Source of the DNA: Brevibacterium sp. ZH18
Lineage (GTDB): Bacteria; Actinomycetota; Actinomycetes; Actinomycetales; Brevibacteriaceae
Reading direction: 5' to 3'
Assembly: GCF_022748595.1 (NCBI RefSeq)
Contig: NZ_JALDSX010000010.1
Location: 1-64,000 of the forward strand
Length of the DNA: 64,000 nucleotides
Part shown: positions 1 to 64,000 of the stretch, in pieces
Layout of the letters: every line of letters starts with the position of its first letter
Position numbering within the stretch: the stretch's first letter is position 1
Position numbers and translations under genes: made by a program
Notes under the pieces: model-generated
Told to the model about the DNA's origin: nothing
Database searches by the model: none
Seen by the model: the letters and a program-made list of their open reading frames with translations, nothing else

Positions 1-420
1 AGGAACTTCCATCATCGGAAGACCTCGACGTCTATCCGGGCAGCGACTCGCTGTGTTTGAAGATCACTGACCTACACTCTCGTTTACGAAGAGCCCATTT
101 GGCATGAGGAGTCCGGTTAATCGCTCGCCCTTACCATTCGTCTACGATCGATAGGGTTTCGTCTTACGGTGTTTCGCGCCCTCACCGAAAGCCTTAGCAA
201 AGGCCCGTGGCCGGTAGCAGGATCCGTTATCGGTCATCACTTCGGCGACCTCGACACCGATGTTCGCGAAGAAATCGTCCGCGCGCCGCCAGAGCCCGGC
301 AGCAGTGCCCTTGCGCTCACTATCGAGAATTTCGGGGTAGGCGAGCCTCGAATAGCGATCGACAGCCGGTAGAGGAACCGATATCCGCGCGACCCCTTGG
401 CCCCGGCGTGGACCGTTCAC
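1..420 (-). pseudogene. IS481-like transposase remnant
   Basis: A 92-residue open stretch (420 to 142) resembles the DDE core of IS481-type transposases: an AVDRYSRLAYPE segment with the first catalytic Asp, a VMTDNGSCYRPRAF segment with the second, then KTKPYRS. After the stop, another frame downstream reads NRTPHAKWA, which fits the family's NRTLL-EWA region, so the homology continues across a frameshift to about position 60. There is no intact N-terminal helix-turn-helix and no full-length frame. I read it as a dead fragment that may extend beyond the window edge. No terminal inverted repeats were identified. Confidence 0.7.
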
Positions 421-499
421 AACGTGTCGAGGAAGTACAGCTAGGGCGTATTTCTAAAGGTGGTTTTGGCCTCATCGACCCAGGCTTGAGGTCGTGTCG

Positions 500-915
500 C
501 GTGATGTGATCTCTGATGAGGCATGGGCGGTGATCGGTCCGCTCTCCCGAACGCCAAATCGACCGGGCGGTCTCCGGTGAATCGCTGCACGATGGTCGAA
601 GCGACGGCGCGGTGGTTCCGCAGGGGCGCGCCATGGCGGGAGCTGCCAAAGCGGTTCGGGGAACTGGAACACGATCTACTAGAACTTCAACCGGTTGGCC
701 GGGCAAGGAGTGTGGGCGCGACTGCTGGAGAAGGTGCAGTCCCTCGCGCATCAGTCCGGAGACCTAGACTGGGTCGCGTCGATCGACTCCACGATAGTCC
801 GTGTGCATCAGCACGGCACCACCCGTCCGCGCACCACAGGGGCTCTGTCAAACTACAAAAAGTTCGGGTTGGCCGCCATTGAGCGGTGTGAGAACACCGC
901 CGTTTTCCGTTAAAC
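500..915 (+). pseudogene. IS5-family (IS427-like) transposase remnant
   Basis: Pieces in different frames line up with an IS5-family transposase. SDEAWAVIGPL is the usual N-terminal start, followed by WFRRGAPWRELPKRFG in a second frame. A third frame carries NWNTIY, an in-frame stop, then NFNRLAGQGVWARLLE and DLDWVASIDSTIVRVHQHG, which contains the catalytic Asp of the family. At least two frame changes and one stop rule out function. Homology ends near 915, so the C-terminal half is missing. It lies next to another transposase fragment, marking an old insertion hotspot. Confidence 0.7.
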
Positions 916-1160
916 CTCACAGGCCCGGCTCGAGAAGCCGAGTGTTTTCGCCGGCGTCTACGCTGACAGCCGGCATGGCACGACCCGGTTCCCGGATTTG
1001 TCGCTGAGACAGGTTGCTTACAGCCAGGTGACTCTCAACCACTTCCCGGTGCAACGCGGTGCAACACGGTGCGCAAGGGCTCGTCTGTGACTACTCGGCC
1101 GAACCGAGCGCATTCAGTTCCAGGTCGTCGAACCTGGTCGCGTCAGTGGCCGACGAGGCC
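916..1160. other. Gene-free stretch after the IS remnants
   Basis: The interval between the IS5-like fragment and the stop of the DUF6882 gene holds no convincing gene. A plus-strand frame from about 918 to 1090 is open (RLEKPSVFAGVYADSRHG region), but it has no start codon of its own and I do not recognise it. It may be debris from the mobile elements. Confidence 0.4.
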
Positions 1161-2366
1161 TTAGCGGCCGAAGAGCTTCGAGAAGAGGCCTTTCTTCTTC
1201 TTGGGCTCGTTCGGCTGCGCTTCGTCGGAAGTCTCCGACTCGTCCTCGCGCGGGCTCTCGTCTGTCGGTTCCGAACCGGCACCGGGTCCGCCAGCGGGTG
1301 CGGAACGATCGGCATCAGATTCGGAGGCGGTCGCCTCGGCGGAGGTGCCTGTGGTTGTGGACTCGCGACGATCGGTCGTTGAGTCCGCAGTCGCCGGCGT
1401 ATCAGTCGAACCGTGCGACGCGGGCGTTGCTTCCGCAGGGGCATTGGTGGTCGTGGCCGAACTCGAGGTGTCTGCCGCTGGACCCGAAGCCGCAGCGGGC
1501 TCGTTCGTGCGGGTGGGCTCGGCTCGAGCGGCGTCGCGGTCGCGAGATGGCGCTGCGGCGGTTGATGATCCTGCGGCGGAGGATGGAGCAGGGACCTGTG
1601 CGGAAGTCGCCGCATCCGCAGAATCCGTGGTGGCGGGGCTGCCGGCACCAGTCGCCTGTGCGTACTGTTCGGCGGCTTCGCCCTCGAGCGGAGTGTGCAT
1701 CTCGCAGTTGGAGATCCGGCGCTGGTCGTCGAACGACAGATCCGCGCATCCATCGGCGAAGAGCAGACGCAGACCCTCCTCGGGCAGCGGTGCTGTGGCC
1801 AGTCCTCGTTTGGCGACATACGACTCGAGAGCACCACGATGATCGGTCACCGTCGTCTGCGTCAGCCCCTGCATGAGGGCACGCACTGTGGTCTTGACCT
1901 GCGGTTCGGGCAGGGTGAGCTCGGGTGCATCGACCAGCAGCCACACGGTCGTTCCAGCCCCCGCGGCGGCAGGGTAGTGCGCCCACTTCCCGGTGACCTC
2001 TTTGGACGCCAGAGTCAGGCGCAGTGCGAGTTCCTCGTCGAGCTCGAGCTCCTCGGCGATCAGCTCAGTGACATCCTCGGCGGCGCCGAACTTACGGACG
2101 TCATGAGCAAGGCTGACGACCGGCTCGGGGAACTCGTTGATGTTCTCCCACCCCCATAGCCACGTGTTCTGCCCACTCGACTCCGAGCCGAGCAGATGTG
2201 GGCGGCCGCGCAGGACGACCCCCTCCTCAGAGCTGAAGGTCAGCTGCGGATCGGCCGTAAATTCGACATCCCAGGAGGCGTCGGCAATGAGGGATCCGAA
2301 ATGCGTCTGCATCTCCGTGGAGAAGAAGACGGCGCGATTGACCAGGTCCTGCAAAGTTGTGCTCAT
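1161..2366 (-). CDS. DUF6882-like protein with long Ser/Ala/Thr-rich tail
   Basis: A 401-residue protein of unknown function. Residues 1-190 look like a compact cytosolic domain with the WLWGWEN motif near residue 70 and a KWAHYPAAAG segment near 130, matching my memory of the DUF6882 family. Residues about 230-385 are low-complexity Ala, Ser, Thr, Pro, Glu and Asp, probably disordered. The last dozen residues change sharply to KKKKGLFSKLFGR, a basic amphipathic end that could bind membrane or a partner. No signal peptide or transmembrane segment is evident. It starts at ATG with a weak ribosome site and is transcribed alone, towards the IS remnants. Family assignment is moderate; function is unknown. 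Confidence 0.6.
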   Translation of the reverse strand: MSTTLQDLVNRAVFFSTEMQTHFGSLIADASWDVEFTADPQLTFSSEEGVVLRGRPHLLGSESSGQNTWLWGWENINEFPEPVVSLAHDVRKFGAAEDVTELIAEELELDEELALRLTLASKEVTGKWAHYPAAAGAGTTVWLLVDAPELTLPEPQVKTTVRALMQGLTQTTVTDHRGALESYVAKRGLATAPLPEEGLRLLFADGCADLSFDDQRRISNCEMHTPLEGEAAEQYAQATGAGSPATTDSADAATSAQVPAPSSAAGSSTAAAPSRDRDAARAEPTRTNEPAAASGPAADTSSSATTTNAPAEATPASHGSTDTPATADSTTDRRESTTTGTSAEATASESDADRSAPAGGPGAGSEPTDESPREDESETSDEAQPNEPKKKKGLFSKLFGR

Positions 2367-2530
2367 GATTTCAAGACTAGAGGTATGGGCCGGTTATGCG
2401 AGGAGGCACGCCCAGCCCCGCCGAGGTCGGACCCGGATCGCTCCGGCTGTGTCAGTGCCTCGTGGTGTGCTTGGTGGTGAGACGCAGGAGAACAGCGGCA
2501 ACAGTTCAGAGGCCGCAGATTTCGGACCGC

Positions 2531-2553
2531 AGGAGGAAGGCGAAACGATGTAG
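2531..2553 (+). promoter_or_regulatory. Start-stop element (Shine-Dalgarno, ATG-TAG) upstream of ABC exporter
   Basis: A near-perfect Shine-Dalgarno AGGAGGAAGG at 2531-2540 is followed seven bases later by ATG at 2548 and immediately by TAG. Such a minimal AUG-stop could hold a ribosome ahead of the exporter gene, whose own start lies about 85 bases further. The alternative is that TAGGAT at 2551-2556 is a -10 box and the purine run is chance. Confidence 0.25.
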
Positions 2554-2637
2554 GATAGCTTTTTGCGCTCACGAATCCCGCACGGATTCGGTTCTTATGA
2601 CGACACCGTCAGACATACAACTCCCAGGACGTTCAAC

Positions 2638-4371
2638 GTGGCCCTATTGCGCCTGTCCCTGAAATACGCGAGATCCTACCGGCTCTTCATTGTCTTCGTC
2701 GTGGCCCTGCAGCTGGCCGCGACCATCGCCGCGCTCTTCTTACCGAGCCTCAACGCCCAGATCATCGACCAGGGCGTGGCCAAAGGCGACACGGACTTCA
2801 TCTGGTCGACGGGGATGACGATGCTCATCGTCTGCTTCGTCCAGGTCGTCACCGCTGTCACGGCGATCTATTTCGGAGCTCGCACTGGAATGGGCGTGGG
2901 CCGGGACCTGCGGAGAGCGATCTACAGCAAGGTCGATGAGCTTTCGATGCTCGAGGTCGGGAAGTTCGGCAGCGCCACGTTGATCACCCGTAACACCAAT
3001 GACGTCCAGCAGGTTCAGATGCTCGTGCTCATGACCATGAACTTCATGGTTTCGACACCGATCATGTGCATCGGCGGCATCATTATGGCGCTGCGCGAAG
3101 ATGCCGGGCTCTCCTGGCTGGTGTGGGTGTCCGTCCCCGCCCTCTTCATCGTCGTCGGCATCCTTGTCTACCTGCTCATGCCGCTGTTTCGACGCATGCA
3201 GGGCCAGGTCGACGACATCAACGGAGTCCTGCGTGAGCAGATCACAGGCATCCGCGTCATCCGCGCGTTCGTGCGAGAACCGTTCGAGACCGACCGCTAT
3301 GCCGATGCCAACCGCGCCCTGACCGAGACCTCGGTCAAGGTCGGCAACCTCTTCGTTCTCATGTTCCCTGCGATCATGATGATCCTTCACCTGGCGACGG
3401 CCGCAGTCCTGTGGTTCGGTGGCCACCGCGTCGACGCCGGGCAGATGGAAGTCGGATCGCTGACCGCGTTCCTCCAGTATCTCCTCCAGATCCTGGTGGC
3501 CGTGATGATGGGCGTGTTCATGATGATGATGATCCCGCGCGCCGTCGTATGCGCCGAACGCATCTCAGAAATCCTTGATACCACGTCATCCATGGTGATC
3601 CCCGAAGGAGTCGACGAACTCCCGCGCCGAGGCGAACTCGAGTTCCGCAACGTCAGCTTCGGCTATCCCGGCGCCGAGGTTCCCGTCCTTGAGGGTCTCG
3701 ACTTCACAGCGAAGCCGGGGACCACCACGGCGATCATCGGATCCACAGGGGCGGGTAAGTCGACGATCGTCAACCTCATCCCACGACTGCTCGACCCACA
3801 GGTCGGAGAGATCCTCATCGACGGCATCCCGGTCACCGCCTTCAACCGGCACCAGCTGGCGCAGCTCGTCGGACTTGTCCCACAGAAGCCGTACCTGTTC
3901 TCCGGAACGATCGCTTCGAACCTGCGGTTCGGCCGCGAATTCGCCACTGATGAGGAACTCTGGGACGCCTTGCGGATCGCTCAGGCTGACGATTTCGTCG
4001 CGGCCAAGGAAGATCAGCTCGACGAACGCGTCGCACAGGGTGGAACGAACTATTCCGGCGGCCAACGACAGCGTCTGTGCATCGCCAGGGCCTTGGCTGC
4101 GAAACCACGAATCTACGTCTTCGACGACTCGTTCTCCGCCCTCGACGTTGCCACCGACGGGCGCCTGCGCGAGGCGCTGGCCGCCACCACCGGCGACGCC
4201 ACGGTCGTGGTCGTCGCCCAACGCGTATCCACGATTCGCGAGGCCGATCAGATCATCGTCCTCGAGGACGGGAAGATCGTGGGTCAGGGAACCCATGACG
4301 AACTGGTTGAGTCGAACCCGACCTACCAGGAGATCGTCGAATCACAGCTGACAGCGGAAGAGGTGAACTGA
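2638..4371 (+). CDS. ABC exporter half-transporter, subunit A (degenerate ATPase site)
   Basis: Type I exporter with an N-terminal six-helix membrane domain (about residues 15-310) and a C-terminal nucleotide-binding domain. The Walker A is GSTGAGKST, the signature YSGGQRQRL and the Walker B VFDDS, where Asp replaces the catalytic Glu. It partners the next gene, one base away, as a heterodimeric exporter of the BmrCD/TM287-288 type; substrates of such pairs are usually drugs, lipids or peptides and are unknown here. I chose GTG at 2638 because homologues begin at the LLRLSLKYARSYR segment and an AGGA lies eight bases upstream. The frame stays open to TTG at 2563. An out-of-frame ATG ORF (2597-2662) overlaps the start. 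Confidence 0.9.
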   Translation: MALLRLSLKYARSYRLFIVFVVALQLAATIAALFLPSLNAQIIDQGVAKGDTDFIWSTGMTMLIVCFVQVVTAVTAIYFGARTGMGVGRDLRRAIYSKVDELSMLEVGKFGSATLITRNTNDVQQVQMLVLMTMNFMVSTPIMCIGGIIMALREDAGLSWLVWVSVPALFIVVGILVYLLMPLFRRMQGQVDDINGVLREQITGIRVIRAFVREPFETDRYADANRALTETSVKVGNLFVLMFPAIMMILHLATAAVLWFGGHRVDAGQMEVGSLTAFLQYLLQILVAVMMGVFMMMMIPRAVVCAERISEILDTTSSMVIPEGVDELPRRGELEFRNVSFGYPGAEVPVLEGLDFTAKPGTTTAIIGSTGAGKSTIVNLIPRLLDPQVGEILIDGIPVTAFNRHQLAQLVGLVPQKPYLFSGTIASNLRFGREFATDEELWDALRIAQADDFVAAKEDQLDERVAQGGTNYSGGQRQRLCIARALAAKPRIYVFDDSFSALDVATDGRLREALAATTGDATVVVVAQRVSTIREADQIIVLEDGKIVGQGTHDELVESNPTYQEIVESQLTAEEVN

Positions 4372-4372
4372 G

Positions 4373-6481
4373 ATGGCGAACGAACTCTCCACCGACACCG
4401 CGGCCAACACCTCCACCGGTGTTGAAGCAGACGAGGACTACATTCCCTCAGGCGAGGACGTCGAAATGAGCGGCGGAACACCGCCGCGCAAGGCCAAGCA
4501 CTTCTGGCCCTCGGTCAAACGCCTGTTCGGCCTCATGGCGGCCGAGAAGCTCGGTCTCATCAATGTGGTCCTGCTCGTCATCGGATCTGTGGTCCTCACG
4601 GTCATCGCTCCGAAGGTGCTCGGCAAGGCGATGGATATCGTCTTCTCCGGCGTCATCGGGTCCCAGCTGCCGGCCGGGGCGAAGATCGAAGACGTCATCG
4701 CCGGTGCCCGTGCTCAGGGACGCGACGATTTCGCCGATATGCTCGCCACCGCCGGTGTGGTCCCCGGGCAGGGGATCGACTTCACTGCCCTGGGCCAGAT
4801 CATCATCATCGTCCTCCTCATGTACTTGGTGGCCTCGATGCTCATGTGGGCGCAGGGCTACATCCTCAACGCCCTGGTCATGCGCGTTGTGTACCGACTG
4901 CGTGAAGACATCGAACGCAAGGTCAATCGACTGCCGCTGCGCTATTTCGACACCCGACAGCGCGGTGACGTGATGTCGCGAGTGACCAACGACGTCGACA
5001 ACATCCAGCAGGCGCTGCAGCAGGCGTTCTCACAGCTCGTCCAGTCCGGTCTGACGATCATCGGCATCGGCGTGATGATGTTCGTCGTGTCCTGGCAGCT
5101 GGCGCTGCTCGCTCTCATCGCTCTCCCCCTGTCGGCGATCATCGCTGGAGTCATCGGCTCGCGGTCGCAGAGAATGTTCAAAGCCCAGTGGAAGCACACC
5201 GGTGACGTCAACGGTCACGTCGAAGAATCGTTCTCAGGTCTCGACATCGTGCGCGCCTTCGGGCGCGACGAGGTCATGCTCGAAGAATTCGACCGTCGCA
5301 ATGAGGCACTATTCAAAGCCTCCGCTGGAGCACAGTTCGTGTCCGGCATGATCATGCCCTCGATGCAGTTCGTGTCCTACCTCAGCTATGTCCTCGTCGC
5401 TGTCGCGGGTGGGCTGAAAGTGGCTTCGGGGCAGATGACATTGGGCGATGCGACCGCATTCATCCAGTACTCCCGCGAATTCTCCCAGCCGATCTCCGAG
5501 ATGGCTGGTGTGGCGAACATGCTGCAGTCCGGTGTGGCCTCGGCGGAGAGGACTTTCGAACTCCTCGACGCCGAAGAAGAGGATCCCGACGACGCCCACG
5601 AGGCACTGCCGCCGCGCACTCCGGGCAAGGTCGAGTTCTCTGAGGTCAGCTTCCGCTACTCCGAAGAGGTCCCGCTCATCGAGAAGGTTTCGTTCACCGC
5701 CGATCCCGGACACACGGTGGCAATCGTCGGACCCACTGGCGCGGGAAAGACTACCCTGGTCAATCTCGTCATGCGCTTCTATGAGATCACCGGCGGAGCG
5801 ATCTACCTCGACGGCACCGACATTCAGGACCTCACCCGTGCGGATCTGCGCTCCCATGTGGGCATGGTCCTCCAGGATGCCTGGCTCTTCGAGGGCACGA
5901 TTCGGGACAACATCCGATACGGGCGGCTCGATGCCACCGACGACGAGGTCATGGACGCAGCGAAGGCCACCATGGTCGATCGTTTCGTCCGACAGCTGCC
6001 CGACGGCTATGACACGGTCATCGATGCCGATAGCGGAAGCGTCTCGGCCGGTGAGCGCCAGCTCATCACGATCGCTCGTGCGTTCTTGGCGGATCCGTCA
6101 CTGCTCATCCTCGATGAGGCGACCTCTTCGGTCGACACCCGCACCGAGGTGCTCGTGCAGCAGGCCATGGCAGCGCTGCGCACCGACCGCACGTCGTTCG
6201 TCATCGCTCATCGACTGTCGACAATCCGTGATGCTCATACCATCCTCGTGATGGAGGACGGTGCCATCGTCGAACACGGCAACCACGACGAACTGCTGAC
6301 GGCAGGAGGTCCGTACTATCGCCTGTACATGTCGCAGTTCCGTGGTGAGGATGCTGAGGAGCAGTTCACCGCCGAGGTGCTGGCCGAGGCTGAGGCTGAG
6401 CAGGACGAAGGCGAACCGGTTTCCGACGAGGGAACGCGCACGCCAGACTCACCAAATGACGGCCCAAGCACCGACTCCTGA
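4373..6481 (+). CDS. ABC exporter half-transporter, subunit B (catalytic ATPase)
   Basis: A 702-residue partner of the preceding gene. A variable acidic N-terminus (about 60 residues) precedes the six-helix membrane domain, which has an unusual loop of roughly 50 residues between helices 1 and 2. The ATPase domain has Walker A GPTGAGKTTL, Walker B LLILDEATSSVD with the catalytic Glu, and the atypical signature VSAGERQLI. The intact Walker motifs here pair with the intact signature of subunit A, and the two altered motifs share the other site, as in known asymmetric exporters. The last 60 residues are acidic and disordered. The ATG starts one base after the subunit A stop, so translation is probably coupled. 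Confidence 0.9.
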   Translation: MANELSTDTAANTSTGVEADEDYIPSGEDVEMSGGTPPRKAKHFWPSVKRLFGLMAAEKLGLINVVLLVIGSVVLTVIAPKVLGKAMDIVFSGVIGSQLPAGAKIEDVIAGARAQGRDDFADMLATAGVVPGQGIDFTALGQIIIIVLLMYLVASMLMWAQGYILNALVMRVVYRLREDIERKVNRLPLRYFDTRQRGDVMSRVTNDVDNIQQALQQAFSQLVQSGLTIIGIGVMMFVVSWQLALLALIALPLSAIIAGVIGSRSQRMFKAQWKHTGDVNGHVEESFSGLDIVRAFGRDEVMLEEFDRRNEALFKASAGAQFVSGMIMPSMQFVSYLSYVLVAVAGGLKVASGQMTLGDATAFIQYSREFSQPISEMAGVANMLQSGVASAERTFELLDAEEEDPDDAHEALPPRTPGKVEFSEVSFRYSEEVPLIEKVSFTADPGHTVAIVGPTGAGKTTLVNLVMRFYEITGGAIYLDGTDIQDLTRADLRSHVGMVLQDAWLFEGTIRDNIRYGRLDATDDEVMDAAKATMVDRFVRQLPDGYDTVIDADSGSVSAGERQLITIARAFLADPSLLILDEATSSVDTRTEVLVQQAMAALRTDRTSFVIAHRLSTIRDAHTILVMEDGAIVEHGNHDELLTAGGPYYRLYMSQFRGEDAEEQFTAEVLAEAEAEQDEGEPVSDEGTRTPDSPNDGPSTDS

Positions 6482-6498
6482 TTAGTTCGCACTGCCGA

Positions 6499-6531
6499 TT
6501 CGGCCCTCGCATCTGGAATGCGAGGGCCGAA
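6499..6531 (+). terminator. Hairpin terminator of ABC exporter operon
   Basis: A perfect 14-bp stem (6499-6512 with 6518-6531) around a five-base loop begins 18 bases after the exporter stop codon. There is no clear T-run, which is common for actinobacterial terminators. Confidence 0.75.
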
Positions 6532-6856
6532 ATCGTCTCTGATCCGGGTAACGATTCTCGAGTGGAAACGGACACTGCTACGCAATCGTGACAGAGCGGC
6601 GATGTGCCGATTCTGGTGGTCGGAGACCATGTGAAACAGGTGAACTCCGAGGTGGTTGAGGCGCGACATCCGCAATCCTCAGCCCCGTGTATTCCGTGGG
6701 CTTCTGCGAAGTCTCAGGCCGATAAACATTTCGAACGAATTTGATCACAGATCCGTCATGAACTAATTGACCAAAAATAGCCGGAAACTAACTACGGACG
6801 TACGGTCAGTTTCATAACCGGAAATGGGAACCACCCAGATATCTGGAAGGATCATC
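6532..6856. other. Gene-free stretch upstream of the surface protein gene
   Basis: No coding signal. It should hold the promoter of the downstream secreted protein. An imperfect inverted repeat with AAACT/AGTTT ends flanks CGGACGTACGG at about 6785-6812 and could be an operator. The ribosome site GGAAGGA lies just ahead of the ATG at 6857. Confidence 0.4.
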
Positions 6857-8578
6857 ATGAAACGGCTGGCACTTGCAGCGACCGTCGCTCTGGCAATCTC
6901 CGCACTCGGTGTCGGACCTGCGGCTGCAAACACATTGACCACGACCGAAGCACTCGCGGCGCAGGAGGACGCAACGTCTCCGAGGAACTCTGCCGCCGAT
7001 CCCGGCTCAGGTGATCCCGGTTCTGCCGATCCGGGTCAGGGCGGCGGTCAGGGCGGTGGGAACGAGTCGAGTGACCCAGGCGGCTCCACCCCTCCTGCCG
7101 AAGATGCTGCTGATCCGACAGGCGATGCGAAGGACGGTGCGGCGGAGGACGGTGCTGCAAAGGACGGTGCAACCGACGACGCCGAAGCGTCCGAGCCGAT
7201 CGATGCGAGTTTCTCTCTTGCTGATCACACGATGACTGCTGAAGAGATCGGAGATCCCGACAGCGGCATCCGCTACACCATCAAGTCCCTCAAAGCAGGG
7301 GACGTCGTCACTGCCGAGCCTGGTGAAGAGAACTCGACCACCGTTGAGAGTGACGGTGCCTTCACCGGAGTACTTCTGGGCAATACCGAGCTCAAAACCG
7401 GTGACACCCTGGACGTCACAGTCACCGTTGCCCGAGAGGGCCAGGAGTCGAAGACCTTCACTGGCAGTGTCGACGTCGTGGCACCCGACGACGGAGAATC
7501 CGATGTCGACCTCACGGTCTCGCCGAAGACCCAGAATCTGGGTGACTATTTGACCGGTGGCGTCCAGATGAAGCTGGTCAACTGCGGAATAGACGAAGAC
7601 GTGAGCTTCCGCATCACGCGCAAGGACGGCTCGGAGACGACGATCTGGGAGGAAACTCAGAACACCGGTGAGGACGACGCCGGAAACGCCACCTTCATGC
7701 CTGGCACCGGAGGAGACGGATGGATCGGTGACTTCGTCGTCACGGCCTCGTGCGGTGATAAGAGCGCCGAAGCGACGTTTACCGTGACAGGCGACGATGA
7801 CGACGAACCGAACTCGGATCTCACAGTGACGCCGAAGACTCAAGGGCTGCAGGAGTTCTTCAAGAACGGAGTCAACATCACGCTCGTCAACTGCGTCGCC
7901 CGCGATGATGTGAAGTTCAGAGTGAGCACCAAACATGACCCTGACACCACCGTTTGGGAGGAAACGCAGAAGGCCGGCGAGGACGCGGCAGGGTATGCGA
8001 ACTTCGTCCCCGATGGAGACAGCGGAGTCAGTTGGGTAGGCGAGTACCTCGTCATGGCCTCATGCGGGGACAACACTGCGGAGGCGACCTTCACTGTGAC
8101 CGACGACAGCAGCGTCGTCGATCCGACGCTCTCTGTCGACCCGAAGAAGCTCTCTGGTGAGGACTTCGTCGATCGCAGCAAAGGCGTGACGATCACCGTC
8201 ACCGACTGCAAGCCCGGCAGCAATGTCCAGTTCGAGGTCTGGGGCCATGACCCTGCCGAGAAGCTCTACAACAGGACGGCGAGAGCCAACGAGAGCGGTA
8301 CGGCATCAATTCAGGTCTACGGTCTCGAGGACAGGCCCGAGGCCTACGTCGGTACCTACCAGGCGATGGCGAACTGCATGGACCAGAGTCTGAGCGATGA
8401 ATTCGTCGTCACGGACAGCGGTTCCGGCGGAAGCTCGAGCGGCACGGGTGATTCCGGCAACGCCGGGTCGATGCCCCGAACCGGTGCTGAACTGACCGGG
8501 CTCGGCGCTGGTGCTCTGCTCATCCTCGGGGGAGCGGCCACGGTGATGTTCGCACGCCGCAAGCAGACCACGTCGTGA
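6857..8578 (+). CDS. Secreted repeat protein with LPXTG-like (MPRTG) sorting signal
   Basis: A 573-residue predicted surface protein. MKRLALAATVALAISALGVG is a signal peptide ending near the AAANT cleavage region. An acidic Gly/Asp/Ala-rich linker follows (about 40-120), then a first domain (about 125-215) and three copies of a module of about 90 residues. Each module carries a VNC or TDC cysteine and a second cysteine near its end (ASCGD or ANCMD), probably an internal disulfide. The C-terminus is a sorting signal: MPRTG, a hydrophobic stretch and RRK. It lacks the Leu of the canonical LPXTG. I start at ATG 6857 because GGAAGGA precedes it. The next gene is a paralogue. Function is not known; adhesion is only a guess. 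Confidence 0.8.
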   Translation: MKRLALAATVALAISALGVGPAAANTLTTTEALAAQEDATSPRNSAADPGSGDPGSADPGQGGGQGGGNESSDPGGSTPPAEDAADPTGDAKDGAAEDGAAKDGATDDAEASEPIDASFSLADHTMTAEEIGDPDSGIRYTIKSLKAGDVVTAEPGEENSTTVESDGAFTGVLLGNTELKTGDTLDVTVTVAREGQESKTFTGSVDVVAPDDGESDVDLTVSPKTQNLGDYLTGGVQMKLVNCGIDEDVSFRITRKDGSETTIWEETQNTGEDDAGNATFMPGTGGDGWIGDFVVTASCGDKSAEATFTVTGDDDDEPNSDLTVTPKTQGLQEFFKNGVNITLVNCVARDDVKFRVSTKHDPDTTVWEETQKAGEDAAGYANFVPDGDSGVSWVGEYLVMASCGDNTAEATFTVTDDSSVVDPTLSVDPKKLSGEDFVDRSKGVTITVTDCKPGSNVQFEVWGHDPAEKLYNRTARANESGTASIQVYGLEDRPEAYVGTYQAMANCMDQSLSDEFVVTDSGSGGSSSGTGDSGNAGSMPRTGAELTGLGAGALLILGGAATVMFARRKQTTS

Positions 8579-8584
8579 TCGGTG

Positions 8585-8621
8585 CCCTGTCGGGTCGGTG
8601 ATGCGTCCCGGCCCGACAGGG
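8585..8621 (+). terminator. Hairpin terminator after surface protein gene
   Basis: Arms 8585-8598 and 8608-8621 form a 14-bp stem with one G-U pair and a nine-base loop, starting seven bases after the stop codon. Confidence 0.75.
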
Positions 8622-9076
8622 GGCGCCGGTTGGAAGATCCGCTGGCCTCTGATGATCTTCTCCGAGCGACGCGAAATCGGTGATAACGATTCAGGCTCAC
8701 GCAGCAGTCGAATTCACATCTCTGTGATCGCTCAGCTGAACATGGCCTGAACGGGCACAGGAGACCGTGCTCCCACTGACCCGGTTGACGACAGCGCGAG
8801 AGGTGCTGGGGCAGGACGCTGAGCAGGGACGGCTTCAGATCACCGACTACCCGCAGGTGTTGGTGTGCCGAGACGAATTCGGGACTTCGGCTCAGTAGGG
8901 ACACCGTCATGTCGCGTTGTCGTCACGGTGTGGCCACGGCATCTATGACAGTTTCGCAATGACCACAATGAACAGAACTCCACAGCTCCTGTGGTGCCTG
9001 TGTAGCGTCAGCGGCATAACCGAAGACGGCAAGAGCACTTGGTAAGAATCCATGATTCGAAAGAAGGATGATCACA
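8622..9076. other. Gene-free stretch between paralogous secreted proteins
   Basis: About 455 bases with no supported gene. A minus-strand frame runs through part of it, but it overlaps the upstream coding sequence and has no family resemblance. The 3' end carries GAAGGATGATCAC ahead of the ATG at 9077, similar to the ribosome site of the upstream paralogue, which supports duplication including the translation start. Confidence 0.4.
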
Positions 9077-9862
9077 ATGAAGAGGCTCACACTTGCAGCT
9101 TCAATCACTCTTTGCCTCTCCGCGTTCGGAGCCGGACCGGCGACAGCTTCAGGGATCGGCGCGGCAGCATCGGACTCTGCGCCGTCGGGCGGAACTCATT
9201 CGAGCCAGACCGCGGCCTCGGGCGATGATGCCTCGAATGAGGATTCGGTGATGAAGGAAGCGGACTTGGCGTTGAAGTACCGTGAGATGACGCCTCTTGA
9301 GGTCACACACGGCAAGGGCATCGAGTTCACGATCGACGGGCTCAAGAAGGGAGACACCGTCACCACTAGCCTGGACAACGAGCTGTGGACAGTGGAGAAG
9401 GACGGACCGTACGACGGGTCGGTTGTCATGGATGAGAAGCCCGACGATACGAACGTCAAGTTCACGATCACGGTCAAACGCGGTGATGAGCCGGACCGCC
9501 TGTTTCACGCCCAGGTCCACATCATCGAGGGTGATCGGGGCGAATACAATGACGGCACGCTCGTGATGGACCCGAATTCGACGATGCTCGACGAGTCGCT
9601 GTACCAGGAGGGGCTCAACCTGACGATGGTCAACTGCTCGAGCAAGGACCAGGTCCTCTTCGAAGTGTTCAAGACCGACGAAGAAGGCAGGCCGAAGGTC
9701 TGGGAGAAGAGACAGCTCGCCGGTGAGGACGAGTCTGCATCAGTGAGATACATGCCGAGGGAGAACATGCCCGATACAGGCGAGTACGAGGCCGTCGCCA
9801 CGTGCGGTGATCTCGAGGACTCGGCACCACTGACGGTGAACCCGACCGAACCTCAGGAGTGA
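9077..9862 (+). CDS. Secreted paralogue of the upstream surface protein, no anchor
   Basis: A 261-residue secreted protein. Signal peptide MKRLTLAASITLCLSAFGAG is nearly the same as in the upstream gene. A domain (about 55-155) resembles the first domain of that protein: FTIDGLKKGDTVTT here against YTIKSLKAGDVVTA there. One cysteine-paired module follows (VNCSSKDQVLFEV to ATCGD). The protein stops after NPTEPQE without sorting motif, membrane helix or lipobox, so it is probably released or held by partners. The ATG at 9077 is preceded by AAGAAGGATG. It looks like a shortened tandem copy. No function can be assigned. Confidence 0.75.
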   Translation: MKRLTLAASITLCLSAFGAGPATASGIGAAASDSAPSGGTHSSQTAASGDDASNEDSVMKEADLALKYREMTPLEVTHGKGIEFTIDGLKKGDTVTTSLDNELWTVEKDGPYDGSVVMDEKPDDTNVKFTITVKRGDEPDRLFHAQVHIIEGDRGEYNDGTLVMDPNSTMLDESLYQEGLNLTMVNCSSKDQVLFEVFKTDEEGRPKVWEKRQLAGEDESASVRYMPRENMPDTGEYEAVATCGDLEDSAPLTVNPTEPQE

Positions 9863-9919
9863 GGTTACTCCGGTCAGCAGTGAGGTCACTTCGGTCGGCA
9901 GTGAGGATGGAACTGCTGA

Positions 9920-9958
9920 GGGCCCCGAGACTCGGCACTATGCCGAGCCTCGGGGCCC
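9920..9958. terminator. Bidirectional terminator between secreted protein gene and purQ
   Basis: An 18-bp stem with one mismatch (9920-9937 with 9941-9958) and a three-base loop lies between convergent genes, so it can end both transcripts. Confidence 0.8.
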
Positions 9959-9980
9959 ATTCGCGTAACAGTCGGTGAGG

Positions 9981-10721
9981 TCAGCGACCGTTGACGAGCG
10001 CGCGCACAGCTGAGGAGAAGAATCCCTGACCGTCGATTCCGCCGCCGTCTTCGGGGCCGAACCCAGCCTCAACGGCATGCTCGGGGTGAGGCATGAGGCC
10101 GACGACGTTCCCAGCCTCATTCGTGATGCCGGCGATGTTGCGCAGAGAACCATTGGGGTTGAGCCCCTGATAGCGGAATACCACACGGCCGCTGCCCTCA
10201 AGCTCGTCGAGGACCTCGTCGGTGGCGACGAATCCGCCTTCACCGTTCTTCAGCGGAATCCGAATCGTCTGCCCCTGGGCATAGTCGCCGGTCCACGCGG
10301 TGTTCGCGTTCTCGACGACCAGGTCCTGATCGCGGCAGATGAAGTGCTGGTGGTCATTGCGGATGAGTGCGCCCGGCAGCAGATGCGACTCGCAGAGGAT
10401 CTGGAAGCCGTTGCAGATTCCGAGGACCGGCATGCCCGCGTTTGCAGCCGCGACGACGGACTCCATGATCGGAGCGAATCCCGCGATCGCACCGCAGCGC
10501 AGGTAGTCACCGTAGGAGAACCCGCCGGGCAGAATGACCGCGTCCACACCAGCCAGCGTGGAATCAGCGTGCCACAAGTTGACCGGCTTCGCTCCGGCCA
10601 AGCGCACTGCACGTGCCGCGTCACGGTCATCGAGGGTTCCGGGGAACGTGACGACACCGATCGAGACTCCGGACCCAGCGCCCGCCTCGGCGGTGGTGGA
10701 GTCAACGGCGACAGCAGTCAT
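9981..10721 (-). CDS. purQ: Phosphoribosylformylglycinamidine synthase, glutaminase subunit PurQ
   Basis: PurQ supplies ammonia from glutamine to PurL for the FGAR to FGAM step of purine synthesis. It is a class I amidotransferase: the catalytic Cys sits in GICNGFQIL and the His-Glu pair in MPHPEHA. The 246-residue length is normal apart from a roughly 18-residue N-terminal extension. Its ATG overlaps the purS stop codon (ATGA-type), so the two subunits are coupled. The PurL subunit they serve is not in this window, because the purQ stop is followed by a terminator. Confidence 0.96.
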
Positions 10722-10975
10722 CAGGCGTCCTCGGCGACGCGCACGGCAACGACGTTCTCGATGACCGGGTTCGACAGGAGCTTCTCCGCAGCTTCGCGAG
10801 CCTGCGCGAGGACCTCCTCGGTGACCTCACCCTCGACTTCGAGTTCGAAGCGCTTTCCCTGCCGGACCTCACCGAAACCAGTGAAGCCGAGTCGGGTCAA
10901 TCCACCGGAGATCGCCTTGCCCTGAGGATCGAGAATCTCAGGCTTGGGCATAACCTCAACGACGACACGTGCCAT
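10721..10975 (-). CDS. purS: Phosphoribosylformylglycinamidine synthase subunit PurS
   Basis: An 84-residue PurS, the small subunit that bridges PurQ and PurL and helps channel ammonia. It begins [20 protein letters not shown] and has the conserved [10 protein letters not shown] region. The stop overlaps the purQ start by one base. Upstream, on its promoter side, lies a 28-bp tandem repeat, so purS is likely the first gene of a two-gene transcript. Confidence 0.95.
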
Positions 10976-11050
10976 GCGTGTTCTGCTCCTTCATGAAAGT
11001 GTTCGGGAATTCCTCCCGTGCTCGCACAAAGTCTACCAAGCGCGAACGGA

Positions 11051-11134
11051 CGACCCGGCCCACCGTCCGCCGTCCGGACGACCCGGCCCACCGTCCGCCG
11101 TCCGGACGACCCGGCCCACCGTCCGCCGTCCGGA
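11051..11134. repeat. Three tandem copies of a 28-bp unit
   Basis: Three identical 28-bp units (11051-11078, 11079-11106, 11107-11134) sit between the stop of the FAD oxidoreductase gene and purS. The unit is almost entirely G and C with internal CCGTCCG and CGTCCGG half-repeats, so it may slip during replication. With both neighbours on the minus strand, it lies in the oxidoreductase 3' region and the purS upstream region. No unique spacers, so it is not a CRISPR array. Confidence 0.9.
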
Positions 11135-11148
11135 CGTGACTGGCACTG

Positions 11149-12561
11149 TCAGGAGTCGAAGCCCATCCCGACGGCGTCGAGGACCTTGAGCAGCGGACCC
11201 CGCTTACCCTGGTTCTCGTCGGCTCTGATCATCGCATTCGTCGTCATCTGGATACCCAGCCAGGCCACCGGTTCAGGCGGGAACGGCAACGGCAGCTTCC
11301 GCACCATCTCCAACCGGGTCAGCTCGGTCTCCAGCCCGGAGAGCTGGTCGAGCATGACAGTTCCGGCGAAGCGCGATGCCCCCACACCGAGACCGGTGAA
11401 TCCTGCCGCCATCGCGACCTTCTTGCTGTAGGCCGTGGTGAAGAACGGGAAGAATCGTGAACAGGTATCGATCGGTCCGCCCCATTTGTGGCTGAATCGC
11501 AGACCGGTCAGCTGGGGGAAGGTCTCGAAGAAGTGCTCGGCCAGGGTCTCGAACGTCTCGGGACGCTGGTCGTACTTCCATGACACCTGTCGACCGTAGT
11601 GGTAGACGGCGTCCCAGCCGCCGAAGAGGATCCGATTGTCTGCCGAGAGTCGGTAGTAGTGGAATCGGTTGGCACAGTCGCCGATGCCCTGTCGTCCGTC
11701 CCAGCCGATCGCCGCGAGCTGCTGAGCACTCAGCGGTTCGGTCATCAGCGCGTAGTCGTAGACCGGCACAGTGTGCAGGCTGACCCGTTTGAGCAGTGAC
11801 GGGAAGACATTCGTCGCCAAAGCCACGCGCTTGGCCGAGATCGTCGCCGAGTCCCCGGCGCGCTGACCGTCGACCTGCGCCGAGGTTGTGATCCTGACTG
11901 TGGACTTCTGGTCGCTGACATCGGTGACCTTCGTGCCTTCGAAGACCTCGACACCGAGTTCGCGGATGACCCGCAGCAGCTCCCAGCACAGTTTTGCCGG
12001 GTTGACCATGGCGACCTCGCGGGAGTCCCAGAGGGCACCTTTGTACGTCGGGGACTTCACGAGCTGCGCCAGCTCCTGCTGGTCGTAGAAGATGAAGCCG
12101 CTCTCCGGATCGTGGGCCTCACGCAGCGCGGGAACCTGGTAGTCCTCGGTGGCAACGTCGAGTTCACCGGTGCGTTCGAACTCGACATCCATGCCGTATC
12201 GGGCGACGGCGGCTTCGATCTCGTTGAGGTTGTCCAGCCCGAGCTGTGCCAGACGTTCGTTCTCGTCGGGAAGATGGTTCTCACCGTTGTCGTATCCGTG
12301 GGTGAGGCTGGCTGCACAGAAACCGCCGTTGCGTCCCGAAGCGGCCCACCCGATCGTGTTGGCCTCGAGGAGGACGACGTGACGGTCAGGATCGCGCTCC
12401 TTTGCCTGCAGCGCAGTCCACAGTCCTGTGAAACCGCCCCCGACGATGACGAGGTCGGCCTCGAGATCGTGGGTCAGTGGGGGAAGCGGCTCTGGGCGCT
12501 GATCGGAATCGAGCCAGAACGGCACGGTGGAAGCGTCGGCCAACGCGGCGGTGACGTCCAT
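11149..12561 (-). CDS. FAD-dependent amine oxidoreductase, PuuB-like (DAO family)
   Basis: A 470-residue FAD enzyme with the dinucleotide-binding motif VIVGGGFTGLWTA near residue 38 and the SGRNGGFCAASL segment typical of gamma-glutamylputrescine oxidase and related DAO-family enzymes. The C-terminal GFTGLGVGASRFAG closes the FAD site. In this family the usual job is oxidation of a gamma-glutamylated or free amine to an aldehyde, giving ammonia and peroxide. It is the last gene after the Pot transporter, which supports polyamine catabolism. ATG at 12561 is chosen because AAGGAGAAAAGAT precedes it; the frame opens nine codons earlier. Exact substrate is inferred. Confidence 0.8.
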   Translation of the reverse strand: MDVTAALADASTVPFWLDSDQRPEPLPPLTHDLEADLVIVGGGFTGLWTALQAKERDPDRHVVLLEANTIGWAASGRNGGFCAASLTHGYDNGENHLPDENERLAQLGLDNLNEIEAAVARYGMDVEFERTGELDVATEDYQVPALREAHDPESGFIFYDQQELAQLVKSPTYKGALWDSREVAMVNPAKLCWELLRVIRELGVEVFEGTKVTDVSDQKSTVRITTSAQVDGQRAGDSATISAKRVALATNVFPSLLKRVSLHTVPVYDYALMTEPLSAQQLAAIGWDGRQGIGDCANRFHYYRLSADNRILFGGWDAVYHYGRQVSWKYDQRPETFETLAEHFFETFPQLTGLRFSHKWGGPIDTCSRFFPFFTTAYSKKVAMAAGFTGLGVGASRFAGTVMLDQLSGLETELTRLEMVRKLPLPFPPEPVAWLGIQMTTNAMIRADENQGKRGPLLKVLDAVGMGFDS

Positions 12562-12653
12562 ATCTTTTCTCCTTCTGCCAAGTCGCATTCGTGCGCGGCC
12601 TGACGACTTTCGAGTTCTGTCTTGTAACAGTCAGTGCAGAGTTGCGGGGTGAA

Positions 12654-13517
12654 TCAGCCTGCCATCGTCTTGATGATCTCCGTCGAACTTCCACCTGCCT
12701 TGCGCAGCACGAAGCCCACGATGGCCAAGGCCAGGAGGGTGAGGAGGAACATCACGGTCGACATCGCGGCGACCTCAGGTCGCAGTGCGACCCTCACCGC
12801 CGAGAAGATGTAGACCGGCCATGGGGTGTAGCCGGGCTGCTGCACGAAGCTTGAGAGGATCGTGTTGTCGAGGCTGACCGTGAATGACATCAGCGCACCG
12901 GCGAGGATGCCGGGAGCCGCGATCGGCAGGGTGATGTCCTTGAACCGGTTCCACGGGGTCGCACCCAGGTCGGCTGCGGCGTCCTCGAGCTGCGAGTCGA
13001 TGCCCGCAAGCCGGGCGCGGACGATGAACGTCACGATCGCCATGGAGAACATCGAATGCGCAATGATGAGTCGGACCAGACCATTGTTGAGCGGGGTGAT
13101 GCCCCAGTCGACTCCGACGGTGACGAACCAGGGCAGGAACGAGATGCCGTCGACGATCTCAGGAGTGACCAGGGTCAGGCCGAGGATCGCGGTCAGGCCG
13201 AGCGCCCACCATGCGCCCTTCGGTGCCCGGGCCAGAGCCACGCCGCCCAAGGTGCCGAAGAGCGTCGAGACGAGTGCTGCACCCACCGCAGCCTGGAGGC
13301 TCGTGACGATGGAGGAGACGATGATGTCGTTATTGACTCCGCTGATGTAGGCGTCGAAGCCGAAGCCGCGGAAGTTCGCGAGCACCTTGCCCGTGTTGAA
13401 CGAGTACGCGATGATGACCGCGATCGGGATGAACAGGTAGGCGAAGACGAGGACGCCCCAGATGTTGAGGCCGATGTCCGTCGGCGTCCGCCGGGCGAAT
13501 GTGTTCTTCTTCGACAT
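12654..13517 (-). CDS. potC: Spermidine/putrescine ABC transporter permease PotC
   Basis: A 287-residue inner-membrane permease with six predicted helices. The cytoplasmic EDAAADLGATPWNRFKDITLP loop (about 185-205) is the EAA motif that docks on PotA. It starts one base after the potB stop. The next gene, the amine oxidoreductase, follows after 92 bases. Polyamine specificity is inferred from resemblance to PotC and from neighbours; related opine or amino-acid transporters share this architecture. Confidence 0.88.
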   Translation of the reverse strand: MSKKNTFARRTPTDIGLNIWGVLVFAYLFIPIAVIIAYSFNTGKVLANFRGFGFDAYISGVNNDIIVSSIVTSLQAAVGAALVSTLFGTLGGVALARAPKGAWWALGLTAILGLTLVTPEIVDGISFLPWFVTVGVDWGITPLNNGLVRLIIAHSMFSMAIVTFIVRARLAGIDSQLEDAAADLGATPWNRFKDITLPIAAPGILAGALMSFTVSLDNTILSSFVQQPGYTPWPVYIFSAVRVALRPEVAAMSTVMFLLTLLALAIVGFVLRKAGGSSTEIIKTMAG

Positions 13518-13518
13518 C

Positions 13519-14502
13519 TCAGGCCCTTCCGTCTGTCAGCGGCACGCTGTTGAGCTTTGCCGCGATCATCTGTCCGAGCTTAAGCAGCCCGAACCCGATC
13601 CCGACGACCACAAGAGTGGCGAGGATGAGGATCACCGCCATCGCCGCGCCGACCGCCCAGTTCTGAGCGGTATTGAATTGGTTGGCGATGAGCTGGCCGA
13701 CCATCGACCCGCTGGCGCCGCCGAGCACGGTTGCCGTGACGTAGTCGCCGTTGAGCGGGATGAACACGAGCAGGCATCCGGAGACCACACCCGGCATCGC
13801 CATCGGCAGCGTCACACGGAGGAACGTCGTGACCTTGCCCGCGCCGAGGTCGTAGCTGGCTTCGCGTAGCTTCTGGCCCGAGGCATCGATCGCGACGAAG
13901 AGCGGGAGGATCATCAGCGGCAGGTAGTTGTAGACGACGCCGATCTGCACCGCTGAGCGCGTATAGAGGATGTCGAGAGGACCATCGAGCAGTCCCAGTC
14001 CCTGCATCCACTTCGACAGGAATCCGTCGGGGGAGAGCATGATCTGCCATCCGAGGGTGCGGACGAGGAAGTTCGTCCAGAACGGCACCATGACGAGTGC
14101 CAAGGCCAGAGACCGCCTCGCCGGGGAGACCTTGATGGCCAGCCAGTACGAGAACGGCAAGGCGATGATCAGGCACAGGATCGTCCCGACGATGGAGATC
14201 CGCAGGGTTGCGAAGAACGTCGATACGAAGCTTGCCGACATCGCCTCCGGGTAGCGGTCGAAGGACAGGTGGTCGGTGGCCACGGCCGTGAACTCGTCGG
14301 GTTTGTAGCCGAAGCTGTAGAAGATGACGAGAGCGACCGGGATGACGAAGAAGAACAGTGCGTACGCCCAGGTCGGGAACGACATCGCTGAGGCTCCGAA
14401 GAACCGTGCCGACATTCCGCCGGGCTTCACAGGCTTCGAAGACTTCCTTGTCCTCTGTGGTTTCGAATTCTCTGTCTTCTGGGGTGTCGTCTGCGTGCTC
14501 AT
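13519..14502 (-). CDS. potB: Spermidine/putrescine ABC transporter permease PotB
   Basis: A 327-residue permease, longer than usual because of a polar, basic N-terminal stretch of about 45 residues before the first helix. It has six predicted helices and the EAA-type loop REASYDLGAGKVTTFLRVTLP (about 215-235). ATG overlaps the potD stop by four bases, and the stop lies one base from potC, so the permease pair is made with the binding protein. Confidence 0.88.
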   Translation of the reverse strand: MSTQTTPQKTENSKPQRTRKSSKPVKPGGMSARFFGASAMSFPTWAYALFFFVIPVALVIFYSFGYKPDEFTAVATDHLSFDRYPEAMSASFVSTFFATLRISIVGTILCLIIALPFSYWLAIKVSPARRSLALALVMVPFWTNFLVRTLGWQIMLSPDGFLSKWMQGLGLLDGPLDILYTRSAVQIGVVYNYLPLMILPLFVAIDASGQKLREASYDLGAGKVTTFLRVTLPMAMPGVVSGCLLVFIPLNGDYVTATVLGGASGSMVGQLIANQFNTAQNWAVGAAMAVILILATLVVVGIGFGLLKLGQMIAAKLNSVPLTDGRA

Positions 14503-15671
14503 GCTCCGCTCCTCGCTTGCGCATCGGCATAGATCTTCGTGCGGATCTGATCGGCAGGGGTCTGTTTGCTGGGTTCGAGCCGGTCGAGGACCTTCTGTGA
14601 GGGGAAGATGAGTTCCTGCTCGTCGAGGTCAGCCTTGGCTGCGGCTTCAGCCAGTCCCTTGGTGCCGATCGGGTATCCGATGTAGTCGAGCTGCTCGACG
14701 GCGGTCTCCGGGGAGATCATCTGGTTGATGAAGGCATGGGCGGAATCAGGGTGTGGGGCACCCGTCGCGATCGCCCAGCAGTCCATCCACAGATTCGCCG
14801 AAGGCGTCGGGAACACGAACTTCCAGTCATCGGGTTCAGCCGCCTCGGCCAGGCCCTGGCGGGCATCGCCGTTGAATGCCTGAAGCAGTGTGAAGCTGCC
14901 CTGGATCATGCCGGTGGCGACGTTGCCGATGTAGGCCTTAGTGTTCGGTGCCAGTTTGTCGAGAATGATCGTCCTGGCCTCATCGAGCTCCTTCTCGTCC
15001 TGTGTATTCAGGCTGTAGCCCAACGCTGCCAGGGCGATCGCGCTGACCTCCCACGGGTCCTCGAGCAGCGAGGTGGTTCCCGCCGCCTCCTTCTGCGCGG
15101 TGTCGATGAAGTCCTGCCAGCTCGTCATCTTGCGCTTGATCTTCTTCGTGTTGTAGACGAACCCCGTCGTGCCCCAGGCCTTGCAGATGGAGTACTTGTT
15201 GTCAGGATCGAAGTACTGGTTCGTGAAATTCGGGTCCATGTGCTTGAAGTTCGGGATGAGGCTGAGGTCGAGCTCCTGGAGCAGGTCGTGTTTGAGCATC
15301 TGCGGAATGTTCGATCCGGTCGGAACCACGACGTCGTAGCCGGAGGTGCCGCGAGACGTCGAGAGCTTTGCGACGAGTTCCTCGTTCGATCCATACGAGT
15401 CGACCTGGACGAGGACGTCGTACTTCTTCTTGAACGCGTCGATGAGGTCCGGATTGTCGTAGTCGCCCCACGAATAGAGGTTGAGTTTCTTCTCGAGCGT
15501 GCCGTCCGTGGCTGGTGATGCCGCCATCGTCGTATTCCGCCCACAGGCGCTGAGCGCCCCGAGGCCGACGACGCCGAAACCGGCCAGCAGCGCTCGCCGG
15601 CTCAGCAGTGCGGAGGCAGATCTGGGCGCGAGGAAACGCACATCGGGTATCGTCCTGGCCACTTCAGGCAC
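14499..15671 (-). CDS. potD: Polyamine ABC transporter substrate-binding lipoprotein PotD
   Basis: A 390-residue extracytoplasmic binding protein. The N-terminus carries SRRALLAGF, a twin-arginine-like pattern, then a hydrophobic stretch and the lipobox LSAC with Cys43, so it is a lipoprotein possibly exported by Tat. The mature part has the PotD/PotF features NLYSWGDYDNPDLIDAF and FVYNTKKI. The GTG at 15671 overlaps the potA stop by eight bases. Later GTG codons (residues 4 and 11) are alternative starts. It captures polyamines for PotBC; the ligand is inferred. Confidence 0.9.
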   Translation of the reverse strand: MPEVARTIPDVRFLAPRSASALLSRRALLAGFGVVGLGALSACGRNTTMAASPATDGTLEKKLNLYSWGDYDNPDLIDAFKKKYDVLVQVDSYGSNEELVAKLSTSRGTSGYDVVVPTGSNIPQMLKHDLLQELDLSLIPNFKHMDPNFTNQYFDPDNKYSICKAWGTTGFVYNTKKIKRKMTSWQDFIDTAQKEAAGTTSLLEDPWEVSAIALAALGYSLNTQDEKELDEARTIILDKLAPNTKAYIGNVATGMIQGSFTLLQAFNGDARQGLAEAAEPDDWKFVFPTPSANLWMDCWAIATGAPHPDSAHAFINQMISPETAVEQLDYIGYPIGTKGLAEAAAKADLDEQELIFPSQKVLDRLEPSKQTPADQIRTKIYADAQARSGA

Positions 15672-16824
15672 CGCCCTCGAAGCCGTAGACGCTCACGGCG
15701 TCGGCGTCCCAGCTGAGGTCCACATCGGCGCCGTCCGGGAGGATCTCATTGCCCGCCGCCGGCATCCGGGCCAGGATCTCGTCATTGTCGCCGGAGACGA
15801 TCATGTACTGGATCACGTCGCCGAGGAACGACACCGACAGGACCTTCCCGCGGGCCGAGTTCGTACCCGGTTCGGCCTGTGCGGCCGGAGCCACGTGCAT
15901 GCGTTCGGGGCGGATGGCCACCCGCACCTGATCGCCGACGCTCAGGGTGCCGGCCGTCCCCGTCGCCGAGGCGGGCCTGACGTCGAGCGAGGGCGTCTCC
16001 ATCACAGCGTTCGCCGTCTTCAGCCGTGCGGTGCCGCCGTCGGTGGCGGTCACCTCGGCGGGGATGAAGTTCTGCTTGCCGATGAAGCCCGCGACGAACC
16101 CGTTGACGGGGTTCGCATAGATGTCCTCACCGGAGCCGATCTGCTGGATCACGCCGTTGTACATGACGACGATCCGGTCGCTCATCGCCAGCGCCTCGTC
16201 CTGGTCGTGGGTGACGAAGACGAAGGTCGTGTCGAGTCGCGTGTGCAGGCGTTTGAGCTCGAGCTGCATCTCTTCGCGCAGCTTCCGGTCCAGGGCCGAC
16301 ATCGGTTCGTCGAGGAGGAGGACCTGCGGGCGGTTGACCAAGGCGCGGGCCAGGGCGATGCGCTGCTGCTGACCGCCGGAGAGCTGATCGGGTTTGCGCC
16401 CGGCGAAGTCCTCCATCTGAACCAGTGCGAGAACCTCGCGGACCCGGTCGGCGATCTCGGACTTGGGAGTCTTCGACTGCTTGAGGCCGTAGGCGATGTT
16501 GTCGGCGATGTTCATGTGCGGGAACAGCAGGTAGGACTGGAACACGGTGTTGACCGGGCGCCGGTGCGGCGGGAGGCTGACGATGTCCTTGCCCGAGAGC
16601 AGGATCGCGCCGTCGGTGGGGGCCTCGAATCCGGCGATCATCCGCAGCAGTGTGGTCTTGCCGCAGCCTGAGGGGCCGAGGAGTGAGAGGAACTCGCCCT
16701 TGCGCACGGAGAGGTCGAGGCGCTCGATCGCAGTGTTGTCTCCGAAGACCTTCTTCACGCCCTGGATCTCCAGGTGTTCGAGCTGCGGGGGAGCCGTCGT
16801 GTCGGCTGTGGCTGTCGTGGTCAT
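15664..16824 (-). CDS. potA: Spermidine/putrescine ABC transporter ATPase PotA
   Basis: A 386-residue ATPase energising PotBC. Walker A is GPSGCGKTTLL (about residue 52), signature LSGGQQQRIALARAL, Walker B LLLDEPMSALD, switch His in FVTHDQDEAL. A C-terminal TOBE-type regulatory domain fills residues 250-386. The ATG overlaps the amidohydrolase stop by four bases. The operon order is amidohydrolase-potA-potD-potB-potC-oxidoreductase. Confidence 0.92.
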   Translation of the reverse strand: MTTTATADTTAPPQLEHLEIQGVKKVFGDNTAIERLDLSVRKGEFLSLLGPSGCGKTTLLRMIAGFEAPTDGAILLSGKDIVSLPPHRRPVNTVFQSYLLFPHMNIADNIAYGLKQSKTPKSEIADRVREVLALVQMEDFAGRKPDQLSGGQQQRIALARALVNRPQVLLLDEPMSALDRKLREEMQLELKRLHTRLDTTFVFVTHDQDEALAMSDRIVVMYNGVIQQIGSGEDIYANPVNGFVAGFIGKQNFIPAEVTATDGGTARLKTANAVMETPSLDVRPASATGTAGTLSVGDQVRVAIRPERMHVAPAAQAEPGTNSARGKVLSVSFLGDVIQYMIVSGDNDEILARMPAAGNEILPDGADVDLSWDADAVSVYGFEGGA

Positions 16825-18569
16825 GATTGCCTTTCAGCGTGTGTGGCTGGGATCTTCGTGTGGCTGGTGGGTGCGGCCGTGCCGGTGGTTGCGGCCGTGC
16901 CGGTGGTGCAATCTGTGCCGGTTTCGTCGAAGACGATCCGGCCGCCGGCAACGGTCAGGACGGTGCGCACGTCGACGAGGCCCGACGGATCATCGTCGAA
17001 GGGATTCGTGCTTGCCAGCGCGAGATTGGCGACACCGCCGATGCGGATCGCGCCGTTGGCCGAGGAGCGCAGCAGATGCGCGGACCCGGAGGTGTAGGCG
17101 CGCAGCGCCGTGGTCAGGTCGATGGCCTGCTCGGGCAGGAGCGGAGCGGGATCGCCTCCGTCAGGATGCGTGCGATTGACGGCCACATGGATCGCCTGCC
17201 ACGGATCAGCGGTTGACACCGGCCAGTCCGACCCCATCGCCAAGTGGGTGCCCGCCTCGGCGAAGGACTTGAACGGGTAGAGCCATGCAGTGCGCTCATC
17301 GCCGAGGTAGGGAATGTTGAGGTCGATCATCTGCTGGTCGCGGCAGGCCCACAGTGCCTGCAGATTCGCAGTGACTCCGAGCGTCTTGAACCGTGGGACA
17401 TCGACAGGGTCGACGACCTGGACGTGGGCGATGTGGTGTCGCGCGTCGGGGCGGGGACCGCTGCCGGTCTGGTCATTGTCATCGGGTCCGCGTCCGATGG
17501 CTTCGAAGGCGTCGAGTGCGGCCTTGACGGCGGCGTCGCCGATCGCGTGGCAGTGGATGTCGAACCCGGCCGCGTCGAGAGCTTCGAATGACCGGTGCAG
17601 ATGCTCGCGGGTGAAGTAGCTCGTGCCGAAGCCGCCGCATGCGCAGCTGTACTCGGTGCTCATGGCGGCGGTGCGGGATTCGACGATGCCGTCGAGCATG
17701 AACTTCACCGAGGTGGTGCGGAACGAGCCTTCGGTCCGGCGGCGTTCGACGAGTTCGGCGACCTGGACGTCGATGTCCTCGACGTCACGGGGCCACCACA
17801 GGCTGCCGACCACCTCGGCGCGCAGATCCCCTGACTCAGCTGCGCCGACGTACGCGTCGAAGGGGGAGCGGTGCCCGGAGTAGTCGCCGACGATGGCGTC
17901 CATCCAGGCGGTCACGCCGAGCGAGTGCAGGTAGGACTGCCCGGCGAGCAGCCCAGTGGCGATGGCGGCATCGGTGGCCGGCGGGACGTGAGCGGAGATG
18001 ATGTCGATGGCTGATTCGTGCAGACAACCGGCTGGTGATCCGGCCTCGTCCTTCTCGATCACACCGCCGGCCGGGGTAGGTGTGCTCGCATCAAGGCCGG
18101 CGATGGCCATGGCTCTCGAGTTGACCCACGCCGAGTGGTGGTCGGCGCTGAGCAGGATGATGGGCCGTTGCGTACCCAGTTCGTCGAGGAGGCGGGCTCG
18201 GGGTGCTCCGCCGGGGAAGTCGGCCATCGACCAGCCGCCCCCGGTGACCCAGGAGTCCGCGGCGTGCGCGTTCGCAGCGTCCGCATCTGCGGCGAGGTAG
18301 TCCCGGATCGCTGTGAGTGTGGCGTCGAGCCCGTCGGCCCCGCTGACGTCGCAGGCCAGGGATTCCTGCCCGCCGAACGTCGTGTGCACGTGGGCATCGA
18401 CGAACCCCGGCGTGACGAGCGCTCCGGCGGCGCTGATGGTGCGTGCCGCAGGTTCAGCGGCCTCGCCGGTGCCGATGTCTGTGATGATGCCGTCGCGGAT
18501 GCTGATCCGGTTCGCAGGCAGGACTGAGTGACCGTCGAAGATGCTGACGTCGAGAATGTCGAGGTCCAC
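16821..18569 (-). CDS. YtcJ-type metal-dependent amidohydrolase
   Basis: A 582-residue amidohydrolase_3 (YtcJ-like) enzyme. Metal-site signatures are VDAHVHTTFGG (about residue 60), HCHAIGDAAVKAALDAF and HIAHVQVVDP in the middle, and AMGSDWPVSTADPW near 440. Family members hydrolyse N-acyl or N-formyl amines and related amides. Being first in the Pot operon, it may release a free polyamine or amine from an imported conjugate; this is inference. GTG at 18569 is chosen because GGGAGG lies six bases upstream; the frame extends to GTG 18608. It overlaps potA by four bases. Confidence 0.85.
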   Translation of the reverse strand: MDLDILDVSIFDGHSVLPANRISIRDGIITDIGTGEAAEPAARTISAAGALVTPGFVDAHVHTTFGGQESLACDVSGADGLDATLTAIRDYLAADADAANAHAADSWVTGGGWSMADFPGGAPRARLLDELGTQRPIILLSADHHSAWVNSRAMAIAGLDASTPTPAGGVIEKDEAGSPAGCLHESAIDIISAHVPPATDAAIATGLLAGQSYLHSLGVTAWMDAIVGDYSGHRSPFDAYVGAAESGDLRAEVVGSLWWPRDVEDIDVQVAELVERRRTEGSFRTTSVKFMLDGIVESRTAAMSTEYSCACGGFGTSYFTREHLHRSFEALDAAGFDIHCHAIGDAAVKAALDAFEAIGRGPDDNDQTGSGPRPDARHHIAHVQVVDPVDVPRFKTLGVTANLQALWACRDQQMIDLNIPYLGDERTAWLYPFKSFAEAGTHLAMGSDWPVSTADPWQAIHVAVNRTHPDGGDPAPLLPEQAIDLTTALRAYTSGSAHLLRSSANGAIRIGGVANLALASTNPFDDDPSGLVDVRTVLTVAGGRIVFDETGTDCTTGTAATTGTAAPTSHTKIPATHAERQS

Positions 18570-18651
18570 TGATGCCTCCCGACTTCCTTGTCGAAGGTGG
18601 GCGGACACGCGCCGGGCGCGCTCCGCTGGATGTCATTGTAGGTCTGCCGAC

Positions 18652-18681
18652 ACAGCTGGTCATAGAGACCTGACCAGCTGT
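18652..18681. promoter_or_regulatory. Perfect dyad upstream of amidohydrolase-pot operon
   Basis: Ten-base arms ACAGCTGGTC (18652-18661) and GACCAGCTGT (18672-18681) are separated by ten bases and lie 83-112 bases upstream of the GTG start. Arm spacing of about two helical turns fits a dimeric repressor. The regulator is unknown. Confidence 0.5.
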
Positions 18682-18706
18682 TATCGGTTCGTGTCCGGGT
18701 GATTGC

Positions 18707-18747
18707 TGCGGTCGCAGCCCTGTTCGGCGGGCTGGGCTGCGACCGCA
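18707..18747 (-). terminator. Hairpin terminator of aminobutyraldehyde dehydrogenase gene
   Basis: A perfect 14-bp GC-rich stem (18707-18720 with 18734-18747) and 13-base loop, 18 bases beyond the stop of the minus-strand dehydrogenase. It separates that gene from the downstream amidohydrolase-pot operon. Confidence 0.8.
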
Positions 18748-18764
18748 CAGGGTCGGCGTGGTCC

Positions 18765-20261
18765 TCAGGACGTGAAGATCGTGTCCTGCCATTCGTGGTG
18801 CGGGTCCTCGTGCTGGTCGATGAACACGTGCTTGATCTGCGTGTACTCCTCGAGCGAGTACTGGCTCATGTCCTTGCCGAACCCGGAGGCCTTGTATCCG
18901 CCGTGGGGCATGTCCGAGACGATCGGGATGTGCTCGTTGATCCACACGCAGCCGGCTTCGATGTCGGCCGCGGCCCGCATCGTCCGGTTCGTGGTCGTCG
19001 TCCAGGCGCTCGCCGCCAGACCGTACGGGGTGTCGTTGGCCAGTTCGATGGCTTCATCGTCGGTGTCGAAGGCGATCGCGACGAGGACGGGTCCGAAGAT
19101 CTCATCGCGCCACACCTCGGCGTCGGTGTCGATCCCGCTGATCAGCGTCGGCGCGTAGTACGCCGTGGTCTCGGCATCCCCGGGCAGAGCCTCGCCGAGG
19201 TGGTTCGTCGTCGGGATCTCACCGCCGCAGTGGATCATGGCGCCGGTTTCCCGGGCACGGTCGACCATGGCGGCGACCCGTGACCGGTGGGTCAGGGAGA
19301 TGAGCGAGCCCATGTCGGTGGCCGGGTTCGACGGGTTGCCGACCCGCACGCCCTTCATCAGCTCGGTCACGCGGGTGGTGAACGCCTCGAAGTGCTCGCG
19401 GGCGACGATCGCGCGGGTCGCTGCGGTGCAGTCCTGGCCGGAGTTGATGAGCGACCCGGCTACGGCGCCGCGGGCCGCGGCTTCGATGTCGGCGTCGTCG
19501 AAGACGACGAACGGGGCCTTGCCGCCGAGCTCGAGGTGGACTCGTGAGCCCTTCGCCGCGGCAAGTTCCATGATGCGCCGGCCGACCTTCGTCGACCCGG
19601 TGAACGAGGACATGACGACGTCGGGGTGGGTGATGAGCGTTTCGCCTGCTTCGAGCCCGTCACCGGCGACGATGTTGATCACGCCGGGGGCGAAGCCCGC
19701 AGCGGTGGCCGCCTCGGCGAGGATGAGCGAGGTGCCCGGAGTCATCTCTGAGGTCTTGAGCACGATCGTGTTCCCGGCAGCGACGGCGGGGAAGATCTTC
19801 CATGCGGCCATCTGCAGGGGGTAGTTCCACGGGGCGATCGAACCGACGACGCCGAGCGGTTCGCGACGAGTCATCGACGTCGACTTCTCCCAGTACGTGC
19901 CAGCGGCAAGCCCGGTCAGCTGGCGGGCGGCGCCGGCGAAGAAGTTTGCATTGTCGATCGAGCCGGGGACGTCGAATTCCTTGGCCAGGCGGATGGACTT
20001 GCCGGTCTGCTGCGACTCGAGCTCGGCGAGTTCATCGGCACGGGCCTCGAGCTGTGTGGCGAGTCCGAGCATCAGCTCCGCACGCTCGCCCGGGGTGAGT
20101 GCCTTGAATGCCGGATAGGCGGCTTTGGCTGCGGCGACTGCCTGGTTGACGTCCTCGGCGTTCGCGAGCCTGTACTCGCCGGTCTTCTCACCGGTGGCGG
20201 GGTTGACGAGGGTGAAGGGTTTGCCGCTGCCTTCGTGATAGCTGCCATTCCAATAATGCAT
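18765..20261 (-). CDS. Gamma-aminobutyraldehyde dehydrogenase, PatD-like
   Basis: A 498-residue NAD(P)-dependent aldehyde dehydrogenase. The catalytic Glu is in LELGGKAPFVVF and the catalytic Cys in SGQDCTAATR. The C-terminal DMPHGGYKASGFGKDMSQYSLEEYTQIKHV is the pattern seen in aminobutyraldehyde dehydrogenases (PatD/YdcW). It would oxidise the aldehyde made by polyamine oxidation to GABA. The ATG at 20261 (MHYWNGSY) follows GGAAGTGAAG; the open frame extends 52 codons further, but that extension has no homology and crosses dyad repeats. It has its own promoter region and terminator. Confidence 0.88.
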   Translation of the reverse strand: MHYWNGSYHEGSGKPFTLVNPATGEKTGEYRLANAEDVNQAVAAAKAAYPAFKALTPGERAELMLGLATQLEARADELAELESQQTGKSIRLAKEFDVPGSIDNANFFAGAARQLTGLAAGTYWEKSTSMTRREPLGVVGSIAPWNYPLQMAAWKIFPAVAAGNTIVLKTSEMTPGTSLILAEAATAAGFAPGVINIVAGDGLEAGETLITHPDVVMSSFTGSTKVGRRIMELAAAKGSRVHLELGGKAPFVVFDDADIEAAARGAVAGSLINSGQDCTAATRAIVAREHFEAFTTRVTELMKGVRVGNPSNPATDMGSLISLTHRSRVAAMVDRARETGAMIHCGGEIPTTNHLGEALPGDAETTAYYAPTLISGIDTDAEVWRDEIFGPVLVAIAFDTDDEAIELANDTPYGLAASAWTTTTNRTMRAAADIEAGCVWINEHIPIVSDMPHGGYKASGFGKDMSQYSLEEYTQIKHVFIDQHEDPHHEWQDTIFTS

Positions 20262-20288
20262 ATCTTCACTTCCAACCGAGTTGCACGT

Positions 20289-20346
20289 CTGTGTGGGCCT
20301 GGTCACACAGAGTATCGGAATCAGTGGGTGGAATCCACTGATTCCG
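20289..20346. promoter_or_regulatory. Two adjacent perfect dyads upstream of patD-like gene
   Basis: CTGTGTG-N8-CACACAG (20289-20310) and CGGAATCAGTGG-N7-CCACTGATTCCG (20316-20346) lie 28 and 55 bases upstream of the ATG at 20261. Perfect 12-base arms are well above chance. They are probable operators. A third palindrome, TCGCATATGCGA, is at 20412-20423. Confidence 0.6.
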
Positions 20347-20472
20347 TTGCATGAGACGGCTTTGAGTTGAAAACAATTACCACCCAGCATATTTCCCTGC
20401 TGAATCAGTAGTCGCATATGCGATTTTCGCGCGAGGCCGTTGGCTGCCGCACGAATGAACCTGCGTCTCGAG
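20347..20472. other. Promoter-side part of the patD-purDC intergenic region
   Basis: The 323-base space between the patD-like start and the purDC stop holds the dyads listed at 20289-20346, a relatively AT-rich stretch around 20362-20440 that probably contains the dehydrogenase promoter, the 12-base palindrome at 20412-20423, and the purDC terminator. After that, a GTGAGGCT motif recurs at 20534-20580. No gene is seen. Confidence 0.5.
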
Positions 20473-20530
20473 ACAACGCCGCACCCCCGAGGCCACAGTG
20501 TGCGGCGTGGTCTCGGAGGTGCGGCGTTGT
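20473..20530 (-). terminator. Long hairpin terminator of purDC
   Basis: A 24-bp stem with two non-identical positions (20473-20496 with 20507-20530) and a ten-base loop, about 55 bases past the purDC stop on the minus strand. Confidence 0.8.
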
Positions 20531-20584
20531 GTTGGTGAGGCTATGGAACGGTGAGGCTGTGAAGCGGTGAGGCTGTGACCAGTC

Positions 20585-22924
20585 TCAGCCGGGGAAGGTC
20601 TCCCCGGTCAGCTTCTCGAAGGCCTCGATGTAGCGGGCTCGGGTCTTCTCGACGACCTCGGCAGGCAGTGCCGGGGGAGGAGTGTCCGAGGACTTGTCCC
20701 AGCCGGACTCACCTGTCAGCCAGTCGCGGACGAACTGCTTGTCGAAGCTCGCCTGAGGCTGGCCCGATTCGTAGCTCGAAGCATCCCAGAAGCGTGAGGA
20801 GTCAGGAGTGAGCACCTCGTCGCCGAGGACGATCGTACCGTCGGGCAGTGTGCCGAACTCGAACTTCGTGTCGGCCAGGATGATGCCGCGCTCGCGTGCG
20901 ATCTCCTCTGCCCGCTGGTAGATCTCGATGGTGAGATCGCGGATCGTTCCAGCCTGGTCCGCGCCGATTGTCTCAGCGACCTGATCGAAGCTGACGTTCT
21001 CGTCGTGATCGCCCAGCTCGGCCTTCGTGGCCGGAGTGAAGATCGCGGGTTCCAGGCGGTCGGCCTCGATGAGACCGGCGGGCAGTCGGATGCCGCACAC
21101 GGATCCGGTGGCCTTGTAGTCGGCCATGCCCGATCCGGTGAGATAGCCGCGAGCGACGCATTCGACCGGGATCATCGAGAGGTTCTTCACGATGAGTCCG
21201 CGCCCGCGTACGGCGTCGGGGACGTCGGAGCTGATGACATGGTTGCCGATGACGTCAGAGAGCTGGTCGAACCACCACAGGCTCAGCCCCGTGAGCACCT
21301 TGCCCTTGTCCGGGATCTCGGAGTCGAGGACCCAGTCGTAGGCGGAGATGCGGTCCGAGGCGACCATGAGCAGCTGCTCAGCGGAGGCGGCGTCTGACGC
21401 CGTGTCGGGGATGTAGAGGTCGCGGACCTTACCCGAGTACACGTGCGTCCAGCCCGGAAGTTCGGCAGCGCCGGCATCGAGTCCCATCGCCGAGGCGGTT
21501 GTAGCCACGGCATCGTCCGCCGCCGACGTCGTCGATTCTTCGACCGCGAACGGCAGCGTCGGCTCGTCCACGGCCTCGGGGGCCGGGTAGATGTCGGCCA
21601 CGGCGATCTGTCCCCGGGCAGCCACCTCGGCGATGTCGGTGCGGTGCTGTTCTCCGTCCCATTTGACCTCGTCCACAGCGGCATAGGCCTTGGCCCGGGC
21701 CTCGTTCAGGCCGTTGCCCAGCGAGACGACGGAGAGCACGCGTCCGCCGGCGGTGATGATGTCTCCGGTCTCGGCGATGTCTTCGCTGATGACGACGTCC
21801 TCGGGGGCGAATCCGGCCCCGGTGTCCTTGGCGAAGGCCGTGCCTGCGTGGAGGATGTTGATGTCCTCGAGGCCGTCGGCGCTGTTGAGTCCGAGGATGA
21901 TGTCTCCGGTGCGCGGAGTGTTCGGGTAGTTCTCGGCTGCCATGACCACGGTCACCGAGGTGCGCGGATCCCACTCGAGTTCACCGACCTCGTCGAGGCG
22001 GCCCTCGGCGGCGGCGAGCAAGGTCTGTCCCAGGGGGCTGCGCAGGCGGGAGAGCACGGACTGGGTTTCGGGATCGCCGAAGCGGACGTTGAACTCAACG
22101 ACCCGCATTCCCTTCGAGGTCAGGGCGAGTCCGCAGTAGAGGAGACCGACGAACGGGGTGCCGCGGCGGGTCATCTCATCGACGACTGGCTGGGCGACGG
22201 TGTTGACGATGTCGTCGACCGTGCCTGCCGGGATCCAGGGCAGGGGCGAGTAGGCGCCCATGCCGCCGGTGTTGGGGCCGGTGTCACCATCGCCGATGCG
22301 TTTGAAGTCCTGGGCGGGAGCCAGCGGCAGAGTGTGCTGGCCATCGCAGAGGACGAAGAGGGAGACCTCGGGGCCGTCGAGATAGTCCTCGATCACGACC
22401 CGGTCGGAGACCTCAAGGCAGGAGCTGGCGTGGGTCAGAGCCTCGGCGCGGTCCGAGGTCACGACGACACCCTTGCCCGCGGCTAGGCCATCGGCCTTGA
22501 CCACGTACGGGGCACCGAAGTCGTCGAGGGCCGCGGCCGCCTCGTCGGAGGTGTAGGCGACCACTGCGCGTGCGGTGGGCACGTTCGCGGACTCCATGAT
22601 CTCCTTGGCAAACGCCTTCGAGCCTTCGAGGACCGCGGCCTCGGCGCTGGGGCCGAAGACCGGGAACGAGGATTCACGCAGGGCGTCGGCGACACCGGCG
22701 ACCAGTGGTGCCTCGGGGCCGATGACCACGAGGTCGACGTCGAGCGTCTCCGCCAGTGCGGTGACTGCGGCAGCGTCGTTCATATCGACGTCTTCGGTGT
22801 GCGCGATCGCAGCGATTCCCGGGTTGCCGGGTGCGGCGATGACGGCGTCGACCTGGGGGTCGCGACTGAGAGCTAGGACGAGGGCGTGTTCGCGGGAGCC
22901 CGAACCGATGACAAGAACCTTCAC
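20585..22924 (-). CDS. purD-purC: PurD-PurC fusion: GAR synthetase and SAICAR synthase
   Basis: A 779-residue bifunctional protein. Residues 1 to about 425 are PurD (phosphoribosylamine-glycine ligase): [19 protein letters not shown] at the start, then the ATP-grasp domain with [12 protein letters not shown] and [13 protein letters not shown]. Residues about 426-486 are a low-complexity linker rich in Ala, Thr, Glu and Pro. Residues about 487-779 are PurC (SAICAR synthase): [41 protein letters not shown]. The frame is continuous and both halves keep their signature motifs. These are steps 2 and 7 (8 in some numberings) of purine synthesis, not consecutive ones. It diverges from the asparaginase gene 33 bases away. 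Confidence 0.95.
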
Positions 22925-22957
22925 CCCACCAGACTATAAGGTCGTAGGCTTGAGTGC

Positions 22958-24034
22958 GTGACTCGTTCCACTTTCGTTTCCGCCGACGCCGCCGAGTTGG
23001 CCTTCGTCGAGCGCAGCGGGTTCGTCGAATCCCGCCACATCGGTTCCGCCGTCGTCCTCGACCCGGATGGATCACCCCTGATCAGCCTCGGCGCACCGGA
23101 GGCTCCCGTGTTCACCCGATCGAGCCTCAAGCCGCTGCAGGCGATTGCCGCGATGAGTTTCACAGAGCAGGTGACCGGCACCTGGGCGGCACTGGCGACC
23201 GCGTCCCACAAATGCGAGGCCGGCCACGCCGAGGCGGTTGCCGGGATGCTCGAATCCGCTGGCCTGAGCGTGGACGACCTCCGCTGTCCGTCTGCTCATC
23301 CCGCCGACGGTGCCTTCCGCCGCAGCCTGCAGGAAGCCGGCACCGGCGACCCGACATCGCGCCTGTATTTCAACTGCTCCGGCAAACATGCGGCGTTCCT
23401 CATGGCCGCCACCGCCCTCGGTGCCGAGACCGCGACCTACCTTGAACCTGCCCATCCGGTGCAGGCGAGGATCGCCGAGGTGGTCGAGGCCTTCGCCGGC
23501 GAAACTCCGGCCGCGCTCGGCACCGACGGCTGCGGGGCTCCCGTCTTCGCCCTCAGCCTCACCGGCCTGGCGCGGGGGATCGGCCGTGTTGTGCGGTTGG
23601 GCTGCACAGACGCTGACTCGGGGGCCACCTCGGCGACGGAACCCTTTGCCTCCTTTGCGACTGAGGCGCGCACCCTCATGGGCGCCGTCTTCGCCGAACC
23701 CTGGGCGATCGAGGGCCACGGCAGACCGAATTCCACGGTCATCGACCGTCTCGGCATCTTCGCCAAGGGCGGGGCCGAGGGCGTGATCGTCATGTCCACG
23801 AAAGCCGGGTACTCGGTGGCCCTGAAGTGCCTCGACGGGTCCTCCCGGGCTACGGGGCTCGTGGCTCTGACCCTGCTGCGCAAGGCCGGAGCGATTCCAG
23901 ACATCAGCGACGATCTCCTCGGCGAGGTCATCGCAGAGATCACCGAGTCCGTCACCGGCGGAATCGATTCCGAGGGGCGGACGGCGGTTGTCGGGCAGGT
24001 CAACGTGGGTGAAGATATAGCGAGGATCAGGTAA
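22958..24034 (+). CDS. Asparaginase II family protein (thermolabile type)
   Basis: A 358-residue protein of the Asparaginase_II family (PF06089 type). Recognisable motifs are FTRSSLKPLQAIA, ATASHKCEAGHAEAV, YFNCSGKHAAFL and GTDGCGAPVFAL. The family hydrolyses L-asparagine to aspartate and ammonia in the cytosol. GTG start. It opens a plus-strand run of four genes (asparaginase, SCP2-like, aldehyde dehydrogenase, EamA). The 33-base space to divergent purDC contains an ACTATAAGGT element usable as a -10 in either direction. Confidence 0.88.
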   Translation: MTRSTFVSADAAELAFVERSGFVESRHIGSAVVLDPDGSPLISLGAPEAPVFTRSSLKPLQAIAAMSFTEQVTGTWAALATASHKCEAGHAEAVAGMLESAGLSVDDLRCPSAHPADGAFRRSLQEAGTGDPTSRLYFNCSGKHAAFLMAATALGAETATYLEPAHPVQARIAEVVEAFAGETPAALGTDGCGAPVFALSLTGLARGIGRVVRLGCTDADSGATSATEPFASFATEARTLMGAVFAEPWAIEGHGRPNSTVIDRLGIFAKGGAEGVIVMSTKAGYSVALKCLDGSSRATGLVALTLLRKAGAIPDISDDLLGEVIAEITESVTGGIDSEGRTAVVGQVNVGEDIARIR

Positions 24035-24049
24035 GAGGGAGAGTCACTG

Positions 24050-24451
24050 ATGGCGATTCGCAGAAGAATAGACCCCGACGAGGGCCGCAACGCCCTCGAG
24101 ATGTGGGTGGCCCATTCCGAGGCCGATGCGGCACCGGCAGACCGGTCGACTTTGGCCACAGCGGTGCGTTTCACGCTCGAGGAACTCGCGTCGCGGGCGG
24201 AGGGCAACAGCGTCGAGGTCCGCGTCCCACCCTTCGGCGTCACCCAGTGCATTCCCGGCCCCCGCCACACCCGCGGGACACCGCCCAACGTCGTCGAAAC
24301 CTCGGCGCAGGTGTGGTTGGAGATCGTGACCGGCAAGACAGAATTCTCCGCCGCACTGGCCGAAGGCGCCGTTGACGCCTCGGGCACCCGCGCGGACATC
24401 AGTGACTTCGTCCCGCTGTACACATCGGCAGAATTGGAAGGCCGGCGATGA
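24050..24451 (+). CDS. Sterol-carrier-family small protein
   Basis: A 133-residue cytosolic protein with the actinobacterial sterol-carrier-like signature VEVRVPPFGVTQCIPGPRHT followed by RGTPPNVVE and SGTRADISD. Such proteins are commonly found near purine genes in Micrococcales and Corynebacteriales; their role is not established. It lies 15 bases after the asparaginase stop. Its stop overlaps the ATG of the aldehyde dehydrogenase by four bases. Confidence 0.8.
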   Translation: MAIRRRIDPDEGRNALEMWVAHSEADAAPADRSTLATAVRFTLEELASRAEGNSVEVRVPPFGVTQCIPGPRHTRGTPPNVVETSAQVWLEIVTGKTEFSAALAEGAVDASGTRADISDFVPLYTSAELEGRR

Positions 24452-25890
24452 ACGCCCAGATCACCCAGACCACCTCATTCATCGGTGGACGCCACGTCCC
24501 CTCGCTGACCACCTACGCCAACATCGACCCGGCCACCGGGGAACACCTCGGCGATGTCTCCCGAGGCGGAGCCGACGAAGTCGACCGGGCGGTCAAGGCC
24601 GCGGCCCGGGCACAGCAGGAATGGAAGCGCTCGAGCACCGAGCAGCGGTCGAAGCTGCTGGTCGCCACCGCCGAAGTGATCCGGGCCAACCGCGATGAGA
24701 TGGCCAGCCTCGAATCCGAGGACACGGGCAAACCCCTGACCCAGGCCTACGCCGACGTCGACGTCTGCGCCCGCTACTTCGAGTTCTACGGTCACACCAT
24801 CGAGTCCTACTACGGGCACTCGATCCCCATGTCCGAGGACATGCACGTCTACACCCGGCGCGAGCCCTACGGCGTGACCGGACACATCGTGGCCTGGAAC
24901 TATCCGCTCCAGCTCATCGGCCGTGCCGCCGCGACCTCGCTGGCCACCGGCAACTGCGCCGTGGCCAAACCCGCCGACGAAACCCCACGCTCCACGGTCC
25001 GCCTGGCCGAACTCATCCACTCTGTGGGCTTCCCCGCCGGTGCGTTCAACGTGGTCACAGGCCTGGGCGCCGAGGCGGGGGCGGCGTTGGCCGCGCATCC
25101 GGGCATCGCCCACTTAGGCTTCGTCGGCTCGACCCAGACCGGTTCGCAGATCGCCCATGCCGCTGCCGATCGGGTCATCCCGACGGTGCTCGAACTCGGT
25201 GGAAAGTCCGCGAACATCGTCTTCTCCGACGCCGATGTCGACGCTGCCATCCCGTCGTTGGTGCGCTCGATCATCCAGAACGCCGGTCAGACCTGCTCGG
25301 CCGGGTCCCGGCTCATCGTCGCCCAGGACATCCACGCCGAGGTGATCGAGAAGATGGCGGCCGCCATGGAGAAGGTGACCATCGGGTACGGCTCCGACGA
25401 CCCGATGCTCGGGCCCCTCATCTCGACGAAGCAGCAGGCCCGTGTCGAAGGGTTCCTCTCCGACATCGGCAGCGCCCAGATCGTCACGGGAGGCACCCGT
25501 CCCGAGGGGCTCGCCGCCGACCTCGCCGGGGGTGCTTTCATCACCCCGACGATTGTGGACAATGTGTCCCCGGGGTCGAAGATCGCACAGGAAGAGGTCT
25601 TCGGACCCGTCGTCGTGGCCATGACCTTCGGCGATGAGGCAGAGGCGATCTCCCTGGCCAACGGCACCGACTACGGTCTGGTCTCGGCGCTGTGGACGCA
25701 GAACATCTCGCGCGCCCACCGGGTCGCCGCCGAGGTGGAGGCCGGGCAGATCTTCGTCAACACCTATGGTGCCGGCGGGGGAGTCGAACTGCCCTTCGGC
25801 GGGTTCAAGAAGTCCGGCTACGGCCGTGAGAAGTCCATCGAAGCCTTCGACGAGTACACGCAGACGAAGACCGTCGTCGTGAAGCTGTGA
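24448..25890 (+). CDS. NAD(P)-dependent aldehyde dehydrogenase
   Basis: A 480-residue aldehyde dehydrogenase with catalytic Glu in [12 protein letters not shown] and Cys in AGQTCSAGSR. The C-terminal GAGGGVELPFGGFKKSGYGREKS resembles betaine/aromatic-type aldehyde dehydrogenases. No specific substrate can be read from the sequence. ATGA overlap with the SCP2-like gene implies coupled translation. One of three aldehyde dehydrogenases in this window. Confidence 0.88.
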   Translation: MNAQITQTTSFIGGRHVPSLTTYANIDPATGEHLGDVSRGGADEVDRAVKAAARAQQEWKRSSTEQRSKLLVATAEVIRANRDEMASLESEDTGKPLTQAYADVDVCARYFEFYGHTIESYYGHSIPMSEDMHVYTRREPYGVTGHIVAWNYPLQLIGRAAATSLATGNCAVAKPADETPRSTVRLAELIHSVGFPAGAFNVVTGLGAEAGAALAAHPGIAHLGFVGSTQTGSQIAHAAADRVIPTVLELGGKSANIVFSDADVDAAIPSLVRSIIQNAGQTCSAGSRLIVAQDIHAEVIEKMAAAMEKVTIGYGSDDPMLGPLISTKQQARVEGFLSDIGSAQIVTGGTRPEGLAADLAGGAFITPTIVDNVSPGSKIAQEEVFGPVVVAMTFGDEAEAISLANGTDYGLVSALWTQNISRAHRVAAEVEAGQIFVNTYGAGGGVELPFGGFKKSGYGREKSIEAFDEYTQTKTVVVKL

Positions 25891-25928
25891 GGTCCTGACG
25901 CTGTGACGCGGTCTGGTCACGGTCCTCG

Positions 25929-26828
25929 ATGACCCCTGCTGTCCTCGGGCTGGTGCTCTTCGCCTCGGTGGCCCATGCCCTGTGGAACATCGCCGCGAAG
26001 TCCGTCTCCGGCAAGGGCTATGCCTTCGTGCTGGCCTATCACGGACTCTCGGCGATCCTCCTGGCCCCGATCGCGATCTGGCTGCTCGCGTCGGGGGCAC
26101 ATGAGTTCAGTCCGAGTCTGCTGGGTGCCGCCGCACTCAGCGCGATCTTCCACATCGCCTACTCGGTGTCCCTCCAGTCCGGCTATGACCATGCACCCCT
26201 GGGCGTCGTCTATCCCACGGCGCGTGGAGTCGGCCCGATCATCACGATCATCATCGCCGTGCTGTTCCTGGGGGAGCGGCCCACACCGCCGGAGACCATC
26301 GGCGCCTTCGTCGTCATCGCCGGAATCGCGGTCGTGACCGTGCGCCCGAAGGGAGCCGGTGGAGGTCACGCAACAAGCAGCCACGGCGTGGGGCGTGGTC
26401 TGGCCTGGGGCGGGCTGATCGGAACCTTCATCGCCTCGTACACGCTCTGGGATGACTTCTCCGTCAACCACATCACCGATTCACCGCTGCTCTACTTCGC
26501 CGTCTCCGAAGCCTGCGTCGCCATCATCATGGCCCTTGGCATCGTGACGATCCCCGGCGGTCCGTCACGGCGCGCGGATTTCAGGTCGATCGTGTCCGGC
26601 CACAAACGAGCCTTGGTCACCGTCGCCATCCTCTCCCCGCTGGCGTACCTGCTCGTCCTCTTCGCCATGCAGCAGGCACCGGTGTCCCTCGTCGCCCCTG
26701 TGCGGGAGACCTCGATCATCGTCGGCACACTGCTGGCCTGGTGGTTCTTCGGGGAGAAGAACATCGCCATGAAGCTCACCGGTGCCGTGGTCGTCGTCGC
26801 CGGAATCGGCCTCATCGCCCTCGGCTGA
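25929..26828 (+). CDS. EamA-family transporter (DMT superfamily)
   Basis: A 299-residue membrane protein with about ten predicted helices in two repeats. The EamA pattern appears as GVVYPTARGVGPIITIIIA in the first half and PVSLVAPVRETSIIVGTLLAW in the second. A polar loop at about 145-160 links the halves. It follows the aldehyde dehydrogenase by 38 bases and converges on the stress protein gene. Likely an exporter; substrate unknown. Confidence 0.82.
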   Translation: MTPAVLGLVLFASVAHALWNIAAKSVSGKGYAFVLAYHGLSAILLAPIAIWLLASGAHEFSPSLLGAAALSAIFHIAYSVSLQSGYDHAPLGVVYPTARGVGPIITIIIAVLFLGERPTPPETIGAFVVIAGIAVVTVRPKGAGGGHATSSHGVGRGLAWGGLIGTFIASYTLWDDFSVNHITDSPLLYFAVSEACVAIIMALGIVTIPGGPSRRADFRSIVSGHKRALVTVAILSPLAYLLVLFAMQQAPVSLVAPVRETSIIVGTLLAWWFFGEKNIAMKLTGAVVVVAGIGLIALG

Positions 26829-26845
26829 GTTCTCCTCGTGGAGGG

Positions 26846-27826
26846 TCAGCGCTTTCTCCCACCCTTTCGGCGGAGCACGCGCACGACTCGGGTGGGGCAG
26901 GCCGAGTGTGAGAGGACTGCCTGCGAGGTTGAACCGAGAATGGTGGACGCGAAGCCGCCGCGGCCCCGGGAGCCGATGATCATGAGCTCGGCGGTGTAGG
27001 TGGCACTGATGAGCACCTCGGTGGCGGGGGCATCGAAGATCGACCAGCGGACCTCAACCTCGGGGAATTCCTCCGCCAGAGATTTCGCCGCCTCTTCACG
27101 CGAGGTCACGGCCTCGTCGTACATCTTCTCCAGGTGTGTTTCGCTGGGCATCCACTCCGGCGAGAGCACATGGGCGGCGGTGATGCCGATCAGGTGCAGG
27201 GGCAGACCGTAGATCCGAGCCTGCACTGCCGCCTCTCGCAGGACAGGGCCGTCGCTTTCGAAGGGGTCGATCGCGGCGACGATCTCACCGGTGAAGTCCG
27301 GGCGCCTGTCCCCGGACTCGGCGGCGGACGTCTGCGCGGAGGAGGAACGCACGGGCAGATCGATCGGCAGCGGCCTCTCCGGCAGCGGGCGCTCTGGCCA
27401 CGTGCTGGGGATGACCACGGTGGGGCAGTGTGCGTGGGCGGGCATCGCCAAGGCCACGGACCCGAGCAGGCGACCGGCGAAACCGCCGCGACCGCGGGCA
27501 CCGATGACGGCGAGGTCGGCGTTCTTCGAGTTGTCGACCAGCGCACCTGAGGCATCCCCGGGGGAGACCACGGTCGAGACCGGCACCGAGGCATCGGTGA
27601 CGGTTCTGGCGCTGTCGTCGACGAGCTGCTGCACCGATCGTTTGATCGCAACGTCGAAATCGGCCGGGTAGACGATGTCGGCCTGGCTCATGTTGACGCC
27701 GGGAACGGTGTAGGCCGCGACGAGGCGAATCTCGGAGGAGGTCAGCTGTGCATGCTTGATCGCCCACTGCAGCGCACATTGACTGTTGGCGGAGCCGTCA
27801 ACTCCGACGATGATCGTATGAGACAT
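26846..27826 (-). CDS. Tandem universal stress protein
   Basis: A 326-residue protein with two UspA domains (about 1-150 and 180-320). Each has the ATP-binding glycine pattern: GARGRGGFAGRLLGS and GSRGRGGFASTILGS. The first domain begins HTIIVGVDGSANSQCALQWA. Tandem USPs of this kind are typical in actinobacteria and are thought to act in dormancy or redox stress. ATG at 27826 is preferred over GTG at 27832 because AGGGG then has the right spacing. Confidence 0.9.
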   Translation of the reverse strand: MSHTIIVGVDGSANSQCALQWAIKHAQLTSSEIRLVAAYTVPGVNMSQADIVYPADFDVAIKRSVQQLVDDSARTVTDASVPVSTVVSPGDASGALVDNSKNADLAVIGARGRGGFAGRLLGSVALAMPAHAHCPTVVIPSTWPERPLPERPLPIDLPVRSSSAQTSAAESGDRRPDFTGEIVAAIDPFESDGPVLREAAVQARIYGLPLHLIGITAAHVLSPEWMPSETHLEKMYDEAVTSREEAAKSLAEEFPEVEVRWSIFDAPATEVLISATYTAELMIIGSRGRGGFASTILGSTSQAVLSHSACPTRVVRVLRRKGGRKR

Positions 27827-27986
27827 GTCCACCCCTATGTGAGAAGTCCTACTGTGCCTGCCTCTACCTTATGGGATCGGTCGGATAACTGCCTGGGAAT
27901 CGACGGAGGTGATCTCGACTAGACTGTCCGCGACGTGAAATGCGGGCGCCTCTGACCCGCCACTGACACCGATGCCCGAGGAGATC

Positions 27987-28469
27987 ATGAAGGACCAGAT
28001 CGACGTCGCCGTTCGTCGCAGCCCCAAGTATTCGGTATTCATGGGACTCGGTGCGATTCTCGGCGTTCTCGTCGCGGGTGCGCTCACCCTCTTCGTCGAT
28101 CCCGAAGCGATCCCCACCGGCTACACCGTGGGCAAGGGAGCCGGGCTGCTGCTGCTCATCCTCGGCGTCGGCGGGCTGTTCCTCGGCGGACTGCTGGCAC
28201 TGATCCTCGACTGGTCGGGCCGGCGGAAAGCACGCAAGTACCGCGTCGGTGCAGAGATCGACATGGTCGATGATCCGAAGGAGATCGCGCGCCGTCGCAT
28301 CGCCGAAGCCAATGGTGAGGATCCCGATGCCGGCGCCGAGGCAGCACCGGAGGCCGGCGCTGAGACGTCACCCGATACCACCGCAGAGACGTCGCCCGAT
28401 CCCGTCGCCGAGGCGGAGGGCAGTGTCGATGACGAGCCCCGGAACGGGTCGCCGAGTACCGGAGTCTGA
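27987..28469 (+). CDS. Small two-helix membrane protein with acidic tail
   Basis: A 160-residue protein. Two hydrophobic segments (about 15-37 and 52-78) flank a short loop with a PTGYTVGKG segment. The second is followed by WSGRRKARKYRV, a positive stretch expected inside the cell. The last 60 residues are Glu/Ala/Pro-rich with repeated ETSPD units. It lies 44 bases upstream of purF on the same strand. The ATG at 27987 is chosen for the preceding GAGGAG; five more codons are open upstream. Function unknown. Confidence 0.7.
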   Translation: MKDQIDVAVRRSPKYSVFMGLGAILGVLVAGALTLFVDPEAIPTGYTVGKGAGLLLLILGVGGLFLGGLLALILDWSGRRKARKYRVGAEIDMVDDPKEIARRRIAEANGEDPDAGAEAAPEAGAETSPDTTAETSPDPVAEAEGSVDDEPRNGSPSTGV

Positions 28470-28513
28470 ACATCCTGTGAAGGTGGGCTCAGTCATGTGA
28501 GACAATCTTTCAC

Positions 28514-29995
28514 GTGGCAAGAGGAGACGGGCAACTAACGCACGAAATTGACCCCCTGGACCGCGGACCTCAGGATGCTTGCGGAGTATTCGGAGTCTGG
28601 GCGCCAGGCGAGGAAATCGCCAAACTCACCTACTTCGGGCTCTACGCTCTGCAGCACCGTGGACAGGAGTCCGCGGGTATAGCTGCCAGCAACGGCAAGC
28701 AGATCCTGATCTACCGCGACATGGGCCTGGTCTCGCAGGTCTTCCACGAGCGGGATCTCGAACTTCTGCAGGGGCACATCGCGCTCGGGCATACGCGCTA
28801 CTCGACGACGGGCTCGCCCTCGTTCGAGAACGCACAGCCGACGTTGGGACCCACCCCGTTCGGGACAGTGGCATTGGCGCACAACGGCAACCTGACGAAC
28901 TTCGATGAGCTCGAGGCGATGGCCGATGGTCGTCGTGATGACGCCGATCAGGTCGTCAAGGACGCGACGAAGAAGGTCAGCCGCACCCGACCCTTCCGTG
29001 ACTCCTCCAATGACACCTCTTTGGTCACCGAGCTCTTCGCCACCGAAGAGGGTGAGAACCTCACCGAGGCTGCTCTCAATCTTCTGCCCAAGGTCGAAGG
29101 TGCGTTCTCGCTGGCCTTCATGGACGAGAACACCCTCTATGCTGCTCGCGACAGGCACGGCGTGCGCCCCCTGTCGCTGGGTCGGATGGAGAACGGCTGG
29201 GTCGTCGCCTCCGAGACCTCGGCGCTCGACATCGTCGGTGCCTCCTTCGTCCGCGACGTCGAACCGGGCGAACTCATCGCCATCGACGAGGACGGGCTGC
29301 GCTCCTTCCGGTTCGCCGAACAGGACCAGGCCCGCTGTGTGTTCGAGTACGTGTATCTGGCCCGCCCGGACAGCGTGCTCAACGGCAAGACCGTGCATTC
29401 GGCCAGGACTCAGATGGGCCGCCAGCTGGCCGACGAGTTTCCCGTCGATGCCGATCTCGTCATCGCCACCCCGGAATCGGGAACTCCGGCCGCTGTCGGC
29501 TATGCCGAACGCTCCGGCATCCCCTTCGGCCAGGGTCTGATGAAGAACGCCTATGTCGGCCGCACATTCATCCAGCCCTCGGACACCCTGCGACAGCGCG
29601 GCATCCGACTCAAACTCAACCCGTTGCGCGAGAACATCGAGGGCAAACGCCTCGTCGTCGTCGACGACTCGATCGTGCGCGGCAACACCCAGCGGGCGCT
29701 GGTGCGGATGCTGCGCGAAGCCGGCGCAAAGGAGATCCACGTGCGCATCTCCTCCCCGCCAGTGAAGTGGCCCTGCTTCTACGGCATCGACTTCGCGACC
29801 CGGGCCGAACTCATCGCCAACGGCCTGAACATGGACGAGATCCGCGACAACCTCGGCGCCGACTCCCTGGGATACATCTCCCTCGACGGGATGGTCGAAG
29901 CCACCCAGCAGAAGCGCAGCCAGCTGTGCACCGCCTGCTTCTCCGGCGAATACCCGATTCCAGTCAACAACACCCCTGCCGACAAAGGATGCTGA
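28514..29995 (+). CDS. purF: Amidophosphoribosyltransferase
   Basis: PurF commits PRPP to purine synthesis by making phosphoribosylamine. The 493 residues hold an N-terminal Ntn glutaminase with nucleophile Cys in QDACGVFG, so a propeptide of about 22 residues is removed, and a phosphoribosyltransferase domain with VVVDDSIVRGNT. Cys residues in ARCVFEYVY, KWPCFYGID and CTACF match the four ligands of FeS-type PurF. GTG start with no obvious Shine-Dalgarno upstream; GACAAT at 28501-28506 could be a -10 giving a leaderless message. purM follows after one base. Confidence 0.96.
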   Translation: MARGDGQLTHEIDPLDRGPQDACGVFGVWAPGEEIAKLTYFGLYALQHRGQESAGIAASNGKQILIYRDMGLVSQVFHERDLELLQGHIALGHTRYSTTGSPSFENAQPTLGPTPFGTVALAHNGNLTNFDELEAMADGRRDDADQVVKDATKKVSRTRPFRDSSNDTSLVTELFATEEGENLTEAALNLLPKVEGAFSLAFMDENTLYAARDRHGVRPLSLGRMENGWVVASETSALDIVGASFVRDVEPGELIAIDEDGLRSFRFAEQDQARCVFEYVYLARPDSVLNGKTVHSARTQMGRQLADEFPVDADLVIATPESGTPAAVGYAERSGIPFGQGLMKNAYVGRTFIQPSDTLRQRGIRLKLNPLRENIEGKRLVVVDDSIVRGNTQRALVRMLREAGAKEIHVRISSPPVKWPCFYGIDFATRAELIANGLNMDEIRDNLGADSLGYISLDGMVEATQQKRSQLCTACFSGEYPIPVNNTPADKGC

Positions 29996-29996
29996 G

Positions 29997-31094
29997 TTGA
30001 GTTCCGACGTGAACCCGAAGTCCACCACGTATGCCGCTGCCGGCGTCGATGTCGAGGCCGGTGACCGCGCCGTCGAGCTGATGAAGTCAGCGGTCTCAGC
30101 CACACACAATGCCAACGTCATCGGGGGAGTGGGCGGCTTCGCCGGACTCTTCGATGTCTCCGTGCTCAAGGACTTCGACCGCCCTCTCCTTGCCTCGTCG
30201 ACCGACGGCGTGGGTACGAAGGTGGCCATCGCGCAGGCTCTCGACAAGCACGACACCATCGGATACGACCTGGTGGGAATGGTCGTCGACGACATCATCG
30301 TGTGCGGTGCGAAGCCGCTGTTTATGACCGACTACATCGCGTGCGGCAAGGTCGTCGCCGAACGCATCGCCGACATCGTGCGCGGAATCGCCGAAGCCTG
30401 CGCGAGCGCCGATGTGGCCCTCGTCGGCGGCGAGACCGCTGAGCATCCCGGTCTGCTGGGCGTCGATGAGTACGACGTTGCGGGTGCCGCCACTGGTGTC
30501 GTCGATGCCGCCAAGCTGCTGGGCCCCGAGAAGGTCGTTGCCGGCGATGTGCTCATCGCACTGCCGTCCTCAGGTATCCACTCGAACGGGTACTCCCTGG
30601 TCAGGCACATCATCGCCGAGGCGGGGTGGGGCTTGGAGAAGAACGTGCCCGAATTCGGTCGGACCCTGGGCGAGGAGCTGCTCGTCCCCACCCACGTCTA
30701 CACCGCTGAGCTCAATGCGCTCTTCGACTCCCTGCCCGATGCCGTGCATTCGGTCTCGCACGTCACCGGCGGAGGGCTCTCCGCCAATGTGGCACGTGTG
30801 CTGCCGCAGGGACTCGTGGCCAAGATGACGCGGTTCTCGTGGGAGATCCCTCCGGTGTTCTCCGTTCTCGGTGATCTGGGCGGCGTTCCGCAGGAAGATC
30901 GCGAACGGACGTGGAACCTCGGTGTCGGGATGGTGCTTGTCACCTCCGTCGAGGCGGCCGACAGCGTGCTCGCTGCTTGCCCTGGTTCATGGGTGCTCGG
31001 CGATGTCAGCGCCGATGACGGCTCACTGTCCTCGGAACTCGACTACGTTCAGGGCGCCAAGGGCGTCGACGGCGGAGCCGCGATCCTGCTCTGA
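29997..31094 (+). CDS. purM: Phosphoribosylformylglycinamidine cyclo-ligase
   Basis: PurM (AIR synthetase) closes the imidazole ring using ATP. The 365-residue sequence has the conserved STDGVGTK, DDIIVCGA, GGETAEHPG and SSGIHSNGYSLVR blocks. TTG start at 29997 follows an AAGGA seven bases away and lies one base after the purF stop; GTG at residue 5 is an alternative. The last codons form the first unit of a 15-bp tandem repeat. Confidence 0.95.
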   Translation: MSSDVNPKSTTYAAAGVDVEAGDRAVELMKSAVSATHNANVIGGVGGFAGLFDVSVLKDFDRPLLASSTDGVGTKVAIAQALDKHDTIGYDLVGMVVDDIIVCGAKPLFMTDYIACGKVVAERIADIVRGIAEACASADVALVGGETAEHPGLLGVDEYDVAGAATGVVDAAKLLGPEKVVAGDVLIALPSSGIHSNGYSLVRHIIAEAGWGLEKNVPEFGRTLGEELLVPTHVYTAELNALFDSLPDAVHSVSHVTGGGLSANVARVLPQGLVAKMTRFSWEIPPVFSVLGDLGGVPQEDRERTWNLGVGMVLVTSVEAADSVLAACPGSWVLGDVSADDGSLSSELDYVQGAKGVDGGAAILL

Positions 31095-31124
31095 GCGATC
31101 CTGCTCTAAGCGATCCTGCTCTGA
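31080..31124. repeat. Three 15-bp tandem repeats ending in stop codons
   Basis: Units 31080-31094, 31095-31109 and 31110-31124 differ by one base. The first encodes the C-terminal AILL-stop of PurM, and each later copy repeats the in-frame stop (TAA then TGA). It looks like local slippage duplication of the gene end. Confidence 0.85.
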
Positions 31125-31141
31125 GAGTGAGTGAAGACACG

Positions 31142-31173
31142 AAGAAGGCGGAGACCGAAGTCTCCGCCTTCTT
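31142..31173 (+). terminator. Hairpin terminator of purF-purM
   Basis: A perfect 13-bp stem (31142-31154 with 31161-31173) with a six-base loop, 48 bases after the purM stop; the 3' arm ends in TT. Confidence 0.8.
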
Positions 31174-31248
31174 GCTGCTCTGCTCAATGCTGCGAACTGC
31201 TCAAAGCCTCAATGTCAGTGAGTCAGTGCTGGCCACAGGGCCGAATGG

Positions 31249-31476
31249 TTACGATTCGCGCTGCGAATAGTTGCCGAATTCGTCCTCGTCGTCGACGTTG
31301 TACTTGTCGGCGTAATCGGAGTAATCAGGCTCGTCATCATACGGATCTGACGAACCGGACTTCTGCGACTCGGCACCCAGTTCCTGCTGGAGTCTATTAA
31401 GGTCGGTGTCCGGGCTGTAGTACTTCAGCTTCCGGGCTACCTTGATCTGCTTTGCCTTTGCGCGGCCGCGACCCAC
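31249..31476 (-). CDS. DUF3073 family protein
   Basis: A 75-residue soluble protein with the DUF3073 signature GRGRAKAKQIKVARKLKYY at the N-terminus and an acidic C-terminus rich in Asp and Tyr. The family is confined to actinobacteria and has no assigned function. I choose GTG at 31476, which makes the protein begin MGRGRAK like its relatives and places GGAGGGGG upstream; the frame extends eight codons to an ATG. Single-gene unit on the minus strand. Confidence 0.85.
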   Translation of the reverse strand: MGRGRAKAKQIKVARKLKYYSPDTDLNRLQQELGAESQKSGSSDPYDDEPDYSDYADKYNVDDEDEFGNYSQRES

Positions 31477-31604
31477 TGGCGTGACCCCCTCCGTCGTCAT
31501 GTGGGGCGATCAGCCCCGGACTAGATCTCTGCTATGCGCTTAAATCCTACCTGTTCGCAGTGGGAAGTTCCATTTTGCGGCCGGACCTTGGATAGGCTGA
31601 AGGA

Positions 31605-32420
31605 ATGTCCTACAGTCGCGATTATGTTGTCACTCTGCGGATCTTCGAGCCCACGGCGGTTCATTCCGAATTGCAAGACAGCCAGGTGGAAGACAACCGT
31701 GCTCGCGTCCAGGAGCAGGTGTCACGGGACGCCGACAAGCGCTTGATCTCCCTGCCGCCGAGCCCTGTAGCCGAATCGTTCCGCAACACTCCGATCTTCC
31801 TTCCGGCGTCTCAGACAGCGGACGGAGTCGACCGATATTGCCCTGCCCAGGAGGACATCCGCGGGTGGGAAGCGCTCGAATCCCTGAGCGAACACACCTC
31901 GAAGGCGACGCTCGACATCATCGCTCCGAAGTCCGCGCGCAGGCGTGCTGCCAGCCGTCGCGCTGAGTGGCTCCAGGACGCCAAGGACACTCGGATCTTC
32001 ACCCGGGTCTCGGCCTGGGACGTGCCGCCGTCGTGGTGGCTGTTCTTCTCATTGAGCGAGGACCAGGTCATCACCGAAGAGACCGACGCCGGACTGCGGG
32101 TGCTCATCCGCACGGACATCCTGGCCGCCTCGGCGCGCATGGAATGGGCAGCGGAAACCGTCGCCGATCGGTCCAAGGTCGTCGACATGGTCGAGCAGAC
32201 CTCGACACTGGCGCAGTGGGTCGACAGCTTCGACATGAACTCAATCCTCGAACTCGACCTGGGCGGGATGAGCGATGTCCTCTGGCCCAATGAGGCCCCC
32301 GAACTCGTCGACTCGTGGGTGACCGCGCTGAGCAACGAGGACCCGGAGTCCGCGGTCGCGTCCTTCCAGAAGTACGCCGCGATGTGGGAGCAGCTCAACC
32401 TCTACGCGCGCGGATCCTGA
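31605..32420 (+). CDS. Uncharacterised actinobacterial protein, 271 residues
   Basis: Begins MSYSRDYVVTLRIFEP and has no signal peptide or membrane helix. It contains a WCP-like YCPAQEDIRGWEALESL segment, a basic patch (APKSARRRAASRRAEW, about 105-120) and a tryptophan-rich SAWDVPPSWWLFFSLSEDQ motif near 145. Similar proteins starting with the pattern RDYxVTLR occur in other Micrococcales, but I know of no function. It sits alone, with a palindromic repeat just after its stop. Confidence 0.65.
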   Translation: MSYSRDYVVTLRIFEPTAVHSELQDSQVEDNRARVQEQVSRDADKRLISLPPSPVAESFRNTPIFLPASQTADGVDRYCPAQEDIRGWEALESLSEHTSKATLDIIAPKSARRRAASRRAEWLQDAKDTRIFTRVSAWDVPPSWWLFFSLSEDQVITEETDAGLRVLIRTDILAASARMEWAAETVADRSKVVDMVEQTSTLAQWVDSFDMNSILELDLGGMSDVLWPNEAPELVDSWVTALSNEDPESAVASFQKYAAMWEQLNLYARGS

Positions 32421-32430
32421 GCCTCTCTCA

Positions 32431-32488
32431 GCAACCTTGCGGGCGCCCAGCAACCTGCCGCGAGGTTGCTCGGCGCCCGGAAGGTAGC
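32431..32488. repeat. REP-like palindrome, copy A
   Basis: The inner core AGCAACCT (32449-32456), six bases, AGGTTGCT (32463-32470) is flanked by outer arms 32431-32447 and 32472-32488 with two mismatches. It lies between two plus-strand genes. The same 8-6-8 core recurs at 46127 and 62191. Confidence 0.75.
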
Positions 32489-32558
32489 TGAGTCGGGCAG
32501 GCGGGCGGCTACGATAGTCTCCGTACCCGCGGCGTCGAGAGAATGAATCACACAGCCC

Positions 32559-33116
32559 ATGGAAGAGAAGAAGCGACGACTTCTGACGAGCACCCGGCCG
32601 TCGGCGATGGTCGACTCCGATCTCACAGCTGAAGTCGACCCGACAACGGGACGTCCGACCGCCTCGGCGAAGGAACCGCTGTCGGGCTGGTCGATTGGTT
32701 GGCGACTCGGCGCGACCCTCGTTGCGCTCGTGATCCTCACCTGCGGACAGTTCCTCAATACGAACGACTTCTTCCCGCTCGGCTCGCTGACTCAGTACGC
32801 GACGGCCAAGGATCTCAACGGAACAGTGAACTCAACGTGCCTCGAAGCGCAGTTCCCCGGTGAGGACGAGCCCCGCAGGCTGGGCTTCAACGCGGCCACG
32901 GTCGGCATCGAACGCGGAGACATCGAATCTCAGCTCGACCGGGTCGTGTCCCATCCGGAACTGCTGCAGACCCTGGCCGACTCCTACGAGCGACTGCACC
33001 CGGACGACCCGAAGCCCGAAGAGATGATCCTCTGCCGCACGGTTACCCAGCTTGAGAACGGACACAGTGTGGGCGAACCGACGAAGAAGATCCTGGCGAC
33101 GTGGGAGGTCAAGTGA
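32559..33116 (+). CDS. Single-pass membrane protein paired with HTTM gene
   Basis: A 185-residue protein. A polar N-terminus (about 1-48) precedes one membrane helix (about 49-66, GATLVALVILTCGQF) and an external domain of about 115 residues with two cysteines (STCLEAQF and MILCRTV). It ends two bases before the HTTM-domain gene. Membrane-anchored partners beside HTTM genes are a recurrent arrangement in actinobacteria. No function can be assigned. Confidence 0.65.
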   Translation: MEEKKRRLLTSTRPSAMVDSDLTAEVDPTTGRPTASAKEPLSGWSIGWRLGATLVALVILTCGQFLNTNDFFPLGSLTQYATAKDLNGTVNSTCLEAQFPGEDEPRRLGFNAATVGIERGDIESQLDRVVSHPELLQTLADSYERLHPDDPKPEEMILCRTVTQLENGHSVGEPTKKILATWEVK

Positions 33117-33118
33117 GC

Positions 33119-34039
33119 ATGCCCGCGAACGACCCGAAGACCGCCCGGTCGATGCGTACAAAGACCCTGTCGACGACCGGCGCCGAGGCGACCGCCCCCG
33201 AGGCGGGCAGGCGCAATGCGTTCATCCGTTGGTTCACGCCCGAGATCCCTCTGGCCCGCGTCGCCGTCTTCCGTGTCTTCATCTACGTCTTCATCATCAT
33301 CGACGTGCTCACGATCTCCGGTGACGTCATCCCGCATGGCTGGACACCCGATCTCTACCAGCCGCTGTGGCTGGCCAGGTTCCTCCACATTCCGCCGGTC
33401 AGCGTCCTCGGCGCGCAGATCCTGCTCGCCGCGATCATCGTCTTCTGCCTTCTGGCCGCCGTCGGCATCCTCCAGCGCATCAGTGGCTGGATCGTCACGA
33501 TCACCTTCGGGTTGTGGATGTTCTACACCCAGGGGTACGGCTACGTCGCCCACGACCATATGGCGCTGGTCATCGCCGCAATTGTGTTGCCGACGATCGG
33601 CGTCGCTCGATTCCGAGACGGGGGCGTCACCTCGGCGAAGGCCGGATGGGCATTCCGCGTCGTCCAGATCTCCGTGGTCCTCACGTATTTCTACTCGGTG
33701 CTCATGAAGTGGATCGCCTCGGGCAACATCACCCACTGGGCCAACGGGGCCGTGATCATCTGGGCTCTGATGCGCCGCGGTGCCGAGTGGTCGAAGCCGT
33801 TCCTCGAATGGCCGGGTCTGCTCATTGCGGGGCAGTGGGCGACGCTGGCATTCGAGTTCCTCTCGCCTGTGGCACTCTTCGTCAAGGGCAGATGGCTCTA
33901 CGGGGTGGTCGCGTTCTTCATGCTCTTCCACCTCATGACCTACCTGGCGCTGGGCATCCACTTCCTGCCGACCGTCATCTGCTGGGCCGCGTTCCTGCCG
34001 TTGGAGAAGCTGATTCCCAAGCGCTTCGCGATCCGCTAG
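33119..34039 (+). CDS. HTTM-domain membrane protein
   Basis: A 306-residue integral membrane protein with about seven or eight hydrophobic segments. After a soluble N-terminus, PEIPLARVAVFRVFIYVF starts the first helix; GYVAHDHMALVIA and YFYSVLMKWIASG are typical of HTTM (vitamin K-dependent carboxylase-like) proteins. Bacterial HTTM proteins are mostly uncharacterised. ATG at 33119 follows GGAGG by ten bases. Its TAG stop overlaps the stop of the convergent LysR gene by two bases. Confidence 0.75.
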   Translation: MPANDPKTARSMRTKTLSTTGAEATAPEAGRRNAFIRWFTPEIPLARVAVFRVFIYVFIIIDVLTISGDVIPHGWTPDLYQPLWLARFLHIPPVSVLGAQILLAAIIVFCLLAAVGILQRISGWIVTITFGLWMFYTQGYGYVAHDHMALVIAAIVLPTIGVARFRDGGVTSAKAGWAFRVVQISVVLTYFYSVLMKWIASGNITHWANGAVIIWALMRRGAEWSKPFLEWPGLLIAGQWATLAFEFLSPVALFVKGRWLYGVVAFFMLFHLMTYLALGIHFLPTVICWAAFLPLEKLIPKRFAIR

Positions 34040-34938
34040 GTGACTCGCTGAGCGTTACCGCCTCGCAGGGCATCGAGCACACGCTTGATCGCTGCCCGCT
34101 CAGCGGTGTCCGGGCGCATCACCGCCACGACCCAGCGGGTCGTGGCGACTCCGGTCAGCGGTATGAGCGTGAGCCCCGCATCCCGCGGGGTCGTGAATCG
34201 CGGCAGCAGGGCAACTTGGTCGCTCGAGGCCACGATCGCCTCGATGAGTCGGTTGTCTCGGATGCGCTGGGTGACCTCGAGCTCACGTCCGGTGACGTGT
34301 TCGATCGAGGACAGGATCGTGGCGAACGGGAAGCCGTGGGGCACACCGATCCACTGAGCATCGACGAGGTCTCCCGGCGTCAGCTCGTGTCGACCGGCCA
34401 GCGGATGGGAGTTCGCGACCGCGACGTCGATGGGTTCGGTCGCCAGGGATTCGACGCTCAGCCCCTCGGCTCCTGCCGGTCGTTCGGAGATCAGGCTGTG
34501 GGCGACGACGATGTCGACGTCGGAGGTCAGGGCCGCGAACTCGTGCTCGGCCAGATCCATGTCGACGGTGCGCAGGATGATGTTCGGGCTCGTATCGCGC
34601 AGCTGACGCAGCGCCGCAGGGACGAGGTAGGTCAGAGCGCTAGGCAAACCGGCAATCCTGACCTCACCGGCAGGGTCGCCGAGGTAGTCCTCCCAGTCCG
34701 CCTGCACGCGGGCGATCGCCGAGGCCACGTCACGCCCGCCGGCTGCCAGCAGCCGGCCGGCAGAGGTCAGCCTCAGCCCGCGCCCATCGGGTTCGACGAG
34801 AGTATGTCCGACTTCCCGAGCCGCCTGCTTGAGCTGCTGGGACACCGCCGAAGGAGTGCGGAACGTGGCCTCTGCGACGGCGGTGACGCTGCCGCGCTCG
34901 TCGAGTTGGCACAGCAGTTCGAGGTACCTGGGATCCAT
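34036..34938 (-). CDS. LysR-family transcriptional regulator
   Basis: A 300-residue regulator: N-terminal winged helix (VTAVAEATFRTPSAVSQQLK, about 16-35) and a C-terminal LysR substrate-binding domain. It diverges from an EamA exporter gene 91 bases away, the usual LysR-target layout, so it probably controls that exporter. ATG at 34938 is preferred to TTG at 34953. Confidence 0.88.
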   Translation of the reverse strand: MDPRYLELLCQLDERGSVTAVAEATFRTPSAVSQQLKQAAREVGHTLVEPDGRGLRLTSAGRLLAAGGRDVASAIARVQADWEDYLGDPAGEVRIAGLPSALTYLVPAALRQLRDTSPNIILRTVDMDLAEHEFAALTSDVDIVVAHSLISERPAGAEGLSVESLATEPIDVAVANSHPLAGRHELTPGDLVDAQWIGVPHGFPFATILSSIEHVTGRELEVTQRIRDNRLIEAIVASSDQVALLPRFTTPRDAGLTLIPLTGVATTRWVVAVMRPDTAERAAIKRVLDALRGGNAQRVT

Positions 34939-34969
34939 GGGGCCATCGTACAAGTCTGAAGCCTGGCTA

Positions 34970-34980
34970 CACAGTCTGTG
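34970..34980. promoter_or_regulatory. Candidate LysR operator
   Basis: CACAGTCTGTG is a perfect 11-base palindrome in the 91-base region between the divergent LysR and EamA genes, followed by AT-rich AAGAATATATCGATT that may hold the exporter promoter. Confidence 0.4.
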
Positions 34981-35029
34981 AAGAATATATCGATTGTGTT
35001 AAGTGTAGGTGTGGCTCGAGAATGGAGTC

Positions 35030-36010
35030 ATGTCGTTCAAACACTGTCTTCTCGCCGCCTCGGTCGCGGTCATGTGGGGTCTGAATTTCCTCGCGATCGA
35101 TCTCTCCCTCGATCAGTTCCCGCCCTTCTTCCTCGTGGCACTGCGTTTCGCGGTCCTCGCGATCCCTGCACTGCTCTTCATCCCGAAGCCGGACGTGAAG
35201 TTCCGCTGGATCGTGGGCTACGGGCTCGGCTTCGGTCTCCTGCAGTTCCTCTTCCTCTACTGGGCGATGGCGGCGGGGATGCCGGCAGGGATCGCCTCGC
35301 TCGTGCTGCAGGCATCGGGGCCGTTCACGGTGCTGTTGGGGATGACGTTCCTGCGTGAGCGGGTCCGCGGATCGCAGATGGCGTTCCTCATCGTGGCCAT
35401 GGCCGGTCTGGGAGTCGTCGGTTGGCAGCGCTTCGATTCGAGCGCGAGCTTCCTGCCGTTCCTGCTCACCCTCGCCGGTGGTCTGGGATGGGCGATCGGC
35501 AACATCTGCAACCGTCAGGCGCACTCCGTCGAGCCGGTGAAGTTCACGATGTGGATGTCCGTCATCCCGCCCGTGCCGATGTTCCTGCTCTCCCTCCTCG
35601 TCGAAGGCCCCAACCTGATCGGCCACTCTCTGACGACGCTGATGACCCCGACCGGGTGGCTGGGCCTTGCCGGACTCGCCTACACGGTCGTCATCGCCAC
35701 GATCCTCGGTTCGGGAATCTGGTCGTGGCTGATGTCGCGCAACCCCGCCGGAGTCGTCGCTCCGTTCTCGATGCTCGTCCCGATCATCGGCATGAGCGCC
35801 GCCTGGTTCTTCCTCGGTGAGACGGTGTCGGTGGGGGAGATGTGCGGGGCAGTCCTCGTTATCATCGGTGTCCTCGGCGCAGGCATGCGGGCGGCGAAGG
35901 GACCGAAGATCCTCGCCGAGGTGGTGCCGGCACCGGTACCGGCAGTCGTGCCCGCCGCCGGTCGGTCGGTCCCAGACGTCCCCGCGGGGACGCGTCGAAC
36001 GATGACCTGA
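35030..36010 (+). CDS. EamA-family exporter
   Basis: A 326-residue DMT-superfamily protein with ten predicted helices in two EamA repeats (about 5-135 and 145-280) and a Pro/Ala-rich cytosolic tail of about 45 residues. Motifs include VMWGLNFLAIDLSLDQFPP and LVPIIGMSAAWFFLGE. It resembles amino-acid exporters such as RhtA/YedA, but the substrate is unknown. ATG at 35030; GTG at 35009 is an alternative. Divergent from LysR. Confidence 0.85.
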   Translation: MSFKHCLLAASVAVMWGLNFLAIDLSLDQFPPFFLVALRFAVLAIPALLFIPKPDVKFRWIVGYGLGFGLLQFLFLYWAMAAGMPAGIASLVLQASGPFTVLLGMTFLRERVRGSQMAFLIVAMAGLGVVGWQRFDSSASFLPFLLTLAGGLGWAIGNICNRQAHSVEPVKFTMWMSVIPPVPMFLLSLLVEGPNLIGHSLTTLMTPTGWLGLAGLAYTVVIATILGSGIWSWLMSRNPAGVVAPFSMLVPIIGMSAAWFFLGETVSVGEMCGAVLVIIGVLGAGMRAAKGPKILAEVVPAPVPAVVPAAGRSVPDVPAGTRRTMT

Positions 36011-36162
36011 GCGCAGTGGGTGCCGATTCCGCCGGCGCTGCACGGACACCGTTCCCGACCACTCTGATTCGGTTGTATGCTCAGCGGATCACCGGTGGTG
36101 TCCGCACCGTCAGCACCTGTCATGTCGCCAGTGCTCATGGCTGAGTCTTCAAAGGAGAAACA

Positions 36163-37350
36163 GTGTCATCGAAGTTCGCCGATCGCATTGCTCGGGTCCA
36201 GCCCTCAGCCATCCGTGAGCTGCTCAGATACGGGGATGACCCCTCGATCACGTCATTCGGCGGCGGATACCCGGACTCGAGTCTGTTCCCGGTCGCAGAA
36301 TTTCAGCAGGTGTTCGCCGATGTCCTCGCCAACGAAGGTGCGACGGCTCTGCAATACACCGCCTCGGTGGGGCTGCCCGGACTGCGCGCTCAGATCGCCA
36401 AGCGCATGTCCAACCAGGGCGCGGCGACCGATGCCGACGACGTCCTCGTCCTTCAGGGGGCTCAGCAGGGACTCGACCTCGTGGCGAAGCTGCTCATCAA
36501 TCCCGGCGACGTCATCGTCACGGAGAACCCGACGTTCCTCGGTGCGCTCATCGCCTTCAACCCTTGCCAGCCCGAGTACGCGGGAGTCGACATGGATTCC
36601 GAGGGCATGGACGTCGATGCCCTCGAGGAGACTTTGTCCACGCGAGACAACGTCAAGTTCATCTACGTCATCCCCGACTTCCAGAACCCGACCGGAGTCA
36701 CGCTCAGCCTGGCCCGGCGCAAACGCCTCATCGAACTCGCCAACGAACACGACGTCCTCATCCTCGAGGATTCGCCCTACCGTGAGCTCAGGTTCGAAGG
36801 CGAACACCTGCCGACCTTGCGCTCACTCGACACACAGAACCGGGTCATCCACCTCGGCAGCTTCTCGAAGATCCTCGCTCCCGGTGTGCGCCTGGGCTGG
36901 GTGAGCGCGGCCCCGGAGATCCTCGACAAGCTCGGCCTGCTCAAGCTCGCCGCCGACACCCAGTCGTCCACCCTGAACATGACCGCGGTGACCCGGTTCC
37001 TCGAGTCCTTCGACATCGACGCCCACATCGAACGCGCGCAGGCCGTCTACCGCGCCAAGCGCGATCTCATGCTCGCCACGATGAGGGAGCATTTCCCCGC
37101 CGAGGCGGTCGTGACCACTCCCGAAGGCGGGCTGTTCACGTGGGTGACATTCCCGGACGGATTCGACGCGGCGGCCTTCATGGCCGAGCACGCTCTGCCC
37201 GAAGCCCAGGTCGCCTACGTCCCGGGCGGTTCGTTTTTCCCGACCGAGGAACGGTCGAACTATGCCCGGTTCAGCTATTCGGGACAGTCCGACGATGAGA
37301 TGGTCGACGCCCTGACCCGGCTGGGTGCGATCCTGCGACAGCACATCTAG
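36163..37350 (+). CDS. PLP-dependent aminotransferase, 2-aminoadipate/aromatic type
   Basis: A 395-residue fold-type I aminotransferase. The PLP lysine is in LGSFSKILAPGVRLGW (about residue 230). GGGYPDSSLFP near 30, QGAQQGLDLVAK near 95 and PDFQNPTGVTLS near 170 match LysN-type (2-aminoadipate or branched/aromatic) aminotransferases. GTG start with AAAGGAG upstream. It lies between two EamA genes, so it may work in metabolism of the exported amino acid. Substrate unresolved. Confidence 0.88.
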   Translation: MSSKFADRIARVQPSAIRELLRYGDDPSITSFGGGYPDSSLFPVAEFQQVFADVLANEGATALQYTASVGLPGLRAQIAKRMSNQGAATDADDVLVLQGAQQGLDLVAKLLINPGDVIVTENPTFLGALIAFNPCQPEYAGVDMDSEGMDVDALEETLSTRDNVKFIYVIPDFQNPTGVTLSLARRKRLIELANEHDVLILEDSPYRELRFEGEHLPTLRSLDTQNRVIHLGSFSKILAPGVRLGWVSAAPEILDKLGLLKLAADTQSSTLNMTAVTRFLESFDIDAHIERAQAVYRAKRDLMLATMREHFPAEAVVTTPEGGLFTWVTFPDGFDAAAFMAEHALPEAQVAYVPGGSFFPTEERSNYARFSYSGQSDDEMVDALTRLGAILRQHI

Positions 37351-37372
37351 GGCGGAATCGGAATGGCAGTCG

Positions 37373-38422
37373 ATGAGCACACCAGATCCCACTGAACCAG
37401 TTCCACCCGAACCGCGGCCCGAACGAGTGCCGCAACCCGAGACAGCTCGGCGGTCTGCGCGAGCCAGGCGGCCCGAGCCGTCCGCCGCGCTCGCGATCGC
37501 AGCGGTCCTTGCCGGTGCACTGTGTCTGTCGGTCTCGGCGATCCTCGTCAAACTCGCCGGTGTCGATGCAGCCACGACCGCCGTGCTGCGGTGCGCAATT
37601 GCGGTCATCGCCCTCGTACCGCTGGCCCTTGCCGAGCGGGCTCGCCATGGTGGGCTCTCGCGGTCCGGGATCCTCTGGGCGATCGCTGCCGGCGTGGCTC
37701 TGGGAGTCGACTACATCGCATGGACGGCGTCGATCTACCTCGTCGGAGCCGGCGTCGCGACAGTGCTCGTCAACGTTCAGGTCATCGTCCTCCCGCTGCT
37801 TGCCCTGATCATCGATCGTGAACGTGTGCGTTGGCGCTTCATCATCGCTGTGCCGCTGATGCTCGTGGGCGTCGGCCTTGTCGGCGGTGTGCTCTCCGGC
37901 GCCGAGGTGGGGGATCGGGCCGTCTTCGGCACCGTTCTCGCGCTCATCGCGGGAACCGGGTACGGAATCTACCTGTTCCTCACCCGGCGGGCGACGAGGC
38001 GCAAGGCCGAGGGAACGATTCAGCCGCTGATCTGGGCGAGCGCCTCGGCGGCGGTGACCGCATCGATCATTGCAATGTTCACCGGCGGGCTGCACTTCAC
38101 AGGAATCAGCCCGCGGTCGTGGATGCTGCTCATCGCCCTGGCGCTGTTGGGGCAGGTCGTGGCGTGGCTGTTCATCAACCGCGGAAGCACGGGTCTGATG
38201 CCGTCGGTGACCTCGAGTCTGCTGCTCATCCAACCTGTGTTCGCACTCGTGCTCTCGGCGCTCATCCTCGCCGAGAAGCTCACCGTGGCCCAGGTCATCG
38301 GCGCTGTCATCGTGCTGGTGGCGGTGTCCGTGGCAAACGGCGTGTGGCACGTGTGGTCGAGCCGCCTCGGCGGGGGAGGGACCGTTTCAGCGCCTACGGG
38401 GCCAGGTTCGGGGCCTCGGTGA
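37373..38422 (+). CDS. EamA-family transporter with Pro/Arg-rich N-terminus
   Basis: A 349-residue DMT transporter. About 35 polar residues (Pro, Glu, Arg) precede ten predicted helices; SVSAILVKLAGVDAATTAVLR starts the first repeat and LMPSVTSSLLLIQPVFALVL lies in the second. It begins 22 bases after the aminotransferase stop, so they are probably cotranscribed. Its last 29 bases overlap the convergent FAD oxidoreductase gene. Third EamA protein in the window. Substrate unknown. Confidence 0.82.
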   Translation: MSTPDPTEPVPPEPRPERVPQPETARRSARARRPEPSAALAIAAVLAGALCLSVSAILVKLAGVDAATTAVLRCAIAVIALVPLALAERARHGGLSRSGILWAIAAGVALGVDYIAWTASIYLVGAGVATVLVNVQVIVLPLLALIIDRERVRWRFIIAVPLMLVGVGLVGGVLSGAEVGDRAVFGTVLALIAGTGYGIYLFLTRRATRRKAEGTIQPLIWASASAAVTASIIAMFTGGLHFTGISPRSWMLLIALALLGQVVAWLFINRGSTGLMPSVTSSLLLIQPVFALVLSALILAEKLTVAQVIGAVIVLVAVSVANGVWHVWSSRLGGGGTVSAPTGPGSGPR

Positions 38423-39872
38423 TACCGAAGCGGGTCTTCAGGGCTCTGCGGGCGGCGAACCAGCCGTTCATACCGTGCACGCCGGGGGCCGGTGGGGTCG
38501 CGGCCGAGCAGAGGAAGGCACCCGGGACGCCGAGGCTGTAGTTGTCCCAGGAGGTCCGCGGTCGGGCCATCATCCGGTAGAAGCTCACGAGTCCGGTGGC
38601 GATGTCGCCGCCGATGAGGTTCTGGTTGTGATCGGCCATCTCGGAGGCGGGTATCGAATTGTAGGTGACGATGGTGTCGCGGAAGCCCGGGGCGAAGCGT
38701 TCGATCTGGCTGATGATGTACTCGGCCGGGTCGATGGGGCAGTCGAAGGGCACGTGGGCGTAGGTCCACAGCGGACGCAGGCCGTCGACTTCGCGGGAGG
38801 GGTCGAAGACGGTCGGGTCTGAGACCAGGCAGACAGGGTGGGAGGGCATGCGTCCGGCGATGACGTCTGCCTCGGCCGAGGCCATCTGTGCCCTGGTTCC
38901 GCCCACGTGGACGGTTCCGGCGCGGTTGATGTTCGGATCGGACCAGGGCACGGGGCCGTTGAGGACGAAGTCGACCTTCGCCGCGGCATTGCCCTGTTTG
39001 AAGCTGCGCAGCGACTTGTCCACAGGGGTGGGTATGAGCCCGGAGAAGATCTGAGCGGCATTCAGCGCCGAGGTGTCGAGCAGGTACGCACGAGCCGCGG
39101 GCAGATCGGAGACGTGGTCGATGCGCGCATTCGTCGTCACCGTTCCTCCGTGGGCTTCGAGGTCGGCGAGCATGATGTCGATGATCGCCTGCGATCCGCC
39201 GACCGGTGAGGGCCAGCCGCCGGCGTGGGCGATGGTCGCGAGCATGGTGGCCGTCGCTGCCGTGCCCATGCTCGGCAGCCCGCCGATCGCGTGTGCGGCG
39301 ACGCCGGTGAATAGGGCTTTGCTGGTTTCGTGGGAGAGCGGGATGTTCCAGGCGGGACTGGCCTGAGTGAGCAGTCGGAGGCCGAACTTCACGACGTTGG
39401 CGATGCCGGGAACATCGCGCAGGGTCTCCGGGATCGACCGTTTGTCACCGAGGGAGAGCCAGATTGCATCGTCGACGCGGTCGAGGAGCGGGGCGAAGAA
39501 TCGCCGCCATTCGGGGCCGGCCTCCCCGAGGTGGTCGACCGTCTCGTCGAGGTTGTGGAAGGCCAGCGCGGCGAGGCGATCGTCGAGGGGCTGGGCGTAG
39601 GAGATCTCCGGTGTGGTCAGCTCGAGACCGCGGGCACGCAGATCGAAGTCGAGGAAGAACGGGCTCGCGATCGCCAGGGGGTGCACGGCTGAGCAGATGT
39701 CGTGAGTGATCCCAGGTGCCAGTCCCAAGTCGAGGGTGCGGGCTCCGCCGCCGATCGTCGACTGGGCCTCGAAGACCTGCACGGACAGGCCCGCGCGAGC
39801 CATGGTCACGGCCGCAGCCATACCGTTGGGGCCGGATCCGACGACGACGGCATCTACCTCAGCATTGCTCAT
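38394..39872 (-). CDS. Phytoene-desaturase-like FAD/NAD(P) oxidoreductase
   Basis: A 492-residue flavoprotein. VDAVVVGSGPNGMAAAVTMA is the FAD-binding motif and GGGARTLDLGLAPGITHDIC follows; the C-terminal GMNGWFAARRAL completes the cofactor site. It belongs to the phytoene desaturase/PYROXD2-like group rather than to true carotenoid enzymes, since no crt genes are nearby. Reaction unknown. The gene appears monocistronic and overlaps the EamA gene tail to tail. Confidence 0.8.
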   Translation of the reverse strand: MSNAEVDAVVVGSGPNGMAAAVTMARAGLSVQVFEAQSTIGGGARTLDLGLAPGITHDICSAVHPLAIASPFFLDFDLRARGLELTTPEISYAQPLDDRLAALAFHNLDETVDHLGEAGPEWRRFFAPLLDRVDDAIWLSLGDKRSIPETLRDVPGIANVVKFGLRLLTQASPAWNIPLSHETSKALFTGVAAHAIGGLPSMGTAATATMLATIAHAGGWPSPVGGSQAIIDIMLADLEAHGGTVTTNARIDHVSDLPAARAYLLDTSALNAAQIFSGLIPTPVDKSLRSFKQGNAAAKVDFVLNGPVPWSDPNINRAGTVHVGGTRAQMASAEADVIAGRMPSHPVCLVSDPTVFDPSREVDGLRPLWTYAHVPFDCPIDPAEYIISQIERFAPGFRDTIVTYNSIPASEMADHNQNLIGGDIATGLVSFYRMMARPRTSWDNYSLGVPGAFLCSAATPPAPGVHGMNGWFAARRALKTRFGITEAPNLAP

Positions 39873-39963
39873 GGATCCAGTCTAGGTGTATTGGCCAAGG
39901 AGAGCAGTGGTCCCGAACGCAGTGTCGACTCTCGGGTGCCGGTGCTCAGGTGCAGTCAAGTAG

Positions 39964-40665
39964 TCAGGGCGGGTTGATGCTTCTCAGTACCGGTTCGTCC
40001 AGATCGGTGTTGTCCAGCCGCCAGGTTGCCAGATCCCAGGGAGAACACTGCGCGAAGTAGAGGCGCTGACCTTCGACATAGCGACGATTGGATTCGGCCT
40101 CGGGATCTCGATCGTATGCCTCGGGGTATCGCTGGTTGCCACGTGGCACAGATACCTCGAACGGAACGTCCACCCAGACGCTGGCGTCCCACAAGTCGCG
40201 CAGTTCGGGTCGGTGGAGGAAGACCCCATCGATGAGAAGGATGCAGTCCTGTGGCAAGTCGAGTTCTGTGTGCGGGAGCGGGGCATCGGCATCGACATCG
40301 CAGACGGCCGGGACGATCGGCAGCCCGTCTTTGAACGGGGTCACGACGGAACGTGCAAAGGCCTCGTAGTCATAGGAATCGCGGTAAAAGGACTGCGGAC
40401 CCCGGCCGTTGGCGTACCTGCGTGCACGAGGGTGATGGAATCCGTCGATGCTCACGCGGGCCAGGGATCGATGGCCCGTCGCAGGCGTCGCGTTGCCGAG
40501 GGTGCAGGGGACCGATGCCTCGATGCCCAATGCCACAAGCTCCTCGGCGAGCGTGGTCTTGCCGGCCCCGTCGAGCCCGTCGATCGCGATGAGAACTCGC
40601 TGTCTCGGGCGAACTTCACAGATCCCGGCCAGGAGCTGCCGAAGAACGTCGTGGCGTGCTCTCAC
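39964..40665 (-). CDS. Uridine-kinase-like P-loop kinase
   Basis: A 233-residue cytosolic P-loop protein with Walker A IDGLDGAGKTTLAEEL near residue 30, VSIDGFHHPRARRYANGRGP (the uridine kinase/phosphoribulokinase-type Asp-His loop) near 72 and ILLIDGVFLHRPEL as Walker B region near 142. GTG start overlaps the tenA stop by four bases, so it is translationally coupled to a TPP-controlled gene. That suggests a thiamine-related phosphoryl transfer rather than pyrimidine salvage, but this is inference. Confidence 0.75.
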   Translation of the reverse strand: MRARHDVLRQLLAGICEVRPRQRVLIAIDGLDGAGKTTLAEELVALGIEASVPCTLGNATPATGHRSLARVSIDGFHHPRARRYANGRGPQSFYRDSYDYEAFARSVVTPFKDGLPIVPAVCDVDADAPLPHTELDLPQDCILLIDGVFLHRPELRDLWDASVWVDVPFEVSVPRGNQRYPEAYDRDPEAESNRRYVEGQRLYFAQCSPWDLATWRLDNTDLDEPVLRSINPP

Positions 40666-41459
40666 TTATACGCCTCGTCGAAGAAGGCCAGCTCCAGGCC
40701 GACGGCTCGGTGCCAGATTCGAGTCAGGCGCTCGGATGCCGTGACGGAACCTGGGCCATCCTCGACGGCTGGGCCGTCCTCGAGAGCTGGGCCCTCCTCA
40801 GTCGGAAACACGCGCTCGAGTTCGTCGACGAGGAACTGCACCCACGCGCGGAAATCATCGCCGCGATGCAGCTCGATCCAGCCGCGGTGGACGCGACGAT
40901 CAGGCATCGGGTCCGAGCGCTCGCCCCAATCGAGGTAGAGCCATTCGGCGATGACGAGCACAACGAGCAGCTCTGGATACGAGGCTGAGGCGACGGCTTC
41001 GTCCATGACCTCTCTGAACCCGGCGGTCGGAACGGTCAGCTCCGGATCGGCGTAGTCGGACTCAGGAACCCCCACCTCGGCGAAGGAACGGACGAAATAG
41101 GAGTCCTCATCCGCCTCGAGGAACCCGAGCTGCTTGGCGAATCGCAGCTTCGAGGCCACGCTGTCCGCATGGGCGACGCAAGCGCCGAGCATCGAGAGGA
41201 ACGATTCGAAGAACTGATAGTCCTGGACCAGATACTTCGCCATCACCGGTTCGGGAACCGTTCCGGCGAACAGTTCGTCGACGAAGCGGTGATCCACCGC
41301 CGCATTCCACGAGCGATCGGCAGCGGCCCGCAGACCAGCGACCGCACCTCCTGGTGCCAACCGGATGGTGGTGCTGATGTGCTCTGTCGTCGATTGAGGC
41401 GGATCCTGCGATTCGCACAGATCACGTGGATGCAGATCACGTGGATGGAGCCTTGCCAT
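40662..41459 (-). CDS. tenA: TenA-family thiamine salvage protein (TenA_E type)
   Basis: A 265-residue TenA/Thi-4 fold protein. KYLVQDYQFFESFLSMLGA (about 80-100) and LVVLVIAEWLYLDWG (about 175-190) are the core helices. The position that carries the catalytic Cys in classical TenA (B. subtilis type) has no Cys here, and the neighbouring Glu of EWLYLDW fits the TenA_E subgroup, which acts on aminopyrimidine salvage products. A TPP riboswitch directly precedes it. ATG at 41459. A 15-bp duplication (41418-41447) near the start encodes HPRDLHPRDL. Confidence 0.85.
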   Translation of the reverse strand: MARLHPRDLHPRDLCESQDPPQSTTEHISTTIRLAPGGAVAGLRAAADRSWNAAVDHRFVDELFAGTVPEPVMAKYLVQDYQFFESFLSMLGACVAHADSVASKLRFAKQLGFLEADEDSYFVRSFAEVGVPESDYADPELTVPTAGFREVMDEAVASASYPELLVVLVIAEWLYLDWGERSDPMPDRRVHRGWIELHRGDDFRAWVQFLVDELERVFPTEEGPALEDGPAVEDGPGSVTASERLTRIWHRAVGLELAFFDEAYK

Positions 41460-41473
41460 GGTTGTGTCTCCCA

Positions 41474-41558
41474 ACTTCCTCCGCCGGTGTTCACCGGATC
41501 AGGTTCAAAAGGTCTGCGATTGCACTCTCAGCGCCTGATGTCCCGGCGCTCCCCTGTC
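41474..41558 (-). promoter_or_regulatory. TPP riboswitch (THI element)
   Basis: Read on the minus strand, the conserved blocks occur in order: ACAGGGGAGC, GCGCTGAGAGTGC, ACCTTTTGAACCTGATC, then CCGGTGAACACCGGCGGAGG. These are the CUGAGA pyrimidine sensor, the pyrophosphate sensor and the P4 stem of the TPP riboswitch. It ends about 15 bases before the tenA ATG, so it probably hides the tenA ribosome site when thiamine pyrophosphate is bound. Confidence 0.95.
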
Positions 41559-41593
41559 GTGTTTCGACCCTAACATCGGCGTAGACTCAGGCC

Positions 41594-41956
41594 ATGGCTA
41601 TCGCAAAGCAACCCGTCATCGTTCTCGATGCGCCAGATGCCGGTGAGCTCGCGCAGTTCTACGCCGATCTCCTCGACTGGCAGGTCAGGGTCGACGACGA
41701 CGGCACCTGGGCAGAGATCACCTCCGATTCGTGGCCGCCGATCTGCTTCCAGCAGGTCGAGGACTACCACGCACCCAGCTGGCCCAGTCAGGCTCACCCG
41801 CAGCAGATGCACATCGACGTCATGGTCGACGACCTCGACATCGCCGAGGCGGCCGTGATCGAACTCGGAGCAGGCAAAGCGGCCGAACAGCCGGGGGAGA
41901 CCTTCCGCGTCTTCCTCGACCCCGCCGGCCACCCGTTCTGCCTCTGCGCGAACTGA
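41594..41956 (+). CDS. VOC (glyoxalase-like) family protein
   Basis: A 120-residue single VOC domain. VIVLDAPDAGELAQFYADLL opens the fold, and the DPAGHPFCLC end is the usual C-terminal motif of this group. MHIDVMVDDLDIAEAAVIEL is the second repeat. Members include dioxygenase-like and resistance proteins, but this short form is usually uncharacterised. It diverges from the tenA riboswitch and has its own promoter. Confidence 0.85.
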   Translation: MAIAKQPVIVLDAPDAGELAQFYADLLDWQVRVDDDGTWAEITSDSWPPICFQQVEDYHAPSWPSQAHPQQMHIDVMVDDLDIAEAAVIELGAGKAAEQPGETFRVFLDPAGHPFCLCAN

Positions 41957-42036
41957 AGCAGCCTCGTCGGAACTGAGGACCACCCTCTCCGATCGCGAGG
42001 CGCGGCCTGTGAAGGCAGCGCGGCTACAGTGATCCC

Positions 42037-42573
42037 ATGCGCGTGATCACCTCCTTCGACGAACTGACTCCTGTGCCGTGGGCCAACGGCGCGGGCCAGA
42101 CGACCGAACTCGTCTCGCTCGAAGCCTCCGCAGTGCTGACTCCCAACCTGCGACGGTGGCGACTGAGCATCGCCCGCTTGGAGCGGACCGCTCCGTTCTC
42201 ACCCCTGCCCGGCCTGGCACGCACATTCCTTCCCACCGGCGCCGAGGTGGTCCTCGAGATCGATGGACACGTGCACCGGGTGCGCCCGGGCGCACCCGTA
42301 CAGTTCCGTGGGGAGCAGGACGTTTCCCTCATCGAGTTGGAATCCCCGTGCTTCGCGATTAACCACATGGTCGAAGACGGCGAGGGCGACGCACTCGAGA
42401 TGTCGACCCGAGCAGCCGAACTCGCTCAACCAGGGCACGGGCAAGCTCGGGGAGCCCGCCGGCAGTTCGCACTCACCGTGGAATCGGATGCCGACCATCC
42501 CCGGTTCCAATTGATCGAAATCGAGGGTGCGGACGATCTTCCGAACCACCTCGGCGCCGTGTTTCTGCAGTGA
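42037..42573 (+). CDS. HutD/Ves family protein
   Basis: A 178-residue cupin-fold protein: PVPWANGAGQTTELVSLE, RWRLSIARLERTAPFSPLPG and FLPTGAEVVLEIDG match the HutD/Ves family. HutD proteins are associated with histidine utilisation, but no hut genes are nearby here, so its role is open. Separate from the VOC gene by 80 bases. Confidence 0.82.
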   Translation: MRVITSFDELTPVPWANGAGQTTELVSLEASAVLTPNLRRWRLSIARLERTAPFSPLPGLARTFLPTGAEVVLEIDGHVHRVRPGAPVQFRGEQDVSLIELESPCFAINHMVEDGEGDALEMSTRAAELAQPGHGQARGARRQFALTVESDADHPRFQLIEIEGADDLPNHLGAVFLQ

Positions 42574-42818
42574 CGTCTACGTCGTCAGATCGTGCCTGAT
42601 CTCCGGTCTCTCCTCGACTCCGATCACGGGACTTTCCGAGCCTGACAGTATCGTGCGAGTCGGGTGTCGCCTCCGTCACAGAAGAATGCATCGTTGCTGG
42701 TCACAGGCGGTGTTGAGTGGCACCGCTCTCAGCGCTGTCTCAGGCTGCGGGCAGAGAGGTCAGGGTCTCCGAACATGAGTCGACGATACTGATTGGAGGC
42801 ATCATCTTTGGAGGAGAA

Positions 42819-44303
42819 TTGGCATCGAATCAGAGCGAATCAGACAAGTCGACCACGCAGGATAGGCAAGACCGCCCAGCAGTGAGCAACGGTGAGCACC
42901 GGGCTGCGACATATCCGTCGCAGACTCTGCCTCTGATCACCGAAGAGCTTGCCGCAACCCACGCTCGGACCGATCGCTCGAATTCCACACCCTCGACGAC
43001 ACCGCATGTGACCACCCCCGTCATGCCGCCCAACCCGATCAGGCGCGACGAGGCGCAGACAGCGGCGAACTACTCGACGCAGCAGACGCAGCAGCAGAGC
43101 ACCCCCGCGCAGTCCTCGGCCGACGGTCCGAATGAGACTGCTTCGACCATCGCAGGTCCCGTCGCCGAGGCCCTCGATGACCAGGGTGAGAAGCAGGAGA
43201 AGAAGTCCGAGGGCAAGATCTCGGCCACTCAGCTCATCGCCGGCGCCGGTGCCGCGGCCACTTCGTCGATCATCGGCGGCCAGCTCGGCGTGGCCGGAAC
43301 GGTCGTCGGGGCGGGAGTCGCCAGCATCATCACCGGTCTCGCGGTGACCCTCTACAGTCGCAGCCTCGACAAGGGCAAAGAGAAGATCAAGCAGCTCGCC
43401 CCAGCGGTCAAGGCCAAGTCGGCCAAGACGATCGCGATCGGCGCCCGCGATGCGACGGGGACGGGGTCGGCAGCAGGCACCGGGGCATCGGCCGCCGACC
43501 GTGCCATCGGAACCTTCGGCCTCCCAGCCGACGACAACCTCGGCGATGGTCGGGGCTCTGGTGCAGTGGCGGGAAGCGGCGTCGACACTGACGCCGACGA
43601 CGTCGCTTCCGCAACCAACCACGAAGAGCCGAAGACTTGGTGGCAGAAGCTGCGCCGCAAGCGCGTGATGTACCCGGTGGCCATCGGTGTCGCCACGTTC
43701 GGGATCGGCCTGGGTGCCGTGGTCATGGCCGAATCGGTCACCAGTTCTGACATCTCACCCGGAACCTCTCAGCTCTCCCGGTCAGTGACGGGCAATTCGG
43801 GAACCGGCGACGAATCCGGCACCGGCCAGGACGGCAGCAGCGAATCAAGCTCGAGCTCCTCCGGCTCCCACTCGGGCGAGAGCGCGAACCAAGGCAGCGG
43901 TACCGAGAACTCGACGTCGAGCCAAGGGGAATCCGCCTCGGCGAGCGAAAGCAGCACGGACTCGTCGGCGAGCACCGGTCAGTCGGGCACCGCGCAGGGC
44001 ACCGACGCCTCGGATGGCACCACAACCGGTTCGAACAGCGACTCGAGCAGCACCAGCAGCGGATCAAGCGCCTCTGGCAGCAGTGATTCGTCGACGACCG
44101 GGGGAGCGGACAGCAGCTCTGCCTCCTCGGGCGGGTCCGGTTCGAGCTCAAGCTCTGCCGGCGGATCCGGTTCGGGAAGCAGCGGTTCAGGTGGAGGAAC
44201 GAACTCGGGCGGCAGCGGATCGAGCTCCGGCGGCAGCGGATCGAGCGCCGGGTCGGGCTCCGCCTCCAGCGGAAGCGGGAGCGCTGCGACTGCCCAAGGC
44301 TGA
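42819..44303 (+). CDS. Serine/glycine-rich two-helix membrane protein
   Basis: A 494-residue protein I do not recognise. Residues about 1-150 are polar and Thr/Gln-rich. A glycine-rich hydrophobic hairpin-like stretch (about 160-205, GGQLGVAGTVVGAGVASIITG) and a later helix (about 305-325, VAIGVATFGIGLGAVVM) bracket a charged loop. The final 160 residues are almost wholly Ser, Gly, Thr and Ala, like a flexible wall-spanning stalk. TTG at 42819 is chosen because GGAGGAG precedes it; no ATG fits. No sortase motif. Confidence 0.65.
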   Translation: MASNQSESDKSTTQDRQDRPAVSNGEHRAATYPSQTLPLITEELAATHARTDRSNSTPSTTPHVTTPVMPPNPIRRDEAQTAANYSTQQTQQQSTPAQSSADGPNETASTIAGPVAEALDDQGEKQEKKSEGKISATQLIAGAGAAATSSIIGGQLGVAGTVVGAGVASIITGLAVTLYSRSLDKGKEKIKQLAPAVKAKSAKTIAIGARDATGTGSAAGTGASAADRAIGTFGLPADDNLGDGRGSGAVAGSGVDTDADDVASATNHEEPKTWWQKLRRKRVMYPVAIGVATFGIGLGAVVMAESVTSSDISPGTSQLSRSVTGNSGTGDESGTGQDGSSESSSSSSGSHSGESANQGSGTENSTSSQGESASASESSTDSSASTGQSGTAQGTDASDGTTTGSNSDSSSTSSGSSASGSSDSSTTGGADSSSASSGGSGSSSSSAGGSGSGSSGSGGGTNSGGSGSSSGGSGSSAGSGSASSGSGSAATAQG

Positions 44304-44333
44304 CTGGTATGGTAGAAAGTGGGTCGACCAGGA

Positions 44334-44361
44334 CGATCTTCCAGGAATTTTGGGAGGATCG
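44334..44361 (+). terminator. Weak hairpin after serine-rich protein gene
   Basis: Arms 44334-44342 and 44353-44361 pair over nine bases with one G-U and a ten-base loop containing TTTT. It lies 30 bases past the stop codon. Confidence 0.4.
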
Positions 44362-44563
44362 CCTTGGTTGTAGCCAACAGGGTCTCTGGCTGGGTTGAAA
44401 GCGGCTCTGACCGCGTTCAGCTGAATGCCAGGAGCTCGATATCAGGAGAGTGGCGCTTGCCCCTCCGCCTCATCACGCAACGGTGAGTGATGGTCATCGT
44501 GCGATGAGTCGGCGTGGTGTGCGCCTACAGTTCCTGACAATCAATCGGTTGAAGGAGATGCAA

Positions 44564-46051
44564 ATGACCAAACACGCTGATCATGAGAACCCGGGTCACG
44601 ACGGCACCAAGCCATCGACGACCGAATCCGGCGCGCAGCGCGAATCCGATGCGCATTCATTGAGTGTCGGACCTGATGGACCGCTCCTCCTCCACGACGT
44701 CGCGCTGGTCGAGAAGCTGGCACGGTTCGACCGCGAACGCGTTCCCGAGCGCAGCCCGCACGCCAAGGGCTCCGGCGCATTCGGCGAACTCGAGATCACT
44801 GCAGACGTCTCCAAGTACACCCGGGCGAAGTTCCTGCAGCCGGGCAAGAAGACTCCGATGCTCGCCCGCTTCTCCACCGTCGCCGGTGAGCTCGGCTCAC
44901 CCGACTCCTGGCGCGATGTGCGCGGATTCGCATTGAAGTTCTACACCGAAGACGGAAACTTCGACATGGTGGGCAACAACACGCCCGTGTTCTTCGTCCG
45001 TGATCCCATGAAGTTCCCCGACTTCATTCACTCGCAGAAGCGCACCCCGGACTCCGGCCTGCGCAGCAACAACATGCAGTGGGACTTCTGGTCGCTCTCG
45101 CCTGAGTCGGCGCACCAGGTCACCTACCTGATGGGACCGCGTGGTCTGCCCAAGACCTGGCGGAACATGAACGGCTACTCCTCGCACACCTACATGTGGG
45201 CCAATGCTGAGGGCGAGCGTTTCTGGGTCCAGTATCACTTCCACACCGACCAGGGTGTGGAGAACATGAGCAATGAGGAAGCCGGCAGGCTCGCCGGTGA
45301 GGACGCGGACATCCACCGTCGCGACCTGTTCGACGCGATCGAGCGCGGTGACTACCCGTCATGGACCGTCAGCGTCCAGATCATGCCCTACGAAGAGGCC
45401 AAGACCTACCGGTTCAATCCCTTCGACCTGACGAAGACCTGGTCGAAGAAGGACTACCCGCTCATGGAGATCGGCAAGTTCACGCTCAACAAGAACCCGT
45501 CGAACCATTTCGCGCAGATCGAGCAGGCCGCCTTCAGCCCGTCGAATACCGTGCCGGGCACCGGAATCTCGCCCGACAAGATGCTCATGGGCCGCGTGTT
45601 CTCCTACCCGGATGCACAGCGCAACCGCATCGGCACGAACTTCAACCAGCTGCCGGTCAATGCTCCTGTGACGCCGACGAACTCCTACGACAAGGAAGGG
45701 CAGATGGAGTACCACCATGCCGGTGATGCCCCCAACTACGCCCCGAACTCCTATGGTCGCCCGTACCAGGCGGAGGAGACCCAGGTCGAAGCTCGTTGGG
45801 AATCAGACGGTGAGCTGGTCCGCAGCGCCGCCACTCTGCACGCAGAGGACGATGACTTCGGCCAGGCACACACCCTGATCCGCGAGGTCTACTCCGAAGA
45901 GGAACGCCAGGGCCTCATCGAGACCGTCGTCGGTGCCCTCAAGGACGGCGTCGAAGAGCCGGTGCTGACCAACGTCTTCACGTACTGGCGCAACATCGAT
46001 GAAGAGGTCGGCCGTGCAATCGAGGACAAGTACAGGTCCGAGACCGCGTGA
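44564..46051 (+). CDS. katA: Monofunctional haem catalase
   Basis: A 495-residue clade-3-type small-subunit catalase that degrades hydrogen peroxide. [16 protein letters not shown] contains the active-site region with the essential His in the APHAKG-like segment (here SPHAKG). [12 protein letters not shown] contains the distal Asn, and the proximal haem Tyr lies in [15 protein letters not shown]. The ATG at 44564 is seven bases after AAGGAG; the frame is open 38 codons upstream without homology. It would protect against peroxide from the FAD amine oxidase, though linkage is only inferred. Confidence 0.92.
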
Positions 46052-46126
46052 TCCAGATGGCTTAGGGATCTGCGCGCGGGGCATCCGCACCACTTAGATG
46101 CACCCGCCCGCTTCCGCCTGACCACT

Positions 46127-46188
46127 CAGCAACCCTCCGGGCGCTGAGCAACCCCACTGAAGGTTGCTCAGCACCCGGAGGGTTGCTG
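46127..46188. repeat. REP-like palindrome, copy B
   Basis: Arms of 27 bases (46127-46153 and 46162-46188) with a single mismatch and an eight-base loop. Contains the 8-6-8 core AGCAACCC/AGGTTGCT and an outer CAGCAACCCTCCGGG pairing with its complement. It lies between convergent katA and permease genes, where it can also act as a terminator. Confidence 0.8.
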
Positions 46189-46285
46189 TGCGTCGGTTCG
46201 GGGCACCGCGGCGTCGCTGGCCCTGGGCCTCGCACCGTCGACTAGCTGTAGTGACCGGCCCCGTGAGTGGAAGAGCCCGATTCCC

Positions 46286-47896
46286 TCAGTCGTCGATCTC
46301 GTCGAGAAGCTTCTTCTCGTCGATGGCCAACTGCTCCTTGTCGAGGTGCTGCATGAAGTGCTTCTTGCCTCGGGCGTACCAGAGCACGATGCTGAGGACG
46401 AGCACTGCGAGCACTGCGATGGGGGAGTAGTTGAAGGTCGAGATCGTGATCGGCAGAGTCGGTGGCAGCACGAACAGGATGCAGATGAAGATCACCCAGA
46501 CGACGGCGACCCACCCGATGACTCCGCTCCACCGGCCCAGATGCCACGGGCCCGGCTTGAACTTGTCCCCCTTGAGTCGGCGCAGCAGCACGGGCGCAAC
46601 GTAGGCGATGTAGAGCCCGATCACCGCCACACTCGTCACGGCCAGGTAGGCGGTCTCATTGAACAGCGCTGGCACGGTCAGAATCGAGGACAGCACGATG
46701 CACAGCCAGATGGAGTTGGTGGGTGTGCCGGTGCGCGGGTTGACCTTCTTCCAGTATTTGGATCCGGGGATCGCATCGTCGCGTGAGAATGCGTAGCTCA
46801 TCCGCGAGTTCGCCGTCACCGAGGCCATACCGCAGAAGAATTGGGCGCCGCAGACGATGAAGAGCAGGAACTTCGCCATCGTCGGGTTGTTCAGAGCGTC
46901 GAGGAACACCTGAGCGGGAGGCAGGCCGGTTGCGGTGGCGTTGAGAGCGGTGAGCCCTGCCTCGGAACCGTCCTGGATCGCGGCCGTGATCGAGTACAGC
47001 AGGATCCATCCGCCGATGATCGAGATCAGGACGCTCATGACGATGCCCTTGGGGGCTGCGGTCGAAGCGTTCTTCGTCTCCTCGGCCACGTGTGCCGAGG
47101 CATCGTAGCCGGTGTACGTGTACTGGGCCATGAGCAGGCCCATGAGGAAGACGAACGGCATGAACGTAAACCCGGTCTCGTTGTGCCAGGCCGTCATGGT
47201 CCAGCTGAACGACTGGTGCTTTGTGGGCATGATCCACAGTGCGGCGACGATGACGAGCACACCAACGATGTGCCACCAGGCGGAGACTCCGGAGAGCAGG
47301 TTGACCAGGTTGACGCCGAAGGTGTTGAGGAGACCGTGCAGGGTGATGATGACGAGGAACAGGATGAAGGTGTTGAGCGCGGTGGGCACGACGCCGAAGG
47401 TCAGTGCCGCGAAGGCCATCATGGTCGTGGCGGCGCCGTAGTCGATGGCAGCGGTGACAGCCACCTCGCCGAGGAAGTTGAACCATCCGACATACCAGGC
47501 CCAATGCCGTTTGTTGCGTTTGGCCAGACGGCCGGCCCAGAAGTACAGCCCACCCGCTGTGGGGTACTTCGAACAGACTTCGGCCATGGCCAGAGCCACG
47601 CAGAGGACGAAAATACCGACCAGCGGCCACCCGATCGTGATCGCTGCCGGTCCGCCCGATCCCAGCGCAATGCTGTAGGAGGTGATGCAGCCTGCGAGGA
47701 TCGAAATGATGGAGAAGGAGACCGCGAAATTGCCGAAGCCCGACATTCCGCGCTTGAGCTCCTGTTTGTAGCCGAGCTCGGCAAGACTGGCCTCGTCAGC
47801 GCTCAGCGCCGGGGCCTCAGCTTCGTGAGGGCCTGCGCCATCATGCGGCGTCGGCCCGGATGCTGGGTCATTGGGTGGAGAGGATTCATTGCTCAT
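46286..47896 (-). CDS. APC-family amino acid/amine permease
   Basis: A 536-residue permease with about 12 predicted helices. An acidic Pro/Ala-rich N-terminus precedes LGYKQELKRGMSGFGNFAVSF, the opening typical of GABA/choline-type APC (AAT/ACT group) permeases. MAQYTYTGYDASAHVAEET is the conserved middle motif. It diverges from the glutamine-synthetase-like gene of the second amine block and is probably its uptake system. ATG at 47896 or GTG at 47905 could be the start; neither has a strong ribosome site. Confidence 0.85.
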   Translation of the reverse strand: MSNESSPPNDPASGPTPHDGAGPHEAEAPALSADEASLAELGYKQELKRGMSGFGNFAVSFSIISILAGCITSYSIALGSGGPAAITIGWPLVGIFVLCVALAMAEVCSKYPTAGGLYFWAGRLAKRNKRHWAWYVGWFNFLGEVAVTAAIDYGAATTMMAFAALTFGVVPTALNTFILFLVIITLHGLLNTFGVNLVNLLSGVSAWWHIVGVLVIVAALWIMPTKHQSFSWTMTAWHNETGFTFMPFVFLMGLLMAQYTYTGYDASAHVAEETKNASTAAPKGIVMSVLISIIGGWILLYSITAAIQDGSEAGLTALNATATGLPPAQVFLDALNNPTMAKFLLFIVCGAQFFCGMASVTANSRMSYAFSRDDAIPGSKYWKKVNPRTGTPTNSIWLCIVLSSILTVPALFNETAYLAVTSVAVIGLYIAYVAPVLLRRLKGDKFKPGPWHLGRWSGVIGWVAVVWVIFICILFVLPPTLPITISTFNYSPIAVLAVLVLSIVLWYARGKKHFMQHLDKEQLAIDEKKLLDEIDD

Positions 47897-48305
47897 GGAG
47901 AACACCGTTCTTCTCGAAGCGAATACTTCCGCAGTTCCCGCGAACCTGTCCGACCGACTGGATCAGTCGGCTCTGACTGATGGGCATCGGCCCGGCCGTC
48001 ACGGCCGAGTGGGGGCGAGGGACGATATGCGTCCGGAACAGAACACATCCCGGAGCGGATCATCTGCGGCAGGCACGAACCTATCGTGCGTGATGCAGTT
48101 CACAACTCTGTTCTGAAGCTGAGCCTGTCACCGGGCAATTGGTTTGTCAATAGGTATTTTCTTGAACCATAAGGCCGGGTTGCGATGAATTTCGGGTGAG
48201 GTATTGCGCATAAATGGTTCGCTGACATACCTTATGTGGGGAGAGCTCCTGAACCCGCAACGATGCGAACGAATCACCGGTGCGACACTACCGAGAAGAG
48301 GAACC
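47897..48305. other. Divergent control region of the second amine block
   Basis: About 409 bases between permease and ligase genes, with no supported gene. It holds a perfect dyad CCGACTG-GAT-CAGTCGG (47954-47970) and an ATTG-N6-CAAT element near 48138-48153. TTGAACCATAA (about 48162-48172) and TAAATGGTTCG (about 48211-48221) are inverted copies around an AT-richer stretch that should contain the promoters. Confidence 0.5.
47954..47970. promoter_or_regulatory. Candidate operator dyad upstream of permease
   Basis: Seven-base arms CCGACTG and CAGTCGG around GAT, 58-74 bases upstream of the permease start. It could be a site for the FadR-type regulator encoded at the end of the divergent operon; no second copy was found to support this. 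Confidence 0.35.
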
Positions 48306-49670
48306 ATGAGCGTCACTCCATCAGATCTGACACTGGACCAGCTGAAGGCAGAGATCTCTGCCGGCGATGTCGACACGGTGCTCGTCGCCGCCACCGACAT
48401 GCAGGGCCGACTCCAGGGCAAGAGGATCACCGGCAGATTCTTCCTCGACGAGGTGATGGACCACGGCACCGAAGGCTGCAATTACCTCATGGCCGCTGAC
48501 GTCGAGATGAACACCGTCGACGGCTACGAACTCACCTCGTGGGAACGCGGATACGGCGACTTCATGTTCGTGCCCGACTATTCGACGCTGCGTCGCATCC
48601 CCTGGCATCCCTCGACGGTCATGGTCCAGTGCGACCTCGCCTTCCTCGACGGGTCACCGCTGAGCGTCTCGCCCCGGCAGGTGCTCAAGGCTCAGCTGGA
48701 ACGACTCGAGAAGCTCGGATACTCGCCGATCGGCGCGACCGAGCTCGAGTTCGCCCTCTACAACACTGGCTACCGCGAGGCGATGGCAAACGACTACCGC
48801 AACCTCGAGGCAGCGAGCACCTACAACATCGACTACTCCCTCTTCGGCACCGGCCAGGTCGAAGGCTACCTGCGTCGCCTGCGCAATGAGATGGACGCCG
48901 CCGGTCTCTACACGGAGAGCGCGAAGGGAGAATGCAATCTTGGTCAGCTCGAAGTCGGCTTCCGCTACACCGACATGCTCGCCACCTGCGACAACCACGT
49001 CGTGTACAAACTCGGTGCGAAGGAGATCGCGGACCAAGAGGGCAAGTCGGTGACCTTCATGGCCAAGCCCAACGACCGCGAAGGCAGCTCCTGCCACATC
49101 CACATGAGCCTCAACGATGCCCAGGGTGCACCCGTGTTCTCGACCGGCCACGGAAGTGAGATGTCAGAGACGATGAAGCACTTCGTCGCCGGAGTCGTGG
49201 CCACCCAGCACGACTTCACCTACCTCTACGCACCGAATGTGAACTCGTACAAGCGCTTCGCCGACGGCTCCTTCGCTCCCACCGCAGTCGGTTGGGGTTG
49301 GGACAATCGGACCTGCGCCGTGCGTATCGTCGGGCACGGACCTGGGCTGCGCTTCGAACAGCGCGTTCCCGGCGCCGACGCGAATCCCTACATCGCGGCC
49401 GCCGCCCTCATCGCGGCGGGAATCCACGGCATCGAGAACGAACTCGAACTGCCCGAGCCCTTGGCCGGCAACGCCTACACCCAAGACGTGCCGAATATCC
49501 CGCGCCGCCTCCACGACGCAGTGGCCGCGTTCTCCTCCTCCGAGGTTGCGCGCCAGGCCTTCGGCGACGAAGTCGTCGACCACTACGTCCACGCCGGAGA
49601 AGTCGAGATGGCCGCCTTCGACGCTGCAGTCACCGATTGGGAGGTCCGGCGTGGCTTCGAACGACTCTGA
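48306..49670 (+). CDS. Glutamine-synthetase-like gamma-glutamyl-amine ligase
   Basis: A 454-residue member of the GlnA family that is not a housekeeping glutamine synthetase: the N-terminal beta-grasp domain (VLVAATDMQGRLQGKR, about 22-37) is followed by a catalytic domain with GATELEFALYN, ESAKGECNLGQLEV, SCHIHMSLND and NRTCAVRIVG. This matches the PuuA/GlnA3/GlnA4 group, which joins glutamate to polyamines or ethanolamine using ATP. The next gene hydrolyses such products, supporting the role. ATG at 48306 follows GAGAAGAGGAACC. Substrate not decidable from sequence. Confidence 0.85.
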   Translation: MSVTPSDLTLDQLKAEISAGDVDTVLVAATDMQGRLQGKRITGRFFLDEVMDHGTEGCNYLMAADVEMNTVDGYELTSWERGYGDFMFVPDYSTLRRIPWHPSTVMVQCDLAFLDGSPLSVSPRQVLKAQLERLEKLGYSPIGATELEFALYNTGYREAMANDYRNLEAASTYNIDYSLFGTGQVEGYLRRLRNEMDAAGLYTESAKGECNLGQLEVGFRYTDMLATCDNHVVYKLGAKEIADQEGKSVTFMAKPNDREGSSCHIHMSLNDAQGAPVFSTGHGSEMSETMKHFVAGVVATQHDFTYLYAPNVNSYKRFADGSFAPTAVGWGWDNRTCAVRIVGHGPGLRFEQRVPGADANPYIAAAALIAAGIHGIENELELPEPLAGNAYTQDVPNIPRRLHDAVAAFSSSEVARQAFGDEVVDHYVHAGEVEMAAFDAAVTDWEVRRGFERL

Positions 49671-50511
49671 GGCACCCTCGCACGAAGACCTCGAAACGAG
49701 CACGCGGCCTGTCGCTGAAGCATCAGGCCGCCGGCCTCTCATCGGCCTGCCCACGTATTACGGCCGCGGACAGTTCGGTGTGTGGGACCGCGACTCCGCG
49801 TTCCTGCCCAGCGTCTACGTCACCGCGGTGACGCGGGCCGGCGGTCGCGTCGTCCTTCTGCCGCCCGAAGATCCGTGGACCGCGGCCGAGGTGGCCGAAC
49901 TCGACGGCATCGTCCTGACCGGGGGAGATGACGTCGACCCTGCGCTCTACGGTGCCGAACTCGGGCCGAAGACCCAGACCCCGAACACACGCCGCGATGC
50001 CTTCGAGACCAGCCTCTACCGGCATGCGCGCATCACCGGTGTCCCGGTCTTCGCCATCTGCCGCGGCGCCCAGATCGTCAACACCGTCCATGGCGGAACA
50101 CTGCATCAGCACCTGCCCGAGGTCGGCGGCTTCGGCGCGCATGAGGCGGAGAAGAAGGACGAATTCGCCGAGGTGGCTGTGACCACCGCACCGGACACCG
50201 CCGTGTCCGCGCTGATCGGATCCGGAACCACGGTCAGATGCCATCACCACCAGGCGATCGACCGCCTCGGCGGGGGCCTGGTCGTCAGTGCCCGATCGGC
50301 CGAGGACGGCTGCATCGAAGCGCTGGAAGCGCCGGACGGGTCGATGTTCGCGGTGCAGTGGCACCCGGAGGAGACCCTCGACGATCTGCGCCTGTTCGCC
50401 GGCATCGTCGAGGCCGCGACCAGACGTGCCGAATCGCGGCATGCGACCACAACGTCTGCGACAACGACCACACAGCACACACCCGAGACGACTATGGAGG
50501 CCGGCCGATGA
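49651..50511 (+). CDS. Gamma-glutamyl hydrolase, PuuD-like class I amidotransferase
   Basis: A 286-residue C26-type hydrolase. [15 protein letters not shown], nucleophile Cys in [15 protein letters not shown] and the His-Glu pair in VQWHPEE are all present. In the Puu pathway it releases glutamate from gamma-glutamyl-GABA; here it would free the end product. GTG at 49651 is chosen for the GGGAGG six bases upstream, making a 20-base overlap with the ligase gene. The C-terminal 25 residues are a Thr-rich tail. ATGA overlap with the next dehydrogenase. Confidence 0.87.
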
Positions 50512-51860
50512 CCGACGTACTCAACCCCGCGACCGAGGAACGCGTCGCCACCGTCGACGCGCACAGCGTCGACTCGACGCGTGATGCGATCGGCCGCGCC
50601 GCCGACGCCTTCCCCGCCTGGCGCGCCATGGCTCCGGGCCAGCGTGCCGAGCTTCTGCGCTCCTTCGCCCGCGCGGTCGAGGGCGACATCGAGTACCTCG
50701 CGCAGCTCGAAGTCGCCGAAGCCGGGCACACGATCTCCAACGCCCGTGGCGAAGCCGGCAACGTCCGCGACGTCCTCAACTACTACGCGGGCGGCGTCGA
50801 GCGCCACCTCGGCGATCAGATTCCCGTCGCCGGCGGCGTCGACATCACCTTCCACGAACCCCTCGGAGTCGTCGGCATCATCGTGCCGTGGAACTTCCCG
50901 ATGCCCATCGCCGGGTGGGGGTTCGTGCCCGCGCTCGCCGCAGGCAACACCGTGGTCCTCAAACCCGCTGAGCTGACGCCGCTGACGGCGATCCGCCTCG
51001 GCGAGCTGGCCTTGGAAGCGGGTATCCCGCAGGACGTGTTCCAAGTCGTCCCGGGCAAGGGATCGGTCGTCGGGCAGACGTTCACCGACGACCCGCGGGT
51101 CGCGAAGATCGTGTTCACCGGCTCGACCGCGGTGGGCGAGACGATCTTGGCCGATGCCGCGAAGTCGATGAAGCGCACGACCCTCGAGCTGGGCGGGAAG
51201 TCGGCGAACATCGTCTTCGATGACGCCGATCTCGAACTGGCAGCGGCGACTGCACCCTACGGAGTCTTCGACAACGCAGGTCAGGACTGCTGCGCACGTT
51301 CGCGCATCCTCGTCCACGACTCGGTCTTCGACCGATTCATGGAACTCCTCGAACCCGCGGTCGCCGGGGTGGTCGTCACGGACCCCAGCCTCGAGACCGC
51401 GGAGATGGGACCGCTCATCTCCGCCGGACACCTGGAGAGCGTGGCCGGATTCCTCGACGGCGTCGACGTCGCGTTCACCGGCAGCGCCCCCAGCGGTGCC
51501 GGATACTGGATGGCGCCGACGGTCGTTCTGCCGAAGTCGCCCTCCGACCGCATTGTCACCGACGAGGTGTTCGGACCCGTGGTCACCGTGCAGCGCTTCC
51601 GTGACGAGGCCGAGGCGATCACGATGGCCAACGACTCGCCCTATGGGCTCTCCGGTTCGATCTGGACCCGCGATGTCGGCCGGGGCTTGAGGGTCGCCCG
51701 CGGCGTCGACTCCGGCGCCCTGTCCCTGAACTCGCACTCTGCAGTCCGGTATTCGACTCCGTTCGGCGGGTTCAAACGCTCCGGCATCGGCCGCGAGCTC
51801 GGCCCGCATGCGATGGACTCGTTCACGGAGACGAAGAACCTCTTCATCGCCACCGACTGA
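50508..51860 (+). CDS. Aldehyde dehydrogenase of the gamma-glutamylation block
   Basis: A 450-residue aldehyde dehydrogenase with catalytic Glu in [12 protein letters not shown] and Cys in [10 protein letters not shown]. It is slightly shorter than typical (about 480), mostly at the N-terminus. It would oxidise the gamma-glutamyl aldehyde to the acid that the hydrolase cleaves. ATG at 50508 overlaps the hydrolase stop by four bases and has GGAGG upstream. Confidence 0.88.
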
Positions 51861-51922
51861 GCTGCACCCGGTGGAGCGGTGCCCGACACACTCAGCGGGG
51901 AAATCGCTCCGCGACGCGGATC

Positions 51923-51974
51923 AGTGGTCGATTTGTGGTGAATTTCGCCGGGAATTCGACACAAATCGACCACT
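51923..51974. promoter_or_regulatory. Large inverted repeat between aldehyde dehydrogenase and SDR genes
   Basis: Perfect 14-base arms (51923-51936 with 51961-51974) enclose a second small GAATT/AATTC stem. The 163-base gap holding it is the only real gap inside this operon. It may be an attenuator-like hairpin reducing downstream expression, or an operator; there is no T-run. Confidence 0.5.
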
Positions 51975-52023
51975 CCAGCCGATACCAATTGCCCCACAGC
52001 TCTTATGACGAAGGAGATATGAC

Positions 52024-52836
52024 ATGAACTCACCACAGATGTCAGACACGTACGACTCGGCCCAGATCGTGTGCCGCCGCCTGCCCGGCCGGACCGCCGT
52101 GGTCACAGGCGGTGCTAGCGGCATCGGCCTCGCGACGGCCAAACGGCTCGCCTCGGAAGGGGCCAATGTCGTCATCGCCGACACGAACGCGGATTCCGGT
52201 GCGATCGCCGCCGAGGCGGTCGGGGGCCTCTTCGTGTCCACCGACGTCACCGATCCGGCCCAGGTCGACTCCCTGTTCCAGACCGCCTTCGACACCTACG
52301 GCAGCGTCGACGTCGCGTTCAACAACGCGGGAGTCTCCCCACCGGCGGACGCCTCGATCACGGAGACCAGCCTCGACGTGTGGCGCAAGGTCCAGGACAT
52401 CAACCTGACGTCGGTGTACCTGTGCTCGAAGGCGGCGCTGACGCACATGCGCAAGCAGGGCCGCGGCTCGATCATCAACACGGCCTCGTTCGTGGCGCTC
52501 ATGGGATCGGCGACCTCGCAGATCTCGTACACGGCGTCGAAGGGCGGAGTGCTCGCGATGACGCGTGAGCTCGGCGTGGAGTTCGCGAAGGAGGGCATTC
52601 GCGTCAACGCGCTGTGCCCGGGGCCAGTGAACACCGAACTGCTGCGCGAACTGTTCGCCAAGGATCCGGAGATGGCGGCCAGGCGTCTGGTGCACGTGCC
52701 GATGGGCCGCTTCGCCGACGCTTCTGAGATGGCTGCAGCCGTGGCTTTCCTCGCCAGCGACGACGCATCGTTCGTCACCGCCCAGTCGTTCACCGTCGAC
52801 GGTGGCCTGACCAACGCCTACACGACCCCGCTGTGA
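52024..52836 (+). CDS. Short-chain dehydrogenase/reductase
   Basis: A 270-residue classical SDR. Cofactor motif GGASGIGLATAKRL (about 23-36), NNAG near 100, catalytic Ser in NTASFVALMG and Tyr-Lys in ISYTASKGG. Residues after DGG at the C-terminus end the fold as usual. In this operon it could oxidise an alcohol group on the gamma-glutamylated substrate to the aldehyde. ATG at 52024 follows AAGGAGATATG. Its stop overlaps the regulator start (GTGA). Confidence 0.87.
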   Translation: MNSPQMSDTYDSAQIVCRRLPGRTAVVTGGASGIGLATAKRLASEGANVVIADTNADSGAIAAEAVGGLFVSTDVTDPAQVDSLFQTAFDTYGSVDVAFNNAGVSPPADASITETSLDVWRKVQDINLTSVYLCSKAALTHMRKQGRGSIINTASFVALMGSATSQISYTASKGGVLAMTRELGVEFAKEGIRVNALCPGPVNTELLRELFAKDPEMAARRLVHVPMGRFADASEMAAAVAFLASDDASFVTAQSFTVDGGLTNAYTTPL

Positions 52837-53648
52837 GTGAGGGAACCGAAGCGTTCGCCCCCAGCGGCCAGGTGACTGCGCTGCGGGCGATCGCTCCGGC
52901 GCGTTCGGGCAACATCTTCGAGGAGACGATCGAATGCCTGCTCCAGATCGTGCGCCTTGGCATCATCCCGCCCGGGCAGCGCTTCCCGCCCGAACGTGAG
53001 CTCGCCGAACAGCTCGGCATCTCCCGGGCGACCCTGCGCGAAGCGATCTCCGAACTGCAGAGCGCCGGATGGGTCAACGTCCGCCGAGGTCGGGGCGGAG
53101 GAACGTTTGTCTCGCGAGCTCCGGCGACCGGTGCCCTCCACGGTGCAGCCGCGGGCGGGCACGTGGGCTCATCGACCGCCTCGGGTCGTGCCTCGGGTGG
53201 CGCGTCCGGTTCCGACGCCGGGTTCTCCGCCGTCGAGGTCGAGGACACTCTGACCTGGCGGCGCATCATCGAGATGGGCGTCGCCGAGGTGGCAGCCGGG
53301 CAGGATCTCACCGCTCCCCAACGCGGTCAGCTGGTGGCGGCGATGGAGGCGAGCCGACAGTCGGACATGGCCGGGTATCGGCGCCTGGATTCCCAACTGC
53401 ATCTGACCTGGGCGCAGGTCACAGGATCGCCCAGTCTGGTGCGCTCGATGGTCGAGAGTCGGACCCGGGCGAACAAACTGCTTGAGCGGATCCCGATGAT
53501 CGAACCCAACCTCGTCCACTCCCACGAGCAGCATCAGCGGATCCACACCGCGATCCTCGCCGGAGACCCTGACGCGGCGCGCGCGGCGATGGCCGAGCAT
53601 CTCGACGGCACCGCCTCGCTGCTGCGCGGATTCCTCGCAGAGCCGTAA
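52833..53648 (+). CDS. FadR-subfamily GntR regulator
   Basis: A 271-residue regulator. Winged helix at about 30-90 (FPPERELAEQLGISRATLREAI is the recognition region) and a C-terminal FCD ligand-binding domain (about 130-265; HEQHQRIHTAILAGD carries metal-binding-type His). A Gly/Ser/Ala-rich insert of about 30 residues separates the domains. GTG start overlaps the SDR stop by four bases, so it is coexpressed with and likely represses this operon. Confidence 0.88.
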   Translation: MSEGTEAFAPSGQVTALRAIAPARSGNIFEETIECLLQIVRLGIIPPGQRFPPERELAEQLGISRATLREAISELQSAGWVNVRRGRGGGTFVSRAPATGALHGAAAGGHVGSSTASGRASGGASGSDAGFSAVEVEDTLTWRRIIEMGVAEVAAGQDLTAPQRGQLVAAMEASRQSDMAGYRRLDSQLHLTWAQVTGSPSLVRSMVESRTRANKLLERIPMIEPNLVHSHEQHQRIHTAILAGDPDAARAAMAEHLDGTASLLRGFLAEP

Positions 53649-53671
53649 TCACGAGTGGTCTCGAGCCGAAC

Positions 53672-55618
53672 TCAGATCGTCTCGGCTGCCTCCTGCTGGG
53701 CGCGTTGGGCGATGCGTCCTCCGGCGAGGACCATCTCGATCTGCCGGGGCGAGAGCGTATGGCGGAATTCGAACGTCCGTCCGCCCACCTCGGCGCTCAC
53801 GGTCTTGCCGTCAGCCAACTCGTCGCGCAGTCCTCTGAACTCGAGGACATCGCCCTGGGACAGTGCCTCGTAGTCCTTCTCGTCGATGAATTCGAGCGCG
53901 AGGACACCGAAGTTCGCGAGATTCTGCCAATGGATGCGGGCCAGCGATTTCGCGACGACGACCCGCAGCCCCAGGTAGCGGGGTGCGATCACGGCGTGCT
54001 CACGGGATGAGCCCTGGCCGTAGTTCTCACCGCCGACGATCGCGTGTCCGCCTTCGTGCTCGACGGCGCGAGTGGCGTAGGTGTCGTCGACCTGGATGTA
54101 GACGAACTCGGAGATCTTGGGAATGTTGCTCCGGTAGGGCAGCACCCGGGAGCCGGCGGGCATGATCTCGTCGGTGGACACGTTGTCGCCCACCTTGAGC
54201 ATGATTTCGAGGTCGATATCGCCTGGCAGAGGATCGAAATCGGGCAGGGTCGAGATGTTCGAACCTTTGACTAGCTCCACGTTGCGCGCCTCCTCGGGCG
54301 GCAGCGGCGGAACCAGCATCGACCGGTTGGCGGAGAACTTCTCCGGCAGCGTGACCTGCGGATAGTCGATGCCCAGATCGCGCGGGTCCGTGATCTTGCC
54401 CGTCAGCGCCGCGGCCACGGCGGTCTCCGGCGAGCACAGCCACACCGCGTCCTCGTCGGTACCCGAGCGTCCGGGGAAGTTCCGCGGCATCGTGCGCAGG
54501 CTGTTGCGGCCGACAGCCGGAGCCTGACCCATGCCGATGCAGCCCATGCAGCCCGACTGGTGGATGCGAGCGCCTGATCCGACCAGTGAGGTCAGCCATC
54601 CGCCGGTGATGAGGTCGGCGAGGATCTCTCGCGATGTCGGGTTGACGTCGAGTGAGATCTGCTCATGGATATGCCGACCCTCGAGGGTCTCCGCAACGAC
54701 GGCGAAGTCCCGCAGACCCGGGTTCGCAGAGGATCCGATGACGACCTGGAAGACGTCCTCACCAACGACCTCACGCACCGGGCGGACATTGCCCGGTGAC
54801 GACGGTGCGGCGATGAGCGGTTCGAGCTGTGAGAGGTCGATGGAGTCGTGTAGGTCGTACTGCGCGCCTTCGTCGGCTTCGATCCGAGTGAAGTCCTCGC
54901 CTCGGTCGCTGGCTTCGAGGAAGTCCCGGACCGCGTCGTCGGCAGGGAAGACAGTGGCTGTGGCACCGAGCTCGGCACCCATGTTCGCAATCACATGGCG
55001 ATCCATCGCGGTCAGGCCCTTGAGACCTTCACCGTAGTACTCGATGATCTTGCCGACTCCGCCCTTGACGCCGTGGCGACGCAGCATCTCGAGGATGACG
55101 TCCTTGGCCGAGACCCACGGCGGCAGTGTGCCGGTGAGTTCGACGCCCATGATCTGGGGCGCGCTGATGTAGAGGGGCTCGCCGACCATGGACATGGCGA
55201 TCTCGAGACCGCCGACGCCGATGGCCAGCATTCCCAAGGCACCGGCAGCGCAGGTGTGGGAGTCTGAGCCGATGAGAGTCATGCCCGGTTTCCCGAACCG
55301 TGACTGGTGGACGGGGTGGGAGACTCCGTTGCCGGCGGGGGAGAACCACAAACCGAATCGCTGCGCGGCAGAGCGCAGGAACATGTGGTCCTCGGGGTTC
55401 TTCTCATCGGTCTGCAGAAGGTTGTGGTCAACGTACTGGACAGAGGTCTCCGTGCGGATCCGGTCGATGCCCAGCGCTTCGAGCTCGAGCATCACCAGCG
55501 TTCCCGTTGCGTCCTGAGTCAGCGTCTGATCGATGCGGACCCCGATCTCGGTGCCGGGCTCGAACGTCCCGGATTCCAGATGTGAGCCGATGAGCTTCTG
55601 AGCGACATTCTCAGCCAT
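53672..55618 (-). CDS. Aconitate hydratase family protein, short actinobacterial type
   Basis: A 648-residue aconitase-superfamily enzyme with GSDSHTCAAGALGMLAIGVGG, SGCMGCIGMGQAP (two cluster Cys), RNFPGRSGTDEDAVWLC and the swivel domain YGQGSSREHAVIAPRYLG. The place where aconitases have GSCTN reads GSSANPGL, so the third cluster ligand is not where expected. It interconverts citrate and isocitrate or acts on a related hydroxyacid. ATG at 55618 after AAGGAGG; GTG at 55624 is possible. Ends 23 bases from the convergent regulator. Confidence 0.83.
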   Translation of the reverse strand: MAENVAQKLIGSHLESGTFEPGTEIGVRIDQTLTQDATGTLVMLELEALGIDRIRTETSVQYVDHNLLQTDEKNPEDHMFLRSAAQRFGLWFSPAGNGVSHPVHQSRFGKPGMTLIGSDSHTCAAGALGMLAIGVGGLEIAMSMVGEPLYISAPQIMGVELTGTLPPWVSAKDVILEMLRRHGVKGGVGKIIEYYGEGLKGLTAMDRHVIANMGAELGATATVFPADDAVRDFLEASDRGEDFTRIEADEGAQYDLHDSIDLSQLEPLIAAPSSPGNVRPVREVVGEDVFQVVIGSSANPGLRDFAVVAETLEGRHIHEQISLDVNPTSREILADLITGGWLTSLVGSGARIHQSGCMGCIGMGQAPAVGRNSLRTMPRNFPGRSGTDEDAVWLCSPETAVAAALTGKITDPRDLGIDYPQVTLPEKFSANRSMLVPPLPPEEARNVELVKGSNISTLPDFDPLPGDIDLEIMLKVGDNVSTDEIMPAGSRVLPYRSNIPKISEFVYIQVDDTYATRAVEHEGGHAIVGGENYGQGSSREHAVIAPRYLGLRVVVAKSLARIHWQNLANFGVLALEFIDEKDYEALSQGDVLEFRGLRDELADGKTVSAEVGGRTFEFRHTLSPRQIEMVLAGGRIAQRAQQEAAETI

Positions 55619-55766
55619 CGTCACCCTCCTTATGAAGTGGTCGAATTGCTGGTGTGCACGCTCTCACGTGGTCAATCCACGTTAGCCCTCGGAACGAGGA
55701 CCCACAAGGGTCGGGCAGAGACATCGGCGTGCTCGCGGCGGTGGACAACCGGCGCATACTGGATGT

Positions 55767-56612
55767 ATGCCGGAATTGCCCGAGGTGGACGCACTGGTCG
55801 AGTTTCTGCGGCCGAAGGTCAGCGGTGACTTCGTCACGCGGACCGATGTCGGAGAGCTGAGCATCCTCAAGACCGTCGATCCACCGCTCGAGGCGCTCGC
55901 CGGACTCGAGATCACCGGCGTCGCGCGCTCGGGAAAGGCCCTCATCATCGAATTCGAGGGCCTTGAGCTGGTCTGTCGATTCGCGCGCGCAGGGTGGATA
56001 GTCTGGCACGATCTCGTGCCCACCGGTCCGGTCAAGATGGGCAAGGGACCGCTGGGTCTGCGCGTCCACCTGGCCTCGGGTGCCGGTTTCGACCTGAGCG
56101 AGGCGGGGACGAAGAAGAACGCTTCGGTCTCGCTCGTCCATGACCGCGCCGAGGTGGCTGCTGTCGCCGGGGCCGGACCCGATGCGCTGTGGATCGAAGC
56201 AAACGAATTCTCCCGGCTGTTGGCCGGGTCCCGGTCGCGGATCAAGACCGTGCTCGAGGACCAGGAGATCATCACCGGCATCGGCAATGCCTACTCCGAC
56301 GAGATCCTCCACACCGCGAAGATCTCCCCGTTCGCCCCCGCATCCGGTGTTGACGCGCCAGAACTGCTCGACGTGATCCGCGGAGTTCTCGGTGCTGCCC
56401 GCGAGACGCTGACAGGTCTGCCGCCGAGCAAGGTCAAAGCCGCGAAGAAACGCGGGCTGCGAGTCCACGGCCGCACTGGTCAGACCTGTCCGGTCTGCGG
56501 GTCGACCATTGCCGAAGTCTCGTACACCGACAAGTCGCTGCAGTACTGCCCCGGCTGCCAGACCGACGGGAAGAAGCTCAGCGACCGTCGGATGGATCGG
56601 CTGCTCAAATAG
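55767..56612 (+). CDS. Fpg/Nei family DNA glycosylase
   Basis: A 281-residue base-excision repair enzyme. The N-terminal PELPEVDALVEFL carries the catalytic Pro and Glu exposed after Met removal. KTVLEDQEIITGIGNAYSDEIL is the helix-two-turn-helix, and the C-terminal zinc finger has CPVCGSTIAEVSY and YCPGC. Divergent from the aconitase gene by 148 bases. Whether it is MutM- or Nei-like is unsettled. Confidence 0.9.
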   Translation: MPELPEVDALVEFLRPKVSGDFVTRTDVGELSILKTVDPPLEALAGLEITGVARSGKALIIEFEGLELVCRFARAGWIVWHDLVPTGPVKMGKGPLGLRVHLASGAGFDLSEAGTKKNASVSLVHDRAEVAAVAGAGPDALWIEANEFSRLLAGSRSRIKTVLEDQEIITGIGNAYSDEILHTAKISPFAPASGVDAPELLDVIRGVLGAARETLTGLPPSKVKAAKKRGLRVHGRTGQTCPVCGSTIAEVSYTDKSLQYCPGCQTDGKKLSDRRMDRLLK

Positions 56613-56651
56613 CGGCAGACTCATGCAGCGGCAGAACGACGAAGCGGCGGC

Positions 56652-57140
56652 TCAGCCGGTCTCGATCGTCCTCTGCAGCAGCGGAGTGACGCGGTATTCG
56701 ACCATCTGCTTCATCGACACCAGGGTGCGTGTGCGTTTGACGCCGGGAGTCCCGAGGATCTGCCCGGCGACGCGATAGAGGTCATCGGTGTCTCGGGCGA
56801 CGATCTGGATGAGGGTGTCGGCTGTGCCGGAGACCCCGATGACCTCGAGAACTTCAGGGATCAGGCTGAGCGCTTCACCGATCTCGTCGAGTCGTGACTG
56901 TTTGAGATTGGCCAGCACGTGCGCCCTGATCGGGTAGCCGAGCCCAGTCGTGTCGACACGATGGCCGAATGGGTGCAGCCCTTCGGATTCGAGCCTGCCC
57001 AGCCGTGCCTGAGCGGTGTTCCTGGCCACCTGCAGGCGATGGGCCAGTCCTGCGATCGTCGCACGCGGTTCGCGGATGAGTTCGAGGAGGATCTTCGCAT
57101 CCAGCGCATCTGCGATTCGTCGCCGTTGTTCCTCGACCAT
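56652..57140 (-). CDS. Lrp/AsnC-family regulator
   Basis: A 162-residue regulator with an N-terminal winged helix (ALDAKILLELIREPRATIAGLA, then QVARNTAQARLGRLES) and a C-terminal RAM ligand-sensing domain ending LVSMKQMVEYRVTPLL. It diverges from the AceE-like gene and four TGAGCA motifs lie between them, so it probably controls that gene. ATG at 57140; ORF is open 11 codons further. Confidence 0.88.
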   Translation of the reverse strand: MVEEQRRRIADALDAKILLELIREPRATIAGLAHRLQVARNTAQARLGRLESEGLHPFGHRVDTTGLGYPIRAHVLANLKQSRLDEIGEALSLIPEVLEVIGVSGTADTLIQIVARDTDDLYRVAGQILGTPGVKRTRTLVSMKQMVEYRVTPLLQRTIETG

Positions 57141-57166
57141 GACACCACCATCTTTCCTCATCGAAA

Positions 57167-57238
57167 TGCTCACCAGTTGCTCAACTGTATAACGAGGTAC
57201 TGAGCAGTGTGCGCAATTTCAAAGCGACATATTGAGCA
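57167..57238. promoter_or_regulatory. Four TGAGCA/TGCTCA motifs: candidate Lrp operator array
   Basis: TGCTCA at 57167 and 57178, TGAGCA at 57201 and 57233. Steps of 11, 23 and 32 bases are close to one, two and three helical turns, so all four would face the same side, as expected for an Lrp-type oligomer. They lie just upstream of the Lrp gene. Confidence 0.55.
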
Positions 57239-57412
57239 CTCCGATTAAGTCTGTTTGGATCGTTCTGAGTCGGTCCGGATCTGGACCGACCTGCGGTTCG
57301 ACATACACCGTCGGCACCCCTCGGGCGAAACTGCCCTGCGCGCGCCGGTCCATTCGCCCAACGGTCACATGGATCGGCGCACGCGCCAGACAGTTCATTC
57401 AAGGAGGAATAC

Positions 57413-59779
57413 GTGCCCGACCACTCTGCACTCGATGAGATCCATGACCGCATCCTGTGGCTCTCGACCTCGATCATCCACCATGCCAACCGGGTCCGGC
57501 CCAACCGAAGCGGGCTCAAAGTGGGCGGTCATCAGGCCTCCTGTGCATCGATCGCCTCGATCATGACCGCACTGTGGTTCCACGAACTCCGGGCAGAAGA
57601 CCGTGTGAGCATCAAACCGCATGCCGGTCCCGTGTGGCATGCCATCAACTACCTCTTCGGTGAGCTCGACGAGACCCAGATGACGACGCTGCGGGAGTTC
57701 GGCGGCCTCCAGAGCTACCCGAGTCGCACGAAGGACCCGGTTCCGGCCGACTATTCGACAGGCTCAGTGGGCATCGGTGCGACCGCGCCGATCTGGGGCG
57801 CCGTGGCCCGCCGCTACGTCGACTCCAGCCTGCGAGACATCGGCACCGGACGCCAGTACTCACTCGTCGGCGATGCTGAACTCGATGAAGGAGCTGTCTG
57901 GGAAGCTGTCAACGATCCCGGGGTCAAGCACCTCGGCGAGATCGTATGGATCATCGACCTCAACCGGCAGTCCCTCGACCGCGTCGTCCCCGACATCGCC
58001 GCCGGACGGATCGAGGCGACGTTCGATGCTGCCGGGTGGCAGGTCATTACGGTCAGGTTCGGGCGTCTGCTCGAAGACCTCTTCGCCCGTGAGGGTGGGG
58101 ATGCACTGCGCCAGCGCATCCTCACGATGTCGAACCCTGAGTATCAGCGGATCCTGCGCTGCACTGCAGAGGAGCTGCGCGATCGTCTGCCCGGTGAAGC
58201 AGGAAACGACGGCGACGGTGACAACGAGAGCGGTCAAGCACTGAGGGCCCTCATTTCCGACCTCGATGATGCCACGCTCTTGGCTGCGATCAGGAACCTC
58301 GGCGGTCATGACATTCCCGCCCTGCTCAAGGCCTTCGCGCAGATCGACGACTCCCGTCCCACGGCGGTCATCGCGTACACGATCAAGGGGTTCGGACTGC
58401 CGAGCTCCGGCCATCCGCAGAACCACTCGGCACTCATCGACGCGGACGAATACGCGGCACTGGCCGAACTCAGCGGTCAGGATCCGCAGGCGCCGTGGTC
58501 GCGCTTCGATCCCGACACCCCTGCCGGTCGCATCGTGGCCGAGACCGCGCAGCGACTGGCCCGCCCCGAGTTCGCTCCGACTGCTCCGGTCGAGCTGCCT
58601 CATGATCTGGAGCGGACGCATAAGGGGACATCGTCCTCGCAGGCGGCGCTGGGTCGGGTCCTCATGGACCTCAGCCGGCAGTCCCCGGAGACAGCCCGCC
58701 GGGTCGTGACCGTCAGTCCCGATGTGTCATCGACGACCAACCTCGGCGGGTGGGTCAACAAGGTCGGCGTGTGGAGCGCGGCTGCGGCGCAGAACTGGTT
58801 CGCCGACGGTGCGGAGACGATTCTGCAGTGGAACGAGTCGGCGCAGGGCCAGCACATGGAGCTCGGCATCGCCGAGACGAACCTCGTCGGCCTCCTCGGT
58901 GAACTGGGCGCGACGTGGAGTCGCTGGGGTGAGCCGCTGTTCCCGATCGGGGTGATGTACGACCCGTTCGTCAATCGTGCGCTCGAACCGTGGACATTCG
59001 GCATCTATGCCGGCGGTCAGTCGATCCTCGTCGGGACTCCGTCGGGAGTGACGCTGGCGCCGGAAGGCGGGGCGCACCAGTCGATCACGACACCGTCGAC
59101 GGGCATCGAAGTGCCGGGGCTGGTCACCTACGAACCGGCATTCGCGCAAGACGTCGAGTGGTCGCTTCTGCATGCGATGTCGCTCATGGGCAGGCCCGGT
59201 GGCGAGTCCGCCTATCTGCGCCTGTCCACGCGCGCCGTCGACCAGAGCCTGGCCCGCGTGCCCGCGGATCCTGCCGCCAGGGAACGTCGCCGGCAGCAGG
59301 TCATCGCCGGGGCCTACCGGATCAGGACCTCGGCCCGACCGGTCGTGCAGCTCGTGGGAATGGGCGCGCTCATGACCGAGGTGCTCGCGGCCGCCGATCG
59401 GCTCGCGGAGATGGGAATCGAGGCCGACGTCGTGTGTGTGACGAGTCCCGGTCTGCTCTACCGTGCGCTGCGAGCCGGTCAGCGCCGTTCGCCAGCGATG
59501 GAATCGGTTGGTTCAGTCGGTGCAGTCGGTTCTGCCGCTGGCGGGAGCGCTTGGATCCTTGACCAGGTGTTCCCTGCCTCGAGCGCGGTGCCCATGGTCA
59601 CGGTCCTCGACGGCCACCCGCACACGCTGTCGTTCCTCGCGACGATCAATCGGGTCGAGCATGTGGCGCTGGGCGTGAGCACTTTCGGGCAGTCGGGTGA
59701 CATCGACGACGTCTACCGCTATCACGGCATCGACACCGAATCGATCGTCTTCGCCGCCCTCGACGCCGTCCGCAGCTGA
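57413..59779 (+). CDS. AceE-like thiamine-diphosphate dehydrogenase E1
   Basis: A 788-residue homodimeric E1/transketolase-type protein. The thiamine diphosphate motif is GDAELDEGAVWEAV to IIDLNRQSLDR (about 155-195); KPHAGPVWHAINYLFG and the pyrimidine-domain SPDVSSTTNLGGW follow. It resembles AceE pyruvate dehydrogenase but is about 100 residues shorter, with no E2/E3 genes nearby. It may use a different 2-oxo acid. GTG start with AAGGAGGAATAC. Likely controlled by the divergent Lrp protein. Confidence 0.82.
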   Translation: MPDHSALDEIHDRILWLSTSIIHHANRVRPNRSGLKVGGHQASCASIASIMTALWFHELRAEDRVSIKPHAGPVWHAINYLFGELDETQMTTLREFGGLQSYPSRTKDPVPADYSTGSVGIGATAPIWGAVARRYVDSSLRDIGTGRQYSLVGDAELDEGAVWEAVNDPGVKHLGEIVWIIDLNRQSLDRVVPDIAAGRIEATFDAAGWQVITVRFGRLLEDLFAREGGDALRQRILTMSNPEYQRILRCTAEELRDRLPGEAGNDGDGDNESGQALRALISDLDDATLLAAIRNLGGHDIPALLKAFAQIDDSRPTAVIAYTIKGFGLPSSGHPQNHSALIDADEYAALAELSGQDPQAPWSRFDPDTPAGRIVAETAQRLARPEFAPTAPVELPHDLERTHKGTSSSQAALGRVLMDLSRQSPETARRVVTVSPDVSSTTNLGGWVNKVGVWSAAAAQNWFADGAETILQWNESAQGQHMELGIAETNLVGLLGELGATWSRWGEPLFPIGVMYDPFVNRALEPWTFGIYAGGQSILVGTPSGVTLAPEGGAHQSITTPSTGIEVPGLVTYEPAFAQDVEWSLLHAMSLMGRPGGESAYLRLSTRAVDQSLARVPADPAARERRRQQVIAGAYRIRTSARPVVQLVGMGALMTEVLAAADRLAEMGIEADVVCVTSPGLLYRALRAGQRRSPAMESVGSVGAVGSAAGGSAWILDQVFPASSAVPMVTVLDGHPHTLSFLATINRVEHVALGVSTFGQSGDIDDVYRYHGIDTESIVFAALDAVRS

Positions 59780-59902
59780 GCGGCACCTCCGCAGGTGCGG
59801 TGGGCTGAGCGGCGACTCCGCAGCTGAGCGGCGGAAATAATCCTCCCGCGGTCATCGTTGCACCGTGCAGGCAACCCGACCCCGAGCCGATACAGGAGCA
59901 TC

Positions 59903-60853
59903 ATGACGCAGCAGGTACAGATCCCCGGCACAGACCTCACCATCTTCCCCATCAACCTGGGGACGAACACCTTCGGCTGGACCGCCGACGAAGCCGGATC
60001 ACACGCTGTGCTCGACGCGTTCGTCGCCGCCGGCGGCAACTTCCTCGACACGGCCGAGTCCTACCCGGCGTGGGTGCCCGGCAATACCGGCCGCGAGTCC
60101 GAGACCATCATCGGCACCTGGCTCGCCGCTCGCGGCAACCGCGACAGTGTCGTCATCGCCACGAAGGTCGGTGACCATCCGGAGCACAGGACACAGGACC
60201 CCGAATACATCCGCACCGCCATCGATGCCTCCCTCGAGCGTCTGCAGACAGACCATGTCGACCTCTATTACGCGCACCGCGATGATGAGGTGACCCCCAT
60301 CGCCGAGGTGGCCCGGGTCTTCGATGAGATCGTCCGTGCCGGTAAGGCCAAGCATGTCGCCGTCTCCAACTACTCCAAGGACCGGCTAGCCGAGTGGCTG
60401 GCCGTGGCCGAGAAGGAGAACCTGGTGAAGCCCGTAGCGATTCAGCCCCAGTACAGCCTCGTGTTCCGCCGCGACTACGAGACCGAGCTTCAGCCGCTGG
60501 CCGATGAGCACAATCTCGGCGTCTTCACCTACTTCAGCCTCGCCGCCGGATTCCTGACCGGAAAATACCGCACCGAGGCCGACCTCGCAGGAGCCAGCCG
60601 CGGTGGCATGGTCCAGGGGTACTTCAACGCCGATGGCCTCGAGGCCATCGATGAGCTGGTTGCTGTGGCGAAGGCCCACGATGCGGCACCGGCAACCATT
60701 GCGCTCGCCTGGCTGATGGCCAAGGGTACGACCGCACCGATCGTCTCGGCGCGCACACCCGAACAGCTCGAGGCTCTGATGGCGGCCCCGGCCCTCGAAC
60801 TCAGTCCCGAGGAGCTCTCACGCCTCGATCAGGCCTCGTCTCCCTTCGCCTGA
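59903..60853 (+). CDS. Aldo/keto reductase
   Basis: A 316-residue NADPH-type aldo/keto reductase barrel. FLDTAESYPAWVPG holds the catalytic Asp and Tyr, VVIATKVG the Lys, and DLYYAHRDDE the His-type position. SARTPEQLEALMAA is the cofactor end. Resembles YdhF/YajO-type reductases. ATG at 59903 has AGGAGC upstream. Substrate unknown. Confidence 0.88.
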   Translation: MTQQVQIPGTDLTIFPINLGTNTFGWTADEAGSHAVLDAFVAAGGNFLDTAESYPAWVPGNTGRESETIIGTWLAARGNRDSVVIATKVGDHPEHRTQDPEYIRTAIDASLERLQTDHVDLYYAHRDDEVTPIAEVARVFDEIVRAGKAKHVAVSNYSKDRLAEWLAVAEKENLVKPVAIQPQYSLVFRRDYETELQPLADEHNLGVFTYFSLAAGFLTGKYRTEADLAGASRGGMVQGYFNADGLEAIDELVAVAKAHDAAPATIALAWLMAKGTTAPIVSARTPEQLEALMAAPALELSPEELSRLDQASSPFA

Positions 60854-60901
60854 GCAGCGCCGCTGTCGACCCGAGCCATGGTGTCATGCGCCGCTGGTCT
60901 G

Positions 60902-62137
60902 TCAGGCGACGATCTCGTCCTTGGGCTCGACGGTGTGAGCGACCGCTGCACCGATGACCGTGCCGATGGCGATGGAGAAGAACGTCGCGCCCGCAGCGAG
61001 CAGGCTGCCGGCAACCCCGCTGCCCTCGCCGAACTCGAGCTGCGAGGCGTTGAGGAGGCCGAACGAACCGGGCGCGACGATGAGGAACGCGGGGACGAAG
61101 CTGATGCGCCAGATCGGTCCGCGCGGCAGGCGGGAGAGGATGACGGCCACGAGCGAGGCGGCCAGAGCACCGGCGAGCCCGCCGACGGCGGCGCCGAACT
61201 CGGCACCGATTCCCAGCTGAGCCAGTGCGGCTGCAGCGATGGTGATGACGATCGGCACCGTGTGCTCGAGCGGGGTGTAGAGGTAGAGCATCAGTCCGAC
61301 GGTGGCGGCGAGGACGCCGAGGGCGGAGAGCTGCCAAGCCGAGTCGGTGAGCTGGGAGTTCCGCATCGCCTCGGCGCCGGTGCCGGTGATCGCGGCCGCG
61401 CCGGCGACTCCCGCGATGAACATCGCCAGCTGCACCGAAGCCGAGACGAGTCGGGAACTGCCGGCCGAGAGTGCTCCGGCCGAGATCTCCGTCAGTCCGG
61501 TGACCACGGCGCTGCCTGGCAGCAGCAGCGCGAGAGTGGCGACGATCGTGCGCAGGGGGCTTTCGAGCCAGTCGAGTCGGTAGCCGATGAGGACGATGAG
61601 GGAGACGATGAACGCCGAGCTCACCGGCAGCAGCGGATTGAGATTGGGCCAGCGGCCGTTGATTGCGAGGACACCGGCGACGATGAGTGAGCCGAAGGCG
61701 GCGAAGGCCAGGTTGACCAGTCCGGGTTCGAGCAGCAGGCACAGCCCGATGCCGATGGGGACGGCGCCGAGGTGGGAGAGCCAACCGGGCCAGCGCGGCG
61801 GTGCGGCGTAGACCTCGGATTCGATCTTCTGTTTGGCGGCAGGCACCGTGAGTCGGCGTGCACGCAGGGCGTCGACGATGTCGAGCAGATTCGCCGTCTG
61901 ATCGAATCGCAGGTCGGGGCCGATGCGTTCGAACTTTGTGGAATCCCCGGAACCGGACGTGAGGAACAGCCCGCGAGGAAGGGCTGCGACGCGGAGTTTG
62001 CTGATGCCGAGGGTGCGTGCGAGACCCGTCAGGGCGTCCTCGACGTCGACGGAGGAGATCCCGCCCGCGAGCAGCCCGGCGCCGATAGTGACCAGAAGCT
62101 CTTGGGTGGCAGCTGGTGAATCGGTTGCTTCGTTCAC
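60902..62137 (-). CDS. thrE: Threonine/serine exporter ThrE family
   Basis: A 411-residue protein with a cytosolic N-terminal domain (about 1-115) that carries the hydrolase-like segment ITIGAGLLAGGISSVDVEDAL, then about ten membrane helices. It combines ThrE_1 and ThrE_2 domains in one chain as in Corynebacterium ThrE, which exports threonine and serine. PRGPIWRISFVPAFLIVAPGS is in the second half. GTG start; GAGGGGG lies about nine bases upstream. Confidence 0.87.
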   Translation of the reverse strand: MNEATDSPAATQELLVTIGAGLLAGGISSVDVEDALTGLARTLGISKLRVAALPRGLFLTSGSGDSTKFERIGPDLRFDQTANLLDIVDALRARRLTVPAAKQKIESEVYAAPPRWPGWLSHLGAVPIGIGLCLLLEPGLVNLAFAAFGSLIVAGVLAINGRWPNLNPLLPVSSAFIVSLIVLIGYRLDWLESPLRTIVATLALLLPGSAVVTGLTEISAGALSAGSSRLVSASVQLAMFIAGVAGAAAITGTGAEAMRNSQLTDSAWQLSALGVLAATVGLMLYLYTPLEHTVPIVITIAAAALAQLGIGAEFGAAVGGLAGALAASLVAVILSRLPRGPIWRISFVPAFLIVAPGSFGLLNASQLEFGEGSGVAGSLLAAGATFFSIAIGTVIGAAVAHTVEPKDEIVA

Positions 62138-62190
62138 TCACATACCCCCTCGCTCGCGTGCCGGCCGATGGAACCGAAGACTACCAGCCC

Positions 62191-62260
62191 TCAACTGCTA
62201 CCTGACGGCAGCCCAGCAACCTGGCGCCAGGTTGCTGGGCCGCCGTCAGGTAGCAGTTGA
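62191..62260. repeat. REP-like palindrome, copy C
   Basis: A 70-base palindrome: arms of 35 bases with one mismatch and practically no loop, centred at 62225/62226. It contains AGCAACCT-GGCGCC-AGGTTGCT. It lies between the divergent thrE and muconolactone isomerase-like genes, so it cannot be a conventional terminator of either. Confidence 0.8.
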
Positions 62261-62389
62261 CTAAGTCAGGGAGCGGTCACTGCCCTGGCGCTCAACGACT
62301 TGTCGATTGAGCGGACGATATCCTGGCAGCTTCGGTTAAGGGATTAAGGTGGCAGCCAGACCGCCAATTCGATCAACACAGGAGGCACA

Positions 62390-62689
62390 ATGCTGTTTCT
62401 GGCACGCATGGACGTCGTATTCCCCGAATCGATGTCGGACGAGACCAAAGCCGACTTCCAGGTCAAGGAGAAGGCATATTCCGGCGATCTCCAGGAGCGC
62501 GGGATCATGAAGGGCATCTGGCGGGTCGTGGGGGAGTACTCCAACTACTCGATGTACGAGGTCGATGACCTCGACTACCTGCACTCGGTGTTCCAGGGCT
62601 TCCCGATGTTCGCCTACATGAACGTCAAGGTCACACCACTGGCGAAGCACCCCAATGCGACGACGGACGACTTCTTCCGCCAGCTCTGA
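62390..62689 (+). CDS. Muconolactone delta-isomerase-like protein (CatC family)
   Basis: A 99-residue protein very like CatC: MLFLARMDVVFPESM, VKEKAYSGDLQERG, IWRVVGEYSNYSMYEV and MNVKVTPLAKHPN. CatC isomerises muconolactone in the catechol branch of the beta-ketoadipate pathway and forms a decamer. No other cat genes are in this window, so it may be an orphan or serve another lactone. ATG follows AGGAGG. Confidence 0.82.
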   Translation: MLFLARMDVVFPESMSDETKADFQVKEKAYSGDLQERGIMKGIWRVVGEYSNYSMYEVDDLDYLHSVFQGFPMFAYMNVKVTPLAKHPNATTDDFFRQL

Positions 62690-62708
62690 GCCTCAGCAAC
62701 TTTGAGCC

Positions 62709-63902
62709 TCAGCGCCCGCGCCGGGCCCGCGCATCGACGAAGCTGAGCGCCAGAAGTACGAGGCACAGCCCCACCAACGCCGCAGCGGCGACACCGACCG
62801 CTGTTCCCAAGGTGCTGGCGGTGGCGAGTGCGCCCATGCCGATTGCGGTCGCGGCCTGCAGGACATAGGCGACCAGGTAGAGCAGTGACAGGGTCGAACC
62901 ACGGTGGCGGACCGGTGTGGCTTGGCTGATCACGCCCAGCCCGCCGGTGAATGCAAACGAGTAAGCGGCTCCGCCGACGATGCACCAGGCCAGGAAGATT
63001 CCGATTGAGCCGAATGCCGCCGCGGCGGCCATCAGTGCCAAGCTGATGATCGTCAGGAGAGTTCCGACCAGCAGGGAAACGTGCGGCCGAACTCGGGCGA
63101 GGAATAGGCCGGTGACCCCGATGGCTGCCGATGAACAGCCCAGCAGCACTCCCACCAGCGCGGTGTCCGTGGTGCCGGAGAACTGGCCGATCATGTGTGC
63201 CCCCAGTGACAGGAAGATCGCCCCCGCGCAGTAGGCAATTGACACCGACAGGGTCGCGATCGAGAAGCTCAGCCGCAGTTCGGGGAGAAGGCGCAGCGCT
63301 CGGGGTCGCCACTTCTCCGTCTGCACGGGGCGATCGTCCGGGGTCAGAGCAAGTGCGATCACGGTGATGACTGTCAGCGCCACAAGGAGAAGGTAGCTCC
63401 AGAGCAGGGGCATGGGTGCGAAGCGAGCGAACACCCCGCTGAGCACGAGTGCCAAGGTGAGCCCGGCAGCGGTGGAGACGGTCGCCAGTGAACTGGCCAA
63501 TCTGGGATTGCCCGTCGTGTTGTTCTCGACCAGGGACGCAGTCGCGGCGCCCATCGCCAGTCCGGAGCCGGCGCCTTGGAGTACGCGTCCCAGGAACAGG
63601 AACGCGACGTTCGGTGCGATGGCGAAGGCAATGGCGGAGGCTGCGATCAGTCCCACGCCCCAGATCATCACGAGACGACGTCCGAACTGATCGGAGAGAT
63701 TGCCGAACAGCGGAAGAACGACGATCAGCGCAAGCTGGTAGGACGCGAAGACCAAGGTGATGACCGCCGAGTTCAGTCCCCACTTCTCGGCATAGATCGG
63801 GTAGAGGACGCTGGGCGCCCCACTCGACCACAGCACGAGCGCCAGCACCGAGGCCGAAGCCCAGAACGCTCCCGTCCTGCCCAGTCTGCGCGGCGCGGGC
63901 AT
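62709..63902 (-). CDS. MFS transporter
   Basis: A 397-residue permease with 12 predicted helices. The loop 2-3 motif reads GNLSDQFGRRLVMIWGVG, and VLQGAGSGLAMGAATASLVEN is in helix 4-5. It resembles drug/metabolite efflux MFS proteins. ATG overlaps by one base the stop of an upstream 21-codon reading frame, so translation may be coupled. It converges on the CatC-like gene with 19 bases between. Confidence 0.85.
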   Translation of the reverse strand: MPAPRRLGRTGAFWASASVLALVLWSSGAPSVLYPIYAEKWGLNSAVITLVFASYQLALIVVLPLFGNLSDQFGRRLVMIWGVGLIAASAIAFAIAPNVAFLFLGRVLQGAGSGLAMGAATASLVENNTTGNPRLASSLATVSTAAGLTLALVLSGVFARFAPMPLLWSYLLLVALTVITVIALALTPDDRPVQTEKWRPRALRLLPELRLSFSIATLSVSIAYCAGAIFLSLGAHMIGQFSGTTDTALVGVLLGCSSAAIGVTGLFLARVRPHVSLLVGTLLTIISLALMAAAAAFGSIGIFLAWCIVGGAAYSFAFTGGLGVISQATPVRHRGSTLSLLYLVAYVLQAATAIGMGALATASTLGTAVGVAAAALVGLCLVLLALSFVDARARRGR

Positions 63903-63967
63903 CAGCTGACCAACCCGAAACGGGAGCCCGGCACTGCTCCGTGCTTCTCGGGGAAGAGGGCCTTCAT
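63902..63967 (-). CDS. Possible 21-residue leader peptide upstream of MFS gene
   Basis: On the minus strand AGGAG precedes ATG by about seven bases, and the frame reads MKALFPEKHGAVPGSRFGLVS then TGA. The TGA shares its last base with the MFS start (TGATG), the junction typical of translational coupling. Too short to judge by homology. It may be a regulatory leader or just a small protein. Confidence 0.4.
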   Translation of the reverse strand: MKALFPEKHGAVPGSRFGLVS

Positions 63968-64000
63968 GCGGGTGCTCCTATTGGTCCTGGGTGATGGCAG

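Follow-up and report, generated by a model that had tools for sequence, protein, structure and literature searches.

A GlnA4-type gamma-glutamylation operon of Brevibacterium sp. ZH18 with a probable role in ethanolamine catabolism

A six-gene cluster of Brevibacterium sp. ZH18 combines a gamma-glutamyl ligase with a short-chain dehydrogenase (SDR) and contains no PuuB-type FAD oxidase, which raises the question of the compound that it degrades. The cluster lies in a stretch of 64 000 nucleotides of contig NZ_JALDSX010000010.1 (assembly GCF_022748595.1), the whole of which is called the window here. The initial annotation had grouped a permease, a ligase, a hydrolase, an aldehyde dehydrogenase (ALDH), an SDR and a FadR regulator, and all six are recovered with clear family matches in a profile search of the window. 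The APC-superfamily permease gene (46286..47905, minus strand; Pfam AA_permease_2, TIGR00907/2A0304 type; start at GTG 47905 or ATG 47896) is divergent from the ligase gene, with 400 nt between them. The plus strand carries, in order, a GlnA4-type gamma-glutamyl ligase of 454 amino acids, a probable gamma-glutamylethanolamide synthetase (48306..49670; Pfam Gln-synt_C); a Peptidase C26 gamma-glutamyl hydrolase of the class-I amidotransferase fold, a probable gamma-glutamylglycine hydrolase (49651..50511; PF07722); an ALDH probably converting gamma-glutamylacetaldehyde to gamma-glutamylglycine (50508..51860; Pfam Aldedh); an SDR, probably a gamma-glutamylethanolamide dehydrogenase (52024..52836; NF004713); and a GntR-family, FadR-type (FCD) regulator that is the counterpart of EpuRI (SCO1614) (52833..53648; Pfam GntR and FCD). 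Short overlaps had been thought to join all of these genes; this holds for three of the four plus-strand junctions (ligase/hydrolase, 20 nt; hydrolase/ALDH, 4 nt; SDR/regulator, 4 nt), but the permease is divergent and the ALDH and SDR genes stand 163 nt apart. The gene order is kept in Brevibacterium and the same gene set is widespread in Actinomycetota, so that the arrangement is far beyond chance.

The ALDH–SDR gap, which measures 30–181 nt in ten Brevibacterium relatives, contains an inverted repeat with 22-nt arms (51923..51974), found by an inverted-repeat search. The 14-nt core of its arms occurs exactly only in the two arms themselves, with one further one-mismatch match in the genome, and the hairpin is thus unsupported as a member of a repeat family of this genome. 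Between the permease and ligase genes, an alignment of 11 Brevibacterium intergenic regions delimits a conserved part (48138..48234) that is a candidate promoter/operator. Within it, TGGTTTGTCAAT (48140-48151) and CATACCTTA (48226-48234) are identical in all 11 sequences, and an imperfect dyad is formed by 48152-48170 and 48214-48232. A promoter scan of the divergent region returned no sigma-70-like site.

The identity of the ligase carries most of the argument. It falls inside a GlnA4 clade of 50 rows with a support of 100, and IpuC, PuuA, GlnA3 and GlnA2 are all placed outside this clade. Its identity to the ligase of a Streptomyces locus, L144, is 60%. The comparison of active-site residues with GlnA4 that the initial annotation had called for shows the signature residues to be retained: F323, D176 and E259 occupy the aligned columns of the reported F331, D186 and E269 of GlnA4, where PuuA has Y, V and A and IpuC has W, T and A, and the metal-, ATP- and glutamate-binding columns that were checked are likewise retained. 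This comparison is based on aligned columns because the published GlnA4 numbers fit the L144 ligase only in part: a single offset of -10 accounts for 11 of the 17 residues named, four towards the C-terminus appear to call for about -6, and D81 and D69 have no fit. A genuine glutamine synthetase was also considered and rejected, since E327 and Y179 of GlnA are replaced in the window ligase by F323 and D176, as reported for GlnA4. The whole genome contains three Gln-synt_C genes and no more, with the GlnA1- and GlnA2-type genes located elsewhere, and the two nearest relatives of the ligase with solved structures include 5dm3, which is C. salexigens Csal_0679. By sequence, then, the window ligase is a GlnA4 orthologue carrying the active-site substitutions of GlnA4 itself; S. 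coelicolor GlnA4 is reported to be specific for ethanolamine, with a Km of 0.47 mM.

The company kept by such ligases was surveyed in neighbourhoods selected by the ligase alone. In the phylum sample a ligase match was present in 88 of 296 genomes, and 60 long regions from 56 genomes entered the survey; the remaining ligase genomes, with short loci among L038-L067 or unfetched, lie outside the neighbourhood and permease counts. Near-duplicates (L008, L010, L014, L017, L023, L029, L030, L032, L036, L037), partial loci (L003, L007, L033, L034), the primer-match loci L171-L176 and repeats (L135, L138, L139) were excluded from the counts and the tree. Among the 48 GlnA4-clade loci counted, an SDR is found in 44, an ALDH in 45, a hydrolase in 42 and a regulator in 30, and neither a PuuB/DAO gene within 7 kb nor a P450 is found in any. 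The exceptions are two loci without any partner (L127 and L018), one with the hydrolase only (L099) and one with an aminotransferase and no SDR (L167). The SDR is therefore a regular partner of the GlnA4 clade.

The window SDR scores 456 bits against NF004713 (cut-off 404), and one such SDR per genome was found in each of three genomes. Residues N127, S155, Y169 and K173, together with D53, are invariant in 27 aligned SDRs; we take the former to be the SDR catalytic tetrad and D53 to be a mark of an NAD-type cofactor. The nearest solved SDR is 4wec from M. smegmatis. The evidence suggests that the name '3-oxoacyl-ACP reductase' attached to NF004713/PRK06057 is misleading for this protein.

These features can be arranged into a route in which the operon would serve ethanolamine catabolism, as a source of nitrogen and carbon, via gamma-glutamylation, and we regard this as very probable. 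Ethanolamine imported by the permease would be joined by the GlnA4-type ligase, at the expense of ATP, to the gamma-carboxyl group of glutamate, a reaction that S. coelicolor GlnA4 is reported to carry out in vitro. The SDR, with NAD+, would turn the free alcohol group of gamma-glutamylethanolamide into an aldehyde, the ALDH would convert this to gamma-glutamylglycine and the C26 hydrolase would release glycine and glutamate. Logic argues that oxidation would precede hydrolysis, because the hydrolase would otherwise merely undo the work of the ligase; an amine oxidase would be unneeded because the alcohol carbon and not the amine is oxidized. The FadR-type protein would keep the cluster repressed in the absence of its substrate, as reported for EpuRI. 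The ethanolamine route with an SDR acting on the hydroxyl, as the initial annotation had envisaged, is well supported by the GlnA4 orthology, the partnership with the SDR and the presence of Eat permeases in 17 of the 48 neighbourhoods. Against it may be set that the permease here belongs to a type other than Eat, that the regulator is found in only 30 of 48 loci and that 17 of 48 have neither permease type. In its favour, EutB (PF06751) has no match in this genome, in a search with a positive E. coli control. Mutual avoidance of EutB and the ligase was looked for as independent evidence and proved mild in the class sample, where the two occur together in 15 of 345 genomes, an overlap counted by eye from two listings (odds ratio 0.43, Fisher p 0.013, kinship ignored). 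In the phylum sample, with EutB in 16 and the ligase in 88 of 296 genomes, the two coincide in three (G270, G031, G207) against 4.8 expected, giving no clear exclusion.

The permease is the component that departs from expectation. Its best model is TIGR00907, at 427 bits and below the cut-off of 598, and TIGR00908 (the Eat ethanolamine permease) is absent from its model matches, so that the cluster has no Eat-type permease; by comparison, TIGR00908 was the best model for all 14 Eat-type permeases scanned and exceeded its cut-off in ten. Across the 48 neighbourhoods, 17 carry the Eat type, 14 the window type and none both. An Eat-type permease is not a defining feature of the pathway, because S. 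coelicolor M145 too is reported, in the portion of the literature available to us, to be without an ethanolamine permease. The replacement of Eat by the window type in 14 of 48 loci could instead signal a change of substrate, with the same chemistry acting on a different amino alcohol such as propanolamine, alaninol or an N-methylated ethanolamine, and in Paenarthrobacter aurescens TC1 the isopropylamine clusters do place related SDR, ALDH and amidotransferase genes next to IpuC. We consider this improbable, given that the ligase retains the GlnA4 signature residues and groups with Streptomyces GlnA4 rather than with IpuC. Moreover, the two kinds of permease are found beside related ligases inside a single family (in f7 and in f43), a pattern consistent with an exchange of permease at constant substrate. 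The window permease is thus, judged from its sequence and setting, a probable ethanolamine importer. A bolder and rather unlikely proposal is that the TIGR00907-type proteins are a second, unrecognized class of ethanolamine or amino-alcohol importers that replaces Eat beside GlnA4 across Actinomycetota, and that in Brevibacterium the exchange may even indicate that the entire cassette, with its SDR, has moved to a different amino alcohol.

Two further routes were weighed. A Puu-like polyamine route could draw its amine oxidase from an unlinked DAO-family gene. The initial annotation was right that the cluster has no FAD amine oxidase, but the window does contain a DAO-family oxidase (11149-12588, minus strand), the nearest candidate found, which lies 34 kb from the operon and shares 30% identity with E. 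coli PuuB; DAO-family matches of varying strength number 47 in the genome, and the small number of Gln-synt_C genes also speaks for this route. That oxidase, however, has an ABC transporter and an amidohydrolase as neighbours, and the NCBIfam model that it matches best, an aminophosphonate oxidoreductase, gives a score far below cut-off. The SDR would have no role in such a route, no GlnA4-clade neighbourhood offers a PuuB/DAO gene, and the ligase, outside PuuA's part of the tree, scores 210 bits against the gamma-glutamylputrescine synthetase model NF045547 (cut-off 650), so that it is no PuuA orthologue. Of the two remaining Gln-synt_C genes, one resembles GlnA2, a type described, in the excerpts available, as glutamylating polyamines in S. 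coelicolor. We reject the polyamine route as very improbable. Likewise rejected as very improbable is an alkylamine route of the isopropylamine type without a hydroxylase of its own, even though the ligase, SDR, ALDH and amidotransferase families are common to the Ipu clusters, one Ipu ALDH is 50% identical to that of the window, and a Brevibacterium genome paper (PMC12467314) annotates, in its available part, an 'ipuC' not shown to be this gene. The cluster has no P450 and ferredoxin system, just as the surveyed neighbourhoods have no P450, the IpuC-type ligases form a separate branch that does not include the window ligase, and the SDRs are only 35% identical.

The ethanolamine reading brings the cluster close to SCO1610-SCO1615 of S. 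coelicolor. Published primers for glnA4 (SCO1613), SCO1614 and SCO1612 find sites in L144 with 0 and 0 mismatches in the ligase gene, 2 and 1 in the FadR-type gene and 1 in the ALDH gene; one of the six, 1612up, has no L144 site within three mismatches. SCO1612-1614 are thus equated by primers; the match of the SDR and hydrolase genes to SCO1611 and SCO1615 relies solely on family and position. The ligase is orthologous to GlnA4 by its clade with L144 and its signature residues, and is adjoined by an SCO1611-type SDR (75% identity to L144), an SCO1612-type ALDH (59%) and an SCO1615-type hydrolase (42%); the EpuRI counterpart, whose Streptomyces equivalent is reported as a repressor, shows 43%. 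The two clusters share ligase, ALDH, SDR, FadR-type regulator and C26-type amidotransferase and the same proposed reactions. In the ten Streptomyces loci examined, however, the regulator and hydrolase genes are divergent from the ligase gene, whereas both lie downstream of it in the window, and four of the ten have an Eat/TIGR00908 permease in contrast to the TIGR00907 type here. The full operon logic, which the initial annotation had thought new, had already been proposed, according to the accessible text, by Krysenko et al. (2019; PMC6529630), with SCO1611 yielding gamma-glutamylacetaldehyde, SCO1612 gamma-glutamylglycine and SCO1615 glycine and glutamate; a 2022 review (PMC9397018), as far as available, repeats and tabulates these steps. 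In the portions of these sources at hand, in vitro proof concerns the ligase step only, and the three later ones (SDR, ALDH, hydrolase) are predictions.

What is new is accordingly small: the Brevibacterium member, the permease exchange and the survey with its mycobacterial-type loci. Four of the latter (L090, L091, L161 and L162; family f7/genus g10, inferred to be Mycobacterium) have the same ligase-hydrolase-ALDH-SDR-FadR order as the window, whereas FadR was not detected near two further f7 loci, L163 and L098; their permeases vary, being Eat in L161 and TIGR00907-type in L162 and L091. The role of mycobacterial GlnA4 is called unclear in the available part of a 2025 paper (PMC11841054). 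The cassette that had been proposed in Streptomyces for GlnA4 and ethanolamine is thus a widespread actinobacterial unit, and this opens two points to testing: the SDR, ALDH and hydrolase reactions, for which only predictions were found, and what GlnA4 does in the mycobacterial-type loci.

Other known systems resemble the window in part. Chromohalobacter salexigens and Phaeobacter, in the available text of PMC9397018 and PMC10132767, also combine a glutamine synthetase-like ligase, an ALDH and an amidohydrolase, and that part of the review lists C. salexigens with the same ethanolamine pathway; they use, however, an iron-dependent alcohol dehydrogenase (PF00465) and a formylglutamate amidohydrolase (PF05013), as does Ruegeria, where the window has an SDR and a C26 enzyme, and Phaeobacter, unlike the window, has a TRAP transporter. 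The Ipu cluster of P. aurescens TC1 likewise sets IpuC, an SDR, an ALDH and an amidotransferase side by side, but adds a P450, ferredoxin and ferredoxin reductase, has its ligase on another branch and, in the available text of PMC6776027, places hydrolysis before oxidation. E. coli Puu shares 32% (ligase), 31% (hydrolase) and 37% (ALDH) identity with the window, and has the amine oxidase PuuB, PuuE and the regulator PuuR where the window has an SDR, no PuuE and a FadR-type protein. Set among these systems, the Brevibacterium cluster most likely exemplifies a known pathway and differs from it chiefly in its importer.

The cluster at 46286–53648 comprises a permease gene (46286–47905, minus strand) and, divergent from it, plus-strand genes for a glutamine synthetase-like (GS-like) ligase (48306–49670), a C26 hydrolase (49651–50511), an aldehyde dehydrogenase (ALDH; 50508–51860), an SDR (52024–52836) and a GntR/FCD regulator (52833–53648). 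All six genes listed in the initial annotation were found; its description of them as linked by short overlaps holds for three plus-strand junctions (20, 4 and 4 nt), but the ALDH and SDR genes lie 163 nt apart, with an inverted repeat in the gap, and the permease is divergent. A strong inverted repeat at 46127–46188 (27-nt arms, 96% complementary) separates the catalase and permease genes and is possibly a terminator common to both. Two blocks (48140–48151 and 48226–48234) show no differences among 11 aligned Brevibacterium intergenic regions and are, judged by sequence, a candidate promoter or operator serving the divergent permease and ligase genes. The host genome is 3.8 Mb in size. The closest relatives by ligase are Brevibacterium (84–93% identity); a congeneric genome from a separate sample (G449) has a ligase just 57% identical, and a gene named 'ipuC' is annotated in one Brevibacterium genome (PMC12467314, in the text available). 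A Brevibacterium-like operon (ligase 79% identical) is also present on contig L013, which is assigned to a Salinisphaera MAG and is probably misbinned.

The cluster is real, coherent and well explained as another instance of the known GlnA4 ethanolamine pathway. In the available text of Krysenko et al. (2019; PMC6529630), Streptomyces coelicolor GlnA4 (SCO1613) is reported to form gamma-glutamylethanolamide and to be ethanolamine-specific (Km 0.47 mM), EpuRI (SCO1614) is found to be a repressor, and SCO1611, SCO1612 and SCO1615 have proposed roles as dehydrogenase, ALDH and gamma-glutamylglycine hydrolase, respectively. The review of Krysenko and Wohlleben (2022; PMC9397018) sets out these steps in a table covering C. 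salexigens and S. coelicolor, and the pathway's proteins are reported to increase in Phaeobacter on a phospholipid headgroup, there written 'PE' (PMC10132767); in the available parts of all three sources the reactions assigned to SDR, ALDH and hydrolase are predicted. The initial annotation was right about the chemistry of this route, which matches the published proposal (PMC6529630), but the operon logic that it expected to be new had been proposed in 2019 (PMC6529630) and tabulated in 2022 (PMC9397018).

The window was tied to the published cluster through the published S. coelicolor primers, located in Streptomyces loci. Within L144, the Streptomyces locus taken as a stand-in for SCO1611–SCO1615, both glnA4 primers match the ligase gene exactly, the SCO1614 primers lie in the FadR-type gene (2 and 1 mismatches) and one SCO1612 primer lies in the ALDH gene (1 mismatch); the second SCO1612 primer has no site there at up to 3 mismatches, and the same primers match nine further Streptomyces loci less regularly. 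Since the SCO1614 primers fall in the FadR-type gene, EpuRI is FadR-type and the window regulator is its counterpart. The SDR and hydrolase of L144 were taken as the counterparts of SCO1611 and SCO1615 from their families and their places in the locus. Identity between window and L144 is 75% for the SDR, 60% for the ligase, 59% for the ALDH, 43% for the regulator and 42% for the hydrolase; in all ten Streptomyces loci (L144–L153) the regulator and hydrolase genes are divergent from ligase–ALDH–SDR.

A ligase tree of 104 rows (quick method, SH-aLRT support only, long branches including PuuA placed unsurely according to the tool's warning) puts the window ligase in a 50-row clade (support 100) alongside Streptomyces GlnA4 and mycobacterial-type rows, with IpuC, PuuA, GlnA2 and GlnA3 outside. 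Csal_0679 (5dm3) clusters with a Ruegeria ligase whose gene adjoins an iron alcohol dehydrogenase. The active-site comparison with GlnA4 envisaged earlier bears out the assignment: the window ligase has the GlnA4 residues at three columns, F323, D176 and E259 (E327, Y179 and N264 in GlnA; the D176/Y179 column is one of two published model readings), and these columns are reported to set GlnA4 apart from glutamine synthetase (PMC6529630, available text). D176 and F323 are common to the window, Ruegeria and Rhizobium rows, while E259 is shared by the Streptomyces and mycobacterial-type rows compared and absent from Ruegeria, Rhizobium, IpuC and PuuA. Among the columns checked for metal, glutamate and ATP binding, all but N264/E259 are conserved, and the AlphaFold model (mean pLDDT 88.8) best matches 11zs and 5dm3.

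Loci were fetched by ligase alone, so that their neighbours provide an independent readout. Within 7 kb and above the script's identity limits, the 48 GlnA4-clade loci (7 Brevibacterium-like) have an SDR in 44, an ALDH in 45, a hydrolase in 42 and a regulator in 30, with PuuB/DAO and P450 in none (0/48 each). Outside the clade the counts among 42 loci are SDR 20, ALDH 16, hydrolase 13, P450 6, iron ADH 4 and regulator 2, with no DAO within 7 kb (0/42). Each of the three genomes searched has a single SDR at 69–100% identity, adjoining the ligase, other SDRs being reported at 33–44%. The SDR is a dedicated partner of the ligase, and gene context gives no support to the name '3-oxoacyl-ACP reductase' carried by its family model, NF004713. 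Residues N127, S155, Y169, K173 and D53 are invariant across 27 aligned SDRs; we take the first four to be the SDR tetrad and D53 to be the NAD-preferring acid. The SDR model (AlphaFold, mean pLDDT 82.4) best matches 4wec from M. smegmatis. Loci L022, L024, L026, L027, L031, L035 and L121, from Streptomyces and kin, hold GS-like ligases on a separate branch, with a window-type permease close by and no SDR, ALDH or hydrolase partner detected; they are perhaps a different gamma-glutamylation system.

In four Streptomyces loci (L146, L147, L152 and L153) a permease lies between regulator and hydrolase, and all four exceed the cut-off of TIGR00908, 'ethanolamine permease'. With one Streptomyces Eat-type permease as query, the GlnA4-clade loci divide into 17 with the Eat type, 14 with the window's type and 17 with neither; none of the 48 has both (chance of zero overlap 0.0005, or 0.015 with Brevibacterium-like loci removed, kinship ignored). 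TIGR00908 was the best model for all 14 Eat-type proteins scanned (L155–L157 lay outside the scan), 10 of them over its cut-off. Outside the clade the Eat type occurs in 3 of 42 loci and the window's type in 15, so that the latter is not special to the GlnA4 clade; host families f7 and f43 each contain both types. This distribution supports ethanolamine as the substrate and points to an equivalent role for the window's TIGR00907-type permease and the Eat type. TIGR00907 is, we assume, the amino acid/choline transporter group that includes the yeast choline/ethanolamine permease Hnm1.

In the proposed pathway ethanolamine would be imported and joined to glutamate by the ligase with ATP, giving gamma-glutamylethanolamide as reported for GlnA4; the SDR would oxidize this with NAD+ to the aldehyde, the ALDH would yield gamma-glutamylglycine, and the hydrolase would release glycine and glutamate. 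No EutB was found in the window's genome. Among 345 genomes of the class, 42 have EutB (over cut-off), 186 have the ligase and 15 have both, below the expectation of 22.6 (Fisher p 0.013, kinship ignored).

Several other loci were noted. In the window, a run of minus-strand genes at 11149–18608 combines ABC transporter components (two permeases, an ATPase and a solute-binding protein) with an amidohydrolase and an FAD oxidase of the DAO family that is 30% identical to Escherichia coli PuuB; the run resembles a cluster that takes up and oxidizes an amine or aminophosphonate. An Arthrobacter sp. U41 plasmid typed as conjugative (L128) carries a GlnA4 cassette at 2542–12263 adjoining choline-kinase-family, amidase and inositol-monophosphatase-family genes; a monophosphatase-family gene likewise lies alongside the Ruegeria cassette (L130), hinting at phospholipid headgroup salvage. 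On a Paenarthrobacter sp. YJN-5 plasmid (L167), genes for an ALDH, a class III aminotransferase, in the SDR's place, and a GlnA4-like ligase form two inverted copies with identical protein accessions, perhaps a diamine route. A Rhodococcus opacus plasmid (L168, 1832–10053) has two adjoining GS-like ligase genes, several SDRs and a DUF1116 protein.

Three points remain of interest: the change of permease, an SDR partner present almost throughout the clade, and the recurrence of this cassette in mycobacterial-type genomes; M. tuberculosis Rv2860c–Rv2857c presumably has the same gene order. Conserved surroundings of mycobacterial glnA4 were noted in 2009 (PMC2667176), and the role of GlnA4 in that setting was called unclear in 2025 (PMC11841054), in the portions available. 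The logic of the ethanolamine pathway would demand oxidation ahead of hydrolysis. In the Ipu scheme, as given in the available text of PMC6776027, hydrolysis precedes oxidation; there, unlike in the ethanolamine cassette, a P450 has altered the amine beforehand.
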